From positions 1 to 54,578 of the forward strand of contig CADBDH010000015.1 of the NCBI GenBank assembly GCA_902793405.1: a stretch of DNA of 54,578 nt, in the 5' to 3' direction. Source of the stretch: an uncultured Bacteroidales bacterium. GTDB lineage: Bacteria > Bacteroidota > Bacteroidia > Bacteroidales > Muribaculaceae. A program made the translations under genes and the position numbers. The notes beneath the pieces are model-generated. The model was not told the DNA's origin, searched no databases, and saw only the letters and a program-made list of their open reading frames with translations. Every line of letters starts with the position of its first letter. Position 1 is the first letter of the stretch. This document shows, piece after piece, positions 1 through 54,578 of the stretch.

Positions 1-403
1 AGGTGATGCTAGCGAGCCTTCAAAACTCAAAGCCGTCAACGAGGAAGGAGATGCCGATTATCGCTTGATTACCGGTATTACCCCCGACAAGTTCTACACT
101 GTAAGGAACTTGACTGCTGGCGGCACATACTTCTACAGAGTAAAGGCCCACTATACAGATGATAGTTGGAGCTCATGGAGCAAAGCAAAGACCGTGACTC
201 TCTTTGGCGAAGGCCATGGCTTCGCTCCTGGTGATGTGAACCACGATAGCAATGTTTCAATTGCTGACGTGACCGCTCTCATCGACTTGCTGCTTGGCGT
301 TGGTGACGGTTGCGCAATCTGCGCCGATGTCAACGGTGATAACAACGTATCTATTGCCGATGTGACTGCGTTGATAGATTTGTTGCTGCAAAGTGCTAAT
401 TAA
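1..403 (+). CDS. C-terminal end of a secreted dockerin-bearing protein (5' truncated by window)
   Basis: The reading frame is open from base 2, so this is the 3' end of a gene that begins outside the window; a TTG at 65 is internal, not a start. The visible part is the last half of a fibronectin III module (the GDADYRLITGIT strand also found in the C10 proteases at 10527 and 14174), followed by a type I dockerin. The dockerin has two calcium-loop repeats beginning GDVNHDSN and ADVNGDNN, each followed by a helix ending IADVTALIDLLL. Two cysteines (CAIC) lie between the repeats. The protein ends a few residues after the second repeat. Its closeness to the downstream C10 proteases suggests a fourth family member, but no catalytic domain is visible here. 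Confidence 0.85.
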   Translation, partial: GDASEPSKLKAVNEEGDADYRLITGITPDKFYTVRNLTAGGTYFYRVKAHYTDDSWSSWSKAKTVTLFGEGHGFAPGDVNHDSNVSIADVTALIDLLLGVGDGCAICADVNGDNNVSIADVTALIDLLLQSAN

Positions 404-425
404 ACTATAACGTTTCTAATGACCG

Positions 426-462
426 CAAGGCTCAGGCATCCAAATGTGATGTCTGAGCCTTG
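426..462 (+). terminator. Hairpin terminator of the dockerin gene
   Basis: Stem of 15 bp with one G-T pair: CAAGGCTCAGGCATC at 426-440 pairs with 448-462 across a 7-nt loop, followed by a T-rich stretch. It lies just after the stop codon of the upstream plus-strand gene. Confidence 0.75.
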
Positions 463-482
463 TTTGATTTGTACGAAAAGCA

Positions 483-517
483 GTGAGAGGCAGTGCCATC
501 ATGGTATTGCCTCTCAC
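483..517 (-). terminator. Hairpin terminator of the hut operon
   Basis: GTGAGAGGCA at 483-492 pairs perfectly with TGCCTCTCAC at 508-517. The arms continue inward with a weaker pairing. On the minus strand the hairpin follows the hutI stop and is followed by a short T-rich run. It sits back to back with the plus-strand hairpin at 426-462. Confidence 0.65.
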
Positions 518-539
518 AAGTAAAGGTGTTTAAAATGAT

Positions 540-1781
540 TTACTTTATTTCCTGGCCCATGAGGAAGGTCCTCGCGATGATGGGCGTGGTGTAGGAGTAA
601 GGGATGAAGTCAATAGACGGAATTGGCTCGGTGATGAAGAAGTTGGCGACCTTTCCCTTGGCAATGCTGCCATAGTCCTTGCTCAGGTCCATAGCTGCAG
701 CCGTGTTGATGGTAGCTGCGTTAATGGCCTCGGCAGGCAACAGACGCATCTTGATGCAGGCAAGCGAAACAACAAACTTCATGTCACCGCTGGGTGTTGA
801 GCCGGGGTTGTAGTCACTGGCAGTTGCCACTGGAAGCCCTGCTTCAATCATCTTGCGTGCAGGAGCAAATGGCATGTTCAGGAAGAACGAGGTACCGGGC
901 AATCCCGTGGGGATGGTGTTGGTGCCCTTGAGCATCTCGATGTCCTCATCAATCATGCTTTCAAGATGATCTACCGAGACGGCGTTGTGCTTTACGCCCA
1001 CCTCGACACCGCCTGACGGTGCCAACTCTTGCACATGAATCTTGGGCCTCATGCCCCACTTGGCGCCTTCCTCAAGGATGCGGGATGTCTCGTCGGGGGT
1101 GAAAAAGCCCTCATCACAAAAGACATCGATAAAGTCTGCCAAACCTTGCTTGCCCACCTCGGGAATCATTTCGCGAATGAGCATATCGACATACTCGCCC
1201 TGACGACCGGCATATTCCCTGCCCACGGCATGGGCGCCTAGGAAGGTAGAAACCACCTTGATAGGCGAAGTCTCGCTGATACGGCGGATAACACGCAGCA
1301 TCTTCAGCTCGTCCTCGGTATTCAGGCCGTAGCCGCTCTTGATTTCGACGGCACCGGTACCCTTGGCGATGATTTCCCTCACGCGGCGCATGGCCTGCAT
1401 GTAAAGCTCGTCCTCGCTCAAGATGTGCAGGCGGTCGGCCGAATTGAGGATACCTCCTCCACGGCGGGCAATCTCGGCATAACTCAGTCCACGGATTTTG
1501 TCCACGAACTCGCCCTCACGGCTGCCGGCATACACGATGTGAGTATGACTGTCGCACCATGAGGGCAGCACTGTGCCACCCTGAGCGTCGATGACGTCCC
1601 AATCCTCCTCAGGCGTGGGCATGGTTGCCATCTCGCCCCAAGAGTCAAAGCGGCCGCCGTCAACGAGCAGCCAGGCGTCGCCGATGCAGTTGAGTGTTGC
1701 CATCTCGCTGCCCCGCAGGCAATGTTTCTTGTCGAAATCAATGCCTGCAAGACAAGCGATGTTCTTAATTAATCTTTTCAT
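540..1781 (-). CDS. hutI: Imidazolonepropionase
   Basis: Third enzyme of histidine degradation: hydrolyses 4-imidazolone-5-propanoate to N-formimidoyl-L-glutamate in the cytoplasm. The 413-residue length is normal for the family. The amidohydrolase metal motif is present as HTH in SWCDSHTHIVYAGSREGE (about residues 74-91), followed by the substrate loop KSGYGL, a metal histidine in KIHVQEL, SVDHLES, and the late aspartate in TASDYNPGSTP. It is the last gene of the minus-strand operon ftcD-hutU-hutH-hutI, 15 nt after hutH. A hairpin at 483-517 probably ends the transcript. The pathway context and motifs leave little doubt. Confidence 0.97.
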   Translation of the reverse strand: MKRLIKNIACLAGIDFDKKHCLRGSEMATLNCIGDAWLLVDGGRFDSWGEMATMPTPEEDWDVIDAQGGTVLPSWCDSHTHIVYAGSREGEFVDKIRGLSYAEIARRGGGILNSADRLHILSEDELYMQAMRRVREIIAKGTGAVEIKSGYGLNTEDELKMLRVIRRISETSPIKVVSTFLGAHAVGREYAGRQGEYVDMLIREMIPEVGKQGLADFIDVFCDEGFFTPDETSRILEEGAKWGMRPKIHVQELAPSGGVEVGVKHNAVSVDHLESMIDEDIEMLKGTNTIPTGLPGTSFFLNMPFAPARKMIEAGLPVATASDYNPGSTPSGDMKFVVSLACIKMRLLPAEAINAATINTAAAMDLSKDYGSIAKGKVANFFITEPIPSIDFIPYSYTTPIIARTFLMGQEIK

Positions 1782-1796
1782 TCTAATAGAATGTGA

Positions 1797-3284
1797 TTAG
1801 TCAATCTTGTTGTTCTGCAGGAACTCTACCGACTTGGCGATGTGCGGATACATGGGCTGGTCCTCGTTGATGAAGGGCACAACCTTGCGATAGTCGGCAA
1901 AGACATGCTCAAGTACGGGCGATGACTTCAACGGACGGCGGAACTCCAATGCCTGAGCAGCGTTGAAGAGCTCGATTGCCAGCACGCGCTCGGTGTTTTC
2001 AACGACTTTGCAGAGTTTCACACCGGCGTTGGCACCCATGCTCACGTGGTCTTCCTGGCCCTGTGAGGTGGGGATGGTGTCGGCCGACGAGGGCATACAC
2101 AGCGTCTTGCTCTGGCTCGCGATAGCAGCGGCGGTGTACTGCGGAATCATGAAACCGCTGTTCACTCCGGGATGAGCCACGAGGAAGCTGGGTAGGTCAC
2201 GGGTGCCTGATACTAATTTGTAGGTGCGGCGCTCCGAGATATTGCTCAGCTCGGCCATAGCGATGCACAGGAAGTCCATGGGCATGGCGATGGGCTCACC
2301 GTGGAAGTTGCCGGCCGAGATGATCAGGTCCTCGTCGGGGCAAACGGTGGGATTGTCGGTAGCCGAGTTGATCTCGGTATCGATTACCGAGCCCACATAG
2401 CGGATGGTGTCCTTCACCGAACCGTGAACCTGCGGGATGCAGCGGAACGAATAAGGATCCTGTACGTTGACCTTGGGTTGCTTGATGAGCTCACTGCCGT
2501 CGAGCAGCTCGCGCATGCGTGCGGCGGTGTCAATCTGACCCTGATGGGGACGCACGGCATGAACGGCATGGGTAAACGGCTCGATGCGGCCGTCATAGGC
2601 CTCGAGCGAGATGGCGGCGATGACGTCGGCCCACTTGCTCAGACGCTCGGCCTTGATGAGGGCCCACACTGCGTGAGCGCTCATGTTCTGGGTGCCGTTC
2701 AGCAGGGCCAAGCCTTCCTTGGAACCGAGCTTGATGGGCTCCCAGCCCATCTTCTTGCACAGGTCGGCACCACTCATGCGCTCGCCCTTGAACTCAACTT
2801 CTCCCAGGCCCACGATGGGCAGGCACAGGTGAGCCAGCGGCACGAGGTCGCCCGAGGCACCCACCGAACCCTGCTTATAGACCACAGGATAAACGTCGTT
2901 GTTGAACAGGTCGATGAGCCTCTCGACGGTATCGAGTTTCACACCCGAATAGCCGTAGGAGAGGGACTGCACCTTCAACAGAATCATGATCTTGACGATG
3001 TCGTTGGGCACGCGTTCGCCCACACCGCAGGCGTGTGACATCATCAGGTTGATCTGCAGCTGCGACAGCTGGTCGTTGCTGATGGAAATCTTGCACAGTG
3101 AGCCAAAGCCGGTGGTCACACCATAGATGGGTTTCTCACTCTCGGCAATCTTCTTGTCAAGATATTCACGGCAGTGGGTGATGCGCTTGATGGCATCTTC
3201 ACTGAGTTCAAGCGTATAATGGCCTTCGATGATCTCGGCGATTTTTTCAATCGTCAGATGCTCGGCACTGATTTGATGTGTCAT
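1797..3284 (-). CDS. hutH: Histidine ammonia-lyase
   Basis: Removes ammonia from L-histidine to give trans-urocanate, the first step of the pathway. The 495 residues include the Ala-Ser-Gly triad (A143-S144-G145 in SVGASGDLVPLAHL) that cyclises on its own to the MIO electrophile. Other lyase-family motifs are YGVTTGFG near residue 54, LLNGTQ, and the C-terminal SQGQEDHVSMG stretch. The start ATG is at 3284, 32 nt after the hutU stop. It belongs to the four-gene hut operon. Tyrosine or phenylalanine lyases share this fold, but the neighbours fix the substrate as histidine. Confidence 0.97.
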   Translation of the reverse strand: MTHQISAEHLTIEKIAEIIEGHYTLELSEDAIKRITHCREYLDKKIAESEKPIYGVTTGFGSLCKISISNDQLSQLQINLMMSHACGVGERVPNDIVKIMILLKVQSLSYGYSGVKLDTVERLIDLFNNDVYPVVYKQGSVGASGDLVPLAHLCLPIVGLGEVEFKGERMSGADLCKKMGWEPIKLGSKEGLALLNGTQNMSAHAVWALIKAERLSKWADVIAAISLEAYDGRIEPFTHAVHAVRPHQGQIDTAARMRELLDGSELIKQPKVNVQDPYSFRCIPQVHGSVKDTIRYVGSVIDTEINSATDNPTVCPDEDLIISAGNFHGEPIAMPMDFLCIAMAELSNISERRTYKLVSGTRDLPSFLVAHPGVNSGFMIPQYTAAAIASQSKTLCMPSSADTIPTSQGQEDHVSMGANAGVKLCKVVENTERVLAIELFNAAQALEFRRPLKSSPVLEHVFADYRKVVPFINEDQPMYPHIAKSVEFLQNNKID

Positions 3285-3316
3285 GTTATATAGAGTGTTA
3301 TCTTGTTTTACTAATG

Positions 3317-5344
3317 TTAGAAGATGGTCACGGCGTTGTCGATCACGTCATCGTCAACCAGGTTGGGCATGGTGACGGTCAACTCGGGCGTGCGCTCCAT
3401 CTCGCGGCGGATGGCGTCCATCGAACCCTTGTTGCGGGCCCAGCTGCGGCGTGCGATACCGTTGTTCACGTCCCAGAAGAGCATCTCGCGGATGTGACGG
3501 GCCGAATCCTCGCTACCGTCAATGGCCATACCGAAGCCACCGTTGATGACCTCGCCCCAGCCTACACCGCCACCGTTGTGGATGCTTACCCACGTGGCAC
3601 CGCGGAAGGAGTCGCCAATCACGTTCTGTACTGCCATGTCGGCGCAGAACTGTGAGCCGTCATAGATGTTGCTCGTCTCGCGGAAAGGCGAGTCGGTACC
3701 CGACACGTCGTGGTGGTCACGGCCGAGCACAACGGGAGCACTCAGCTCGCCGCTGCGGATGGCGTCGTTGAATGCCAAGGCGATCTTGGCACGGCCTTCG
3801 GCGTCGGCATACAGGATACGGGCCTGTGAACCCACAACCAGATGGTTGGGGCCGGCTTCCTTGATCCAGTGGATGTTGTCATCCATCTGGCCCTGGATGT
3901 CCTCGGGAGCGTCCTTGCGGATTTCCTCGAGCACTTGGGCAGCCAGGCGGTCGGTGGTCTCCAGATCCTTGGGGTCACCCGAGGTGCATACCCAACGGAA
4001 GGGGCCAAAGCCGTAGTCAAAGAACATCGGGCCCATGATATCCTGAACGTAGGACGGATAGCGGAACTTGCCGTCGGCGGTCATGATGTCGGCACCGGCA
4101 CGGCTCGACTCGAGCAGGAAGGCATTGCCATAGTCAAAGAAGTACATGCCCTTGTCGGCCAGCTTGTTGATGGCGGCGCACTGGCGGCGCAGCGACTCGC
4201 GAACGCGCTCCTTGAACTGTTCGGGTTGCTCGGCCATCATCTGCTTGCTCTCTTCCAGGGTCAGGCCCACGGGATAGTAACCGCCAGCCCACGGGTTGTG
4301 CAGCGAGGTCTGGTCGCTACCCAGGTCAACGTGCATGTCCTCGGCAGCAAGGCGCTCCCACAGGTCAACGACGTTGCCCACATAGGCCATCGAAACGGTC
4401 CTCTTGTCGGCCACGGCCTTGCGGATGGCGGGAATGAGCTCGTCCAGATTGTTGTGCAGCTCATCTACCCAACCCTGCTCATAGCGCTTCTCGGCAGCCA
4501 GGGGGTTGATTTCGGCAGTAACGCTCACCACGCCAGCGATGTTACCGGCCTTGGGCTGAGCGCCCGACATGCCGCCCAAACCAGCGGTCACGAAGAGCAT
4601 GCCATGGATGTCGCCACCCTTCTGTCCGCGCTTCACGAGTTGCTTGCGGGCTGCATTGAGCACCGTGATGGTGGTACCGTGCACGATACCCTGCGGGCCG
4701 ATGTACATATAGGAGCCGGCGGTCATCTGACCATACTGGCTCACGCCCAGGGCGTTGTCACGCTCCCAGTCGTCGGGTTTGCTGTAGTTGGGGATAACCA
4801 TACCGTTGGTCACCACCACGCGGGGCGCATTCTTGTGCGAGGGGAACAGGCCCAGGGGGTGTCCCGAGTACATCACGAGCGTCTGCTCGTCGGTCATCTC
4901 GCTCAAGTACTTCATCACCAGGCGATACTGTGCCCAGTTCTGGAAGATGGCACCGTTGCCGCCGTAGATGATGAGCTCGTGGGGATGCTGGGCCACGCGG
5001 GGATCCAGGTTGTTCTGAATCATCAGCATGATGGCGGCAGCCTGACGCGAGCGTGCGGGATACTCGTCGATGGGACGGGCATACATCTCATAGGTGGGAC
5101 GGTAGCGGTACATGTAGATGCGGCCATATTTCTTCAACTCCTCGGCAAACTCCGGAGCCAGAGCGGCGTGGAGATGCTTGGGGAAGTAGCGCAGGGCGTT
5201 CCTCAAGGCGAGCTTCTTCTGCTCGGGGGTGAGGATGTCCTTGCGTTTGGGTGCATGGTTAATCTCGGTGTCGTAGGCCTGCAGTTCGGGCAGTTCCTCA
5301 GGGATACCGCGGCGAATGTCGGCAATGAATTCTTCTTTGGTCAT
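3317..5344 (-). CDS. hutU: Urocanate hydratase, long form
   Basis: Converts urocanate to 4-imidazolone-5-propanoate using tightly bound NAD+. At 675 residues it is about 115 longer than the Pseudomonas/Bacillus type (about 555) and close in length to the vertebrate enzyme. Recognisable family stretches include the early IYGGNGAIFQNWAQY (about residue 128), MYSGHPLGLFPSH, a glycine-rich GLGGMSGAQPKA loop, DQTSLHNP, and the C-terminal SIHNGGGVGWGEV. It lies between ftcD and hutH on the same strand. A stretch of heptanucleotide repeats fills the gap before it (5419-5460). Confidence 0.96.
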   Translation of the reverse strand: MTKEEFIADIRRGIPEELPELQAYDTEINHAPKRKDILTPEQKKLALRNALRYFPKHLHAALAPEFAEELKKYGRIYMYRYRPTYEMYARPIDEYPARSRQAAAIMLMIQNNLDPRVAQHPHELIIYGGNGAIFQNWAQYRLVMKYLSEMTDEQTLVMYSGHPLGLFPSHKNAPRVVVTNGMVIPNYSKPDDWERDNALGVSQYGQMTAGSYMYIGPQGIVHGTTITVLNAARKQLVKRGQKGGDIHGMLFVTAGLGGMSGAQPKAGNIAGVVSVTAEINPLAAEKRYEQGWVDELHNNLDELIPAIRKAVADKRTVSMAYVGNVVDLWERLAAEDMHVDLGSDQTSLHNPWAGGYYPVGLTLEESKQMMAEQPEQFKERVRESLRRQCAAINKLADKGMYFFDYGNAFLLESSRAGADIMTADGKFRYPSYVQDIMGPMFFDYGFGPFRWVCTSGDPKDLETTDRLAAQVLEEIRKDAPEDIQGQMDDNIHWIKEAGPNHLVVGSQARILYADAEGRAKIALAFNDAIRSGELSAPVVLGRDHHDVSGTDSPFRETSNIYDGSQFCADMAVQNVIGDSFRGATWVSIHNGGGVGWGEVINGGFGMAIDGSEDSARHIREMLFWDVNNGIARRSWARNKGSMDAIRREMERTPELTVTMPNLVDDDVIDNAVTIF

Positions 5345-5418
5345 AATATGATTGTTTTTAGTCTTTCTCTAATCAGTTAAAATACTAAACCCTAAACTTT
5401 GAATAGGTTAGTTTGGTC

Positions 5419-5460
5419 TCTAAGCCCTAAGCTCTAAGCCCTAAACTCTAAACTCTAAAC
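5419..5460. repeat. Heptanucleotide tandem repeat (six copies)
   Basis: Six consecutive 7-mers, TCTAAGC/CCTAAGC/TCTAAGC/CCTAAAC/TCTAAAC/TCTAAAC, in the 128-nt gap between ftcD and hutU. Related 7-mers occur at 8553-8580 and 51768-51788 on the opposite strand, and a 14-bp unit (2 x 7) occurs at 21231-21314. Confidence 0.9.
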
Positions 5461-5472
5461 TAAGCCGAAGGC

Positions 5473-7185
5473 TTACGATTTGATCTTCTCTTCAACCATT
5501 GCGGTGATTTCGGCCTCAATGGCATTAGCCTTGGCAACGAGTTCGTTGGCTTCGGCAATCAGCTTCTCGGCAACCGAGCGGTCGGTGAGGCTCGAAGCGT
5601 TGATCTTCACATTCATGCCGGCACCGATGACGGCGGCACGAGCGGCCAGAGCGCCCACACCAGCGTCGGTCACGCTGTTGGGGTTACCGGTCTCGACCAT
5701 AGCGCGGCAAATCTCAAAGGTCTTGAACGAAGCCTTCATCGTGCGCAGGGGCACCTGGGTAGCATAGAGCGTAGCGTCCTGGATGGCGGCAGTGCGGGCA
5801 GCCTTGTCCTCCTCGGTCTTCTTGGGCAAACCGAAGGCGGCCATGATGCGGTTAAAGGCATCGGTGTCCTCGTCAACCAGGTGCAGCAGCTCGACCTTGA
5901 GCGCCTGACCCTTGTCGGCCCACACGCTGAACTCGTTCCAGCGCTCGTCCCAGCCGGGCTTGTGGCTCGACAGGTTGGCAACCATCGTGCCCAGCGAAGC
6001 GGCCAGGGCACCCATGTAGGCGCTGATGGATCCACCGCCGGGGGCGGGCGACTCGCGCGAGGTCTCGTCGGCAAAACCGGTCACGGTGAGGTCCACCAGA
6101 CGGTTGCCAGTCTTATTGTCGGCCTCGAGCATGAACTCGATTACCTTCTCGTTGGGGTCGAAGGGCTTCAAGTCGTCCAGACCCATCGAGTGGATGGCGA
6201 TGTTGATGATATCCTCCTCGGGGATACCCGTCGAGCGCTGCTGCTTCTCCAGGAAGTACTTGCCGGCCTCGATCAGGCAGCGCTTGGGCATCAGGCCCAC
6301 AATCTCGGTACCCGTCACGCGGATGCCACGGTTCTGAGCACAGCGGCACACCTCGTCAAAGGCAACATGCAGCGGCGTCACGTTGATGTTGGTGATGTTC
6401 ATCGACACCTGAGCGATCTTGTACTCGTCGATGTACCAGCCGATGGCCTTGGTGCCCTTCAGGGTACCGGGCTTCATCACGTTGTTGCCGTTCTCGTCCT
6501 TGACGATCTTGCCGGTGATGGGGTTGCCCTCACGCACGGGGCGGCCCTTCTCGCGCACGTCAAAGGCGATGGCGTTGGCCCTGCGGGTCGAGGTGGTGTT
6601 CAGGTTGTAGTTCACTGCGATGAGGAAGTCGCGGGCACCCACAGCGGTGCAGCCCGTGCGGGCTACTCCCTCGTCGAAGGGGCGGTCGCCAAAGTCGGGG
6701 CCCTTCTCGGGGTTACCCATCTTCTCGGGCAATGCCTCATACTCGCCAGCGCGGCACACGGCCAGGTTCTGGCGGCCGGGTTTCATGGCTGCAGCCTCAT
6801 AGCAGTAGCAGGGGATATTGTGTTCGCGGGCAATGCGCTCGGCCAGTTTGTGGGCCAGTTCGGCACACTCCTCCAGGGTGATGCCGGCCACGGGGATGAG
6901 CGGGCAAACGTCGGTAGCACCCATACGCGGGTGGGCACCGTGATGTCCACGCATGTCGATGAGCTGACCAGCCTTGCCAACTGCCTGGAAGGCAGCCTCA
7001 AGCACGGCGTCGGGTTCGCCCACGAAGGTCACAACCGTACGGTTGGTGGCTTCGCCCGGGTCCACGTCGAGCAGCTTTACGCCCTTGACACGTTCAATCT
7101 CATCGGTGATTTGTTTGATAATGGCCATATTGCGTCCCTCACTGAAGTTAGGCACGCATTCCACGATTTTCTTCTCCATACTCAT
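5473..7185 (-). CDS. ftcD: Bifunctional glutamate formimidoyltransferase / formimidoyltetrahydrofolate cyclodeaminase
   Basis: Transfers the formimino group of N-formimidoylglutamate to tetrahydrofolate and then deaminates it to 5,10-methenyl-THF. This ends histidine breakdown at glutamate and feeds the one-carbon pool. The two activities are fused. Residues about 1-335 are the formiminotransferase (VECVPNFSEGRN start, RGHHGAHPRMGATD with the catalytic histidine region). Residues about 350-570 are the helical cyclodeaminase (SPAPGGGSISAYMGALAASLG). The 570-residue length fits the animal-type fusion. It is the first gene of the hut operon, behind the promoter at 7239-7270. The start is ATG at 7185, and the conserved EKKIVECVPNFSEGRN follows at once. 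Confidence 0.96.
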   Translation of the reverse strand: MSMEKKIVECVPNFSEGRNMAIIKQITDEIERVKGVKLLDVDPGEATNRTVVTFVGEPDAVLEAAFQAVGKAGQLIDMRGHHGAHPRMGATDVCPLIPVAGITLEECAELAHKLAERIAREHNIPCYCYEAAAMKPGRQNLAVCRAGEYEALPEKMGNPEKGPDFGDRPFDEGVARTGCTAVGARDFLIAVNYNLNTTSTRRANAIAFDVREKGRPVREGNPITGKIVKDENGNNVMKPGTLKGTKAIGWYIDEYKIAQVSMNITNINVTPLHVAFDEVCRCAQNRGIRVTGTEIVGLMPKRCLIEAGKYFLEKQQRSTGIPEEDIINIAIHSMGLDDLKPFDPNEKVIEFMLEADNKTGNRLVDLTVTGFADETSRESPAPGGGSISAYMGALAASLGTMVANLSSHKPGWDERWNEFSVWADKGQALKVELLHLVDEDTDAFNRIMAAFGLPKKTEEDKAARTAAIQDATLYATQVPLRTMKASFKTFEICRAMVETGNPNSVTDAGVGALAARAAVIGAGMNVKINASSLTDRSVAEKLIAEANELVAKANAIEAEITAMVEEKIKS

Positions 7186-7238
7186 TTGATAATCAGTAGT
7201 TTAAGTTGTTGTTTTATGTTAGTAGGTTAATTTTGCAA

Positions 7239-7270
7239 CAAAAGTACTACATTATATATTATTGAACAAA
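7239..7270 (-). promoter_or_regulatory. Promoter of the hut operon
   Basis: On the minus strand, TTTG (7267-7270) is followed after 20 nt by TACTTTTG (7239-7246), an exact match to the Bacteroidetes TTTG-N19-21-TAnnTTTG pattern. It lies 54 nt upstream of the ftcD start and is the only good match seen upstream of the operon. Confidence 0.8.
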
Positions 7271-7350
7271 TTTTTCCCCTCCGAACTTGTGTGTTTTAAT
7301 GTAAATATACCATTAAAGGTGCTCCTATCTCAGCGATGGATAACACGGGA

Positions 7351-8547
7351 TTATTTCTCGTGGAGCCAGAGGGAAGCGATTTTCTTGCGGATGGCGTGGA
7401 TGTTGCCGGCGGTGATGGCGCCCATGATCAACAGGCCCACGAGGATGGCAACCCACACGCTGGCACCGCTGACGCCGAAGGCGTGAATCATGTCCATATA
7501 GGCCAGTCGTCCCAGTAACATCAGCACGATGGCCAGCACGAGCACGACCGCGTTGAGTGCCACCACGAGCAGGATGTAGTGCTTGGAGACCTGGTTGGGC
7601 GAATAGCCCAGCAGCAACAGGTCCTGAATCTTTTGGGTGTTCTTCTGCAACAGCAGGTAGATGCTCAGCATGAGCACAAAGAACGACAACAGGCTGATGA
7701 GGATGCCCACAGCGATGACGATGCTGCTGATGACTGTGAGGAAGTAATTCGCCTTGCTCGATGACATCTTGTCACCGGCCACCTCGTAGTGGTGATCATC
7801 CATGTATTGTTCGATTTTGATGTCGCCGGGTTTGTTGACCTCGAGAATGAGGCGCTGCGGGTGTTGTACCTCGCCGGTGCCGAAGTTCTGGTTGGCCCAT
7901 TCCATGAATTCCTCGGGCACGATGACGGTGTTCAGGCGGTTGGAGAAACCCACGATGCGGCCGGGCATCACCTGTCGCTTGCCGTTGCCGCTCAGGGTGA
8001 ACTCCAGCGGCAGCATCTCGGCCTGCCCTTCGCTGATTTTGGGCATGCCGTGAGTGGCTGCAAAGCCAAAGTTATAGAGTGACAGGTAGTCGCGCGAGAT
8101 GACCACGGGCACCTCGGGCTTGCTGGGCGAGAATCCCCACTGTGCGGGGTCTATGTCGATGAATTCGTCGGGGATGGACTCAAAGAAGAACTGCGTGTGC
8201 ATGGCATGTCCGCTGCCCACGCCCAGTTGGGCATCGACGGCAAAATCGCTGTTGATGAACTGTCCCACCTGCCGGCACCACGGCTGCTGCTCCAGATCAC
8301 CGATGTCGCCGTCGCTGAACTCGCCGTTGCTGCCCATCATGGCACCGGCGCCGGTCACAGCACGTGTGATGATGAGGTAATCCTTGCTGATGAAACTTTC
8401 TTCGTCGCTGAATACGGGTCTCACGTCGCGGTAGAACTGCACGGCCAGCAGGACAATCGTCAGTCCGATGAGGTTGGCGATGGCGAAGCCGATGAGTTGG
8501 CCCTTGCTGATGTGCTGCCGCAGCAGTTTCCAGATGATATCGTTCAT
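7351..8547 (-). CDS. ABC transporter permease, FtsX/MacB-like topology
   Basis: 398 residues. One membrane segment lies near the N-terminus (about 20-40), followed by a large extracytoplasmic region (about 45-260). Three further membrane segments (about 268-300, 322-345, 360-382) form the C-terminal bundle. That layout is typical of FtsX-type permeases, which usually act mechanically or in lipoprotein/efflux systems rather than as channels. The last segment is followed by a short basic tail. It lies 49 nt downstream of the ATPase gene at 8597-9241 on the same strand, so the two probably form one transporter. Residues YSPNQVSKHY match the FtsX-type coupling stretch between membrane segments. 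The substrate cannot be told from sequence. Confidence 0.8.
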   Translation of the reverse strand: MNDIIWKLLRQHISKGQLIGFAIANLIGLTIVLLAVQFYRDVRPVFSDEESFISKDYLIITRAVTGAGAMMGSNGEFSDGDIGDLEQQPWCRQVGQFINSDFAVDAQLGVGSGHAMHTQFFFESIPDEFIDIDPAQWGFSPSKPEVPVVISRDYLSLYNFGFAATHGMPKISEGQAEMLPLEFTLSGNGKRQVMPGRIVGFSNRLNTVIVPEEFMEWANQNFGTGEVQHPQRLILEVNKPGDIKIEQYMDDHHYEVAGDKMSSSKANYFLTVISSIVIAVGILISLLSFFVLMLSIYLLLQKNTQKIQDLLLLGYSPNQVSKHYILLVVALNAVVLVLAIVLMLLGRLAYMDMIHAFGVSGASVWVAILVGLLIMGAITAGNIHAIRKKIASLWLHEK

Positions 8548-8552
8548 TGGTT

Positions 8553-8580
8553 TGGTCTAGTGTATAGAGTTTAGTGTTTA
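8553..8580 (-). repeat. Heptanucleotide repeat between ABC ATPase and permease
   Basis: Read on the minus strand: CCTAAAC, ACTAAAC, TCTATAC, ACTAGAC, four degenerate 7-mers matching the 5419-5460 consensus. They occupy most of the 49-nt gap just before the permease start. Confidence 0.7.
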
Positions 8581-8596
8581 GGGAGCAATCGGTTGA

Positions 8597-9241
8597 CTAG
8601 AGGCTGATGGTATTTGCCCCGTCAATCTTGAGGTGGTAGCCCACCGATGTGGCAATCACGCCGGCTCCTTGTCGTTGTGCCTCTTCGGTAATCAGGCGGG
8701 CGACAATGTGGTTGTTCTCGTCGTCGAGGTGGCTCACGGGCTCATCGAGCATGATGAAGTCGCACGGCTGGCACAGCGTGCGTATGATGGCCACACGCTG
8801 CTGCTGGCCGATAGAGAGTTTGCTGGCCAGGCTGTCCACCTTGTCGGCAATGCCCATGGCCTCGAACAGCTTGATGATTTCTTCGCGGCTCTTGAACCCC
8901 GTGAGGCGGTTCTTCAGCTCAACATTCTCTATCGCGGTGAGTTCGCCAAACAGGCGCATGTCCTGCGGCAGATAGGCGATGTGGCGCTGGCGCACGTCGC
9001 ACCACTGTGCCACGGTGAGCGACCGGATGTCTTGCCCGTCAAAGGCGATGATGCCGCTGTAGTCCTGGCGGTAACCATAGATGTAGCTGCACATCGACGA
9101 CTTGCCAGTGCCGCTCTCGGCGCTGATGAGGTAGCGCTTGCCTCGCTCCAGCTTGATGTCCTGCAGCCACACTTCGCTGTGGATGCCGTCATGGCCCGCA
9201 AACACGCGGGGCAGGGTCTTATTTAATGCAATTTGTTCCAA
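8597..9241 (-). CDS. ABC transporter ATP-binding protein
   Basis: 214-residue ATPase of the LolD/MacB size class. Walker A is ISAESGTGKSS (about residues 36-46), the Q-loop is in AYLPQDMRLFGEL, the signature is LSIGQQQRV, Walker B is FIMLDEPVSHLDD, and a switch-region histidine is not obvious near the C-terminus. Signature and Walker B are intact, so it should be active. The start appears to be TTG at 9241: an in-frame stop lies six codons upstream and no ATG occurs before Walker A. It is followed by the FtsX-like permease, its likely partner, and preceded by the CDF transporter 40 nt upstream. Confidence 0.88.
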   Translation of the reverse strand: MEQIALNKTLPRVFAGHDGIHSEVWLQDIKLERGKRYLISAESGTGKSSMCSYIYGYRQDYSGIIAFDGQDIRSLTVAQWCDVRQRHIAYLPQDMRLFGELTAIENVELKNRLTGFKSREEIIKLFEAMGIADKVDSLASKLSIGQQQRVAIIRTLCQPCDFIMLDEPVSHLDDENNHIVARLITEEAQRQGAGVIATSVGYHLKIDGANTISL

Positions 9242-9281
9242 ATTGAGTTTCTGGTTCTATGTTGTTAGTTGTTGGTTGGCC

Positions 9282-10235
9282 TCAGTCGTGGCCATGGTCT
9301 TTCTCGCAGTCGTTGGTGCCTCGGTAGGGCTCGACATGGATATTGGTCATCACCTCGCCCAGTTCCTCGCGCAGCTGTTGCTCGATCTGACGGGTGATTT
9401 CGTGGGATTGTGCAACGCTCAAGTCACCTTCCATCTTGACGTGGATGTCCACCACACGCAGGTTGCCGTTGCGGCGTGTGCGCAGGTTGTGAAAGGCCTT
9501 CACGCCAGGCGTTCCATTGACGATGGCGGCGATTTTGTCCTGCTCGTCGCGTGGCAGGGCCACCTCGAGCAACTCCTCGACGGCAGGGCGCCCCATGCGG
9601 TAGGCCAGCACGAGAATCAACACGCTCACGACAATGGCCGCCAGCGGGTCGAGCAGTCGCCAGCGCTCGCCCAGGAACATCGCTCCCGCGACACCCAGCA
9701 GCGTCGCAGCGGTCGAGAGGGCGTCTGCCCGGTGATGCCAGGCATAGGCCTTGAGGGCACTGCTGCCGGTCTTGCGCCCCTTCAGGCGCGTGTATTGATA
9801 GAGGCCTTCCTTGACGATAACGGCAACGATGCCCACGGCAAGGGCGATGTTGTGGGGCCGTTCAAGCGTGCCGCCGTTCAAGGCCGTCCACACGTCCTCG
9901 ACACCCTCAACCATCAGGCCCACGGCCACCACGACCAGGATAATGCTGATCAGGAAGGCTGCCAGCGTCTCAAATTTTCCGCGGCCATAGCGGTAACGCT
10001 GGTCCACCCCTTTGCCCGAGAGGCGCACCATTGCATAGACCAGCGCATCGGTCACCGTGTCGCTGATGCTGTGAATACCGTCGGCCAGGATGGCGCTGGA
10101 GTGTCCGATGAAGCCCGTGGCGATTTTCAACGCCGACAGACACACGTCACAGGTCATGCCCACCAGCGTGCACCGCTTTTCCTCACTGTTGCGGTTCACT
10201 CCGGGTTGATTGCCGTTGTTTGCTCCAATACTCAT
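9282..10235 (-). CDS. Cation diffusion facilitator (CDF) family metal transporter
   Basis: Predicted proton-coupled exporter of divalent metal ions (Zn2+, Fe2+, Mn2+ or similar). Six membrane segments are readable. The metal-site pattern is in SSAILADGIHSISDTVTDALV (the second-helix HxxxD), with a second HRADALSTAATL motif in a later helix. The cytoplasmic C-terminal domain carries GVKAFHNLRTRRNGN and DIHVKMEGDLSV and ends in a His/Asp-rich tail (CEKDHGHD). I chose ATG 10235 because a TAATTTTG -7 element (10247-10254) overlaps the upstream ATG at 10259. The longer start would add eight residues. The metal is not predictable with confidence. Confidence 0.88.
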   Translation of the reverse strand: MSIGANNGNQPGVNRNSEEKRCTLVGMTCDVCLSALKIATGFIGHSSAILADGIHSISDTVTDALVYAMVRLSGKGVDQRYRYGRGKFETLAAFLISIILVVVAVGLMVEGVEDVWTALNGGTLERPHNIALAVGIVAVIVKEGLYQYTRLKGRKTGSSALKAYAWHHRADALSTAATLLGVAGAMFLGERWRLLDPLAAIVVSVLILVLAYRMGRPAVEELLEVALPRDEQDKIAAIVNGTPGVKAFHNLRTRRNGNLRVVDIHVKMEGDLSVAQSHEITRQIEQQLREELGEVMTNIHVEPYRGTNDCEKDHGHD

Positions 10236-10246
10236 TGTAGTGGCTG

Positions 10247-10254
10247 CAAAATTA
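10247..10254 (-). promoter_or_regulatory. Possible -7 promoter element of the CDF gene
   Basis: TAATTTTG on the minus strand fits TAnnTTTG and would give a very short leader before ATG 10235. No TTTG is found at the expected -33 spacing, so this is a weak call. Confidence 0.4.
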
Positions 10255-10409
10255 CGCATTTCCGCCCATTGTCGGGCAGTAATTAACTAAAATTTATAAT
10301 GTGGCTCTTTTGTCGGGTCAAACGGCCGATTTTTTAAGCAAACAGCCCTGTTCTCATCTTTTCATTTTGCAGAAAATGGTAATTTTTTATAATAAATACT
10401 AGCAAATAA

Positions 10410-10441
10410 TTTGATTATTCCTGTTGGTTTGTTTAACTTTG
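10410..10441 (+). promoter_or_regulatory. Promoter of first C10 protease gene
   Basis: TTTG at 10410-10413, 20 nt, TAACTTTG at 10434-10441: full match to the Bacteroidetes pattern, about 85 nt before the start codon. The transcribed leader is similar to that of the next paralogue and is identical for about 19 nt up to and including the ATG (10512-10530 versus 14159-14177). Confidence 0.85.
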
Positions 10442-10526
10442 CGGGTCGAAACCAACAAACTGTAATATACATACAACATAGACTTTAACAACTTTTTTGT
10501 TTACTAAATTATACCATTATTCGCTT

Positions 10527-13500
10527 ATGAAGAAATTATTATTGTTGCTGACTGTCGCAATGGCGGCAATGTCGATTGCGGCTGCACCTGTCGACCAGGT
10601 GTCGGCCCAGAAAAAGGCACAAAGCTTTTTGGCAAACTATTATGCCGGTAAACTGATGGCTCCTGCAGCACTCAATCCCGTGCTGCTCAAGGCCGAGATG
10701 GGCTCTGTAAAAATCAGCCAGCCCGTGTATTACATCTACAACACCTCGTCGACCTTTGTTGTGGTTGCCGGTGATGACCGGGCCGAGGAGATCCTCATGG
10801 TGGGTGACCGTCCCTTGAAGGACGTCAACAACCTGGCTCCGGGTCTTCAGGACATGCTGCTCCAGTACAAGAATGAGATCATGTACCTGCAGGAGCATCC
10901 GGGACTGCAGGTCGATCCTATCGTTAGCCCGCAGAACGACCCGTCGTTGCGCGGCAGCGATTCGGGTGGTACCTATTTGCTGGATTGCAACTGGGACCAG
11001 GAGGCTCCTTATTGGGGCCAGTGCAAGTTCACCTATAACAATAGAAGCTACCAGTGCTTGACCGGTTGCCCCGCCACTTCGGCATCGATGGTCATGTACT
11101 ACTGGAAATTTCCGACGGCTGCCACGCCCCAGGTTCCGGCCTACGCTATGACCTTGAACGACAGTTACACGGTCAACGTGGCTGCGCTGCCCTCGGTTAC
11201 CTTCGACTGGAACAACATGAAGGATTCATACAGCAGCTACACTACTGCTCAGGGCAATGCCGTGGCAACACTGATGCGTTATGTGGGCCAGGCCGAAGAA
11301 ATGGCCTATGGTACCGATGGTAGCGGTATCAGTGTTTATGATGCTCAGAATGTTGCTGACATGTTCATATTCTACGGCTACAATGCCAGCACGACCCGTC
11401 TTGTCTTGAAGACCAACCTCAATACCGGTGCTACCCTGTATTCCGACAGCCAGTGGGCTTCGTTGATTCAGACCGAGATGAATGCCGGCCGCCCCATCGT
11501 GTTCATGGCTGTGAGCAGCAGTGCCGGTGGTCATGCCTTCAATGTGGACGGTTACAACAGCAGCACCAACAAGTACCACTGTAACTTCGGTTGGAGTGGT
11601 GACGGCAATGCATGGTGCGCATTGAACTCCTTCGGTTATTCTTCGGGCTGGTACAGCTACACGTTCAACCAGTATCAGCAGATGGTAATCGGTATTCAGC
11701 CTGGCGATGGCCCAACAACCACTCCCGTGCTCACCGTTAATCCCACCACGCTGTCCTTTACCGGCTGCACCACAGGTGAGACCTATACCAAGACCTTTAC
11801 CGTGAGCGGTACCGACCTGCGCGGTGATGTCAATATTTCTACGTCCAACACGTCATTCACCGTTTCGCCCTCGACCTTGACCGCAGCTCAGGCCGCAGCT
11901 GGCGCAACTGTCACCGTTACCTTCAAGCCTACCTCCAGCGGCACCCAGAACGCAACCATCACTGTCGCAAGCAGTGGTGCCGAGAGCAAGAACGTGAGCG
12001 TGTCGGGTACGGCTACAACGACCCCCAAGATCACGGTTAATCCCACCTCGCTGAGCATGAGCACCACCGTGGGCACTCCCGTAACCCAGACGTTTAACGT
12101 TACCGGCACCAACCTCACCGGCTCTGTCTATCTGACTTGCAGCGGCACGGGCTTCTCGATCAACAAGAGCAATATCACCAGGACCGCTGCAGGCGCGGGT
12201 GTCGACGTTACTGTAACCTATAATCCCACGGCAACCGGTACTCACACCGGCACTGTGACCTTGACCAGCACGGGTGCCGAGACGGTGACCGTCAGCCTGA
12301 ATGGTACTGCAGTGGGAACGCCCACGATTACGGTTGATCCCGCTTCGCTGTCGTTCAACGCTACCGTTGGCGAGACGGTAACCAAGACCTTCACCGTCAC
12401 GGGTAATGACCTGACGGGTACGGTATATCTTGGCGTGACGGGCACTGGCTTTACCATCGACAAGACCAGCATCACCAGGACTCAGGCTGCCAACGGCGCA
12501 ACCGTTACCGTGACCTACAAACCCACGACTGGTGGAACCCACACGGGTACCGTTACCCTGACGAGCACTGGCGCTCAGCAGGTTAATGTTTCGCTCACGG
12601 GTATTGCAACCACGACTCCCACCCTTGCCGCCAATCCCGCCGCACTGAACTTCCAGACTACTGTGGGCACGCCGCAGACCAAGACATTCACCTTGAGTGC
12701 TGCCAACCTCGAGGGCAATGTGACGCTGGCTGTTGAGGGCGAGGAATTCGCCATCGATAAGACCAGCATCATTCCCGGCGCTGCCAACAATTCTGTCATC
12801 AATGTGACCTACACACCGACGGCATTCGGCACCCACACCGGTACCGTGACCATCACCAGCCCCAACGCTCCGACAGTCACTGTCGCTCTGAATGGCCAGG
12901 CCGATCTCGTGAAGTTTGCCCCCGTGATGCTGCCCGCTAACGAAAATGGTATCAACCTGACTCAGTTCCGTGCCGACTGGACCGACCAGACCCTTGAGGA
13001 GAACGTGGAAAGCTACACCCTCGAGGTATCGGCTAAGCCCGTTGCACCCCAGGTTGAGCTTCTCAGCACCGTTCTCGGTACAGACTTTACCGGCAGTGCA
13101 ACCGGTTATTATGCCATCACATTGCCCGCTCCTTGGGGTGGTCTCAATGTGCGTGGTGGCTTGAACAAGATCATCTACTTTAGGAGCAATTACAACGGTG
13201 ATGGCTCCTATGGTAACATTACCTACACCATCCCCGCTGGTTACGAGAATGCCACCTTCACGTTGAAGGTCACCACCAGCGATACCAACGACAGTCAGGG
13301 TAACCTTACCGTATCCACGCCGCAGACGGCCGCTGTCAACCACTACTTCAACATCGGTGAGACTTATGCTTGGGTAGTAACCGCCAGCTCGGGTGACAAG
13401 ATCACCATCACCACGCCCGATGACAATTACTCGCCTGACATTGCCAAGTTGGAGGTATATTATGGTGACGCTACCAGCCAGGCCAACCTCATGGCTACCG

Positions 13501-13913
13501 AGACCGGCGACGCCGACTATCGCCTGATCACGGGCATCACCGACAAGTACTACACCGTTAAGAACCTCACTGCCGAGGGCACCTTCCTCTACAAGGTAAA
13601 GGCCCTCTACATCGACGGTACCGAGAGTGAATGGAGTAACATCGAGGAGGTTACCCTGTTCGACAACGGTCATGGCTATGAGGTGGGTGATGTGAACCAC
13701 GATGGTTTGCTCAATATCGCCGACGTGACTCAGTTGATCGACGCAATGATCAATTCTGATGTTGAAGTTTGCCAGATTTGTGCTGATGTTCATCCCGACG
13801 GAGTGATCAACATTGCCGATGTGACGGCATTGATCGACATGCTTTCGGGCGCTCCCGCCACGCTTAACATCAAGGCACCGATCATGGGTACTGATTTCTC
13901 GCCTGTGCGTTAA
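10527..13913 (+). CDS. Secreted C10-family cysteine protease with four Ig-like repeats, FnIII and dockerin
   Basis: 1128 residues from ATG 10527; the TTG 30 nt upstream is not needed because the signal peptide (MKKLLLLLTVAMAAMSIAAA) starts here. A propeptide (about 20-140) precedes a streptopain-like domain with nucleophile C181 in LTGCPATSASM, H336 in GGHAFNVDGY and the NFGWSG tryptophan. Four repeats of about 99 residues follow (about 399-794), each starting near TPxITVNPxxLSF. Next is a fibronectin III module split by an inserted beta-rich segment, then a dockerin (about 1055-1106) with a CQIC pair between its calcium loops. A 22-residue tail ends SPVR. It probably degrades extracellular protein. 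The gene has its own promoter and terminator. Family relatives include interpain and PrtT. Confidence 0.9.
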   Translation: MKKLLLLLTVAMAAMSIAAAPVDQVSAQKKAQSFLANYYAGKLMAPAALNPVLLKAEMGSVKISQPVYYIYNTSSTFVVVAGDDRAEEILMVGDRPLKDVNNLAPGLQDMLLQYKNEIMYLQEHPGLQVDPIVSPQNDPSLRGSDSGGTYLLDCNWDQEAPYWGQCKFTYNNRSYQCLTGCPATSASMVMYYWKFPTAATPQVPAYAMTLNDSYTVNVAALPSVTFDWNNMKDSYSSYTTAQGNAVATLMRYVGQAEEMAYGTDGSGISVYDAQNVADMFIFYGYNASTTRLVLKTNLNTGATLYSDSQWASLIQTEMNAGRPIVFMAVSSSAGGHAFNVDGYNSSTNKYHCNFGWSGDGNAWCALNSFGYSSGWYSYTFNQYQQMVIGIQPGDGPTTTPVLTVNPTTLSFTGCTTGETYTKTFTVSGTDLRGDVNISTSNTSFTVSPSTLTAAQAAAGATVTVTFKPTSSGTQNATITVASSGAESKNVSVSGTATTTPKITVNPTSLSMSTTVGTPVTQTFNVTGTNLTGSVYLTCSGTGFSINKSNITRTAAGAGVDVTVTYNPTATGTHTGTVTLTSTGAETVTVSLNGTAVGTPTITVDPASLSFNATVGETVTKTFTVTGNDLTGTVYLGVTGTGFTIDKTSITRTQAANGATVTVTYKPTTGGTHTGTVTLTSTGAQQVNVSLTGIATTTPTLAANPAALNFQTTVGTPQTKTFTLSAANLEGNVTLAVEGEEFAIDKTSIIPGAANNSVINVTYTPTAFGTHTGTVTITSPNAPTVTVALNGQADLVKFAPVMLPANENGINLTQFRADWTDQTLEENVESYTLEVSAKPVAPQVELLSTVLGTDFTGSATGYYAITLPAPWGGLNVRGGLNKIIYFRSNYNGDGSYGNITYTIPAGYENATFTLKVTTSDTNDSQGNLTVSTPQTAAVNHYFNIGETYAWVVTASSGDKITITTPDDNYSPDIAKLEVYYGDATSQANLMATETGDADYRLITGITDKYYTVKNLTAEGTFLYKVKALYIDGTESEWSNIEEVTLFDNGHGYEVGDVNHDGLLNIADVTQLIDAMINSDVEVCQICADVHPDGVINIADVTALIDMLSGAPATLNIKAPIMGTDFSPVR

Positions 13914-13945
13914 CAGCGCTAGGCATAGCATAGATTAAGCCGTTA

Positions 13946-13978
13946 CAGGGCACCTTTCTCATGAGAGAAGGTGCCCTG
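13946..13978 (+). terminator. Terminator of first C10 protease gene
   Basis: CAGGGCACCTT (13946-13956) pairs with AAGGTGCCCTG (13968-13978), extended inward by CTC/GAG with one bulge, and followed by TTTGG. The same hairpin recurs after the next paralogue. Confidence 0.8.
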
Positions 13979-14063
13979 TTTGGTATATTTATGAGTAATG
14001 ACCACTAGTCTTGCAGTTTATAAGCTAATGATGTACTTTTTGTGATAATTGCTTGGAAATATT

Positions 14064-14094
14064 TTTGTCGTTCGTGACGGTTTGCTTAACTTTG
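14064..14094 (+). promoter_or_regulatory. Promoter of second C10 protease gene
   Basis: TTTG at 14064-14067, 19 nt, TAACTTTG at 14087-14094. The downstream leader resembles that of the first protease gene. Confidence 0.85.
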
Positions 14095-14173
14095 CGGGGC
14101 AAAACCAAGAAACTGCCATTTGGGCGCAACATAGACCATAACATTATTTTATATTAATTACCATTATTCGCTT

Positions 14174-17100
14174 ATGAAAAAAATCTTATTTTTCATTGCA
14201 GTCGTTATTACGGCTTTGCAAATGTCTGCCGCCGATGTGACCCCTTCACAGGCACAGGCCGCAGCCAACGCGTTTTTAAGAAAACAGGTAGCCGCTGGGC
14301 ATCTTAAAGCTGCTGCAGCTTCCAACCTTAGGCTTGTCAAGGCCGAAGCGTCGGTAGCCAGGCCCACAGCTGTGGACTACTACATCTTCAATTCGACTAA
14401 ATCCTATGTAGTGGTTTCGGGTGATGACCAGGCACCTCAGATCCTGATGTACGGTGAGGAAGGTTCTCTCGACATGGACAACATTCCCCCCGCCATGCAG
14501 TGGCTGCTCAACAAGTACAAATATCAGATCGACGGCATCAAGGCTGGTACCCTCGCGCCGTTGAAGCTCCCCAAGTTTGCCACCACGCCCGTTGCGCCGC
14601 TGGTAAACGCCAACTGGGACCAGAGCGCTCCTTATAATAACCAGTGCCCCTCCAGCGGCGGTCGTCACGCCGTTACCGGCTGCCCGGCTACCTCGCTGAG
14701 TATGTGCTACTACAAGTGGAAATGGCCCGAGACCTATCCTGCAGTTGCAGCCCTTTCTAATACCGGCGGTCTCAGCGCTGCTGCTCTGCCCGAGCGCCAA
14801 GCCGACTGGGCTAACATCATCGACGAGTACACCGGCCCGACCAACTATAACTACTCGAGCGCACAGGCCGATGCCGTGGCATGGCTGATGCGCTATGCGG
14901 GCCAGGCAATTCCCGATTATCAGTACAGCACCAGTGCCAGTGGTGCCAACGACCCCGAAATCTATCAGGGCTGCCTCAACATGGGTTACACCGATGCCCA
15001 GTACCTCCTGCTCACCGAGCTTGTATCATCGGGTTGGTCCTATACCAATGGCCCGCAGCAGTACACCGACGCCCAGTGGAACGAATTTATGCTGAACGAG
15101 CTGCACAATGGCCGTCCCATCGAGTATCTGGCCTATGACGTCAGCGGCGGCTACAACGTTTCGGGTCACGCCTTCAACGTGTTTGGCTGCAATGCCAGCG
15201 GCCAGTACTACGTGAACTGGGGCTGGAGCGGCGACAGCAACGGCTATTGCACCCTGCACAACTTCACCACCGCTACCGGTGCAACGGGACAGTCGGGCTC
15301 TTACGTCTTCAACTATGGCGAGGCCATGATTATCGGTATCGAGCCCCCTGCAGGTGCTCTTACCAATCCCAGAATCACGGTCAATCCCGCCACGCTCACG
15401 ATGAACACCTTTGTGGGCAAACCAGTGACCGCTACCTTCAAGGTTACCGGTGCCAACCTCACCAGCAACGTGAACCTGGCCATCAGCGGCGACAATGCCT
15501 TCTCGCTGAGCACGGCCAGCATCAGTGCCACTCAGGCCGAGAATGGTGTGGACGTTACTGTAACCTATACTCCCACCAGCATCGGTTCCAACGAGGCAAC
15601 TGTCACATTGACCAGCACCGATGCCGAGAGTGTGACGGTCAAGCTCAATGGTAATGCCGACCTGGAGACCTACAATCCTGTGATGCTCGAGGCCCGCAAC
15701 GTCACCTCCACCTCGTTCAATGCCGCCTGGACCGACGAGACTCCCGCCGGCAACGTGGAGAGCTACACCCTGTATGTGAGCGACAAGCCGTTCAAGCCCG
15801 CTGTTGCCCTGCTCGATTCTCTCGACTGGACCCAGTCCAATGCAATCCCTGCAAGCTGGTCTTCCTACGGACTGACCTATTATGGCTCCAATAGCGCATC
15901 CTACCTGAGCTCAGGTGGCTATGTCCAGAGTGGAACTTATGACCTCACCGGCTATGACAAGGTGACTGTCATGATTTATTCCGAGCCCTATAACAACAAT
16001 AATACCCTCACCGTGACTACCAGTGTTGACAACAAGAGCGTGTCGCTCCCTAACGGCGTCTCGTTTGCCTGGTATACCATTGTTGTGAATTGCGCCAGCA
16101 GCGACAATATTAAGATCACTTCCAGCGGTATGCCCGACATGAGGTACGTGAAGGTTTATGCAGGCGAGTATACCGCACCGCAGCTCAAGGCCTCCGAGAC
16201 CGGCGACGAGACTTATCGTGTCATCACCGGTATCACCGACAAGAATTACACCGTTACCGGTCTCACCCCGGGTGGCACGTTCAACTTCTATGTCGAGGCC
16301 AACTACATCAATGGTGGTGCCGGCGCCAGCAACGTTGAGCAAGTTACCCTCGCCGAGAATACCAATCCTGTTCTCACCGTGAATCCGACTAGCCTGAACA
16401 TGACTGCTGTTGTTGGCGAGACCGCAACAGCCACCTTCAACGTCTCGGGTGCTAACCTCACCGGTGATGTGACCCTGGCATTGACCGATGCCGACGGCGT
16501 TTACAGCATCAACCCGACGACCATCAGCGCTGCCGATGCCATGAACGGCAAGGCCGTTACCGTTACTTATGCTCCCACAGCCTTTGGCATGCACAATGCA
16601 TCGATTACCCTGAGCAGTGCCGATGCCGAGGATGTGACGGTTACCCTGAACGGCCAGGCCAATATCGTGACCTTCGCTCCCGTGATGCTGCCCGCCAACG
16701 AGAACGCCATCAACCTGACACAGTTCCGTGCCGACTGGACCGACCAGACCCTTGAGGAGAACGTGGAAAGCTATACCCTTGAGGTATCGGCTAAGCCCGT
16801 AGAGCCTGCTTATGAGCTTATCGCCTCGCTGTCCGGCACCCAGTTCTCGGGTGAGCAGTATTATGCTGTTAACCTGACCTATCCTTGGGCAGGTACCAAC
16901 ACGCGCGGTCACAACAATGAGATCATCTACTTCAGGAACAATTATGATGGAAATGGTTCCTACGGAAACATCACCTACACCATTCCTGAAGGCTATGAGA
17001 ATGCCACCTTCACGATGAAGATTACCACTGGCACCAGTGCCGACGAGGCTGTCGGCAACTTGACCGTCGCTACGCCGCAGACCGCTGGCACCACCCACTA

Positions 17101-17665
17101 CTTCAACCCCAGCGAGACCTTTGCTTGGCTAGTTACCGCAAGTTCGGGCGACAAGATCACCATCACCACGCCCGATGCCCAGTACTCGCCCGATATCGCT
17201 CTGATCGAGGTCTATGCCGGCGATGCCACCTCAATGATGTTGATGGCTACCGAGACCGGTGACGCCGACTATCGCCTGATCACGGGTATCACCGACAAGT
17301 TCTACACCGTTAAGGACCTCACGCCCGAGGGCACCTTCCTCTACAAGGTAAAGGCCCTCTACATCGATGGTACCGAGAGTGACTGGAGTAACATCGAGGA
17401 GGTAACCCTGTTCGACAACGGTCATGGCTATGAGGTGGGCGATGTGAACCACGATGGCATGATCAATATCTCCGACGTGACGCAACTGATCGACGCCTTA
17501 CTCAGTTCCGAAATCGAGGTTTGCCAGATCTGTGCAGACATCAAGCCCGATGGCGTGATCAACATTGCCGATGTAACGGCATTGATCGACATGCTTTCGG
17601 GCAATGCCGCCACGCTCAACCTCAGGGCTCCGATCATCTGTACCGATTGCTCACCCGTGCGTTAA
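14174..17665 (+). CDS. Secreted C10-family cysteine protease with duplicated Ig-like/FnIII units and dockerin
   Basis: 1163 residues. Signal peptide (MKKILFFIAVVITALQMSAA), propeptide, then a streptopain-like domain with C170 in VTGCPATSLSM, H332 in VSGHAFNVFG and the VNWGWSGD stretch. The C-terminal half alternates: Ig-like repeat (about 400-495), split fibronectin III (about 497-730), Ig-like repeat (about 733-835), a second split fibronectin III (about 836-1085), then a dockerin starting at D1090 with CQIC between the loops, and a tail ending SPVR. The last fibronectin unit, dockerin and 3' region are nearly identical to those of the 10527 gene, while the catalytic domains differ much more. 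This suggests recent exchange or duplication of the C-terminal modules. Confidence 0.9.
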   Translation: MKKILFFIAVVITALQMSAADVTPSQAQAAANAFLRKQVAAGHLKAAAASNLRLVKAEASVARPTAVDYYIFNSTKSYVVVSGDDQAPQILMYGEEGSLDMDNIPPAMQWLLNKYKYQIDGIKAGTLAPLKLPKFATTPVAPLVNANWDQSAPYNNQCPSSGGRHAVTGCPATSLSMCYYKWKWPETYPAVAALSNTGGLSAAALPERQADWANIIDEYTGPTNYNYSSAQADAVAWLMRYAGQAIPDYQYSTSASGANDPEIYQGCLNMGYTDAQYLLLTELVSSGWSYTNGPQQYTDAQWNEFMLNELHNGRPIEYLAYDVSGGYNVSGHAFNVFGCNASGQYYVNWGWSGDSNGYCTLHNFTTATGATGQSGSYVFNYGEAMIIGIEPPAGALTNPRITVNPATLTMNTFVGKPVTATFKVTGANLTSNVNLAISGDNAFSLSTASISATQAENGVDVTVTYTPTSIGSNEATVTLTSTDAESVTVKLNGNADLETYNPVMLEARNVTSTSFNAAWTDETPAGNVESYTLYVSDKPFKPAVALLDSLDWTQSNAIPASWSSYGLTYYGSNSASYLSSGGYVQSGTYDLTGYDKVTVMIYSEPYNNNNTLTVTTSVDNKSVSLPNGVSFAWYTIVVNCASSDNIKITSSGMPDMRYVKVYAGEYTAPQLKASETGDETYRVITGITDKNYTVTGLTPGGTFNFYVEANYINGGAGASNVEQVTLAENTNPVLTVNPTSLNMTAVVGETATATFNVSGANLTGDVTLALTDADGVYSINPTTISAADAMNGKAVTVTYAPTAFGMHNASITLSSADAEDVTVTLNGQANIVTFAPVMLPANENAINLTQFRADWTDQTLEENVESYTLEVSAKPVEPAYELIASLSGTQFSGEQYYAVNLTYPWAGTNTRGHNNEIIYFRNNYDGNGSYGNITYTIPEGYENATFTMKITTGTSADEAVGNLTVATPQTAGTTHYFNPSETFAWLVTASSGDKITITTPDAQYSPDIALIEVYAGDATSMMLMATETGDADYRLITGITDKFYTVKDLTPEGTFLYKVKALYIDGTESDWSNIEEVTLFDNGHGYEVGDVNHDGMINISDVTQLIDALLSSEIEVCQICADIKPDGVINIADVTALIDMLSGNAATLNLRAPIICTDCSPVR

Positions 17666-17697
17666 CAGCGCCAGGTTTAGCATAAATTAAGCCGTTG

Positions 17698-17730
17698 CAG
17701 GGCACCTTTCTGTTGAGGGAAGGTGCCCTG
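17698..17730 (+). terminator. Terminator of second C10 protease gene
   Basis: CAGGGCACCTT pairs with AAGGTGCCCTG (17698-17708 with 17720-17730). It is a near copy of the hairpin at 13946-13978. The T-run that follows is poor. Confidence 0.7.
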
Positions 17731-17813
17731 CTCGGTTGCTATGGCTTTTAGTTGTGAACTTCGCATGGATTGGTTGAGCGAAACGTTATTTTAAGTGAAA
17801 GAAACGGGAAAAA

Positions 17814-17845
17814 TTTGGATTATAACCTTTGGAGTTGTAAATTTG
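17814..17845 (+). promoter_or_regulatory. Promoter of third C10 protease gene
   Basis: TTTG at 17814-17817, 20 nt, TAAATTTG at 17838-17845, 35 nt upstream of the start codon. The leader is shorter than, and unlike, that of the two preceding paralogues. Confidence 0.85.
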
Positions 17846-17880
17846 CACGTTTTTTGAAATAATCGTTTAATTAATTTTAT

Positions 17881-20109
17881 ATGAAAAGATTCACATTATT
17901 TTTGGCTGTCACTCTTGCAGTGATGCAAGCCTTTGCCGCTAACGTAGACCGTGCGACAGCCCAACAAAAGGCTGTTCAGTTCTTGAAAAGCCAAGTTGCC
18001 TCAGGCAAATTCATGTCGTCTCCCAACGTGAAATTCACGACGGAGCGCACTATTTACAATCATGACAAAATCAATGTCCCCGTATTCTACATCTTTAACA
18101 CCGAGGATCGTTTCGTCATTGTTTCGGGCGAGGACCGTGGTGAGGAAATCCTGGCCGTGGGTGATGCGCCCATCGATCTGAACAACATCCCCTCCAACAT
18201 GCAGTATTGGATGGACCGCTATCAGGAGCAGATTGAATACCTGCAGGCACATCCGGGTCTGGTGGTGAAAACCGAATCCCAGAGTCTCAAGGGCCCCAAC
18301 CGCGCCCAGAGTGTGTCTCCGCTGCTCACCGCCCGCTGGGATCAGACATCTCCCTATTGGAACCAGTGCGTCTTCAATGGTACCCAGTGCTTGACCGGTT
18401 GCCCCGCCACCTCGCTGGCTCAGGTATTCTACTACTGGAAATACCCGACTGCTGCTACTCCCTCGATTTCAGGTTATTCAACTGGCGGTTATACGATTCC
18501 TGCCTTGTCGTCTACGACCTTTGACTGGGCTAACATGAAGGACTCTTACGGTTGGGGTTCCACCAATGCCCAAAAGGCTGCTGTGGCTACGCTCATGCGT
18601 TATATCGGCCAGGCCGAACACATGGAATATGGCCCCGATGGCAGTGGTATCAGTTCCTCTAGAACTTCCTTGATCTCTGATGCCTGCAAGACTTTCGGCT
18701 ATGACAACAACGTGCATGCCATTTACAAGCAGACCGCTTACGGTACCAATATCTATAACGATGCAACGTGGGGTAACTTGATTCAGACCGAACTTACTGA
18801 AGGTCGTCCCATCGTTTACTGTGGCTTGTCGAACAATGCTGGCCATGCATTCAACGTTGACGGCTACACCGCATCGACCAACAAGTATCACATCAACTGG
18901 GGCTGGAGCGGCTCTGGTAATGGTGACTTTGCCCTGAATGCCTTTACTGACTACGACGGTGAGACCTACAATCAGTATCAGTCGATGGTTATCGGTATCC
19001 AGCCTCCCGGTGGACAGGTTACCATCCCTGTTCTCACGGTAGAGCCCGAGTCGCTTGACTTCGGTACCGTTAAGATGGGTCAGAGCGTAACCCGCACCTT
19101 CCATGTGTCGGGCACTAACCTGCTGGGCGATATCTCCTTTACCCGCAATGGTAACGCCAACTTCAGCGTTACGCCTTCGTCGCTCACTGCTGCCGAGGTC
19201 GAGGCTGGTGCAACAATTACGGTGACCTATGCTCCTCAATCCTCGGGTTCCCACACGGCTAACATCATAGTCGAGGGTGGCGCTGCCGAGAGCCACACAG
19301 TGGTTTGTACAGGTGAATGTCCTGCCGTTCCCACGATTACCGCTACTCCCTCTGTGCTGAACTTCAATGCCGCTGTTGGTGAGACCGTGACCCAGGACTT
19401 TAACCTCAAGGGCTTTAACCTGACGGGTTCAGTTTATCTGGCTGTCGTTAATGCAACTGCTGGTAGTGGCTTCACTGTCAACAAGAGCAATGTGACCAAG
19501 AACACTGCCTTGGCAGGTATTGCTGTTACCGTGACTTACAAGCCTACTGCTCCCGGTACCCACTCGGCACAGGTGATGCTGCGCAGCGCTAATGCCGACA
19601 CTATTTATGTTACCCTCAATGGTACGGCTACTGTAGCAACCTATACTCCCGTGATGCAGCCTGCCAACGAGAGCTACATTACTCAGACGTCATTCCGTGC
19701 TTCCTGGACCGACCAGACTGCCGCTTCGGCTGTTACGGGCTACACCCTGCAGTACGAAACCGGTGGTGAGGCCAACACGGTTTCGGGTATCACGACCAAG
19801 TACTACACCCTGTCTGACCTGATTGCCGGTGCTACCTATTCCTATAAGGTAAAAGCCCTGTATTTCGATGGCAGCGAGAGCGCTTGGAGCAATACCCAGC
19901 AGGTAACCCTGCTGCCCGCAGCTCCCGCATTCGAGGTGGGTGATGTTAACCACGATGGTGGCGTCAACATTGCCGACGTGACCAATTTGATCGACTACCT
20001 TTTGGACAATTCAGTAGCCATCTATACCGATTGTGCTGATATCAATGGCGACGGCGATATCAATATTGCCGATGTTGCCATGCTTATCGACTCGCTGCTC
20101 GGTAGCTGA
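17881..20109 (+). CDS. Secreted C10-family cysteine protease with two Ig-like repeats, FnIII and dockerin
   Basis: 742 residues, the shortest of the three. Signal peptide (MKRFTLFLAVTLAVMQAFAA), propeptide, then a streptopain-like domain with C174 in LTGCPATSLAQVFYYWKYP, H322 in NAGHAFNVDGY and INWGWSGS. Two Ig-like repeats follow (about 380-582). Next comes a compact fibronectin III module (about 583-680) that lacks the inserted segment seen in the paralogues, then a dockerin (688-742) of the form GDVNHDGG...ADINGDGD. There is one cysteine, not a pair, between the loops, and no tail. The ends of this gene and of the partial gene at 1-403 are alike. It probably acts outside the cell on host, dietary or bacterial protein. 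Confidence 0.9.
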   Translation: MKRFTLFLAVTLAVMQAFAANVDRATAQQKAVQFLKSQVASGKFMSSPNVKFTTERTIYNHDKINVPVFYIFNTEDRFVIVSGEDRGEEILAVGDAPIDLNNIPSNMQYWMDRYQEQIEYLQAHPGLVVKTESQSLKGPNRAQSVSPLLTARWDQTSPYWNQCVFNGTQCLTGCPATSLAQVFYYWKYPTAATPSISGYSTGGYTIPALSSTTFDWANMKDSYGWGSTNAQKAAVATLMRYIGQAEHMEYGPDGSGISSSRTSLISDACKTFGYDNNVHAIYKQTAYGTNIYNDATWGNLIQTELTEGRPIVYCGLSNNAGHAFNVDGYTASTNKYHINWGWSGSGNGDFALNAFTDYDGETYNQYQSMVIGIQPPGGQVTIPVLTVEPESLDFGTVKMGQSVTRTFHVSGTNLLGDISFTRNGNANFSVTPSSLTAAEVEAGATITVTYAPQSSGSHTANIIVEGGAAESHTVVCTGECPAVPTITATPSVLNFNAAVGETVTQDFNLKGFNLTGSVYLAVVNATAGSGFTVNKSNVTKNTALAGIAVTVTYKPTAPGTHSAQVMLRSANADTIYVTLNGTATVATYTPVMQPANESYITQTSFRASWTDQTAASAVTGYTLQYETGGEANTVSGITTKYYTLSDLIAGATYSYKVKALYFDGSESAWSNTQQVTLLPAAPAFEVGDVNHDGGVNIADVTNLIDYLLDNSVAIYTDCADINGDGDINIADVAMLIDSLLGS

Positions 20110-20152
20110 TCTGCTGAATCCAAATCAATGAAAAGTGTTTATTTGTGACATG

Positions 20153-20183
20153 AAGTGGGCTCACCGTGATGGTGAGCCCACTT
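20153..20183. terminator. Bidirectional hairpin terminator
   Basis: Perfect 13-bp stem: AAGTGGGCTCACC (20153-20165) with 20171-20183 across a 5-nt loop. It lies between the convergent ends of the third C10 protease gene and fmt and could serve both. Confidence 0.8.
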
Positions 20184-20224
20184 TGTTGATTTGTCGGGAT
20201 GATGTGTATGACTATAGCTGCGTG

Positions 20225-21202
20225 TCAGTTGCAGCGGCAGTCGGGTGTTATGGTGTAGCCGCGCAAGAAGGCGTCGGTATCCATGCGCTTCTTTCCCGAT
20301 TGTTGCAGCGATAACACTTGCAGCCACCCGTCGGCACAGGCAATGCGCAGTGTCTTGCGGTCGGTAAGCAGAGTGCCGGGAGCGGGTTTTTCGTCGGTCG
20401 CAAAGGCTTCGGGCTCACCCGTCTTGAAAATCTTCAAGGAGGTCTCTTGACCGTTTTCGTTAATTAGGGTTGTCCAGGCGGCAGGGTAGGGCGACAGGCC
20501 GCGGATGTGGTTGTAGAGGGCCTCGGCGGGACGGCTCCAGTCGATGCGGCACGTGTCCTTAAAGATCTTGGGGGCCGGCGTGGGCTCCTGGTCGGCAGTG
20601 AGCATCTGTTCCTGAGGGATGGGCTTGACAGTGCCCGCGATGATGGCATCCACGGTCTCGAGCACCATGTCGGCACCCATCGTCATCAGGCGGTCGTGGA
20701 TGACCTCGACATTATCCTCACGGCCGATGGGGCAGCTGCGTTGCTGTATCACGTCGCCCGTGTCAATCTCGTGCTTGAGGAAGAAGGTGGTCACACCCGT
20801 CTCGGTGTCGCCGTTCATCACGGCCCAGTTGATGGGCGCTGCGCCACGGTAGCGGGGCAGCAGCGAGGCATGCAGGTTGAAGGTGCCCAGTGGGGGCATC
20901 ATCCACACGGCCTCGGGCAGCATCCTGAAGGCGATGACGATAAACAGCTGGGCATCAAAACTGCGCAACTCCTCGATAAAGGCCTCATCCTTGAGGCTCA
21001 CGGGCTGCAGCACCGGCAGATGGTGCTCCACGGCATAGCGCTTCACGTCGCTCTCCTGCAGCTGGCGTCCGCGCCCGGCGGGTTTGTCGGGCATGGTCAC
21101 CACGGCCACGACATTGTAGCCAGCGTCAACGAGCCGGCTCAGGCTCTCGACAGCAAAGTCGGGTGTCCCGAAAAAAACAATCTTCAAGTCCTCTTTACTC
21201 AT
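20225..21202 (-). CDS. fmt: Methionyl-tRNA formyltransferase
   Basis: Formylates Met-tRNAfMet with 10-formyl-THF for translation initiation. The 325 residues show the N-terminal IVFFGTPDFAVESL start, the family signature HASLLPRYRGAAPINWAVMNGD (catalytic Asn/His/Asp area, about residues 109-145), TGVTTFFLKHEIDTGDV, and a C-terminal beta-barrel domain from about 205. It is the last gene of the minus-strand group tsaC-glycosylphosphotransferase-ClC-PAP2-fmt. It is separated from the PAP2 gene by 112 nt filled with 14-bp tandem repeats, so it may be transcribed with them or from its own start. Confidence 0.96.
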   Translation of the reverse strand: MSKEDLKIVFFGTPDFAVESLSRLVDAGYNVVAVVTMPDKPAGRGRQLQESDVKRYAVEHHLPVLQPVSLKDEAFIEELRSFDAQLFIVIAFRMLPEAVWMMPPLGTFNLHASLLPRYRGAAPINWAVMNGDTETGVTTFFLKHEIDTGDVIQQRSCPIGREDNVEVIHDRLMTMGADMVLETVDAIIAGTVKPIPQEQMLTADQEPTPAPKIFKDTCRIDWSRPAEALYNHIRGLSPYPAAWTTLINENGQETSLKIFKTGEPEAFATDEKPAPGTLLTDRKTLRIACADGWLQVLSLQQSGKKRMDTDAFLRGYTITPDCRCN

Positions 21203-21230
21203 AATTACTTGATTAACTCCTAACTCCTAA

Positions 21231-21314
21231 CTTCTCACTCCTAACTTCTCACTCCTAACTTCTCACTCCTAACTTCTCACTCCTAACTTCTCACTCCTAA
21301 CTTCTCACTCCTAA
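21231..21314. repeat. 14-bp tandem repeat (six perfect copies)
   Basis: Unit CTTCTCACTCCTAA repeated six times without a mismatch from 21231 to 21314, with partial copies just before. The unit can be read as two 7-mers, the second resembling the heptamer repeats elsewhere in the window. It ends directly at the PAP2 stop codon and precedes fmt. Confidence 0.95.
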
Positions 21315-23111
21315 CTAAAACGAGATACACAGCGCTCCGCCCAGTACCCACTGGTTCAGGTGCTTGCTTGCACTGGATTTGAAATACTGCACGGGATCCC
21401 AGTTGCTGTATTTAATGAATGCTTCACGTAGTTGTGGCGAGAATCTCTCCAGGTAAATAAACGGGGCATAGGTGGCAGTAAAGGTCTTGTGAGAATAATC
21501 ATAGTCACAGAAGACCCTCCACGAGAAGGAATTCTTGTAAGCATAGGTGAGTGAAAGGCCGGTGCCGAATTTCATCGAATTGGAGGCATGGACATTAATG
21601 TAGTCCCATTCACTGTAGGCAACAGATTCATCGTTTATCGAGAAGTTGCCATCTTCATCATAGTCAAGCACGTCTCCAAGGAATATGGCGTTCACGTCAA
21701 TGTCGTCCATTATGCTGTGGCCAATGAGTAACTTGGAGCCGATGGCAAAACGGCTGGACAGCGGCACGTTGAAGTATAGGCCGCCATCTACAGCAAATTC
21801 GGTGATGTGGTCACTTTCAATCTCGAGGTTAAAGTAATGGATGGCGCCCAGGTAATAGGGATCTTCGGCTATATCTTTCATACTCTCTTGCTCGATGTCG
21901 GCAAATTGTGACCAGCCGTTGATAGGCGTGCTCTTGACGCGAAGACGGCCGCCGATACCCACGTAGGGGTTGAAGAACCAGGCACCCTCGGCGCCCACAG
22001 CTGTCGCAGAGCGGAATTTGAGTTTAAGAGGTTCAGTATCAGGATCGTCGTCAGGGTAGCCAGGAACCTCGAGGCCGAAGTGGAACCCGGGCAGCGTCAA
22101 GTTCTTGTTTCCAAATCCGATACCCATCGAGATGGCGAAGAACGATGGATTCGTCCTCAGGTCGGGGTAGTAGGAGAGGTCATTCATCTGCAAGCCTTTC
22201 TGCTTGAACAGCAGGTCGCAGATGCCGTAGGCCAACTCGGTGGAAAGAATACCGATGCCTGCACCCGAGAGCACGTCACTCACCCAGTGACGGTTGTTGA
22301 GCACGCGCATCACTCCCGTGGCGGTGGCCACAGTATAGCCGGCGATGGAGTACCACGGCGAGCGTGTCAGGCCGTATTCCTTGTGCAGGATAGTTGCACC
22401 GACAAAGGCCGTTGCCGTGTGCCCCGAGGGCCAAGAGTTGCGGGTTGAGCCGTCGGGACGCATTTCGCTGGCGGTGTACTTGATGCCATTGACAAAGCCT
22501 GCCATGACGGCATAGGAGGCCACTGCCGAAGCGGCCAAGCGGGGCCATGACGAGCGGCCTTCGACACCTCCCATTTTCAGGCCTGCCGTCAACGCGATGC
22601 CAGCGAACTGGATGTAATTGTCGATTTCACTATGGAAATCATACTTGACCAGTCGTATCTTGGTGTTCGGGTTTTTGTAGTTCTGGCGGAAGGCTTCTTT
22701 CTCGCCCTTAATGATCCAGCCTGAAGCAAACACGGGAATGCCCACCCACGTCTGGTCCTGCATGAAGGTGTAGGGCTTGACGGCAGGGTTGGTGGTGTTC
22801 TTGAGGAAGCGGAAATTCACACCGCGGTATTTGCGGTACAAATCGGGATCCCCTAAGATGCTTTTCTCTTCGGTAAAGTACTTGGTATCTGTTTGTCCCG
22901 ATACCGTATCAACGGCATTAACGCTTTCAGTGCCAATGGCATCCGTGGATTCTGTATCGGCAACCTGGATAGTTGATTCGGTTTCAACATCGATGGCGAC
23001 CGTTGCCGGCTCATTGATGATCGAGTCGTTGCTGCAGGTCACTGCGGTGGCCCTGGCGGTGAATGGCAGTAGCATGGCTGCCAATAGGAAAAGGGTATAT
23101 ATTTTCTTCAT
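21315..23111 (-). CDS. PAP2-family phosphatase with C-terminal outer-membrane barrel-like domain
   Basis: 598 residues. A signal peptide (MKKIYTLFLLAAMLLPFTARATA) and a low-complexity linker precede a type 2 phosphatidic acid phosphatase domain. Its three motifs are readable: KYTASEMRPDGS (K-x6-RP), WPSGHTATAF, and NNRHWVSDVLSGAG with the catalytic histidine. The region from about residue 310 to the end consists of short alternating strands and ends in phenylalanine (WVLGGALCISF), as in outer-membrane barrels. Likely substrates are lipid phosphates such as undecaprenyl diphosphate, lipid A or phospholipids; sequence does not decide. It follows the ClC gene by 17 nt. Confidence 0.85.
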   Translation of the reverse strand: MKKIYTLFLLAAMLLPFTARATAVTCSNDSIINEPATVAIDVETESTIQVADTESTDAIGTESVNAVDTVSGQTDTKYFTEEKSILGDPDLYRKYRGVNFRFLKNTTNPAVKPYTFMQDQTWVGIPVFASGWIIKGEKEAFRQNYKNPNTKIRLVKYDFHSEIDNYIQFAGIALTAGLKMGGVEGRSSWPRLAASAVASYAVMAGFVNGIKYTASEMRPDGSTRNSWPSGHTATAFVGATILHKEYGLTRSPWYSIAGYTVATATGVMRVLNNRHWVSDVLSGAGIGILSTELAYGICDLLFKQKGLQMNDLSYYPDLRTNPSFFAISMGIGFGNKNLTLPGFHFGLEVPGYPDDDPDTEPLKLKFRSATAVGAEGAWFFNPYVGIGGRLRVKSTPINGWSQFADIEQESMKDIAEDPYYLGAIHYFNLEIESDHITEFAVDGGLYFNVPLSSRFAIGSKLLIGHSIMDDIDVNAIFLGDVLDYDEDGNFSINDESVAYSEWDYINVHASNSMKFGTGLSLTYAYKNSFSWRVFCDYDYSHKTFTATYAPFIYLERFSPQLREAFIKYSNWDPVQYFKSSASKHLNQWVLGGALCISF

Positions 23112-23128
23112 AGTGATGATTGAATTGA

Positions 23129-24973
23129 TTAATCGTATGTGTAATGTTTCAGCACCTGGCGGTAGCTGTTGAATATCTTGCTCTTGGAAACGAAGCCCAC
23201 GTAGCAGCCGTTCTCGTCAATGACGGGCAGGTTCCAGGCTCCGGTGTCGTCAAAGGTCTTCATCACCTTTTCCATCGGAGTGCCGACGACGATTTTGGCA
23301 GGCGGAACGGCCATGAATCGGTTGACATTCATGCGGCGGTACAGGTCAGGGCGGAACATGATGTTGCGGATGTCATCGAGTTGAACCACGCCTATCAGCA
23401 CACCTTTATCGTCGGTAACGGGGAAAAGGTTGCGGTGGCTCTGGGCGATGGTGTCCACCATGTCCTTGAGGCTCATGTCGGGGTGGACAACCGAGAAGTC
23501 TTTCTCGATGACGCTGTCCATCTTCAACAGGGTGAGCACCGAGCGGTCCTTCTGGTGAGTGAGCAGTTCTCCTCGTTTGGCCAGACGGCGCGAGTAGATG
23601 CCGTAGGGGGTGAAGATGCGGCATATGCCGTAACTGCTCGCCGACACGATGAGCAGCGGCAGGAACAGTTCATAGCCGCCGGTCATCTCGGCGGTAAGGA
23701 AGATGGCCATCAATGGCGCGTGCATCACACCGGCCATCACTCCCGCCATGCCCATCAGGGCGAAATTCTTGATGCTCAACGGCATCTCGGTGTCAATGAC
23801 TCCCAGATGGTTGATCAGGTAAGCATAAAACACGCCGGCCATGACACCGACAAACAGCGAGGGGGCGAACGTACCGCCCACACCTCCGCCGCCGTTGGTG
23901 GCTGCGGTGGCCAGCACCTTGAAGGCGCCCAGTGCGAACAGGAACAGCAGCACGGCCACCGTGTTGTTGCGGTAGGCATAGAACAGGCTATTGTTGAAGA
24001 TGCCTGTCACGTCACCGTTGATCAGGCGGGTGATGCCCTCGTAGCCTTCGCCGTACAGTGGCGGCATCAGGTAGATGAGCAGACTCAGCGTCAGGCCGCC
24101 CACGGCAAACCGCACCCAGCGGTTGCGCAGCCGCTTGAAACGTCCTTCCAGCCTGTCGATGAGGGTGATGAAATAGAGCGATACAAAACCGCAAAAGACG
24201 CCCAGCAGCAGGACAAAGGGGATGCGTGACGCATAGAACGGTTCGCTCTGCGAGAAGAAGAATTCTACATTATAGCCCGTGAACACATAGGCCACCGTCG
24301 CTCCCGCCACCGAGGCGGTAATCAGCGGGATGGCGGAACCGGCCGTCAGGTCGAGCATGAGCACCTCGATGGTGAACAGCATGCCCGCAATGGGGGCCTT
24401 GAAGATGCCGGCGATACCTGCAGCGGCGCCACAGGCCACAAGCATGGCCAGCGTCTGGGGCCTGAGCCTGAAGGCTTGTCCCAGGTTGCTGCCGATGGCG
24501 GCACCGGTGAACACGATAGGACCCTCGGCACCGACCGAACCACCAAAGCCGATGGTCAGCGACGATGCAATGAGCGACGAGTACATGTTGTGGATTTTCA
24601 GCCGGCTTTTTTTCAGCGCCAGGGCATAAAGCACGCGCGTCACACCATGCGAGATGGGCTCACGCGCCACATAATAGACATATAGGCTCGCCAGCAGGAT
24701 ACCGATGGCGGGGAACACGAGGTAGAGCAGGTTGTCGCGCTCGGGGTCGAAGCGGCTGGTCAGGAAACCGGCAATGAGGCCGATGAGGGTCTTGAGCAGC
24801 ACGGCGGCAAGGCCGGCGGTGATGCCGACGATGAGGGCGAGCAACACGACAAACGTCTTGTCGGGCAGGTGACGCTCACGCCACACGAGCAAGCGTATCC
24901 ACCAGCTGGCACCATCTGTATGAGCCTCGTTGGCAGCATTTGTCGGACGGGATGTCATTGTGTCTCGTGCCAT
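23129..24973 (-). CDS. ClC-family chloride channel/transporter with two CBS domains
   Basis: 614 residues with the multi-helix ClC core. The selectivity loops are present in altered form: AGSAIPL (for GSGIP), GSVGAEGPIVFTGAAIG (for GREGP, so the arginine is absent but the glutamate of the gate is kept), and GGVGGTFAPSLFVG (for GxFxP). Two CBS repeats fill about residues 450-610. Its start codon overlaps the stop of the upstream glycosylphosphotransferase (TAATG at 24971-24975), which implies coupled translation. Whether it is a channel or a Cl-/H+ exchanger, or transports another anion, cannot be decided. Confidence 0.9.
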   Translation of the reverse strand: MARDTMTSRPTNAANEAHTDGASWWIRLLVWRERHLPDKTFVVLLALIVGITAGLAAVLLKTLIGLIAGFLTSRFDPERDNLLYLVFPAIGILLASLYVYYVAREPISHGVTRVLYALALKKSRLKIHNMYSSLIASSLTIGFGGSVGAEGPIVFTGAAIGSNLGQAFRLRPQTLAMLVACGAAAGIAGIFKAPIAGMLFTIEVLMLDLTAGSAIPLITASVAGATVAYVFTGYNVEFFFSQSEPFYASRIPFVLLLGVFCGFVSLYFITLIDRLEGRFKRLRNRWVRFAVGGLTLSLLIYLMPPLYGEGYEGITRLINGDVTGIFNNSLFYAYRNNTVAVLLFLFALGAFKVLATAATNGGGGVGGTFAPSLFVGVMAGVFYAYLINHLGVIDTEMPLSIKNFALMGMAGVMAGVMHAPLMAIFLTAEMTGGYELFLPLLIVSASSYGICRIFTPYGIYSRRLAKRGELLTHQKDRSVLTLLKMDSVIEKDFSVVHPDMSLKDMVDTIAQSHRNLFPVTDDKGVLIGVVQLDDIRNIMFRPDLYRRMNVNRFMAVPPAKIVVGTPMEKVMKTFDDTGAWNLPVIDENGCYVGFVSKSKIFNSYRQVLKHYTYD

Positions 24974-26409
24974 TACATTCCGCGTCCGGTAAAGACGATT
25001 TTAACGGTATAAATCAGTATCTTGAGGTCGTTGAGCAACGACATGTTGTTCAGGTACATCAGGTCATACTCCACGCGCTCGACCATCTCATCCACGTTCT
25101 TGGCATAGCCGAACTTGACCATGCCCATCGAGGTGATGCCAGGGCGCACACGGTGCAGCAGCGAATAGGCGGGAACCAGGGGCGTGATCTGGTCGATATA
25201 GAACCGGCGCTCGGGACGCGGACCCACCAGCGACATCTCGCCCTTGAGGACGTTCCAGAACTGCGGCAACTCATCGATGCGGTACTTGCGCATGAAGCGG
25301 CCAAACGGCGTGATGCGCGGGTCGTCGTCCGACGATAACTGGGGACGGCCGGCGGCTTCGGCATCCTGAACCATTGAGCGGAACTTGATGATGTGGAACG
25401 GCTTGTTGTGCAGCCCGATGCGTTCCTGCTTGTAGAACACGGGACCGGGGCTGGTGCACTTGATGATGAGGGCCACGATGGCATAAACGGGCAACAGCAG
25501 TATCAGCGCAATCAGCGAGACAAGGACGTCCAGGGCGCGCTTGATGTTCTTGCCGCTGTCGCTCATGTTGCTGCGTGAGATATTGACCAGCGGCTCGCCG
25601 TAGATGTCCGAGATGGTGACCGGTGTCCTGAGTTTGTTGAAGTACTCGGGCGATATCATGATGGGCAGGTCCAGCGCATAGAGTTTGTTGATGGCATTCA
25701 TCGTCTGGGCCGTGTCGTCGCGCGTCGGCACCACGATAAGTTCCCAGATGCCTTGCTGCTGGCACACCTCGGGCAGCTCGTCCAACTCATAGAGTGGCAG
25801 CGGATTACCTTTGACAGGATTCTCGCCGGGGATGTTGACAAATCCCATCACCTCGTGGCCCGACGACTGCTTGCGGCGGTTGAGCTTCTCGACAAACGAG
25901 AGGGCGGCCGCTCCGCTGCCCACAATCAGCGTGGGAAAGGTCCATCGGCGCGACTTGATGGCTGCCGAGGCATAGTTGGTGATGATGGCCCGCACGAGAT
26001 AGACGAGGCCGAAGAGCAGGGCCCACAGGATGAAAATCATCTCATAGTCGCTGCCGCGCACGCCTATCACGTCGTTGATGAGTGCCAGGAAGAAGATGAG
26101 CAGCGTGTTGATGACCGCGCTGGCGGCTGTGGTGAGCAATTCCTGTACGCGCGATTTGCGGCACACGTTATTATAATAGCCGCTGAACACGTAGGTCACC
26201 ATCATCAGCAAGGGAAAGAACACCTGCCCTGCCAGCACCATGTTGCTCTTCAGGTAGCTCACCAGGTAGGGCCATCCCACTACGGTACCCATCTGGTAGC
26301 GCACGATATTGTAAATGAACCAGGCCAGGTTAGACATCACAAAGTCACCCATCACATACTTGATGCGTTGCTGATGCGCCTTGTTATTGATGTCCAGTCT
26401 GATCTTCAT
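24973..26409 (-). CDS. Undecaprenyl-phosphate sugar phosphotransferase (polyprenyl glycosylphosphotransferase)
   Basis: 478 residues of the WcaJ/WbaP type. Four to five N-terminal membrane segments are followed by a soluble Rossmann-like region (about 150-270) and a last hydrophobic segment (about 285-310) leading into the bacterial sugar transferase domain. That domain contains KRALDVLVSLIALI, SPGPVFYKQERIG, KFRSM, DELPQFWNVLKGEMSLVGPRPE and RPGITSMGMVKFG. It starts surface polysaccharide synthesis by moving a sugar-1-phosphate to undecaprenyl phosphate at the inner membrane. No glycosyltransferase cluster surrounds it here. It lies 6 nt after tsaC and overlaps the ClC start by one base. Confidence 0.93.
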   Translation of the reverse strand: MKIRLDINNKAHQQRIKYVMGDFVMSNLAWFIYNIVRYQMGTVVGWPYLVSYLKSNMVLAGQVFFPLLMMVTYVFSGYYNNVCRKSRVQELLTTAASAVINTLLIFFLALINDVIGVRGSDYEMIFILWALLFGLVYLVRAIITNYASAAIKSRRWTFPTLIVGSGAAALSFVEKLNRRKQSSGHEVMGFVNIPGENPVKGNPLPLYELDELPEVCQQQGIWELIVVPTRDDTAQTMNAINKLYALDLPIMISPEYFNKLRTPVTISDIYGEPLVNISRSNMSDSGKNIKRALDVLVSLIALILLLPVYAIVALIIKCTSPGPVFYKQERIGLHNKPFHIIKFRSMVQDAEAAGRPQLSSDDDPRITPFGRFMRKYRIDELPQFWNVLKGEMSLVGPRPERRFYIDQITPLVPAYSLLHRVRPGITSMGMVKFGYAKNVDEMVERVEYDLMYLNNMSLLNDLKILIYTVKIVFTGRGM

Positions 26410-26415
26410 GGCCGT

Positions 26416-27018
26416 TTATCTGATAATCTTGAATGTGCCGTCGCGGCCCAGCATGATGATGTTGGACGGCTCGTGACGGTTATTGTCATGGCGGCGGTAT
26501 TCGACAGCATAGTCCACGCCCTGCACAATCGACGGGTTGATGTCGGCAAACGTCTTGGCCGTCGGCGCGCCGCTCACGTTGGCCGAGGTCGAGACGATGG
26601 GCTTGCCGTAACGCTCGCACAGGCGGTGGCAGAATTCATCGTTGGGGATGCGAATGCCCACACTGTCGTCGGCTCCCAGCACATTGGGCGCCAGGTTATA
26701 GGCACCTTCATAGATGATGGTCAAGGGTTTCACGGCCACATCAATCAGTTCGCGGGCAATCATCGGCACGTCCACCACATAGTGGTCCAGGTGGTCGGCA
26801 CTGTCGATGAGCACAATCAGCGCCTTGCTGTCATCGCGCTGTTTGAGTTGATATACTTTCTTGACGGCTTCGGCATTGGTGGCATCACACCCGATGCCCC
26901 ACACCGTGTCGGTCGGGTACAGAATCAGTCCTCCGCTACTCAACGTCTTGAGGCATTGGACGATATCGGCATCTAACTGAGCCCTGTTTTTCTGTATGTC
27001 TTCCTTTCTTGAACTCAT
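26416..27018 (-). CDS. tsaC: L-threonylcarbamoyladenylate synthase (Sua5/YciO/YrdC family)
   Basis: Makes threonylcarbamoyl-AMP from threonine, bicarbonate and ATP for the t6A modification of ANN-decoding tRNAs. The 200 residues contain the YrdC core: GLILYPTDTVWGIGCDATN near residue 33, KRDDSKALIVLI, SVGIRIPND, and PIVSTSANVSGAPTAKTF. It is the first gene of the minus-strand group and lies directly behind a well-formed promoter at 27039-27069. The closely related YciO branch has no proven role, so the exact name is slightly uncertain. Confidence 0.92.
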   Translation of the reverse strand: MSSRKEDIQKNRAQLDADIVQCLKTLSSGGLILYPTDTVWGIGCDATNAEAVKKVYQLKQRDDSKALIVLIDSADHLDHYVVDVPMIARELIDVAVKPLTIIYEGAYNLAPNVLGADDSVGIRIPNDEFCHRLCERYGKPIVSTSANVSGAPTAKTFADINPSIVQGVDYAVEYRRHDNNRHEPSNIIMLGRDGTFKIIR

Positions 27019-27038
27019 TTCGATTCTTTAGTAATATG

Positions 27039-27069
27039 CAAAGATAGTGCAAATCGTGGGCAGGACAAA
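27039..27069 (-). promoter_or_regulatory. Promoter of the tsaC gene group
   Basis: On the minus strand TTTG (27066-27069), 19 nt, TATCTTTG (27039-27046), 21 nt upstream of the tsaC ATG. Confidence 0.8.
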
Positions 27070-27213
27070 ACTTCCTGGTGTTTTTTATGCCGCGTTACCG
27101 CCTATTTCCGCACTTTTGCAAAGGTAATGCAAAGATGTTACACATGCAACATCTCCAAATTATTTTTGATGAGTATCCTTTATCCTGGAGGTGCTGCCCA
27201 TGCCCGATTCCAT

Positions 27214-27250
27214 AAAAAAAGTGACCGTAGGCACGGTTGCCTGCGGTCAC
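27214..27250 (-). terminator. Rho-independent terminator of the secreted-protein gene
   Basis: GTGACCGTAGGCA (27221-27233) pairs with 27238-27250 (12 of 13 plus a G-T pair). On the minus strand the hairpin is followed by a run of seven T (A7 at 27214-27220 on the plus strand). It is a textbook intrinsic terminator 22 nt after the stop codon. Confidence 0.9.
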
Positions 27251-27272
27251 GGTTAGCGGTATGGTATGCAGT

Positions 27273-28946
27273 TTACTTGATGACCTTGACGGTGCTCTTG
27301 CTGCTGTCGGTGTAGGTGGTCACCTTGATGTTGATGCCGTCAAAGGGTACGCTGCTGCTCTTGCCGGTCAGGTCATAGTAGGTAACGCCGCTCACAGCCT
27401 TGTCAACCAATTCATTGACGCTTGTGGGAGTGGGAGTGGTAACAAAGAGACCCATCTCGGACTCGGTAACTGTGCCGCCACCATAGTAGAAGCTCTTAGC
27501 ACCGATGCTGTTGATCTCACCATCATAGTAGATTATGATGTCGATGCGGCCGGCACCCATATTGTAGAACCAATATCCGTCCTCGTAGCCGTAAGGAACC
27601 TCGGTTACCGGCTCCATAAAGTAGTAATATTGGTCGGGAGTGAAGGTGTACAATTCATCATTGACGTAAACCGAGTAGGTCAACTTGGAGATGTCGATGA
27701 ACTCACCGTCCACACTATTGCGGGGCACGAACACGCTGACGGTGTAGTAGCCGTAATCCTCGTAGTAGGAGAATTCCTCACCGACGACGGGGGTGGCGGG
27801 TTGAAGGGCTGTCTCTTCATAGGGGGTGAAATCTACCTCCATGAAGCCCTCGGCCAGCATGAATGCCTTGGTGCCCAGCAGGAGGCTCTCGCGGGTAGAG
27901 AGGGTTTGGGCTTCGGGGTCATAGCTAAAGGTCAACTCATCGATGGGCGAATAGTAGTACAGGCCATCGACCTCGACAACCTCGGCACCCATGAAGTATA
28001 CATAATAGCCGTCGAGCAGTCCCACCAGTTGCTGCTTGAAGGTCACGATTCCATCGTTAATCTCGCCAATGAGCCAAGCATCGGGCAGATACTGGGAAGC
28101 GCCCTGGATGTAGATCTTGTCGCCCTCGATGGCCACCTTGGTCAAGTGACCCATGCGCTCACCCTCGATGGCCTGATAATAGGTCATGGCATATTCCTTG
28201 AGTTCGGTGCCCTCGGCGGGACCCTCGTTCATCTGTTCGTCAAATGGGGTGTATACCGTATTCACGTCGCCATAACCCAGCCACTTGCCGTTGTAGCCAT
28301 ATTCCACCAGGAAGGGGTCGGTGGTGTCACGGGTCAGACCGATAGCGGCAAAACCGTTCTCGTCGGGTTGCAGCACGAGCGAGCCGTCCTCCTCGATGGA
28401 GAAGACGATGTCACCCTCGGCCGACAGATAGGTGTCATAGTTGGTGGCGGTGCCATCAGGATTGGGCACCAAGCGTGTTACTGCATAGGCGGTATAATAG
28501 GTGCCGTAGTCATAGTACCATGCATACTGTCCACTGGGGATGATGATGTTGTCGCCTTCAATCTCGCCCTTGATCCAGCCAAAGGTGGCTGTCGTGGCCG
28601 AAATGATCTTGTCAAACCAGACGGTCTTGCCGTCGGGAGCGAAGACGATCTTCATCGACATGCCGTCCTGTGTGCCATCAACGACACCGCCCATGACGGC
28701 GCTCACGTTCTGCCCCCCGCGAACATAGGTTCTCAACTCGCCCTCGGGCTGAGTCGTCACATACTCGGCATTGCCCTCGCTGGCGATGACGGGAGCATTC
28801 ATGCCGCGCTGAGCCATAACGGGGTCAAGGGTGGTTAAAGCCTTGGGACGGGCATTAAGGTCCTGGCCAACCCGCATTTTCATGTTCTGGCCCATCGCAG
28901 TAGCGGCCAGCATGAGTGATAACGAAAGTAGAATTGTTTTTTTCAT
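27273..28946 (-). CDS. Secreted protein of unknown function with a short C-terminal sorting-like motif
   Basis: 557 residues from ATG 28946 (MKKTILLSLSLMLAATAMGQ, a clear signal peptide). A TTG six bases upstream is unlikely to be used. I do not recognise the main body. It is rich in tyrosine, glycine and acidic residues, with repeated short strand-like segments such as GEINDGIVTFKQ and GEIEGDNIIIPSGQ. That pattern recalls Bacteroidales cell-surface beta-sandwich proteins. The C-terminus (VTYYDLTGK...GINIKV...STVKVIK) resembles the short C-terminal strands often found on type IX-secreted or surface-sorted proteins. It is divergent from the TPR/AraC regulator at 29146, which may control it. 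It has its own promoter and terminator. Confidence 0.75.
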   Translation of the reverse strand: MKKTILLSLSLMLAATAMGQNMKMRVGQDLNARPKALTTLDPVMAQRGMNAPVIASEGNAEYVTTQPEGELRTYVRGGQNVSAVMGGVVDGTQDGMSMKIVFAPDGKTVWFDKIISATTATFGWIKGEIEGDNIIIPSGQYAWYYDYGTYYTAYAVTRLVPNPDGTATNYDTYLSAEGDIVFSIEEDGSLVLQPDENGFAAIGLTRDTTDPFLVEYGYNGKWLGYGDVNTVYTPFDEQMNEGPAEGTELKEYAMTYYQAIEGERMGHLTKVAIEGDKIYIQGASQYLPDAWLIGEINDGIVTFKQQLVGLLDGYYVYFMGAEVVEVDGLYYYSPIDELTFSYDPEAQTLSTRESLLLGTKAFMLAEGFMEVDFTPYEETALQPATPVVGEEFSYYEDYGYYTVSVFVPRNSVDGEFIDISKLTYSVYVNDELYTFTPDQYYYFMEPVTEVPYGYEDGYWFYNMGAGRIDIIIYYDGEINSIGAKSFYYGGGTVTESEMGLFVTTPTPTSVNELVDKAVSGVTYYDLTGKSSSVPFDGINIKVTTYTDSSKSTVKVIK

Positions 28947-28994
28947 ACACAAGTAATGTTTTGATGGTTTATAATTAATGATGTTTTGTGGCTA

Positions 28995-29027
28995 CAAAGA
29001 TAACTTATCCTTACCGATAGCGCCAAA
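28995..29027 (-). promoter_or_regulatory. Promoter of the secreted-protein gene
   Basis: On the minus strand TTTG (29024-29027), 21 nt, TATCTTTG (28995-29002), about 49 nt before the ATG at 28946. Confidence 0.75.
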
Positions 29028-29107
29028 TCAGGGCGATTGCACTATTTCCTTTTTCCAAGAAACAGGAAAAAAAGAGGGCTGTCATTACGCGTTTTAGTAA
29101 CTTTTAG

Positions 29108-29115
29108 TACCTTTG
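29108..29115 (+). promoter_or_regulatory. -7 element of the TPR/AraC regulator gene
   Basis: TACCTTTG at 29108-29115, 30 nt before the ATG at 29146. The -33 TTTG is replaced by TTAC-like sequence, so the promoter may be weak or activator-dependent. Confidence 0.55.
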
Positions 29116-29145
29116 CATACGGTTAATCCAGGATTGGTATTATTG

Positions 29146-30699
29146 ATGAAACATGTGCTGAGAGACATATTGATAGTTGCGCTCATGCTGATGTCAGGGA
29201 TTACCCTGCGGGCGGCAAGTGATGCAGGGCAAGCGGTTGACACCACACGCTGCGTCGTTCTCAAAGAGAGAGGCAACGAATGCATTACCATCAACCAGTA
29301 TGCCGAGGCGCTGAAGTATTACACGCTGGCGATGGAACAGGCCGAGCGCAGCGGCAACAAGAAGGTTTATCGAGAGTGCCTGAACAATATCGGGCTGGTG
29401 TATGCCGCTTTTCGGGACTACGAGCGTGCCGTGTTCTACTTTGAGCGTGCCAACCGGTTGTCGCAGCAGAGTGGGGACGAACGGCTGGTGTCGTTGTCGG
29501 CCACTAATCTGGTGGCCGCCTTATGTACCAATGACAAACCTGACGATGCCGAGGTGTACTTGCGTCAACTGGAGGATCACCCTTTTGCCTCGGCTCCGCA
29601 TCAAGATTACTATCTGTCATTCAATCGAGGGCTTATTGCCTCACGCCGAAAGCAGTACCGGGAGGCGATAGGCCATTTGAACCATGCCCTGGACGTCGTA
29701 ACCCAGGGCGAGCTGGGCGTTTCTCCCTCGTTATGGTATGAGATGGGCAATGCCTATCATGCTTGGGGCAAGCAGGACTCGGCGCTCGTGTGCTACAACA
29801 GAGCCATAGCCCTGGCCAAGAACGACAACAACTTTGAGGAGGCGTGCCAAGCCTACAAGGCGTTGTCCGATGTGTATAGGGATAAAGACCTGCCTGACAG
29901 CACAGTGAAGTATCAGACCTGTTACATCAGTCTGCAGGACTCATTGTTCAACCTCAACAAGTTTAATCTTGCCAAGGCCGAGCTGTTTGACTATGAAAAC
30001 GATCTGGTCAATCGGCACATCAGTTCGCTGCAGGGTTGGATATGGATTCTGGCGGGCGCGGTGCTGGTAGTGCTCGCCGTGCTGGCCATCATCACCTACC
30101 TGTACAGGCAGCTGCAGTCTGCCCAATGGCTGCTTGTTCGTAAAAACGAGGAATTGATAGCCCAGAACGAGAAGAGCAAGCAACTGCGTGCCGACTACGT
30201 GTCATCAATACGTGAAAACACCCCGCAACTTGACTTGATTTCCGACAGGATGCCCGATGGCCCCGATGTCGAGAACGTGGATAGTGAGAATATCAGTTCG
30301 GTCGATCTGCCGTTCTCCAGGGAACAGAAGATGCTCTTGCTGGACCAGATCACGCAGGTCATGGAGAATCCCGATGTCATCATTGACCCCGATTTCAATC
30401 TCAACAAGCTGGCCAAGTTGGTGAACTCCAACACAAAGTATGTGTCGGCCATCATCAATGACTCGTTCCAGAAGAACTTCAAGACCCTGTTAAACGAGAA
30501 CCGCATACGTGAGGTGTGCCGCAGGCTGGGCGACGAGGCCAATTATGGCCACCTGACGATTGCTGCCATCGCCAACTCGGTGGGCTACAACTCGATGAAC
30601 AACTTTATCATGTTCTTTAAGCGCATCGTGGGCATGACGCCGTCAAAGTATCGCCAACTGGCGCTCAAGAACCGCCAGCAGCCCCCCGAGGATGCGTGA
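29146..30699 (+). CDS. Membrane-tethered TPR and AraC-type HTH transcription regulator
   Basis: 517 residues from ATG 29146; the TTG at 29113 overlaps the -7 promoter element and is rejected. An N-terminal hydrophobic stretch (about 4-24, probable signal sequence) is followed by TPR helices (about 35-285; for example AEALKYYTLAMEQAERSGN and AVFYFERANRLSQQSGD). A single membrane segment (WIWILAGAVLVVLAVLAIITYL, about 296-317), a short coiled region, and a C-terminal AraC/XylS domain (about 415-510: FNLNKLAKLVNSNTKYVS and IAAIANSVGYNSMNNFIMFFKRIVGMTPSKYR) complete it. A periplasmic TPR sensor would thus be joined to a cytoplasmic DNA-binding domain. The signal is unknown. The divergent secreted protein is a plausible target. 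Confidence 0.85.
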   Translation: MKHVLRDILIVALMLMSGITLRAASDAGQAVDTTRCVVLKERGNECITINQYAEALKYYTLAMEQAERSGNKKVYRECLNNIGLVYAAFRDYERAVFYFERANRLSQQSGDERLVSLSATNLVAALCTNDKPDDAEVYLRQLEDHPFASAPHQDYYLSFNRGLIASRRKQYREAIGHLNHALDVVTQGELGVSPSLWYEMGNAYHAWGKQDSALVCYNRAIALAKNDNNFEEACQAYKALSDVYRDKDLPDSTVKYQTCYISLQDSLFNLNKFNLAKAELFDYENDLVNRHISSLQGWIWILAGAVLVVLAVLAIITYLYRQLQSAQWLLVRKNEELIAQNEKSKQLRADYVSSIRENTPQLDLISDRMPDGPDVENVDSENISSVDLPFSREQKMLLLDQITQVMENPDVIIDPDFNLNKLAKLVNSNTKYVSAIINDSFQKNFKTLLNENRIREVCRRLGDEANYGHLTIAAIANSVGYNSMNNFIMFFKRIVGMTPSKYRQLALKNRQQPPEDA

Positions 30700-30773
30700 C
30701 GTGCCAGATGTCCCGATTTCTCTTGAATTTTGCAGTGGCGTTTTCCCAAAAAGAAACAGGAAATAATAGGATT

Positions 30774-31772
30774 ATGAGAGCAACTTATTTAATCGTGATG
30801 TTGACAGTTGCCGCATTGATGCTGTGTGGCTGCAAAAACGTCGTTGCAGGGACCCAAACCCGCAATGTTGAACAAACTGTTGACAAAGAGGATGTTATGG
30901 GATATTCGCCGAACAAGGTTACTCAAGGTTCTTGGTTGCAATTGTTTATGGGCATGGGTCAGGTAAAAGATGAAAACGACAAGGACGGCTATACCTATAA
31001 TTATGAGTGCAGGGTGCCTGAACTGGAGGGCATTGATGGCATCCTCAGCCAGGAACTGGAAGCGACATGGTATCGTGAAGGCGACGATAAGCCCGATCGG
31101 TATCGCTGCATGCTGGGCTTGTATGTTGATGAGGACTTTCCTAGCGACCAGGTTTTCCGTCTGGTCGAACTTGGAATTGACACCTTGCTGACTCAGAGTT
31201 TTGACTACAATGATGAGCTCGAGGCGATGAAAAAGAGTTTTGCCCTTCGCAAGGGCTATAATCCCAAGAGTTCGCAGGATATCATGAACCGTGCTAAACA
31301 GATTTTTAATCAGTTCACCAAGAAGAACCATGAACTGAAATCTGATGTGACCGGTAATGAAATCCCCGAGGCCAGGGTGTGCATCGTGGCCCACAAGATT
31401 TATGACAGGGGCGACTGGGCAAGTTACATCATCGAGTTCAGCTTCGACTACAACGGCTCTTGCGGCTGCCCCAGTTGGGCCGACTACATCACGGTGAACA
31501 AGAAAAACGGCCACCGCCTTACATTCGGCGACCTGGTCGAGAAATATGGTTTAGCGCGGGTGAGCGATAGCCTGCGCGAGGCTTACGTCAAGGCTAAGGG
31601 CGAAAGAAATGTCGAACTCGACGTCTATAACCTTACTGGCCAGGAACTGATAGACGTTTCCGACGGCTGTGCCATCGTTAACGAGGGCGTGATGTTCTAT
31701 TATCGCCCCTATAGCGTCGGCTGCGGCGCCGAGGGCATGTACAATCTCATCCTCGGCTTCCCCTGGCCGTAA
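30774..31772 (+). CDS. Putative lipoprotein with a DUF3298-like C-terminal domain
   Basis: 332 residues from ATG 30774; an earlier in-frame start would put extra sequence before the signal peptide and is rejected. The N-terminus (MRATYLIVMLTVAALMLCGC) has a plausible lipobox with the lipidated cysteine about residue 20. The last 90 residues, KKNGHRLTFGDLVEKYG followed by VMFYYRPYSVGCGAEGMYN and ending FPWP, resemble the DUF3298/RsiV type of domain found on surface lipoproteins. The function is unknown. The gene begins 75 nt after the regulator and could be in its transcript. A strong hairpin at 31792-31832 follows. Confidence 0.7.
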   Translation: MRATYLIVMLTVAALMLCGCKNVVAGTQTRNVEQTVDKEDVMGYSPNKVTQGSWLQLFMGMGQVKDENDKDGYTYNYECRVPELEGIDGILSQELEATWYREGDDKPDRYRCMLGLYVDEDFPSDQVFRLVELGIDTLLTQSFDYNDELEAMKKSFALRKGYNPKSSQDIMNRAKQIFNQFTKKNHELKSDVTGNEIPEARVCIVAHKIYDRGDWASYIIEFSFDYNGSCGCPSWADYITVNKKNGHRLTFGDLVEKYGLARVSDSLREAYVKAKGERNVELDVYNLTGQELIDVSDGCAIVNEGVMFYYRPYSVGCGAEGMYNLILGFPWP

Positions 31773-31791
31773 AGAATAGCAGACAATAAAT

Positions 31792-31832
31792 ACACGAAGC
31801 CGCTAAGAACCAATTTCTTAGCGGCTTCGTGT
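31792..31832. terminator. Long bidirectional hairpin terminator
   Basis: Perfect 18-bp stem (31792-31809 with 31815-31832) and a 5-nt loop CCAAT, lying between the convergent lipoprotein gene and glnS. No strong T-run on either side. Confidence 0.75.
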
Positions 31833-31926
31833 GTAGCGTGAGCCTAATAGTGCTCGACCCAAAACAAAAAGTTGTTATGGTTGTTTAACCAACCATTTGC
31901 TCAGGTTGTTTGATAATCTATGCGCC

Positions 31927-33648
31927 TTACTTGGCCTGTTGCTTGGCCCAGCTGTCTTTCAGCCCGATGGTGCGGTTGAACACGAGGTGACCCTCGGTCG
32001 AGTCCTGATCGACAGTGAAGTAGCCGATGCGCTGGAACTGGAACGTGTCGCCCACCTTGGCGGTCTCGGCCAGGAACGGCTCAATCTTGGCATCGTTGAT
32101 GACGCGCAGCGAGTCGGGATTCAGCAGCTCGCGGAAGTCGTGCTCGGTGTCGGCACTCGGGTTCTCCACGGCAAACAGGCGGTCATAGAGCCTGACCTCG
32201 GCATCCACACAGTGGCGGGCGCTCACCCAGTGCAGGGTACCCTTCACCTTGCGCTGACTGCCGGCGCTGCCGCTCAGCGTGTCGGGGTCATAGGTGCACT
32301 GGATCTCGGTCACGTTGCCGTCGGCATCCTTGGTGCAGCCGGTGCACATGACGATGTAGGCACCTTTCAGGCGCACTTCCTTGCCCGGCGTGAGGCGGAA
32401 GAACTTCTTGGGCGGCTCTTCCATGAAGTCGTCGCGCTCGATGTACAGTTCGCGCGAGAACGGCATCTGGTGCTTGCCGGCATTCTCCTGCTCGGGGTTG
32501 TTGTCCATCTCCATCATCTCCACCTTGTCCTCGGGATAGTTGGTGATGACGACCTTGACGGGGTTGAGCACCGCGCTCACGCGGTTGGCGTGATGGTTGA
32601 GCTCCTCGCGGATGTTGTGCTCCAGCAGGCCGATATCGTTCAGCGCCTCATACTTGGTATAGCCGATGTCCTCGATGAAGTTCTTGATGCTCTGGGCGGT
32701 GTAGCCGCGGCGGCGCAGGCCGCACAGTGTCGGCATGCGGGGATCGTCCCAACCTGCCACGAGGCCTTCCTTGACGAGCTGCAGCAGTTTGCGCTTGCTC
32801 ATCACGGTGTAGGTGAGGTTCAGGCGGTTGAACTCAATCTGGCGCGGGCAGTACTCACTGGCGCTCTCGCCGGCCAGCTCGTGCACAAAGTAGTCGTACA
32901 GGTCGCGGTGGGGCACAAACTCCAGCGTGCAGATCGAGTGGGTCACGCCCTCGAAGTAGTCACTCTGGCCGTGGGCAAAGTCATACATGGGATAGACGTT
33001 CCACTTGTTGCCCGTGCGCCAGTGCGGCGTCTTGATGATACGGTAGATGATGGGGTCGCGGAAGTGCATGTTGCTCGATGCCATGTCAATCTTGGCACGC
33101 AGCACATGGCTGCCCTCCTCAAACTCGCCCGCATTCATGCGCTCGAACAGGTCCAGGTTCTCCTCGACGCTGCGGTTGCGGTAGGGGCTGTTGGTGCCAG
33201 GCGTGGTGGGCGTGCCCTTCTGCTGGGCAATCTGCTCACTGGTCTGGTCATCGACGTATGCCTTGCCCTCCTTAATCAGGCGGATGGCGAAATCGTACAG
33301 TTTGGGGAAGTAGTCGCTGGCATAGTACAGACGGTCGCCCCAGTCATAGCCCAGCCAGTGGATGTCGCGCATGATGGCCTCGACATACTCGGTGTCCTCC
33401 TTCTGCGGGTTGGTGTCGTCAAAGCGCAGGTTACAGGTCCCGCCAAATTTCTCGGCTACGCCGAAGTCCATGCAGATGGCCTTGGCATGGCCGATGTGCA
33501 GATAGCCGTTGGGCTCTGGCGGGAAACGTGTGTTCAAGCGTCCTCCGTTCTTACCGGCCGCCAGGTCTTCGGCGACAAACTGCTGTACAAAATTCAAGGG
33601 CTTCTTCTCCTCGGCCCCAGCGTTGATATTTTCAATATTCTCCGCCAT
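31927..33648 (-). CDS. glnS: Glutaminyl-tRNA synthetase
   Basis: Class I aminoacyl-tRNA synthetase charging tRNAGln. The 573 residues contain the HIGH-type motif in [19 protein letters not shown] (about residues 41-59), the [10 protein letters not shown] stretch, and the KMSKS-type loop as [12 protein letters not shown] (about 278-289), followed by the two-part anticodon-binding beta-barrel. The early residues ([16 protein letters not shown]) are usual for GlnRS rather than GluRS. The gene is monocistronic and convergent with the lipoprotein gene. A TAACTTTG -7 element lies at 33690-33697 upstream. Confidence 0.95.
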
Positions 33649-33689
33649 ATTATATTGTTCGTTTAAATGGTTTTCTACTAATTAAACTG

Positions 33690-33697
33690 CAAAGTTA
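33690..33697 (-). promoter_or_regulatory. -7 element of glnS
   Basis: TAACTTTG on the minus strand, 41 nt before the ATG. No TTTG at the expected -33 spacing. Confidence 0.5.
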
Positions 33698-33856
33698 CAA
33701 AAAATCCCCGCAATCTACTACCTTTCCCCAAAAAAGATTCCGGGACAACCGCATCAAAAAACGAGCGTGGCTGATTTACTGCCTGTTGCTCAACGGGCAC
33801 CCTTGGGGTGTTATCCAAGAATTTTGGTGCAGTATCCTAGTGAAATGCCAAAATAA
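33698..33856. other. Intergenic DNA, nothing convincing
   Basis: Between the glnS promoter and the promoter element at 33857 there is no ORF with coding character. The plus-strand frame through 33770-33890 reads for a while but contains the promoter itself. Confidence 0.5.
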
Positions 33857-33888
33857 ATTTGGCATTTCGCTTGACTTACACTATCTTT
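33841..33888 (+). promoter_or_regulatory. Promoter with inverted repeat at -33, upstream of the methyltransferase module
   Basis: TTTG at 33857-33860, 20 nt, TATCTTTG at 33881-33888. The -33 box is the right arm of an inverted repeat, GAAATGCCAAA (33841-33851) with TTTGGCATTTC (33857-33867). The sequence from TTGGCATTTC to CTTTGC matches the typA promoter (minus strand, 51659-51690) at 26 of about 30 positions by eye. Confidence 0.8.
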
Positions 33889-33894
33889 GCCGTT

Positions 33895-34198
33895 GGAATC
33901 GGGGGAGAAATCCCGAGGACGATAACAAGCATTCGCTATTATTTCGCGCATAGCTAAGAGCGTCGGAAACTCTATTTAGGTATAACAAGCACGGAAATAA
34001 TATGTGACAGGTGAGCCGTATATGGACATCTGTGAAGTAAATATAGCAATGCTCACGCTTGGCGTGATGCATTCATTATTCACTTCCAGAGGTACCATCC
34101 GACGTCACCTCTTGCTATGCGCAATAAAGAATCATCACGCTTTCTTTTTGCGCATTGGCGTGATTGATAGTCGATTGCAACTTAAAGACTATCAATCT
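33895..34198 (+). ncRNA. Candidate structured leader RNA of the methyltransferase/DUF262 module
   Basis: About 300 nt between the promoter and the ATG at 34199, without a convincing ORF. Visible pairings are: GGGA-GAAA-TCCC (33903-33914, a GNRA-type loop); ATTATTTC (33938-33945) with GAAATAAT (33994-34001); a hairpin at 34048-34073; ATGCGCAA (34117-34124) with TTGCGCAT (34148-34155); ATCACGC (34134-34140) with GCGTGAT (34158-34164); and an 11-bp perfect stem, 34162-34172 with 34187-34197, ending one base before the ATG. The last two share bases 34162-34164 and so compete. TAACAAGCA occurs twice, exactly 60 nt apart (33923, 33983). No known RNA class is recognised with confidence. Confidence 0.5.
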
Positions 34199-35311
34199 AT
34201 GGCGAACAAAAACTTACATGCCGCTAAGACGGCCAAGAAAGACGAGTTTTACACTCAAATGAGCGACATCGAGAGGGAATTGCAACACTACTGGCAGCAC
34301 TTCCGTGGCAAGACGATCCTGTGCAACTGCGATGATCCCTACGAGAGCAATTTCTTTAAGTATTTTGCCCTGCGTTTCAACCAACTGGGGCTAAAGAAGC
34401 TTATTTGCACCTGCTACAATGGTTCACCCGTCCAGGGCAATGAACTGATGATAGACTGGGGCGACTTTACCGAGGAACCCAAGAAAATCGCCTACAAGGT
34501 TGAGATTACCGAGGTACGCGACATGAACGGCGATGGCGCCGTTGACTTGAGCGATGTGCAATACCTCTTGCAAAACGATAAAAACGTCCTTTCTATTCTG
34601 AAAACAGGTGATTTCCGTGACCCCGAATGTACCGAACTGCTCAAACAGGCCGATATTGTTGTCACCAACCCACCATTCTCATTATTCCGCGAGTATATCG
34701 CCCAACTTATGGGATATGATAAAAAATTCTTGATTATAGGACATCAAAACGCAATTACATATAGAGAAGTGTTTCCTCTAATTAAAGAAAATCGTGTCTG
34801 GCTTGGATATGGTTTTAAAGGCGGTGCTGCTCATTTCTTTTCTCCGTATGAAGATATTGCAACGGCTGGTGATCACAAAAAAGACATGATTCGTGTATCA
34901 GGTGTCAATTGGTTCACAAATCTAGAAATACCGAAGCGCAACGAAAGCATGGATTTGGTTTGTCATTATTCACCTGACGAATATCCAACCTATCATAACT
35001 ATAACGCAATAAATGTAAACAAAACTTCAGACGTTCCATGCGACTATGAGGGTATAATTGGAGTTCCTATTACTTTTTTAGACAAATATAATCCCGAACA
35101 ATTTGACATCATTTGGCGTGGAGGCGATATTGAATGGGCAGAAAAAGAGTGTTCATTCTATACACCTCCAACGAAAGAAGAAGCTGAAAGGTTCAAAAAA
35201 CAAGATAGAACTTGGAGAATACAGAATCCATATTTAATTGATAAAAATGGCAATGCCAAAGTGGTTTATCAAAGAATTTTCATCCAGAACAAACATCCTA
35301 AGAAGCTATGA
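34199..35311 (+). CDS. EcoRI-type adenine-specific DNA methyltransferase (mosaic gene)
   Basis: 370 residues from ATG 34199 (MANKNLHAAKTAKKDEFYTQ). Upstream in-frame sequence lies in the leader and has no coding character. It belongs to the EcoRI methylase family of N6-adenine methyltransferases: DEFYTQMSDIERELQHYW, NCDDPYESNFFKYFA, and catalytic motif IV VVTNPPFSLFREY (about residues 156-168). An insert just before motif IV (about 105-120) contains an EF-hand/dockerin-like loop, DMNGDGAVDLSDV. Base composition changes inside the gene. Sample 60-nt lines from 34261-34500 are 43-57% GC, and those sampled from 34741-35220 are 32-40%. The stop overlaps the next start (ATGA at 35308-35311). Its role is probably protection within a restriction-like module. 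Confidence 0.88.
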   Translation: MANKNLHAAKTAKKDEFYTQMSDIERELQHYWQHFRGKTILCNCDDPYESNFFKYFALRFNQLGLKKLICTCYNGSPVQGNELMIDWGDFTEEPKKIAYKVEITEVRDMNGDGAVDLSDVQYLLQNDKNVLSILKTGDFRDPECTELLKQADIVVTNPPFSLFREYIAQLMGYDKKFLIIGHQNAITYREVFPLIKENRVWLGYGFKGGAAHFFSPYEDIATAGDHKKDMIRVSGVNWFTNLEIPKRNESMDLVCHYSPDEYPTYHNYNAINVNKTSDVPCDYEGIIGVPITFLDKYNPEQFDIIWRGGDIEWAEKECSFYTPPTKEEAERFKKQDRTWRIQNPYLIDKNGNAKVVYQRIFIQNKHPKKL

Positions 35312-36432
35312 TGACGATAGAACAAATCAGTGTGACCGTTAGGGAAATTACCCAAGGCTATGTGAATAATGAGGAACTGGGTGTGCGCGGTTATAACGGA
35401 CTGTTGGATATTCGTCCACCCTATCAACGCGAATTCATCTACAACGACAAGGAGCAACAGGCCGTCATCAACACGGTGCTGCACGGCTATCCGTTAAATG
35501 TGATGTATTGGGTGAAGCGCAGCGACGATGCCGAGTGCCCCTACGAGGTGATGGACGGCCAGCAGCGTACGCTGTCGCTGTGCGAATATGTGGCAGGGAA
35601 ATTCAGCTTTGAGTTCAAGAACTTCTTCAACCAGCCGGCTGACATCCAAAAGAAGATTTTGGATTACCCGCTCACGGTGTATGTTTGTGAGGGTGAGGCG
35701 AGCGAAAAACTAGAATGGTTCAAGACCATTAACATTGCCGGCAAGCCGTTAAATGAGCAAGAAATCCGCAACGCCATCTATGCCGGGCCGTTTGTGAGCG
35801 ATGCTAAGCGCCATTTCTCCAAGAGCAACTGCGGTGCCTACAAATTGGGCAAGGATCTGGTAGATGGCACGCCCATTCGCCAAGACTTCCTGAAAAAGGC
35901 CCTAGAATGGATGGCCGATCACGAAAAGCGCGAGGGCAAGGCGCAAAACCCCGTGAGCTATATGGCGCAACACCAGCATGACCCTAACTCCAACAACCTG
36001 TGGACCTATTTCCAGAACGTGCTGAACTGGGCCATCACCAACTTTGAGATGAAGAAGTTCAAGAAAATCATGAAAGGGCTGGACTGGGCCTTGTATTACG
36101 ATGAATTCCACGGCAAGACACTCGACACCGTGGCACTGGCCAAACGCATTTCGGAACTGATGCGTGACAGTGAAATCCAAAAGCCGAAAGGCATCATCCC
36201 CTACGTACTCACGGGCGATGAGCGTCATCTGGACCTGCGTGCCTTCCCTGAGGATATCAAGCTGGCCGTGTGGGAAAAGCAGGGGCACATCTGCCCCTTG
36301 TGTGGCAAAGAGTTTGACCTGGAATTCATGGAAGGTGACCACATCAAGCCATGGCGTGAGGGCGGCCGCACCGTTATCGAGAACTGCCAGATGCTGTGCC
36401 GCGACTGCAACCGCCACAAGGGCGCGAAGTAA
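35308..36432 (+). CDS. DUF262 domain protein with C-terminal HNH nuclease
   Basis: 374 residues. The N-terminal DUF262 (ParB-like/GmrS-like) domain shows YQREFIYNDKEQQAVI and the diagnostic VMDGQQRTLSL (about residues 70-80). The C-terminus is an HNH nuclease: CPLCGKEFDLEFMEGDHIKPWREGG and NCQMLCRDCNRHKG, with two CxxC zinc ligand pairs and the catalytic DH. DUF262-HNH proteins are common in phage defence (GmrSD, BrxU types), where the DUF262 part hydrolyses nucleotides and the HNH part cuts DNA. Its start overlaps the methyltransferase stop by 4 nt, so the two are translationally coupled and probably act together. Base composition is that of the host, unlike the 3' half of the methyltransferase. 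Confidence 0.88.
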   Translation: MMTIEQISVTVREITQGYVNNEELGVRGYNGLLDIRPPYQREFIYNDKEQQAVINTVLHGYPLNVMYWVKRSDDAECPYEVMDGQQRTLSLCEYVAGKFSFEFKNFFNQPADIQKKILDYPLTVYVCEGEASEKLEWFKTINIAGKPLNEQEIRNAIYAGPFVSDAKRHFSKSNCGAYKLGKDLVDGTPIRQDFLKKALEWMADHEKREGKAQNPVSYMAQHQHDPNSNNLWTYFQNVLNWAITNFEMKKFKKIMKGLDWALYYDEFHGKTLDTVALAKRISELMRDSEIQKPKGIIPYVLTGDERHLDLRAFPEDIKLAVWEKQGHICPLCGKEFDLEFMEGDHIKPWREGGRTVIENCQMLCRDCNRHKGAK

Positions 36433-36454
36433 CTCAACTGGAACAACTTTTTCA

Positions 36455-36492
36455 CACGAATGGTCATGAATAATTTTTTATGGTCATTCGTG
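36455..36492. terminator. Possible hairpin between convergent genes
   Basis: CACGAATG (36455-36462) pairs with CATTCGTG (36485-36492) over a long AT-rich loop. ATGGTCA occurs three times nearby. Weak evidence for termination. Confidence 0.35.
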
Positions 36493-36523
36493 GTGATTTA
36501 TGGTCAGTTACTAATGATGTTGG

Positions 36524-37084
36524 TCAGCGCTCGGTGCAGGCGGTGTAGATGAAGCGGGGGTGAATGGTGGTGGTGAAGCGGTATTTGCTGATGTCGGAGA
36601 GCATTCCTGCCATATCGCCCTCGTTATCGTCGCCCGTGAGCTTGTAGAGGCTCTCCTTCATTGTCCACAGGCGGGTGAAGGCAACCTCGGGCTGGGCCGA
36701 GGCCTCGATTTCACGCATTTCGTCATCGTTCATCACACGGCGGGCGACCTCGGCGCTGTAATGCCCGGTGGTCTCGATGTCGATGCCGACGGGATGGTCA
36801 CTTACGGCCACAGCCACTGCCTCGTGGCAGTGGCTAAGGCTGAAGTGGATATCGGGATGACCCTGCAGCAGCGGCTTGCCCTTGTCGTCATGGGTGAAGA
36901 CGGGCATCTCGTCGATGCCGTATTCCAGCATCAAGGCACGCTGCAGCAGGCGGTAGGCGGCCAGGCACAGGCGCTGGTCACGCTCCTGGCGGTAGCGCAG
37001 GGCATAGTCACGCCGCTGCTGGCTCACTGCCGCCAGTGCCTCCCGCAGGTCAAAATCGTCGATATGGTCATCGATATAGATCAC
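36524..37084 (-). CDS. 4'-phosphopantetheinyl transferase (Sfp-type superfamily)
   Basis: 186 residues. It transfers phosphopantetheine from coenzyme A to carrier-protein serines. Family motifs are readable: SLSHCHEAVAVAVSDHPVGIDIE (metal aspartate and glutamate) and the late FTRLWTMKESLYKLTG (W-x-x-K-E-S-x-x-K). The start is GTG at 37084, overlapping the MATE stop (GTGA). As last gene of the NRPS operon it is the obvious enzyme to activate the two carrier domains of the synthetase at 38419-45672. The family also contains fatty-acid AcpS-like enzymes, but the position argues for secondary metabolism. Confidence 0.92.
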   Translation of the reverse strand: MIYIDDHIDDFDLREALAAVSQQRRDYALRYRQERDQRLCLAAYRLLQRALMLEYGIDEMPVFTHDDKGKPLLQGHPDIHFSLSHCHEAVAVAVSDHPVGIDIETTGHYSAEVARRVMNDDEMREIEASAQPEVAFTRLWTMKESLYKLTGDDNEGDMAGMLSDISKYRFTTTIHPRFIYTACTER

Positions 37085-38412
37085 TGTTTCAATTCAAAGC
37101 GCAGGTGCAGCGACTTGTGCATGACATAGATGGCTATGGCCTCAATCAAGTATGCGATGAGGTAGCTGTGCCAGAGGTAATCGGGCAGTATCCGCGCCAT
37201 GAGCCACAACACAGGAATGACCGTGAGCGACAGGGCAAACGAGATGAACAGTGCCATGTGATGGTGGCTATAGAGCTTATAGACAATCATCAGCACATAG
37301 ATGTAGCAGAAGGGGATGAAGCTCAACGCGAACACGCGCAGGGCCTGGTTGCTCTGGACCAGCATCTCGGGCTCGTCGCAGCCAAACAGCCGTGCGATGC
37401 CCTGCGGGTAAACCCACACGAGCAGGCAGGTCACTGCCATGGCCACGGAGATGAAGCGGAAACCTTTCTTGATAACGGTGCGCACGCCCTGGTTGTCGCC
37501 CTTGCCCACCTGAATGGCTCCCAGCGACTGCAGCGTCTGGCATGTGCCCGACAGGAACAGGTTATAGACCTGCAAGAGGTTCATGCACAGGGCAAACACA
37601 AAGATACCCGTGCGGCCCGTTGTGGACAGCACGATGCGGTTGGCGCTGAACAGGAGCAGCGTCAGGCAGATCGAGGCCACAGCCAGCGGCGCTCCCTGCG
37701 AGATGATGCGTTTCCACGTCGCGGCAAGTCCATCGGTAGATAAGACGGGAACAAGACGGCGGTTCTCGGGCTTGCGCCAGTGTGAGAGCAGGATGGCGAT
37801 ACCCACCAGATGTCCCACGACGGTCGCAGCCGACGAACCCGTGATGCCCCAGCCAAACCACTGGATGAAAATGATATCCAGAAACAAGTTCACGGCATTG
37901 TCGACGATAACCGCCATTGATACCAGTCGCGGACTGCCGTCAACACCCACCATGGTCGAGAGACCCCACATGAGGATGAAGGCCGGGCAACCGATGAGCA
38001 GCACCTGCATGTAGTTGCGGGCCAGCGGCAGAATCTGCTCGTTATCGCACAGCATCCTTGCCGTCTGCTGCGGGAATATCATGCCGCCGACAATCGACAG
38101 CACCAGTCCCAACCCCACAGTCAGCGACAGCGAGCGGGTGAAGAATCGCCGGGCGTCATCTGTCTTCTTCTGTCCCAGGGCATAAGCCACCAGCATTCCT
38201 GCACCCGCATTGATGAGCAGGTGCAGGGTAAAGATAAACTGGGTGATGGGCGTGGACAGGTTGATGGCGCTCACACCATCCTCGCTGATGAGGTTGCCCA
38301 CGATGATACCGTCTACCACGGTACCCAGGCAGCCCGAGAGGGCTACCAGGATATAGGCCCACAGATAACGGTAGAATTGAGCGTTGATATTGTCTTGCTC
38401 TTGCAGTTTCAT
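37081..38412 (-). CDS. MATE-family multidrug/metabolite exporter
   Basis: 443 residues from ATG 38412, preferred to the TTG at 38418. Twelve hydrophobic segments in two similar halves are typical of MATE transporters. Recognisable stretches include VDGIIVGNLISEDGVSAINLSTPI near residue 30 and LFLSGTCQTLQSLGAIQVGKGDNQG at the start of the second half. It lies 6 nt after the NRPS stop and overlaps the phosphopantetheinyl transferase start. The tight packing suggests it exports the NRPS product across the inner membrane. The ion that drives it is unknown. Confidence 0.92.
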   Translation of the reverse strand: MKLQEQDNINAQFYRYLWAYILVALSGCLGTVVDGIIVGNLISEDGVSAINLSTPITQFIFTLHLLINAGAGMLVAYALGQKKTDDARRFFTRSLSLTVGLGLVLSIVGGMIFPQQTARMLCDNEQILPLARNYMQVLLIGCPAFILMWGLSTMVGVDGSPRLVSMAVIVDNAVNLFLDIIFIQWFGWGITGSSAATVVGHLVGIAILLSHWRKPENRRLVPVLSTDGLAATWKRIISQGAPLAVASICLTLLLFSANRIVLSTTGRTGIFVFALCMNLLQVYNLFLSGTCQTLQSLGAIQVGKGDNQGVRTVIKKGFRFISVAMAVTCLLVWVYPQGIARLFGCDEPEMLVQSNQALRVFALSFIPFCYIYVLMIVYKLYSHHHMALFISFALSLTVIPVLWLMARILPDYLWHSYLIAYLIEAIAIYVMHKSLHLRFELKQ

Positions 38413-38418
38413 TGTCAA

Positions 38419-41400
38419 TTACATGTCAAAGAATCCGAGTGTGCCGATGGCGGTGAGCATGCGCTCCACATAGTCCCATGACGTGGGCGACCACGCGAAG
38501 CCCAAGCGGTAGAGCACCTGGGTCGTGTAGTTGTTGTCGCGCTTCACGTCGGCGGTCTTTTGGCCATGGGCCATATCCTGATAGGCCAGCAGCGACGACA
38601 TCTGGCGCGCCTTCTGCGGGTCGCTCTTGGCTTCCTCCATGGCTGCCTCAAACTCTTCCTGCTCAACAAAGCGCACACCGTTGCCGACGGTGTCAAGTCC
38701 CATGAGCACGTCGCCCAGGAACTGGCCGTGGATGTTATAGGGATGGAACACGGTGCACTCCTTGGGAGTGGAGCTCAGCAGCACGATGGCGCGGGCCACC
38801 TCGTTGATGGGCGAGAATTCCACCTGCTGGTTACGCATGCTGTAGGGGCAACAGCCCAGCATGTTATAGACCTTGATGCGGCCCATAAACGAGTTGGTCG
38901 AGAAGTTGGCCTGGAACTCGCCGTCGGTCGAGCGGGCGGCCAGGTTGCCCACACGCATGATCTTGGCATTGAGGCCGTGCAGGGCCACAGCGTTGAGTAT
39001 CATGCGCTCGGCAATGAACTTGGAATAGATGTACTTGTTGCCCAGGAACTGGCCCATGTACAGTCGTTGCTCGGTAAAGATCTCGCTCTTGATCTCACCG
39101 GCCCACAGGCCGCGCGTGCTCGCTGTGGACACGTGCACGAGCTTGGCGCCCGTCTTGACGCAGTAGTCCACGCAACGTTGTGCGCCGCCAATGTTCACGT
39201 CCTCGATTTCGGTACCCTCGCTGAAGTGCTTCACGATGGCCGCGCAGTTGAAGATGGTATCAACCTGCAGACCCTCGGCAAAGTCACTCGTCACGTCACC
39301 CAGCACGATGTGCAGGCGCTTGCCGAACAAGTCCTTGAAGGCATCCGAGAAGTAGTAGAACAGCAGCGTGCGCAGGCGGTTGGCAGCAGCCTCCTCGTTC
39401 TTGCCGCGCACCAGGCAGTAGATGTTCTCGGCATCCGAGTCGATGAGTTCGCGCAGGATGTGGATACCCAGGTAGCCCGTGGCGCCTGTCAGCAGCACAT
39501 TGCCCAACTGCTGGCGCTCACCCTTGCGGAAGATGTTCAACGTGTTCTTCTGCAACAGGTTGTTGATGGCCGTGTAGTCAAATCCGGTAATCTCGGCATC
39601 GCCCTCGTTGACGGCCTCGCCGGTAATCAGGCGGGCCAGCTTGCGGGGCGTCGGGTTGGCAAACACGTCGCCATAGGCAACATGCAGCCCTTGTTTGTCG
39701 GCCTCGATGATGACGCGGGTCACAACCAGCGAGGTGCCGCCCAACTCAAAGAAGTTGTCGGTCGCACCCACCTTGTCCATCTGCAGGATGCCTGCAAAGA
39801 TGTCGCACAAGGTGCGCTCGGTGTCATTGGCGGGCTCTACATAGGCCGAACTGATGGCCAATTCGGGCTCGGGCAGTGCCTTGACGTCGGTCTTGCCGTT
39901 GGGTGTCATGGGCATCTCCTTGAGTTGCAGGTAGGCCGTGGGCACCATGTATTGTGTCAGGCTCTTGGAAATCTCGGCCTTGAGTGCATCGGGTGCAATC
40001 TCATGGTCGGCGGTATAATAGGCACACAGGTGCTCCTTGTCATTGATCTTGCGGATCAGGATAACCACCTTCTTCAGCCCCTCGACCTTGAGCATCACGT
40101 TCTCGATCTCGCCCAGCTCGATGCGCAGGCCGCGCAGCTTGATCTGGTGGTCGGTACGGCCCAGGATCACGACATTGCCGTCGGGGAGCCACTTGGCATA
40201 GTCGCCCGACTTGTAGATGCGGGTGCCGTGGTAGTCGACAAAGCGCTCACGGGTCATCTCGTCCAGGTTGTTGTAGCCATGGGCTACGCCGCGGCCGCCG
40301 ATGTAAAGTTCGCCCACGACGCCCACGGGCAGCTCGTTGCCGTCCTGGTCCACGATATACTCGATGACGTTCAGCTGCGGCTTGCCCACGGTGACGATGT
40401 CGGCGTTGGTCAATTCGCTGTTATTTGACGCCACGGTGATTTCGGTGGGACCGTAGCAGTTGAAGATGCGGGCCTTGGTCACCTTGCGCAGCTGTTGCAG
40501 CAGCTGGTCCGAGAATTTCTCGCCGCCGGCGCGCACGATGTTGATGCGGCTGATGGCGTCGCAGAAGTCTTCACTCGTCAGCCAGGTCATCCAGCGCGAC
40601 GGGGTACCCGACACCATGTTGACGTGCTCCTCGTTGATGAGGCGGGCCAGGTCGAGCGGGTTGTTGGCCTGTTCCTCGGTGGCGACGACGAGTGTCTTGC
40701 CGTTGAAGTAGGCCGTGCCAATGTCCTGCAGGGCAGCGTCAAACGAGATGGTCGTCACGCTCATGATGCGCTTGGCATCGGTCAACACGCCGTTGGCAAA
40801 CACATTGGCAGGATGGCCGTACAGGTAGTTGCAGATGCCGCGGTGATGCAGCATCACGCCCTTGGGACGGCCGGTCGAACCACTGGTATAAATCAGGTAG
40901 GCCAGGTCGTTGGGGGTGATGTCGGGAGCGTGATAGTCGTCATGGGCGGCAATCAGGTCCTCAACATTGATGGCCTTGTCGGCGGGCACGGTATCCATGC
41001 GGTCGGCGGTGGTGATGATGTAGCGGGCCTCGCTGTCCTCAAGAATGAGTTTCACGCGGTCGGCGGGATATTCGGGGTCGCAGGGGATATAGGCGGCACC
41101 CGACTTCAGCACGCCGAACAGGGCGAGAATCAGTCGGCTCGTCCTCGGCAGCAGCAGGGCCACGCGGTCGCGCTCATGCACGCCACGGTTCTGCAGTGCG
41201 GCGGCGATGCGTGTCGTCACCTCGTCCATCTCCTTATAGGTGAACCTGCCGTCGATGGCAACCAGCGCCTCGTGGTCGGGCTGTGTTTGGGCAAAGTGGC
41301 CGATGCACTCGTGGAAGAAGGTGAACGGTGCATCACCCGTCGCCGTCTGGCGCAGGTGGCTCAGCTCCTCTTCCTGGTTCTCGCTCACGATTGACAACTG

Positions 41401-44400
41401 GCGCAGTTTGGCCTGCGGCTGCTCCATCATCCTGTTGGCCACGGCCACGATGCTCTCGGCCAGGCCACGGCCCACGCGCTCGCTGTAAATCGAGTCGTCA
41501 TACTCGACAACAACGCCGCAGTTCTCGATCTTGACGTTGATCTTGAACTTGGGCACATTCAGCTCCAGCAATTCCTGACCGATGGGCTGATCGTTCACGG
41601 TATATTGCGAGAGTACGCCCACTTGATAAGCGTAGGCTATCGCGGGACGGAAACCATAGTCGGTTGCGATGCGGGCAAAGGGGTAGTCCTCGTGACGCAG
41701 CGTCTGGTCAAACGTGTCGCTGGCATGTTTCAGGAATTCGCTCACGGTCACGTCGTCGATGCTCATGCCCAGGGCGAGCGTGTTGACAAACATACCCACC
41801 GTGTCGGCAATCTTGAGGTTGCTGCGGCCGCTGCTCACGGTGCACAGATAGACGTCGCGGTTGTTGGTGTAGCGCGATACCACATAGGCTGTTGCTCCCA
41901 GGAACAGGTGGGCTGGCGTGATTTCCTCCTGGCGGCAGAAGTCGGCGGCACGTTCCAGGTCGACGGGGCAGACTGCCTCGCCGATGAAGCCTTGCTCGTC
42001 GGTCTTGGGCAGGTCGGCGGGAATCTCGCTGGCGCCCTCACAGGTCTGCAGCCGCTCGGCAAAGAACTGCTGTGAGGCCTTGAATTGGTCAGTTTCCTCG
42101 GCGGCCTTCTGGTCGTCGACGAAGTCCAAATAGGTATAGGACTCCTTCTCCACTTCCTTACCCTCGAGCGCGGCATTGAGCTGGCGGATGAACAGGTCGG
42201 CCGAGCCGCCGTCAAATACCAGGTGGTGCATATCCAGCAGCAGGTGGAGTCCTGTGACTGTCTTAACGATTTCGGCGCGGTACAGCGGGGGCTTCTGCAG
42301 ATTGAAGGGACGCACAAACTCCCTCTTGTATTTCGCCAGTTCCTCTTCGCTCATCTCGGTGATGTTCACCTCGACGGGAACGCTGTCCTCGGTCGTCTGG
42401 ATGATGGTGTCACCCTCGGTAGTGAAGTGGACGCTGAGTTCGGGATGTGCCTCAATCACGCGCTTCACGACGTCGGCCAGGTGGTTGGCGTCGGTTCCTT
42501 CGGGATAGGTGAGCAGATAGGGAATGTTATAGATGGTCGAAGCGGGATTCTTCAGGCAATCGAAATAGACACCTGTCTGGGCATAGGACAGCGGTGCGCT
42601 GGTCTTGGCCACAGTATCTTTTTCTTGAGCGGTCTCTTCGGCGGGTTTGCTGCCACCCTCGAGCCACATTCTCAGGATGTCGTTCTCTATCGACTGGATG
42701 GTACCGGATTTCACCAGACTCTTGGAGTCGAGCGTCACGCCATAGCGTTTGTTGACCTGAACGGCCAGCTTGATGGCCGAGATAGAGGTCAGTCCGGCAT
42801 AACCCAGTATGGTCGTCACACCGAATTCCTTGTTGTTGACGATGTCGGCGACAATCTGGTGCAGTTCCTGTTCCAGCACGTTCATGGGCACGTTGCTCTC
42901 TTCGACGGCAGCAGCCTTCTTCTCGGGCTTGGGCAGGGCGCGCTTGTTCACCTTCTGGTTCTGGTTCAAGGGGATGGCGTCGATCTGCATGGTCACGGCA
43001 GGCACCATGTAAGGCGGCTTCTGGTCCATGATGAAGTTGTTCAATGCATCGATGTCGATGGTCTCATCGCTCACGATGTAGGCAGCGATAAACTTGCCGC
43101 CACCCTCGTCGTCAAAGGCCTGTACCGTAGCGTCCTTGATGCCGGGGAACTCGCGAATGACGCTCTCGACCTCCTTGAGCTCGATGCGGAAACCGCGAAT
43201 CTTGACCTGGCCGTCACGGCGTCCCACAAACTGGATGTCGCCCGACGGCAAGTAACGGACGATGTCGCCCGTGCGATAAACGCGGTTGTATTTTCCCTCG
43301 CTGGTGAACGGGTTGGGGATAAAGACTTCGGCGGTCTTCTCGGGGCGGTTCAGATAGCCGCGGCTCACCTGGGAGCCGGCTACCCACAATTCGCCGGCCG
43401 CACCCACGGGCAGGCGGTGGCCCTGCGGGTCGACGATATACAGGCGTATGTTCTTCGGCGCTTTGCCAATGGGAATCTCCTTCATCTTCTTGTCCACCAG
43501 ATAATAGGTGATGAAGACCGTTGACTCGGTGGGACCGTACAGGTTGAAGAACTTGATGCCCTGCGGGGGCGTTATCGATGCCAGCTTCTCGCCGCCGGTC
43601 GAGAGATAATGCAAGGAGTGGTTCTCGACACTTGTCGCAAACTGGTAGCACACCTGCGTAGTCATGAACGAGTGGGTGATGCCGTTCTGCTCAAAGTATT
43701 CGTTGAGGGCGATAAGGTCCAGACGCAGTTCCTCAGGAACGATATAGACGGTTGCTCCGCTGGTGAGCGCGGGGTACGTGTCCATCATGTTGGCGTCAAA
43801 GCCGTAGCTGGCATAGGCCGCAATCTTGCAGCCTGCCTTGAGGTCAAACATCTGATGGTACCAGTGGCAGAAGGCCACAAGATTGGCGTGGGTCAGCTGG
43901 CAGCCCTTGGGCACACCTGTCGAACCCGACGTATAAAGCAGGATAAACAGTTGGTCGGGCTTGATGTCCACCTGGGGCGCTGCAGCAGCGGGCAGGCCCA
44001 TGATATCCTTGGTCAGCAGCACCTCGCCCTGGTACTCGTCAACGATGGGACGCAGTTCCTCGTCGGCGATAAGCAGCTTGGCGCTGGCATCCTGCATCAT
44101 GAAGTTCAGGCGCTCCTTGGGATAACTCGGGTCGAGCGGCTGATAACCGCAACCGGCCTTGAGCGCACCCAGCGAGGCGATAGGCATCCACTCGCAGCGG
44201 GGAATGATGACCGACACCACGTCCTCGGCACCCAGGCCCTTGCCGACGATATAGGCGGCAATGCGGTCGCTGATTTCATCAACCTGGGCATAGGTGAACT
44301 GCTTGTCCATATATACGACGGCTATTGCGTCGGGCGTGGCCTTGGCCTGCTGGCGGAATAGCGAGACGATGGTCTGGCTGTCGTCATACTCCAGTTCGCC

Positions 44401-45672
44401 AGGGTTAAAGCTGTCGAGGGTAGCCACCTGGTCGGCTGTGGCAATGTCGATGTCACGCAGGTATTCCTGGGTGATGAAACCCTCGAGCACGGCCTCATAG
44501 CTCTCCAAAATCTGGGCAACGAGCTCTTGCGAGTATTCGTTGGCTTTGTATTCGGCTTCGATCTCTATCTTGCCGTCGTTGATGAAGGCCTTTAGGTAGA
44601 ACGATTCTTCGAGCGTGTTGTTGGCAATTCTGACCATCTCCATAGGCTTGCCGTCTATCGTCTGGACGTCAAGCACATTGCCGTGCCAAGCAAAGATGGA
44701 GTTGCTCTGCAGGTTCAGGTCCGTCATCAGGTCGGCATAGGAGTAGGTATCGTGCTCGCGGCACCCGCTCATCTGGTCCTGTCCTTGCTGCAGCAGGTCG
44801 AGCACGGTGGTTTCGTTGGTGAATTTGGCATAGACCGGCAGGGTCTTGACCGTCATTCCTAACGAGCGGTTGAAGCGTTTGTCGGTGCGGCCGTTATAGA
44901 TGGTGTTGAACAGGCTCTCCTGCTCATTGTTGAACTTGGCCAGCAGGAAGGCATAGGCTGTGGTGAACAATGTGCTCTTGAACACACCGTTCTTTTTGCA
45001 GTATTCATCCACACGGCCCAGGTCTACCGACAGGGTGCGCAGCAATTGGCCCTCGCGATACTCGGGGTCTTCCAGGTCGGGCACAAACTGGGTGAAGGTG
45101 TCGCCACAGTCAAAGTTGGCGGCAAACCACTTCTTGGCTTCATCATAGGCGGGAGTCTTGCGCTTGGCGGCTTCGTCGGTGGCCACTTCCATCATCGTCA
45201 ACTCTTCGGGGGCAATGGGCTCGCCTCGATAAGCCTTGTCGATGTCTTGCATCAGGATCTGGAACGATGCGCCGTCCATGATGATGTGGTGAAAGTCGAC
45301 CATGAAGTAATAATGCTCCTGGTCGCGCAACAGCCTGAAGCGGAACAGTCGGTCGCCGTAGATGTTGAACGGCTCTACGAACTGGGCTTTTTCCTGTTCG
45401 ATGTCTTGGATGTCTTCGATGTTGAGCGACCATTGCTCATTGGCCATGTCGAGCGTCTGTACCGGCTCTCCGTCTTCGCCCAGCTCGATGCGGGTGAACA
45501 GCGTGGGGTGAGCCTTAAAGGCCGTCTCAACGGCCTCGAGCAGTCGTTGGCCATCCAGCGAACGGTCAAGCACATAAACAAAAGGTAGATTATAGCATGG
45601 TTCTCCCTGGTGGTTTGCACATTCCACATAGATTCCGAACTGGGAGGTTGATAAGGGTGCTGTAAGTTTCAT
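38419..45672 (-). CDS. Two-module nonribosomal peptide synthetase with terminal reductase (C-A-T-C-A-T-R)
   Basis: 2417 residues. C1 (about 1-430) has active-site HHIIMDG at H128-H129. A1 (about 450-930) has YTSGSTGVPKG at 580 and YGPTEST. T1 carries the phosphopantetheine site at S963 in an unusual AGLTSIS setting. C2 (about 1025-1460) has HHLVFDG at 1149. A2 (about 1490-1930) has YTSGSTGRPKG at 1595. T2 has LGGTSL with S1981. The reductase (about 2055-2417) has the NADPH loop GATGYLG at 2063 and the catalytic YIYSK at Y2214/K2218. No epimerase or thioesterase is present. A starter condensation domain plus terminal reductase predicts an N-acyl dipeptide released as aldehyde or alcohol. It is followed by exporter and phosphopantetheinyl transferase genes and preceded by an outer-membrane protein and regulatory genes. 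Confidence 0.95.
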   Translation of the reverse strand: MKLTAPLSTSQFGIYVECANHQGEPCYNLPFVYVLDRSLDGQRLLEAVETAFKAHPTLFTRIELGEDGEPVQTLDMANEQWSLNIEDIQDIEQEKAQFVEPFNIYGDRLFRFRLLRDQEHYYFMVDFHHIIMDGASFQILMQDIDKAYRGEPIAPEELTMMEVATDEAAKRKTPAYDEAKKWFAANFDCGDTFTQFVPDLEDPEYREGQLLRTLSVDLGRVDEYCKKNGVFKSTLFTTAYAFLLAKFNNEQESLFNTIYNGRTDKRFNRSLGMTVKTLPVYAKFTNETTVLDLLQQGQDQMSGCREHDTYSYADLMTDLNLQSNSIFAWHGNVLDVQTIDGKPMEMVRIANNTLEESFYLKAFINDGKIEIEAEYKANEYSQELVAQILESYEAVLEGFITQEYLRDIDIATADQVATLDSFNPGELEYDDSQTIVSLFRQQAKATPDAIAVVYMDKQFTYAQVDEISDRIAAYIVGKGLGAEDVVSVIIPRCEWMPIASLGALKAGCGYQPLDPSYPKERLNFMMQDASAKLLIADEELRPIVDEYQGEVLLTKDIMGLPAAAAPQVDIKPDQLFILLYTSGSTGVPKGCQLTHANLVAFCHWYHQMFDLKAGCKIAAYASYGFDANMMDTYPALTSGATVYIVPEELRLDLIALNEYFEQNGITHSFMTTQVCYQFATSVENHSLHYLSTGGEKLASITPPQGIKFFNLYGPTESTVFITYYLVDKKMKEIPIGKAPKNIRLYIVDPQGHRLPVGAAGELWVAGSQVSRGYLNRPEKTAEVFIPNPFTSEGKYNRVYRTGDIVRYLPSGDIQFVGRRDGQVKIRGFRIELKEVESVIREFPGIKDATVQAFDDEGGGKFIAAYIVSDETIDIDALNNFIMDQKPPYMVPAVTMQIDAIPLNQNQKVNKRALPKPEKKAAAVEESNVPMNVLEQELHQIVADIVNNKEFGVTTILGYAGLTSISAIKLAVQVNKRYGVTLDSKSLVKSGTIQSIENDILRMWLEGGSKPAEETAQEKDTVAKTSAPLSYAQTGVYFDCLKNPASTIYNIPYLLTYPEGTDANHLADVVKRVIEAHPELSVHFTTEGDTIIQTTEDSVPVEVNITEMSEEELAKYKREFVRPFNLQKPPLYRAEIVKTVTGLHLLLDMHHLVFDGGSADLFIRQLNAALEGKEVEKESYTYLDFVDDQKAAEETDQFKASQQFFAERLQTCEGASEIPADLPKTDEQGFIGEAVCPVDLERAADFCRQEEITPAHLFLGATAYVVSRYTNNRDVYLCTVSSGRSNLKIADTVGMFVNTLALGMSIDDVTVSEFLKHASDTFDQTLRHEDYPFARIATDYGFRPAIAYAYQVGVLSQYTVNDQPIGQELLELNVPKFKINVKIENCGVVVEYDDSIYSERVGRGLAESIVAVANRMMEQPQAKLRQLSIVSENQEEELSHLRQTATGDAPFTFFHECIGHFAQTQPDHEALVAIDGRFTYKEMDEVTTRIAAALQNRGVHERDRVALLLPRTSRLILALFGVLKSGAAYIPCDPEYPADRVKLILEDSEARYIITTADRMDTVPADKAINVEDLIAAHDDYHAPDITPNDLAYLIYTSGSTGRPKGVMLHHRGICNYLYGHPANVFANGVLTDAKRIMSVTTISFDAALQDIGTAYFNGKTLVVATEEQANNPLDLARLINEEHVNMVSGTPSRWMTWLTSEDFCDAISRINIVRAGGEKFSDQLLQQLRKVTKARIFNCYGPTEITVASNNSELTNADIVTVGKPQLNVIEYIVDQDGNELPVGVVGELYIGGRGVAHGYNNLDEMTRERFVDYHGTRIYKSGDYAKWLPDGNVVILGRTDHQIKLRGLRIELGEIENVMLKVEGLKKVVILIRKINDKEHLCAYYTADHEIAPDALKAEISKSLTQYMVPTAYLQLKEMPMTPNGKTDVKALPEPELAISSAYVEPANDTERTLCDIFAGILQMDKVGATDNFFELGGTSLVVTRVIIEADKQGLHVAYGDVFANPTPRKLARLITGEAVNEGDAEITGFDYTAINNLLQKNTLNIFRKGERQQLGNVLLTGATGYLGIHILRELIDSDAENIYCLVRGKNEEAAANRLRTLLFYYFSDAFKDLFGKRLHIVLGDVTSDFAEGLQVDTIFNCAAIVKHFSEGTEIEDVNIGGAQRCVDYCVKTGAKLVHVSTASTRGLWAGEIKSEIFTEQRLYMGQFLGNKYIYSKFIAERMILNAVALHGLNAKIMRVGNLAARSTDGEFQANFSTNSFMGRIKVYNMLGCCPYSMRNQQVEFSPINEVARAIVLLSSTPKECTVFHPYNIHGQFLGDVLMGLDTVGNGVRFVEQEEFEAAMEEAKSDPQKARQMSSLLAYQDMAHGQKTADVKRDNNYTTQVLYRLGFAWSPTSWDYVERMLTAIGTLGFFDM

Positions 45673-45723
45673 ATTATGGTTACTTTTTGGTTTTAGGCGT
45701 TAAAAGAAATATTAGAAACTAGC

Positions 45724-47082
45724 CTACCATTTGGTGGTGAATATGCGCGGGTTGACCACAAGCGTGATATATCCCCAGCGCAGGCTGTTATTGGTACTGG
45801 AACGTTTCAGGCGCTCCATGGTATCGCCGCCCCACATGAACGAGGCTCCTGCCGACACATTCACGTCACGGCTGATGGCATAGGCTGCCTGGAACTCTAT
45901 CTCGTGACCCAATGTCTTATCCATGTCACTAAGGTCGGTGGCAATGGCAAGGTAGTGATAGCTCGCATTGAGCATCAAGTTCTTTAACGGATTGTAAGTG
46001 CCGCCGATATAAGCATTCTGCAAGCCTGGAGTGAATCCGTGATGATAGGCGCTCACATAGAAGAAGTCCATAGCGCCGTAGAATTTGTGGTGGGAGCCAT
46101 AGACTGTGCTGAAGCCCTTGATGACATCGTGATGCACCATACCAATGTTGTCACCGGTTGGCACGGCAAAATACTTGTCACCACTCAAGTAGTCATAACC
46201 CGCTATTACATTGAACTTGGGCGACGGAATATAGGTGAGTTTTCCACTGGCCATCCAGGCCTGGATTTTAACACCATGCTCATTTTTGCCAAACTGGTTA
46301 TAGTATGATGCCTCGGCCTTCCAGTGTTTGGGTTGGAATGACACATAGGTACCTGCCAAATGCTGGAACCAGGTCTTATCAGGATTGTTTTCCAGCTCGC
46401 TCTGCATGCCGATGTTCATAAACAGCAGTGAAGCCCCCAACGGCAAACGCGGCAAGTCATAGTGGTACCACGCCGTTTGCATGGTTTTGTAGGGCTGACC
46501 GCCGTTAACATAGTAGGAACCGCCGGTTTCCATCACATTGGCATTCTGGTTATAGGCCAGAATGATATGGGCTTTGTGGCCATGTCCCTCATATCCCAGG
46601 CGCAAGATGTCGTGTGACGAAGAGGCCATTGCCCAATCGTCCGAGCCGATGATGCGCTCGTCGTCATAGTTCAGGGCCACACGACCCACTTGGGCAAATA
46701 TCCCGGAATGTGTGGCCATCTTCACCCATGCTTCATGCAGGTTGAAGCCTCCTTTGCCCGCTTGTCCCCACACACCAGAGTGCTGAGGCGTGACGCGGGC
46801 TTCGAGCCAGTCGCGTTTGAAGTTGATGGGCAGGCGTGTGCGGCTGAGCAAGAAATTGGACTTAGGAACCTTAACATCCTCAACTTCTTCCTCTTTCTCA
46901 ACGGGTGCCGACGGCATGCCGCCATATCGTGACTCGCCGCGACCCAGAAACTGCAGGTCAATGCTGAACTCGTTTTTGGGAACGGGAATGGTATCGGTCG
47001 AGGGCTGACCCGTTGCCAGGAGCGCAGGTATGGCTATGGCTGCCAGCAGCCATAGCCTGATATTCATGCGTTTCATGCTCAT
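45724..47082 (-). CDS. Outer-membrane beta-barrel protein (alginate-export/porin-like)
   Basis: 452 residues from ATG 47082 (MSMKRMNIRLWLLAAIAIPALLATGQ, signal peptide), 7 nt after the STAS stop; a TTG at 47103 inside the STAS gene is rejected. After a short linker the protein is a series of amphipathic strands with aromatic girdles (for example WLEARVTPQHSGVW and AEASYYNQFG) ending in tryptophan (NPRIFTTKW), as in outer-membrane barrels. It resembles the alginate-export/porin group in general shape, but I do not assign a substrate. Its place between the regulators and the NRPS, 51 nt before the NRPS start with no promoter in between, suggests a part in product release or uptake. Confidence 0.75.
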   Translation of the reverse strand: MSMKRMNIRLWLLAAIAIPALLATGQPSTDTIPVPKNEFSIDLQFLGRGESRYGGMPSAPVEKEEEVEDVKVPKSNFLLSRTRLPINFKRDWLEARVTPQHSGVWGQAGKGGFNLHEAWVKMATHSGIFAQVGRVALNYDDERIIGSDDWAMASSSHDILRLGYEGHGHKAHIILAYNQNANVMETGGSYYVNGGQPYKTMQTAWYHYDLPRLPLGASLLFMNIGMQSELENNPDKTWFQHLAGTYVSFQPKHWKAEASYYNQFGKNEHGVKIQAWMASGKLTYIPSPKFNVIAGYDYLSGDKYFAVPTGDNIGMVHHDVIKGFSTVYGSHHKFYGAMDFFYVSAYHHGFTPGLQNAYIGGTYNPLKNLMLNASYHYLAIATDLSDMDKTLGHEIEFQAAYAISRDVNVSAGASFMWGGDTMERLKRSSTNNSLRWGYITLVVNPRIFTTKW

Positions 47083-47089
47083 GGATCGT

Positions 47090-47392
47090 TTACTCAAACT
47101 CAAACAGGTTGATGAACCCAGTGATTTGGAACACGTTCTTGATGTCGTCGTTCACGTTGCGCAGTGTGACGGTCTTGCCCTTGGCCTTGGTCTTCTTGAG
47201 CACGTCGAGCAGGATGCGCAGGCCGCTAGATGCGATGTACTCCAGTTCTTTACATTCAAATACCACATTCTTGCTGATCGATTCGGTAACAGGCTTCAGC
47301 GTTGCATCTGCCTCAATCGCCGCAGCTGTATCAAATGAGCCAATCAGCGTGATAATCGTTTTCTCGTCTAATTCTTGAATTGTAGTTTTCAT
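47090..47392 (-). CDS. STAS-domain anti-sigma-factor antagonist (RsbV-like)
   Basis: 100 residues, a single STAS domain. It begins MKTTIQELDEKTIITLIGSFD, and the conserved phosphorylation loop is LEYIASSGLRILLDVL, with the switch serine at about residue 55-56. In partner switching, an RsbW-like kinase phosphorylates this serine and a PP2C phosphatase removes the phosphate. Both of those activities seem to be present in the protein encoded 27 nt upstream. No RpoF/SigB-type sigma factor is in the window, so the downstream target is open. Confidence 0.9.
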   Translation of the reverse strand: MKTTIQELDEKTIITLIGSFDTAAAIEADATLKPVTESISKNVVFECKELEYIASSGLRILLDVLKKTKAKGKTVTLRNVNDDIKNVFQITGFINLFEFE

Positions 47393-47419
47393 TTTATTTA
47401 TAGTTTTAAATGGTTAATA

Positions 47420-49633
47420 TCATTGTTTGTTGTTATAATTCTTCATGATCGTGAGCACGTTTTTGCCGTCGATGCGCTCATAGTTGACGCTGTCCATCAG
47501 CGACTGCACGAGCAGGATACCTAACCCGCCGATGGGACGCTCCTCGGCGCTGAGTGTTGTGTCGGCTTCACTCTTCATGGTCGGGTCAAAGGCTTTACCC
47601 TCGTCGATAATGATGAACTTGATGCCATTATCGGTACCCTTGGCAGTAATGGTGACATCTCCTTGTGTGCCAATAGGATAGGCGTAGCTCATCACGTTAA
47701 CGACGGCCTCCTCGACAGCCAGCATCAGTTGTGACGATAAAGATGACTCAAGGTTTAATCGTTCAGACACCGATTTGACGAAATTATTGAGTTCAGGAAC
47801 TTGATGCACATCGTTACTCAATTTAATCGTCTCGTCGAGCACTGTATGCTCTTCGTGATGGTGGTAATGGACACAAAGCATGGTCAGGTCATCGCTCTGT
47901 TGTGCTCCGTTGGCAAAGCGCAAGGCTCCTTCATGCTGGGATTCCATCAGTTGTGACGGGGAGACCTTGCCTTGTTCCAGATTGGCCTGAGCCGTTTCAA
48001 TGATGCGCTGCAGGCCAAACAGGTTGTGATTGGTGTCGGCCATCTCGGTCAAGCCGTCGGTATAGAGCAGCAGGGACGACTCATGGGGTAGTTGCTCTTC
48101 TTGCAGCAGATAGGTGGTGTCGCTGAATAATCCCAATGGCAAGTTGGCGTTCACTTGCAGGGTTTTTACCTCATGGTCAATAATCAGCGGTGCGTCATGG
48201 CCGGCATTGCAGTAGCGCAGGCGACCCGTGGGCAGGTCCAGCACACCGATAAACATGGTGACAAACATATTGGCATCATTGCCCTCACACGCTGCCTCGT
48301 TGATGGCATGCATGATGCGCGAGGGATTGCTCTCGTTCCGGGACAAACTGCGGAACAGGGAATGCACTACCGCCATCACCAGCGATGACGGCACGCCCTT
48401 GCCACTCACATCACCGATGCAGAAGAACAGTTTCTCGTCGCGGATGAAATAGTCATACAGATCGCCACCCACTTCCAGCGCCGAGACCTGTTTACCGCTC
48501 ACGTCGACGTCGGGTCTTGAAATGTCGGTTTGGGGTAGCATCTCGCTCTGAATCTTTTGGGCAATGTGCAACTCACTGTCGGTGCGCTCCTTGTTCAGCC
48601 TGGATTCATGCAACCGTTTCACGTATTGGTGGACGCGGTACAGAATGAATCCTAACAGGGAGAAAGCTCCAAGCATGAGTAACAGCATGTTACGGCGCAT
48701 GTCTTTGAGCTTGGCGAAAACCTCGTTGTCATAGCACACCATCACCACCTGCCAGTGGGGGTGGCCCTTCATGAAGGCATGGTATGCGTATCCCGTGCCC
48801 TTCTCTTTGCTTTTGAACGTGATGACCTTGCTGCGGCATGAACTGCTGAACTCGCGCTGGCAGGTGCTGTCGTTTATCATTTTCACTACAGCGTCCACAT
48901 CACTTTGTTGGGTATGGCTGGAGTCGGGTTTGGAGATGAGTTTGCCGTCCTCGGTGAGTAGCAGAAAAAAGGTGGAGGGGTAATTGTGTCTGGTGTTCAA
49001 GGTATCGATGATGCCCTCGGTCGACAGGTCGATACCGAATGTGCCAACGATTTTGCCGTTTTCGTCGGTGAGGGGCATGGCATAGGTCGTCACTACCTTG
49101 CCGCAACCATCGACATCCAGATAGGGGTCGCTCCACGAGGGAGTGTTGTTCAAGACGGCTTGCTGGTAAAACTCGCGTTGAGTGTAGTCATGCAACTCAT
49201 TGGCAACTTGCTTGGTATAGATACTGTCACCACGACGGATGGCCACTGGCTCAAACAGCCGTGGACGATCGGGATAGTACTCTGGAGTAAAAGCCGTAAA
49301 ACAAGTCATCACGTCTTGATTGGATGTAACAAGTCGTTTGAGGATGCGGGGAATGCTATCGGGTTTCTTGAGTTGGTGTTGGATAGGCCATAGATAGTTG
49401 CGCACCATTGCCTCGTGGGACTTGAGCATACTCTTGACAACCACTGCCTTCAAGGTCATCTCGTTCTCGGCGCGGATATCAAGACCTTCCTCAACCATGT
49501 TGTGGGCATAGTTGTATTGAGCAAGCGATATGAGTTCGATAAGTGCACCAGCAAGCAGGATGAGGGCAATGGCCGATATGGACTTGCGGTAATGGCTCCA
49601 ATTGAATTTGTTAAACAGTTGTTTGAACGTCAT
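47420..49633 (-). CDS. Sensor PP2C phosphatase (RsbU/SpoIIE type) with fused RsbW-like ATPase domain
   Basis: 737 residues. A membrane segment (about 17-37), an extracytoplasmic Cache-type sensor (about 45-310; VVTTYAMPLTDENGKIVGTFGIDLS is typical), a second membrane segment (about 318-338) and a short helix lead to a SpoIIE/PP2C phosphatase domain (about 360-595). Metal-site stretches there are VGGDLYDY, GDVSGKGVPSSL and YTDGLTE. The C-terminal part (about 605-737) is a GHKL/HATPase domain like RsbW: LMLAVEEAVVNVMSYAY (N-box), DEGKAFDP and GGLGILLVQSL. Small-molecule binding outside would thus be turned into dephosphorylation and/or phosphorylation of the STAS protein. It is the first gene of the NRPS operon, with a -7 element at 49688-49695. 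Confidence 0.92.
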   Translation of the reverse strand: MTFKQLFNKFNWSHYRKSISAIALILLAGALIELISLAQYNYAHNMVEEGLDIRAENEMTLKAVVVKSMLKSHEAMVRNYLWPIQHQLKKPDSIPRILKRLVTSNQDVMTCFTAFTPEYYPDRPRLFEPVAIRRGDSIYTKQVANELHDYTQREFYQQAVLNNTPSWSDPYLDVDGCGKVVTTYAMPLTDENGKIVGTFGIDLSTEGIIDTLNTRHNYPSTFFLLLTEDGKLISKPDSSHTQQSDVDAVVKMINDSTCQREFSSSCRSKVITFKSKEKGTGYAYHAFMKGHPHWQVVMVCYDNEVFAKLKDMRRNMLLLMLGAFSLLGFILYRVHQYVKRLHESRLNKERTDSELHIAQKIQSEMLPQTDISRPDVDVSGKQVSALEVGGDLYDYFIRDEKLFFCIGDVSGKGVPSSLVMAVVHSLFRSLSRNESNPSRIMHAINEAACEGNDANMFVTMFIGVLDLPTGRLRYCNAGHDAPLIIDHEVKTLQVNANLPLGLFSDTTYLLQEEQLPHESSLLLYTDGLTEMADTNHNLFGLQRIIETAQANLEQGKVSPSQLMESQHEGALRFANGAQQSDDLTMLCVHYHHHEEHTVLDETIKLSNDVHQVPELNNFVKSVSERLNLESSLSSQLMLAVEEAVVNVMSYAYPIGTQGDVTITAKGTDNGIKFIIIDEGKAFDPTMKSEADTTLSAEERPIGGLGILLVQSLMDSVNYERIDGKNVLTIMKNYNNKQ

Positions 49634-49687
49634 GACTTGGTCATTGAATAGATATTCAATTTTGTAGGCTATTATTCATCGAATGTA

Positions 49688-49695
49688 CAAAGGTA
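49688..49695 (-). promoter_or_regulatory. -7 element of the NRPS operon
   Basis: TACCTTTG on the minus strand, 54 nt before the phosphatase start. The -33 region is AT-rich and lacks TTTG, so activation by a regulator is possible. No other promoter-like match was found in the gaps down to the NRPS gene. Confidence 0.55.
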
Positions 49696-49759
49696 TAAAT
49701 TTTTGATAAAATATATAATGTGTTTTGGAGTTAAAATAATTGCATTGTTAATAAAAATA

Positions 49760-49787
49760 ATAGGGCCGCCTGGATGAGCGACCCTAT
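49760..49787 (-). terminator. Terminator of typA
   Basis: ATAGGG (49760-49765) pairs with CCCTAT (49782-49787), extended inward by CGC/GCG with a one-base mismatch. On the minus strand it is followed by a T-rich run. Confidence 0.75.
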
Positions 49788-49819
49788 ATATGTTTCTCTT
49801 GCGATGGCTTGACGCGGTG

Positions 49820-51637
49820 TCAATCCTCGTCTTGTCCGTTCTGCTTGGCGATGCGCTTGCGCTCGAGTTCGTCAAGGATGATCTTGCGCATGCGTATGTG
49901 GTTGGGAGTGATTTCCACATACTCGTCGGCCTTGATGTATTCCAGGGCCTCCTCGAGGCTGAACACGATGGGCGGCACGATTTTTACCTTGTCGTCTGCA
50001 CCGCTGGCACGCATGTTGGTCAGTTTCTTCGACTTGGTGACGTTGATGACCAGGTCTTTCTCCTTGGTGTGTTCGCCCACTACCTGACCGCCATACACGT
50101 CCTCCTGTGGGAAGATGAAGAAGCGGCCGCGGTCCTGCAGCTTGTCGATGGCGTAGGCATAGGCCGTGCCACCTTCCATGGCCACGAGCGAACCGTTGGT
50201 GCGGCGTGAGATCTCACCCTTCCAGGGCTCATAGTCCAGGAAACGGTGGGCCATGATGGCCTCGCCGGCACTGGCCGTCAGCACGTTGGTGCGCAGGCCA
50301 ATGATGCCGCGTGACGGAATCTTGAACTGGAGGTGGATGCGGTCGTTCTGGGTCTCCATCATAGTCATCTCGCCCTTGCGGCGGGTAACCATGTCAATCA
50401 TCTTGCTGGAGTATTCCTCGGGCACATTGATGCTCAGTTCCTCGATGGGCTCGCACTTCACGCCGTCGATGGTCTTGATGATGACCTGGGGCTGGCCCAC
50501 CTGGAGCTCATAGCCCTCGCGGCGCATCTCCTCGATGAGCACCGACAGGTGCAGCACGCCGCGGCCAAACACGTTCCACGCGTCCTCGTTCTCGGTGCGC
50601 TCGACGCGCAAGGCCAGGTTCTTGTCCAGCTCGCGCTGCAGGCGGTCCCAGATGTGGCGCGAGGTCACATACTTGCCGTCCTTGCCAAAGAAGGGCGAGT
50701 CGTTGATGCAGAAGCGCATCGACATCGTGGGCTCGTCAATAGCGATGCGGGGCAGCGCCTCGGGGTTGGTGGGCAGGGTAACGGTGTCGCCAATCTCAAA
50801 GCCTTCCAGGCCAATGATGGCGCAGATGTCACCGCTGCTCACGCTCTCGACATGCTTCTGTCCCATGCCCTCAAAGGTGCGCAGCTCCTTGATTTTCTGC
50901 TTCACCACTTCGCCGTCTTTTTTGCACAGGGCGACCTCCATGCCGTCCTTGAGCGTGCCGCGGTGCACGCGGCCCACGGCGATACGTCCCACGTAGCTGC
51001 TGTAGTCCAGCGACGTGATGAGCATCTGGGCGTCACCCTCGAGCATCTCGGGCTCGGGGATGTATTTGATGATGGCGTCGAGCACGGCGGTGATGTTGTC
51101 GGTGGGCTCGCGCCAGTCCTCGCTCATCCAGCCCTGTTTGGCCGAGCCGAACACGGTGGGGAAGTCCAGCTGGTCCTCGCTGGCATCGAGGTTGCACATC
51201 AGGTCAAACACCATCTCCTGCACCTCGTCGGGGCGGCAGTTGGGCTTGTCCACCTTGTTGATGACAACGATGGGCTTGAGACCCAGTTGCAAGGCCTTCT
51301 GCAGCACAAAACGTGTCTGGGGCATCGGGCCCTCAAAGGCGTCCACCAGCAGCAGACAGCCGTCGGCCATGTTGAGCACGCGCTCTACCTCACCGCCAAA
51401 GTCGCTGTGACCCGGGGTGTCGATGATGTTGATTTTGTAGCCGTTGTAGGAGATGGACACGTTCTTGGACAGGATAGTGATGCCGCGCTCGCGCTCCAGG
51501 TCATTGCTGTCCAGGATTTGAGTACCCATATTTTGGTTATCGCGGAACAGGTTTCCTGCCGCTAACATCTTATCTACCAGAGTTGTTTTGCCATGATCGA
51601 CGTGCGCGATGATGGCCACGTTGCGGATGTTTTGCAT
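49820..51637 (-). CDS. typA: Translational GTPase TypA/BipA
   Basis: 605 residues from ATG 51637 ([20 protein letters not shown]). An upstream extension in the same frame reads through the promoter (LGISLDLQYLC) and is rejected. G-domain motifs are G1 [17 protein letters not shown] (switch I), [12 protein letters not shown] (G3) and NKVDKP (G4). Domain 2 and the C-terminal TypA domain follow, with TRRKGEM, RLEF-type RGIIGLRTN and the C-terminal basic tail. It acts on the 50S ribosome under stress or low temperature. It is monocistronic, with its own promoter and terminator. Confidence 0.96.
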
Positions 51638-51659
51638 ATTGCCTTCTTTAATTTGGGTG

Positions 51660-51691
51660 CAAAGGTACTGCAAGTCGAGCGAAATGCCAAG
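51660..51691 (-). promoter_or_regulatory. Promoter of typA
   Basis: On the minus strand CTTG (51688-51691), about 20 nt, TACCTTTG (51660-51667). The -33 area lies inside an inverted repeat, 51676-51697 with 51703-51721. It is closely similar to the promoter at 33857-33888. Confidence 0.8.
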
Positions 51692-51767
51692 CAAAAAGCC
51701 ATTTTTGCTCGCATTTCCTCGACGTAGCCTACCTTCGCCGAAGGCAAAGGTACAAAAAAGGTTTCAG

Positions 51768-51788
51768 GTATCAGGCTTTAGACTTTAG
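51768..51788 (-). repeat. Heptanucleotide repeat upstream of the SDR gene
   Basis: On the minus strand CCTAAAG, TCTAAAG, CCTGATA (followed by a fourth degenerate copy, CCTGAAA, to about 51761): 7-bp periodic units of the same type as 5419-5460. They overlap the -33 region of the SDR promoter. Confidence 0.55.
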
Positions 51789-51797
51789 GTTTTTTAT

Positions 51798-51805
51798 TAT
51801 CTTTG
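51798..51805 (+). promoter_or_regulatory. -7 element of the SDR gene
   Basis: TATCTTTG at 51798-51805, 27 nt before the ATG. The -33 box is not clear because heptamer repeats fill that region. Confidence 0.6.
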
Positions 51806-51831
51806 CTGCCAATAATCCATTTAAACTTTTA

Positions 51832-52593
51832 ATGACAATGAACAAGATTGCTTTAGTGACTGGCGCGACCAGCGGCATCGGAGAGGCCTGCGCGCGCAAA
51901 CTGGCCATGATTGGCTACAACATGATTATCACTGGCCGCAGGGCCGATCGTCTGGATGCTGTTGCCCACGATTTGTCGGCCATGGGCGTCGGGGTCATCA
52001 CCCTCGAGTTCGATGTGCGCGACCGCGAGGCTGCAGCAGCGGCTATCAACAGTTTGCCCCCCGAGTGGCAGGACATCGACGTGCTGGTCAACAATGCCGG
52101 TGGAGCCTTGGGTCTTGAGCCCGAGTACGAAGGTAACTTTGAGGATTGGGATGCCATGATCGACGCCAATGTCAAGGGTCTGTTGACGATGACCCGTCTC
52201 ATCGTGCCCGGCATGGTCAAGCGCGACCGCGGCCACGTGGTGAACATCGGCAGTGTGGCCGGTGACGCCGCCTATGCCAACGGCAACGTCTATTGTGCCA
52301 CCAAGGCAGCCGTCAAGGCCCTGAGCGACGGTCTGCGCATCGATGTGGCCCACACCAGCGTGCGCGTGACCAACATCAAGCCCGGCCTGGTCGAGACCAA
52401 CTTCTCGGTCATCCGTTTCCACGGCGACAAGGAGAGAGCCGACAACGTCTATAAGGGCATCCAACCCCTCACCGGCGCCGATATCGCCGAGTGTGTCGCT
52501 TTCGCCGTGAGCGCCCCCGCCCACGTCCAGATCGCCGAACTCCTCGTCCTGGCCACCCACCAGGCCAGCGGCAGCGTCATCCACCGCCAATAA
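51832..52593 (+). CDS. ydfG: Short-chain dehydrogenase, YdfG-like NADP-dependent 3-hydroxy acid dehydrogenase
   Basis: 253 residues with the classical SDR pattern: VTGATSGIGEA (cofactor loop) followed by a basic GRRADRL favouring NADP, LVNNAGGALG, catalytic serine in NIGSVAG and YCATK (Tyr/Lys). The pattern LPPEWQDIDVLVNNAGGALGLEP, MTRLIVPGMVKR and the final VIHRQ closely follows E. coli YdfG, which oxidises serine, allo-threonine and 3-hydroxy acids and reduces malonic semialdehyde. A second ATG two codons in is equally possible as start. It is monocistronic and convergent with the MFS gene. Confidence 0.88.
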   Translation: MTMNKIALVTGATSGIGEACARKLAMIGYNMIITGRRADRLDAVAHDLSAMGVGVITLEFDVRDREAAAAAINSLPPEWQDIDVLVNNAGGALGLEPEYEGNFEDWDAMIDANVKGLLTMTRLIVPGMVKRDRGHVVNIGSVAGDAAYANGNVYCATKAAVKALSDGLRIDVAHTSVRVTNIKPGLVETNFSVIRFHGDKERADNVYKGIQPLTGADIAECVAFAVSAPAHVQIAELLVLATHQASGSVIHRQ

Positions 52594-52785
52594 CACACAC
52601 CAAACAACACCCATTAGTCAAACAACACAACCCATAGTCAAACAACTTGAACAACTTTAAACAACATCAACAACAAGAATTTAATATTTAAGTTGTTAGC
52701 GTTGTTTTGGGTTGTTCAAGTTGTTTGATAAAAAAGTGTGTTGGTTGACTAAGCGTGTTGTTTGATAAACTGTGTCGTTTGGTTT
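52594..52785. repeat. Large imperfect inverted repeat rich in AAACAAC
   Basis: The 192-nt gap between the convergent SDR and MFS genes is almost wholly an imperfect inverted repeat, left arm about 52594-52675 and right arm about 52691-52785. The core is a perfect 17-bp match, 52639-52655 with 52711-52727. Within each arm CAAACAAC-type units recur. It may act as a two-way terminator. Confidence 0.8.
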
Positions 52786-54165
52786 TTAGGAGATGTTGGG
52801 GTCCTCCAGGCCGTAGTGGCGTTTGCGGTCCATCCACAGTAGCAGGCTGGCGGTGACGATGGCTCCCACGCCGATGATGGCGAAGATGATGAGCGAGTGG
52901 GTGTAGTCCACCTGGTCGCCCACGGTGTTGCGCTCCAGCACCTTGCCGATGAGCACGGGGATGAGCATCAGGCCGATGTTCTGGATGTAATAGATGATGG
53001 AGTAGGAGGTACCCAACTGCTTCATCGGCACGATTTTGGGTACTGCGGGCCACAGGGCCGCGGGCAGCAGCGAGAAGGCGATGCCCAGCACGCACATCAG
53101 CGTCACGGCCAGCCAGCTGGCGTTGCCTGGCATGGCAAAAATGATGAGTACCAGAGTGAGCATCACGCTACCGATGACCATCATCGTGGCGCCGCGGCCT
53201 TTCTTGTCACACCATCCGCCGAACAGCGGTGTCAGCACAATCGAGGTGAAGGGCAGGATGGCGGGGATAAGTCCGGCCAAATGGCTGTCAACGCCATACT
53301 TGGAAATCATCAGTTTGGTGGCAAAATCCAGGAAGGGGTAGAGTGCCGAGTAATAAAACAGGCACAGCAGGGTAATGAGCCAGAAGCCCGGATTCTTGAT
53401 CGTGAGTTTCATGTCCGAGAAATGGAACTGCTCGTCGTCTTGGGCTGCAGGAGACGCGAGATTTTGCGTATCTGCCGATAGCTCCTTATCCAGACGGCGG
53501 TCCATCGTGCAGTAATACAGATAGGCGATAAGGCCCACGCCCACGCTGAACACGCCGATGAGGATGGGACGCGGCAGGCCCCATTTCAAAGCAATGATGG
53601 GGCTGAGCCCCAGCGCCAGTGCGGTTCCCAACCTTGCCATGGCCACTTGCAGACCCATCGCCAGGGCCATCTCCTTGCCCGAGAACCAGCGCACCACGAC
53701 CTTTGACACCGTGATACCGCACATCTCATAGCCGATGCCAAAGAAGGCAAATCCCAGCGCGGCCAGTGCCACCTGTCGCTTGATCGTTCCCAACAAGGGC
53801 ACGTTCCACATCGGGTCGGGTGACGTGTAGGTGATGACACCATAGACGGCAGCCGCCCCGGCCAGCATCAGCACACACGAGAGGACGCCCGTGAAGCGCA
53901 CACCCATCTTGTCGAGGATGATACCGCCCACAAACAGCATCAGCAGGAACACGTTGAAGAAACCCCTTGAGCCGGCAAAGATGCCGAACTCACCGCTGGT
54001 CCAACCCATGCCGCCGTCGCCAGCGGCTTTCTCGAGCATAAACTGCAGCGGGGACATCTCCTTGGCGACAACATAGCCCGCCATCATTGTGAATGACACA
54101 ATAGCGAGCACGGTCCACCGTGCCCACGCCTTGTTCGCTATCGTGTTTTTAACCTCGTCTCTCAT
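52786..54165 (-). CDS. MFS transporter
   Basis: 459 residues with 12 hydrophobic segments. The N-terminus (KAWARWTVLAIVSFTMMAGYVVAKEMSPLQ) and the loop IILDKMGVRFTGV between helices 2 and 3 match the major facilitator pattern. A long cytoplasmic loop (about residues 215-245) separates the two halves. The protein ends RKRHYGLEDPNIS. The truncated gene at 54317-54578 has a very similar end (KKHLGLEEPNI), so these are tandem paralogues. The substrate is not predictable; NarK/oxalate-type families share this outline. Confidence 0.88.
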   Translation of the reverse strand: MRDEVKNTIANKAWARWTVLAIVSFTMMAGYVVAKEMSPLQFMLEKAAGDGGMGWTSGEFGIFAGSRGFFNVFLLMLFVGGIILDKMGVRFTGVLSCVLMLAGAAAVYGVITYTSPDPMWNVPLLGTIKRQVALAALGFAFFGIGYEMCGITVSKVVVRWFSGKEMALAMGLQVAMARLGTALALGLSPIIALKWGLPRPILIGVFSVGVGLIAYLYYCTMDRRLDKELSADTQNLASPAAQDDEQFHFSDMKLTIKNPGFWLITLLCLFYYSALYPFLDFATKLMISKYGVDSHLAGLIPAILPFTSIVLTPLFGGWCDKKGRGATMMVIGSVMLTLVLIIFAMPGNASWLAVTLMCVLGIAFSLLPAALWPAVPKIVPMKQLGTSYSIIYYIQNIGLMLIPVLIGKVLERNTVGDQVDYTHSLIIFAIIGVGAIVTASLLLWMDRKRHYGLEDPNIS

Positions 54166-54181
54166 AGTGGGTCGTTTTGTA

Positions 54182-54203
54182 GAGACGCAAAATCTTGCGT
54201 CTC
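54182..54203. repeat. Palindromic GAGACGCAA-TTGCGTCTC element
   Basis: GAGACGCAA (54182-54190), 4 nt, TTGCGTCTC (54195-54203): perfect 9-bp arms, 16 nt upstream of the MFS start. It looks like a mobile short repeat or hairpin rather than a coding or promoter feature. Confidence 0.6.
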
Positions 54204-54228
54204 AATCATGGTGTTTATCGTAATAAAT

Positions 54229-54279
54229 AGGGACCTTAAAGTCATTTAAGTCCTTAAGGTCCCTAAAGTCCTTTAAAAG
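54229..54279. repeat. 9-bp tandem repeat overlapping an inverted repeat
   Basis: Five 9-mers from 54235 to 54279 near consensus CTTAAAGTC. AGGGACCTTAA (54229-54239) is also perfectly complementary to 54254-54264. It lies between the two MFS genes. Confidence 0.75.
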
Positions 54280-54316
54280 ATTTGCTAAAAGCTAAACGCT
54301 CTAAGCCCTATGCCAA

Positions 54317-54578
54317 TTAAGCCTCAGGCTTGATGTTGGGCTCTTCAAGGCCGAGGTGTTTCTTCTTGTCAACAACCTTGAGGTAGAGACCGAACAGCAG
54401 GGCTGCGATACCCAGGCAAGCCAGCATCACGAGCGGCCAGGTATAGTTGTACTGGGTCGGATCGGTAATGCCGGGGTTGGTCTTGTCAAGAAGCTTGCCG
54501 ATAGCCATCGGGAAGAGCCACAGACCGATGTTCTGAATCCAGAAAATCAGCGCATAGGCGCTACCGATAATCTTGGCA
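54317..54578 (-). CDS. MFS transporter, C-terminal end only (cut by window)
   Basis: The frame stays open to the window edge, so the gene starts beyond it; an ATG at 54508 is internal. The visible 87 residues hold two membrane segments (SAYALIFWIQNIGLWLFPMAIG and WPLVMLACLGIAALLFGLYL) and the tail KKKHLGLEEPNIKPEA. They align with the last helices of the neighbouring MFS protein (IIYYIQNIGLMLIPVLIGKVL and RKRHYGLEDPNIS). It is probably the upstream gene of a tandem pair. Confidence 0.85.
   Translation of the reverse strand, partial: AKIIGSAYALIFWIQNIGLWLFPMAIGKLLDKTNPGITDPTQYNYTWPLVMLACLGIAALLFGLYLKVVDKKKHLGLEEPNIKPEA

Follow-up and report, generated by a model that had tools for sequence, protein, structure and literature searches.

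A SpoIIE/STAS switch linked to a two-module non-ribosomal peptide synthetase in an uncultured genus of Bacteroidales, with exporter-kinase fusions in some relatives

Background

The occurrence of a SpoIIE-type phosphatase and a STAS protein in one predicted operon with a non-ribosomal peptide synthetase (NRPS) raises the question of whether these regulators belong to the synthetase and, if so, on what they act. The HATPase_c_2 and STAS families work as a sigma-factor partner switch in Bacillus. Such an operon is found in an uncultured Bacteroidales bacterium (Muribaculaceae; assembly GCA_902793405.1), whose draft genome comprises 3.19 Mb in 72 contigs. The whole stretch of DNA that was analysed, 54,578 nt of contig CADBDH010000015.1, is termed the window below.

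Organisation of the six-gene locus

Six genes, all on the minus strand, make up the locus. A sensor (47420-49633) combines a dCache/PDC, a PP2C (SpoIIE) and a HATPase_c_2 domain (Pfam) in one chain of 737 amino acids and is followed by an anti-sigma-antagonist-like STAS protein of 100 amino acids (47090-47392; Pfam 53.7 bits, and over the TIGR00377 cut-off). The third gene codes for an outer-membrane barrel-like protein (OMP) of the Pfam Alginate_exp family (45724-47082; ATG start, in a frame open from 47103), for which no single stretch passed the threshold, the total being 36.8 bits against a gathering cut-off of 25.2. The NRPS (38419-45672; 2417 amino acids, C-A-T-C-A-T-R by Pfam and NCBIfam) is followed by a MATE exporter (37081-38412; ATG start, Pfam MatE 108.7 bits) and a 4'-phosphopantetheinyl transferase (PPT; 36524-37084; Pfam ACPS 48 bits), whose GTG start overlaps the MATE stop by 4 nt. 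The order, strand and spacing (gaps of 27, 7, 51 and 6 nt and the 4-nt overlap) given in the preliminary description were recovered with its start codons, and the domains that it assigned to the six proteins were borne out by Pfam and NCBIfam. No Rfam match and no tRNA were found in the window.

Related NRPSs occur in 29 named loci, from metagenome-assembled genomes or assemblies of uncultured isolates labelled Muribaculaceae, Prevotellaceae, Bacteroidaceae, Bacteroidales or Prevotella. As many of these loci come from ruminant gut sites or animals, the habitat is most likely the rumen. The exact six-gene order of the window recurs, with short gaps, in 18 of the 29 (the SpoIIE frame of L033 is split), and in two more with one extra gene. 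Short gene spacing is conserved among the same-order loci, with median gaps of 33, -5, 27.5, 26.5 and 0.5 nt in the 18, the SpoIIE-STAS value coming from 17 of them and all values being taken between alignment ends, which exclude stop codons and exact starts. The six-gene system is real, conserved and self-contained.

A candidate promoter, CACATTA-20 nt-TACCTTTG, is located on the minus strand at 49688-49722 and combines a CACATTA box with TAnnTTTG, which we take to be the Bacteroidetes-type -7 element; the box sits about where TTTG would presumably be expected. The pattern CACATTAN{17,21}TAYCTTTG has its sole match in the window's own genome at this position. Of 21 aligned pieces, 19 have the TAnnTTTG half upstream of SpoIIE, and CACATTA at a fitting distance was found in 1.2 Mb of loci at nine loci including the window, all before SpoIIE, one of them (L062) being a duplicate of the window. 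The box was considered as a signal exclusive to the operon and rejected, since only nine of its 25 matches in 101 genomes of the genus lie before SpoIIE and 16 lie elsewhere; the reversed pattern gave seven matches. A terminator-like hairpin of 11 pairs (49760-49787, minus strand) separates typA from the operon, such hairpins being no commoner than in shuffled sequence (13 found against 12.3 expected).

Linkage of the switch to the NRPS

The two-module NRPS is encoded in 83 of the 101 genus genomes (E<=1e-80 for NRPS, 1e-6 for STAS and 1e-20 for SpoIIE; split NRPS matches were merged by hand, G076:C48 was left out, contig-end fragments counted as presence and pairs were scored per NRPS piece). 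In 73 of the 83, STAS or SpoIIE lies within 12 kb of it: 68 have both, four STAS only and one SpoIIE only, leaving ten with neither. The proposal that regulators and NRPS belong together is upheld by these counts, and relatives in which the two are neighbours were found, where the preliminary description had allowed that there might be none. NRPS-regulator pairs share one strand without exception (143/143), STAS is upstream of the NRPS in 69 of 74 pairs, and 21 pairs lie within 452 nt, so that no room is left for the OMP between them. At the short one-module NRPS loci, 14 in all, no linked regulator was found. Among the ten unlinked genomes, seven (G019, G026, G030, G068, G083, G085 and G116) carry a piece of the NRPS no more than about 70 bases from the end of a contig and two (G076 and G103) are undecided, while G005 is truly unlinked, with NRPS and regulators on separate contigs and the NRPS flanks resolved. 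A regulator is also found near the NRPS in 27 of the 29 named loci, and in L054 and L060 none occurs in the stretch examined.

Presence follows the same pattern. SpoIIE or STAS is encoded in all 89 genus genomes with any NRPS match, long or short; six of these have a short NRPS only, with regulators present and unlinked to it. Of the 12 genomes with no NRPS match, ten have neither regulator and two (G001 and G014) have one (Fisher p 3e-12, relatedness ignored).

Gene order varies, which means that the linkage is not that of one inherited block and that the association survives shuffling. Besides SpoIIE-STAS-OMP-NRPS-MATE-PPT, the orders STAS-OMP-MATE-SpoIIE-NRPS (L042 and L059), STAS-MATE-SpoIIE-NRPS (L056), STAS-NRPS-SpoIIE (G004:C432 and G088:C50) and STAS-SpoIIE-NRPS-MATE::kinase (G090) were observed. 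G010 and G029 have STAS directly upstream of the NRPS and SpoIIE-OMP on another contig, and in G022 NRPS-SpoIIE is followed by a kinase-like stretch and STAS, the NRPS frame being split. Conversely, G007, G014 and G019 carry SpoIIE-STAS-OMP-PPT without NRPS and MATE in between, and other relatives have SpoIIE-OMP loci separate from the NRPS. In G111, about 52 NRPS codons and the final 191 MATE residues are left between OMP and PPT as a deletion scar, with open SpoIIE and STAS frames. As SpoIIE, STAS and OMP persist with no NRPS beside them, the regulators and the OMP may have a further role, for instance with the short NRPS found elsewhere in G007 and G111.

The preliminary description had called NRPS clusters uncommon in gut Bacteroidales, which holds for a sample of the order, where a related NRPS (E<=1e-150) was found in seven of 393 genomes including the window's own, and fails for this genus, given its 83 of 101. 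A SpoIIE/STAS pair accompanies a related NRPS in genomes of two other Bacteroidales families, and a third has a SpoIIE-kinase beside one. G457, outside the genus, has a window-type cluster, with SpoIIE cut by the contig start, and an NRPS at 73% identity, a similarity suggestive of horizontal transfer. In G355 the NRPS is followed at 418 nt by a SpoIIE-kinase gene, with no match to STAS in the stretches examined around it, while those around the NRPSs of G152, G194 and G473 yielded no partner-switch gene.

The sensor and its STAS partner

The dCache/PDC domain of the sensor is flanked by two membrane segments, as seen by eye. The PP2C metal-binding aspartates are present, and the phosphatase residues D391, D408, D526 and D581/D582, as well as the kinase residues E641/E642, N646, D677, G679, G703 and G705, are invariant among 25 aligned sensors; the N-box and G-boxes of HATPase_c_2 are recognisable by Pfam and alignment. 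The candidate phospho-acceptor of the STAS protein is Ser55, a serine kept in all 57 distinct matches that cover the site (from 149 loci; 21 of 79 matches were dropped as not covering it). It is preceded by alanine (43) or serine (14), the usual residue before a STAS phospho-acceptor serine being aspartate. No sigma factor was found among the six window genes by Pfam or NCBIfam.

Rv1364c, RsbW and PctA-type dCache proteins are PDB relatives of the sensor, and the anti-sigma-B antagonist is likewise among the PDB relatives of the switch. Binding of amino acids by the dCache domain was considered, PctA-type receptors being relatives, yet by eye the amino-acid motif is not kept, and the idea was set aside. 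Rv1364c presumably carries another sensor and a fused STAS domain. It resembles the window's sensor in having PP2C and an RsbW-like kinase in one chain (PDB 3ke6), and differs in the absence of an NRPS.

The synthetase, the barrel protein and the predicted product

Two C, two A and two T domains and a terminal NAD_binding_4 reductase (Pfam) give the synthetase the layout of a reductively released dimodular NRPS. By eye, HHxxxDG is kept in the translation of both C domains and YxxxK in the reductase. The specificity residues, read by alignment under a position scheme that we assume to apply, are DAMFLTLVF for A1 and DAQSVACVA for A2. In a set of 52 distinct sequences, the 45 NRPSs at 67-100% identity, window included, all have DAQS[V/C/A]ACVA in A2, and DAMFL occurs in A1 of all 44 of this group that cover the site. 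Three fusion-type NRPSs, in which the MATE carries a kinase domain (see below), instead have DAGGIALND and DMWTAQGAN. Because the residues are kept in the 45 and changed in the fusion type, one product is probably conserved across most of the genus, and a similar switch appears to serve other products too. The amino acids chosen by A1 and A2 would not be predictable with confidence from these residues. The PDB matches of the first C domain were considered as a guide to its starter type and do not settle it. A ligase-like gene follows the NRPS in L034, L040 and L048, which hints at an acyl starter. The OMP has a signal peptide, as seen by eye, and 20 aligned sequences at 41-90% identity to that of the window; a profile search returned no PDB relative at E<=1.

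The best NCBIfam match of the NRPS is AusA, at 1162.8 bits against an equivalog cut-off of 2500 bits, so that the protein is not placed in AusA. NRPSs for dipeptide aldehydes in gut bacteria were reportedly described by Guo and colleagues in 2017. As far as the available passages show, the aureusimine synthetase AusA and the gut dipeptide-aldehyde NRPSs resemble that of the window in being dimodular with reductase release (PMC12153313, PMC12327764), the window's NRPS differing in its extra first C domain.

Fusion of the kinase to the exporter

The exporter-kinase fusion is the most telling new feature of the system. A 575-aa MATE protein with a C-terminal HATPase_c_2 domain is encoded in G004 (C33), and full-length matches to it occur in four of the 101 genus genomes (G004, G087, G088 and G090; Pfam domains checked in G004 and G090), each adjoining an NRPS. 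One more was found among the 392 other Bacteroidales (E<=1e-40), in a genome of another family (G366) with the operon MATE::kinase - 3003-aa NRPS - SpoIIE::kinase - STAS. The kinase motifs E494, N498, D525-G527 and G545 (numbering of the first sequence) are kept in all five fusions. The SpoIIE linked to the NRPS of G090 lacks a kinase domain, so that the fused exporter holds the sole kinase domain found in that cluster. Mutual exclusion of a kinase on SpoIIE and one on MATE was considered and rejected, as G366 has both. The fusion genomes are drafts, 67-89% complete, and may therefore hold a separate kinase.

As an RsbW-like kinase is fused to MATE in four members of the genus and in one genome of another family, its placement points to a switch that may act at export rather than via a sigma factor. 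It is possible, if on the doubtful side, that in some Bacteroidales the SpoIIE/STAS kinase forms the C-terminal domain of the MATE protein that exports the non-ribosomal peptide, with STAS phosphorylation directly coupling sensing, synthesis and export in the absence of a sigma factor, and that the window represents the kinase-on-sensor form.

In a separate observation, the MATE tails of L116-L118 resemble decayed kinase domains by eye and match no Pfam kinase model.

Comparison with known systems

The preliminary description did not recognise a SpoIIE/STAS regulator of an NRPS as previously described. A comparable gene company has, however, been reported in Methanobrevibacter ruminantium M1, where mru_0066-0071 code for a two-module NRPS, two serine phosphatases, an anti-sigma factor antagonist and MatE, and where sensing, regulation and export were proposed (Leahy et al. 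2010; PMC2812497). This was the one paper with the same gene company found in a search of open-licence PMC full texts, and the arrangement was, as far as that search shows, first noted in a rumen archaeon. By described gene content, the archaeal cluster is like the window in that phosphatase, STAS and MatE genes adjoin an NRPS that has a first C domain, and its release domain is given as a thioester reductase in a supplementary legend and a thioesterase in the main text. It differs in its archaeal host and in the location of the PPTase and kinase in another cluster, and the available passages of that account make no mention of an OMP, a sensor-phosphatase-kinase chain or an exporter-kinase fusion. 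Lauric acid raised the expression of two MatE genes, the PPTase and the other NRPS, mru_0351, in M. ruminantium, the switch-linked mru_0068 being absent from the gene list in the available text (PMC5816558). A survey of rumen biosynthetic gene clusters counted 5,346 NRPS clusters, 934 of them in Bacteroidaceae, and its available passages do not mention a SpoIIE/STAS regulator of an NRPS (PMC8241843). SypE/SypA of Vibrio fischeri likewise comprises a dual serine kinase/phosphatase and a STAS protein, the unphosphorylated form of which acts on an unknown target; as described there, SypE differs in being a response regulator, and what the pair governs is biofilm formation rather than an NRPS (PMC8256260).

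A proposed mechanism and its alternatives

We tentatively favour, at a little short of even confidence, a self-regulated biosynthesis-and-export unit in which the phospho-state of STAS would act locally, on the exporter or the synthetase, and not by freeing a sigma factor. Once activated by the PPTase, the NRPS would join two amino acids, its first C domain perhaps accepting an acyl starter beforehand, and the reductase would release the product as an aldehyde or alcohol. Export of the product through the inner membrane would fall to the MATE protein, and the barrel protein may assist its passage through the outer one. A periplasmic signal would be read by the dCache domain, with the PP2C domain dephosphorylating Ser55 and the HATPase domain rephosphorylating it. 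A local output is supported by linkage that persists through changes of order, always on one strand and never with the short NRPSs, by six genes that include no sigma factor, by the five kinase-MATE fusions, and by a switch that stays while the specificity residues change. Against it stand the double kinase of G366 and the draft state of the fusion genomes, SpoIIE-STAS-OMP without an NRPS in several genomes, the unlinked G005, the six short-NRPS genomes with unlinked regulators, three of six related NRPSs outside the genus with no nearby partner-switch gene and a fourth (G355) with no STAS, and the lack of mru_0068 in the available list of genes raised by lauric acid.

The kinship with RsbW and the anti-sigma-B antagonist, and the CACATTA box common to nine loci, would also suit a classical transcriptional switch, in which a sigma factor from elsewhere in the genome is bound by the HATPase domain until STAS frees it to turn on the operon promoter. 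This is somewhat unlikely, given that the operon holds no sigma factor of its own, that most matches to the box do not precede SpoIIE, and that fusion to an exporter would be unexpected for a kinase acting as a sigma-factor trap. The fusions themselves, and the kinase-like MATE tails of L116-L118, could alternatively mean that an exporter-kinase detects when the product is exported and tunes the phosphorylation of STAS to it, the switch reporting flux rather than gating it. Such feedback is improbable, the window having its kinase on a periplasmic sensor and a MATE that ends without one, full-length fusions being limited to four of 101 genomes and the tails lacking a Pfam match. That SpoIIE-STAS-OMP forms a separate envelope-signalling unit, with the NRPS merely in the same operon, is very improbable: NRPS-less SpoIIE-STAS-OMP-PPT loci and SpoIIE-OMP apart from the NRPS would fit it, but at least one such locus, that of G111, is a deletion product, the SpoIIE/STAS pair stays with the NRPS through rearrangements, and presence of the regulators closely follows that of the NRPS.

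Should the locally acting unit be correct, partner switching, familiar mainly from sporulation and stress, would constitute a dedicated control of natural-product synthesis and export, and such control would span an uncultured rumen genus of Bacteroidales and have its counterpart in a rumen archaeon. The natural relocation of the kinase domain between sensor and exporter would then point to the site of action of the switch, a point still to be settled for STAS systems such as SypA.

Variation in the regulator and NRPS genes of relatives

An APH phosphotransferase domain and a STAS domain are joined in one fusion protein in L069 of genome G021 (5783-6979), where the gene adjoins a second SpoIIE-kinase sensor. 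In L072 of genome G026, an 820-aa protein is encoded immediately upstream of SpoIIE (2014-4476) and contains an RNA polymerase alpha CTD-like domain and a match to sigma region 4 that falls below the cut-off for that model. The CACATTA-n-TAYCTTTG pattern, that of the candidate promoter preceding SpoIIE in the window, also occurs at 16 sites away from SpoIIE in the genus genomes (e.g. G092:C32:46519-46550). Several of these are near-identical in sequence across different genomes, and perhaps precede one orthologous gene.

G011 (contig C23), G007 (C62) and twelve further genus genomes encode a short NRPS as a separate gene; the protein measures about 1436-1460 aa, except in G026, which has only a 790-aa frame. 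It resembles the window NRPS across the final A, T and R part, and linkage to the switch is absent in all 14 genomes. In L125 of genome G111, the OMP and PPT genes flank the start of an NRPS and the C-terminal half of a MATE exporter (7366-10010); these remnants are a deletion scar. The MATE C-terminal tails in L116, L117 and L118 resemble, as judged by eye, decayed kinase domains, and no match to an NRPS or SpoIIE homologue was found in these three stretches.

Other genes in the window and at related loci

Domain matches identify an EcoRI-type adenine methylase in the window and, next to it on the downstream side, a GmrSD_N/HNH protein (34004-36432 together, forward strand). Their genes overlap by 4 nt and are convergent with the operon, pointing at its 3' end, and the two proteins are likely a restriction-modification pair. 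Also on the forward strand lies a tandem array of three C10 (streptopain-family) peptidases (10497-20109). Their prodomains are of the Spi inhibitor kind, and they show matches to Ig-like domains and, at the C-terminus, to dockerin type I; one of the dockerin matches falls slightly below the cut-off. A ligase-like gene lies between the NRPS and a divergent MATE gene in L034 (17266-18615; weak AMP-binding match), L040 (13973-15376; PaaK/F390-synthetase-like) and L048 (17278-18627; PaaK/F390-synthetase-like, with a weak AMP-binding match), and may supply an acyl starter at these loci.
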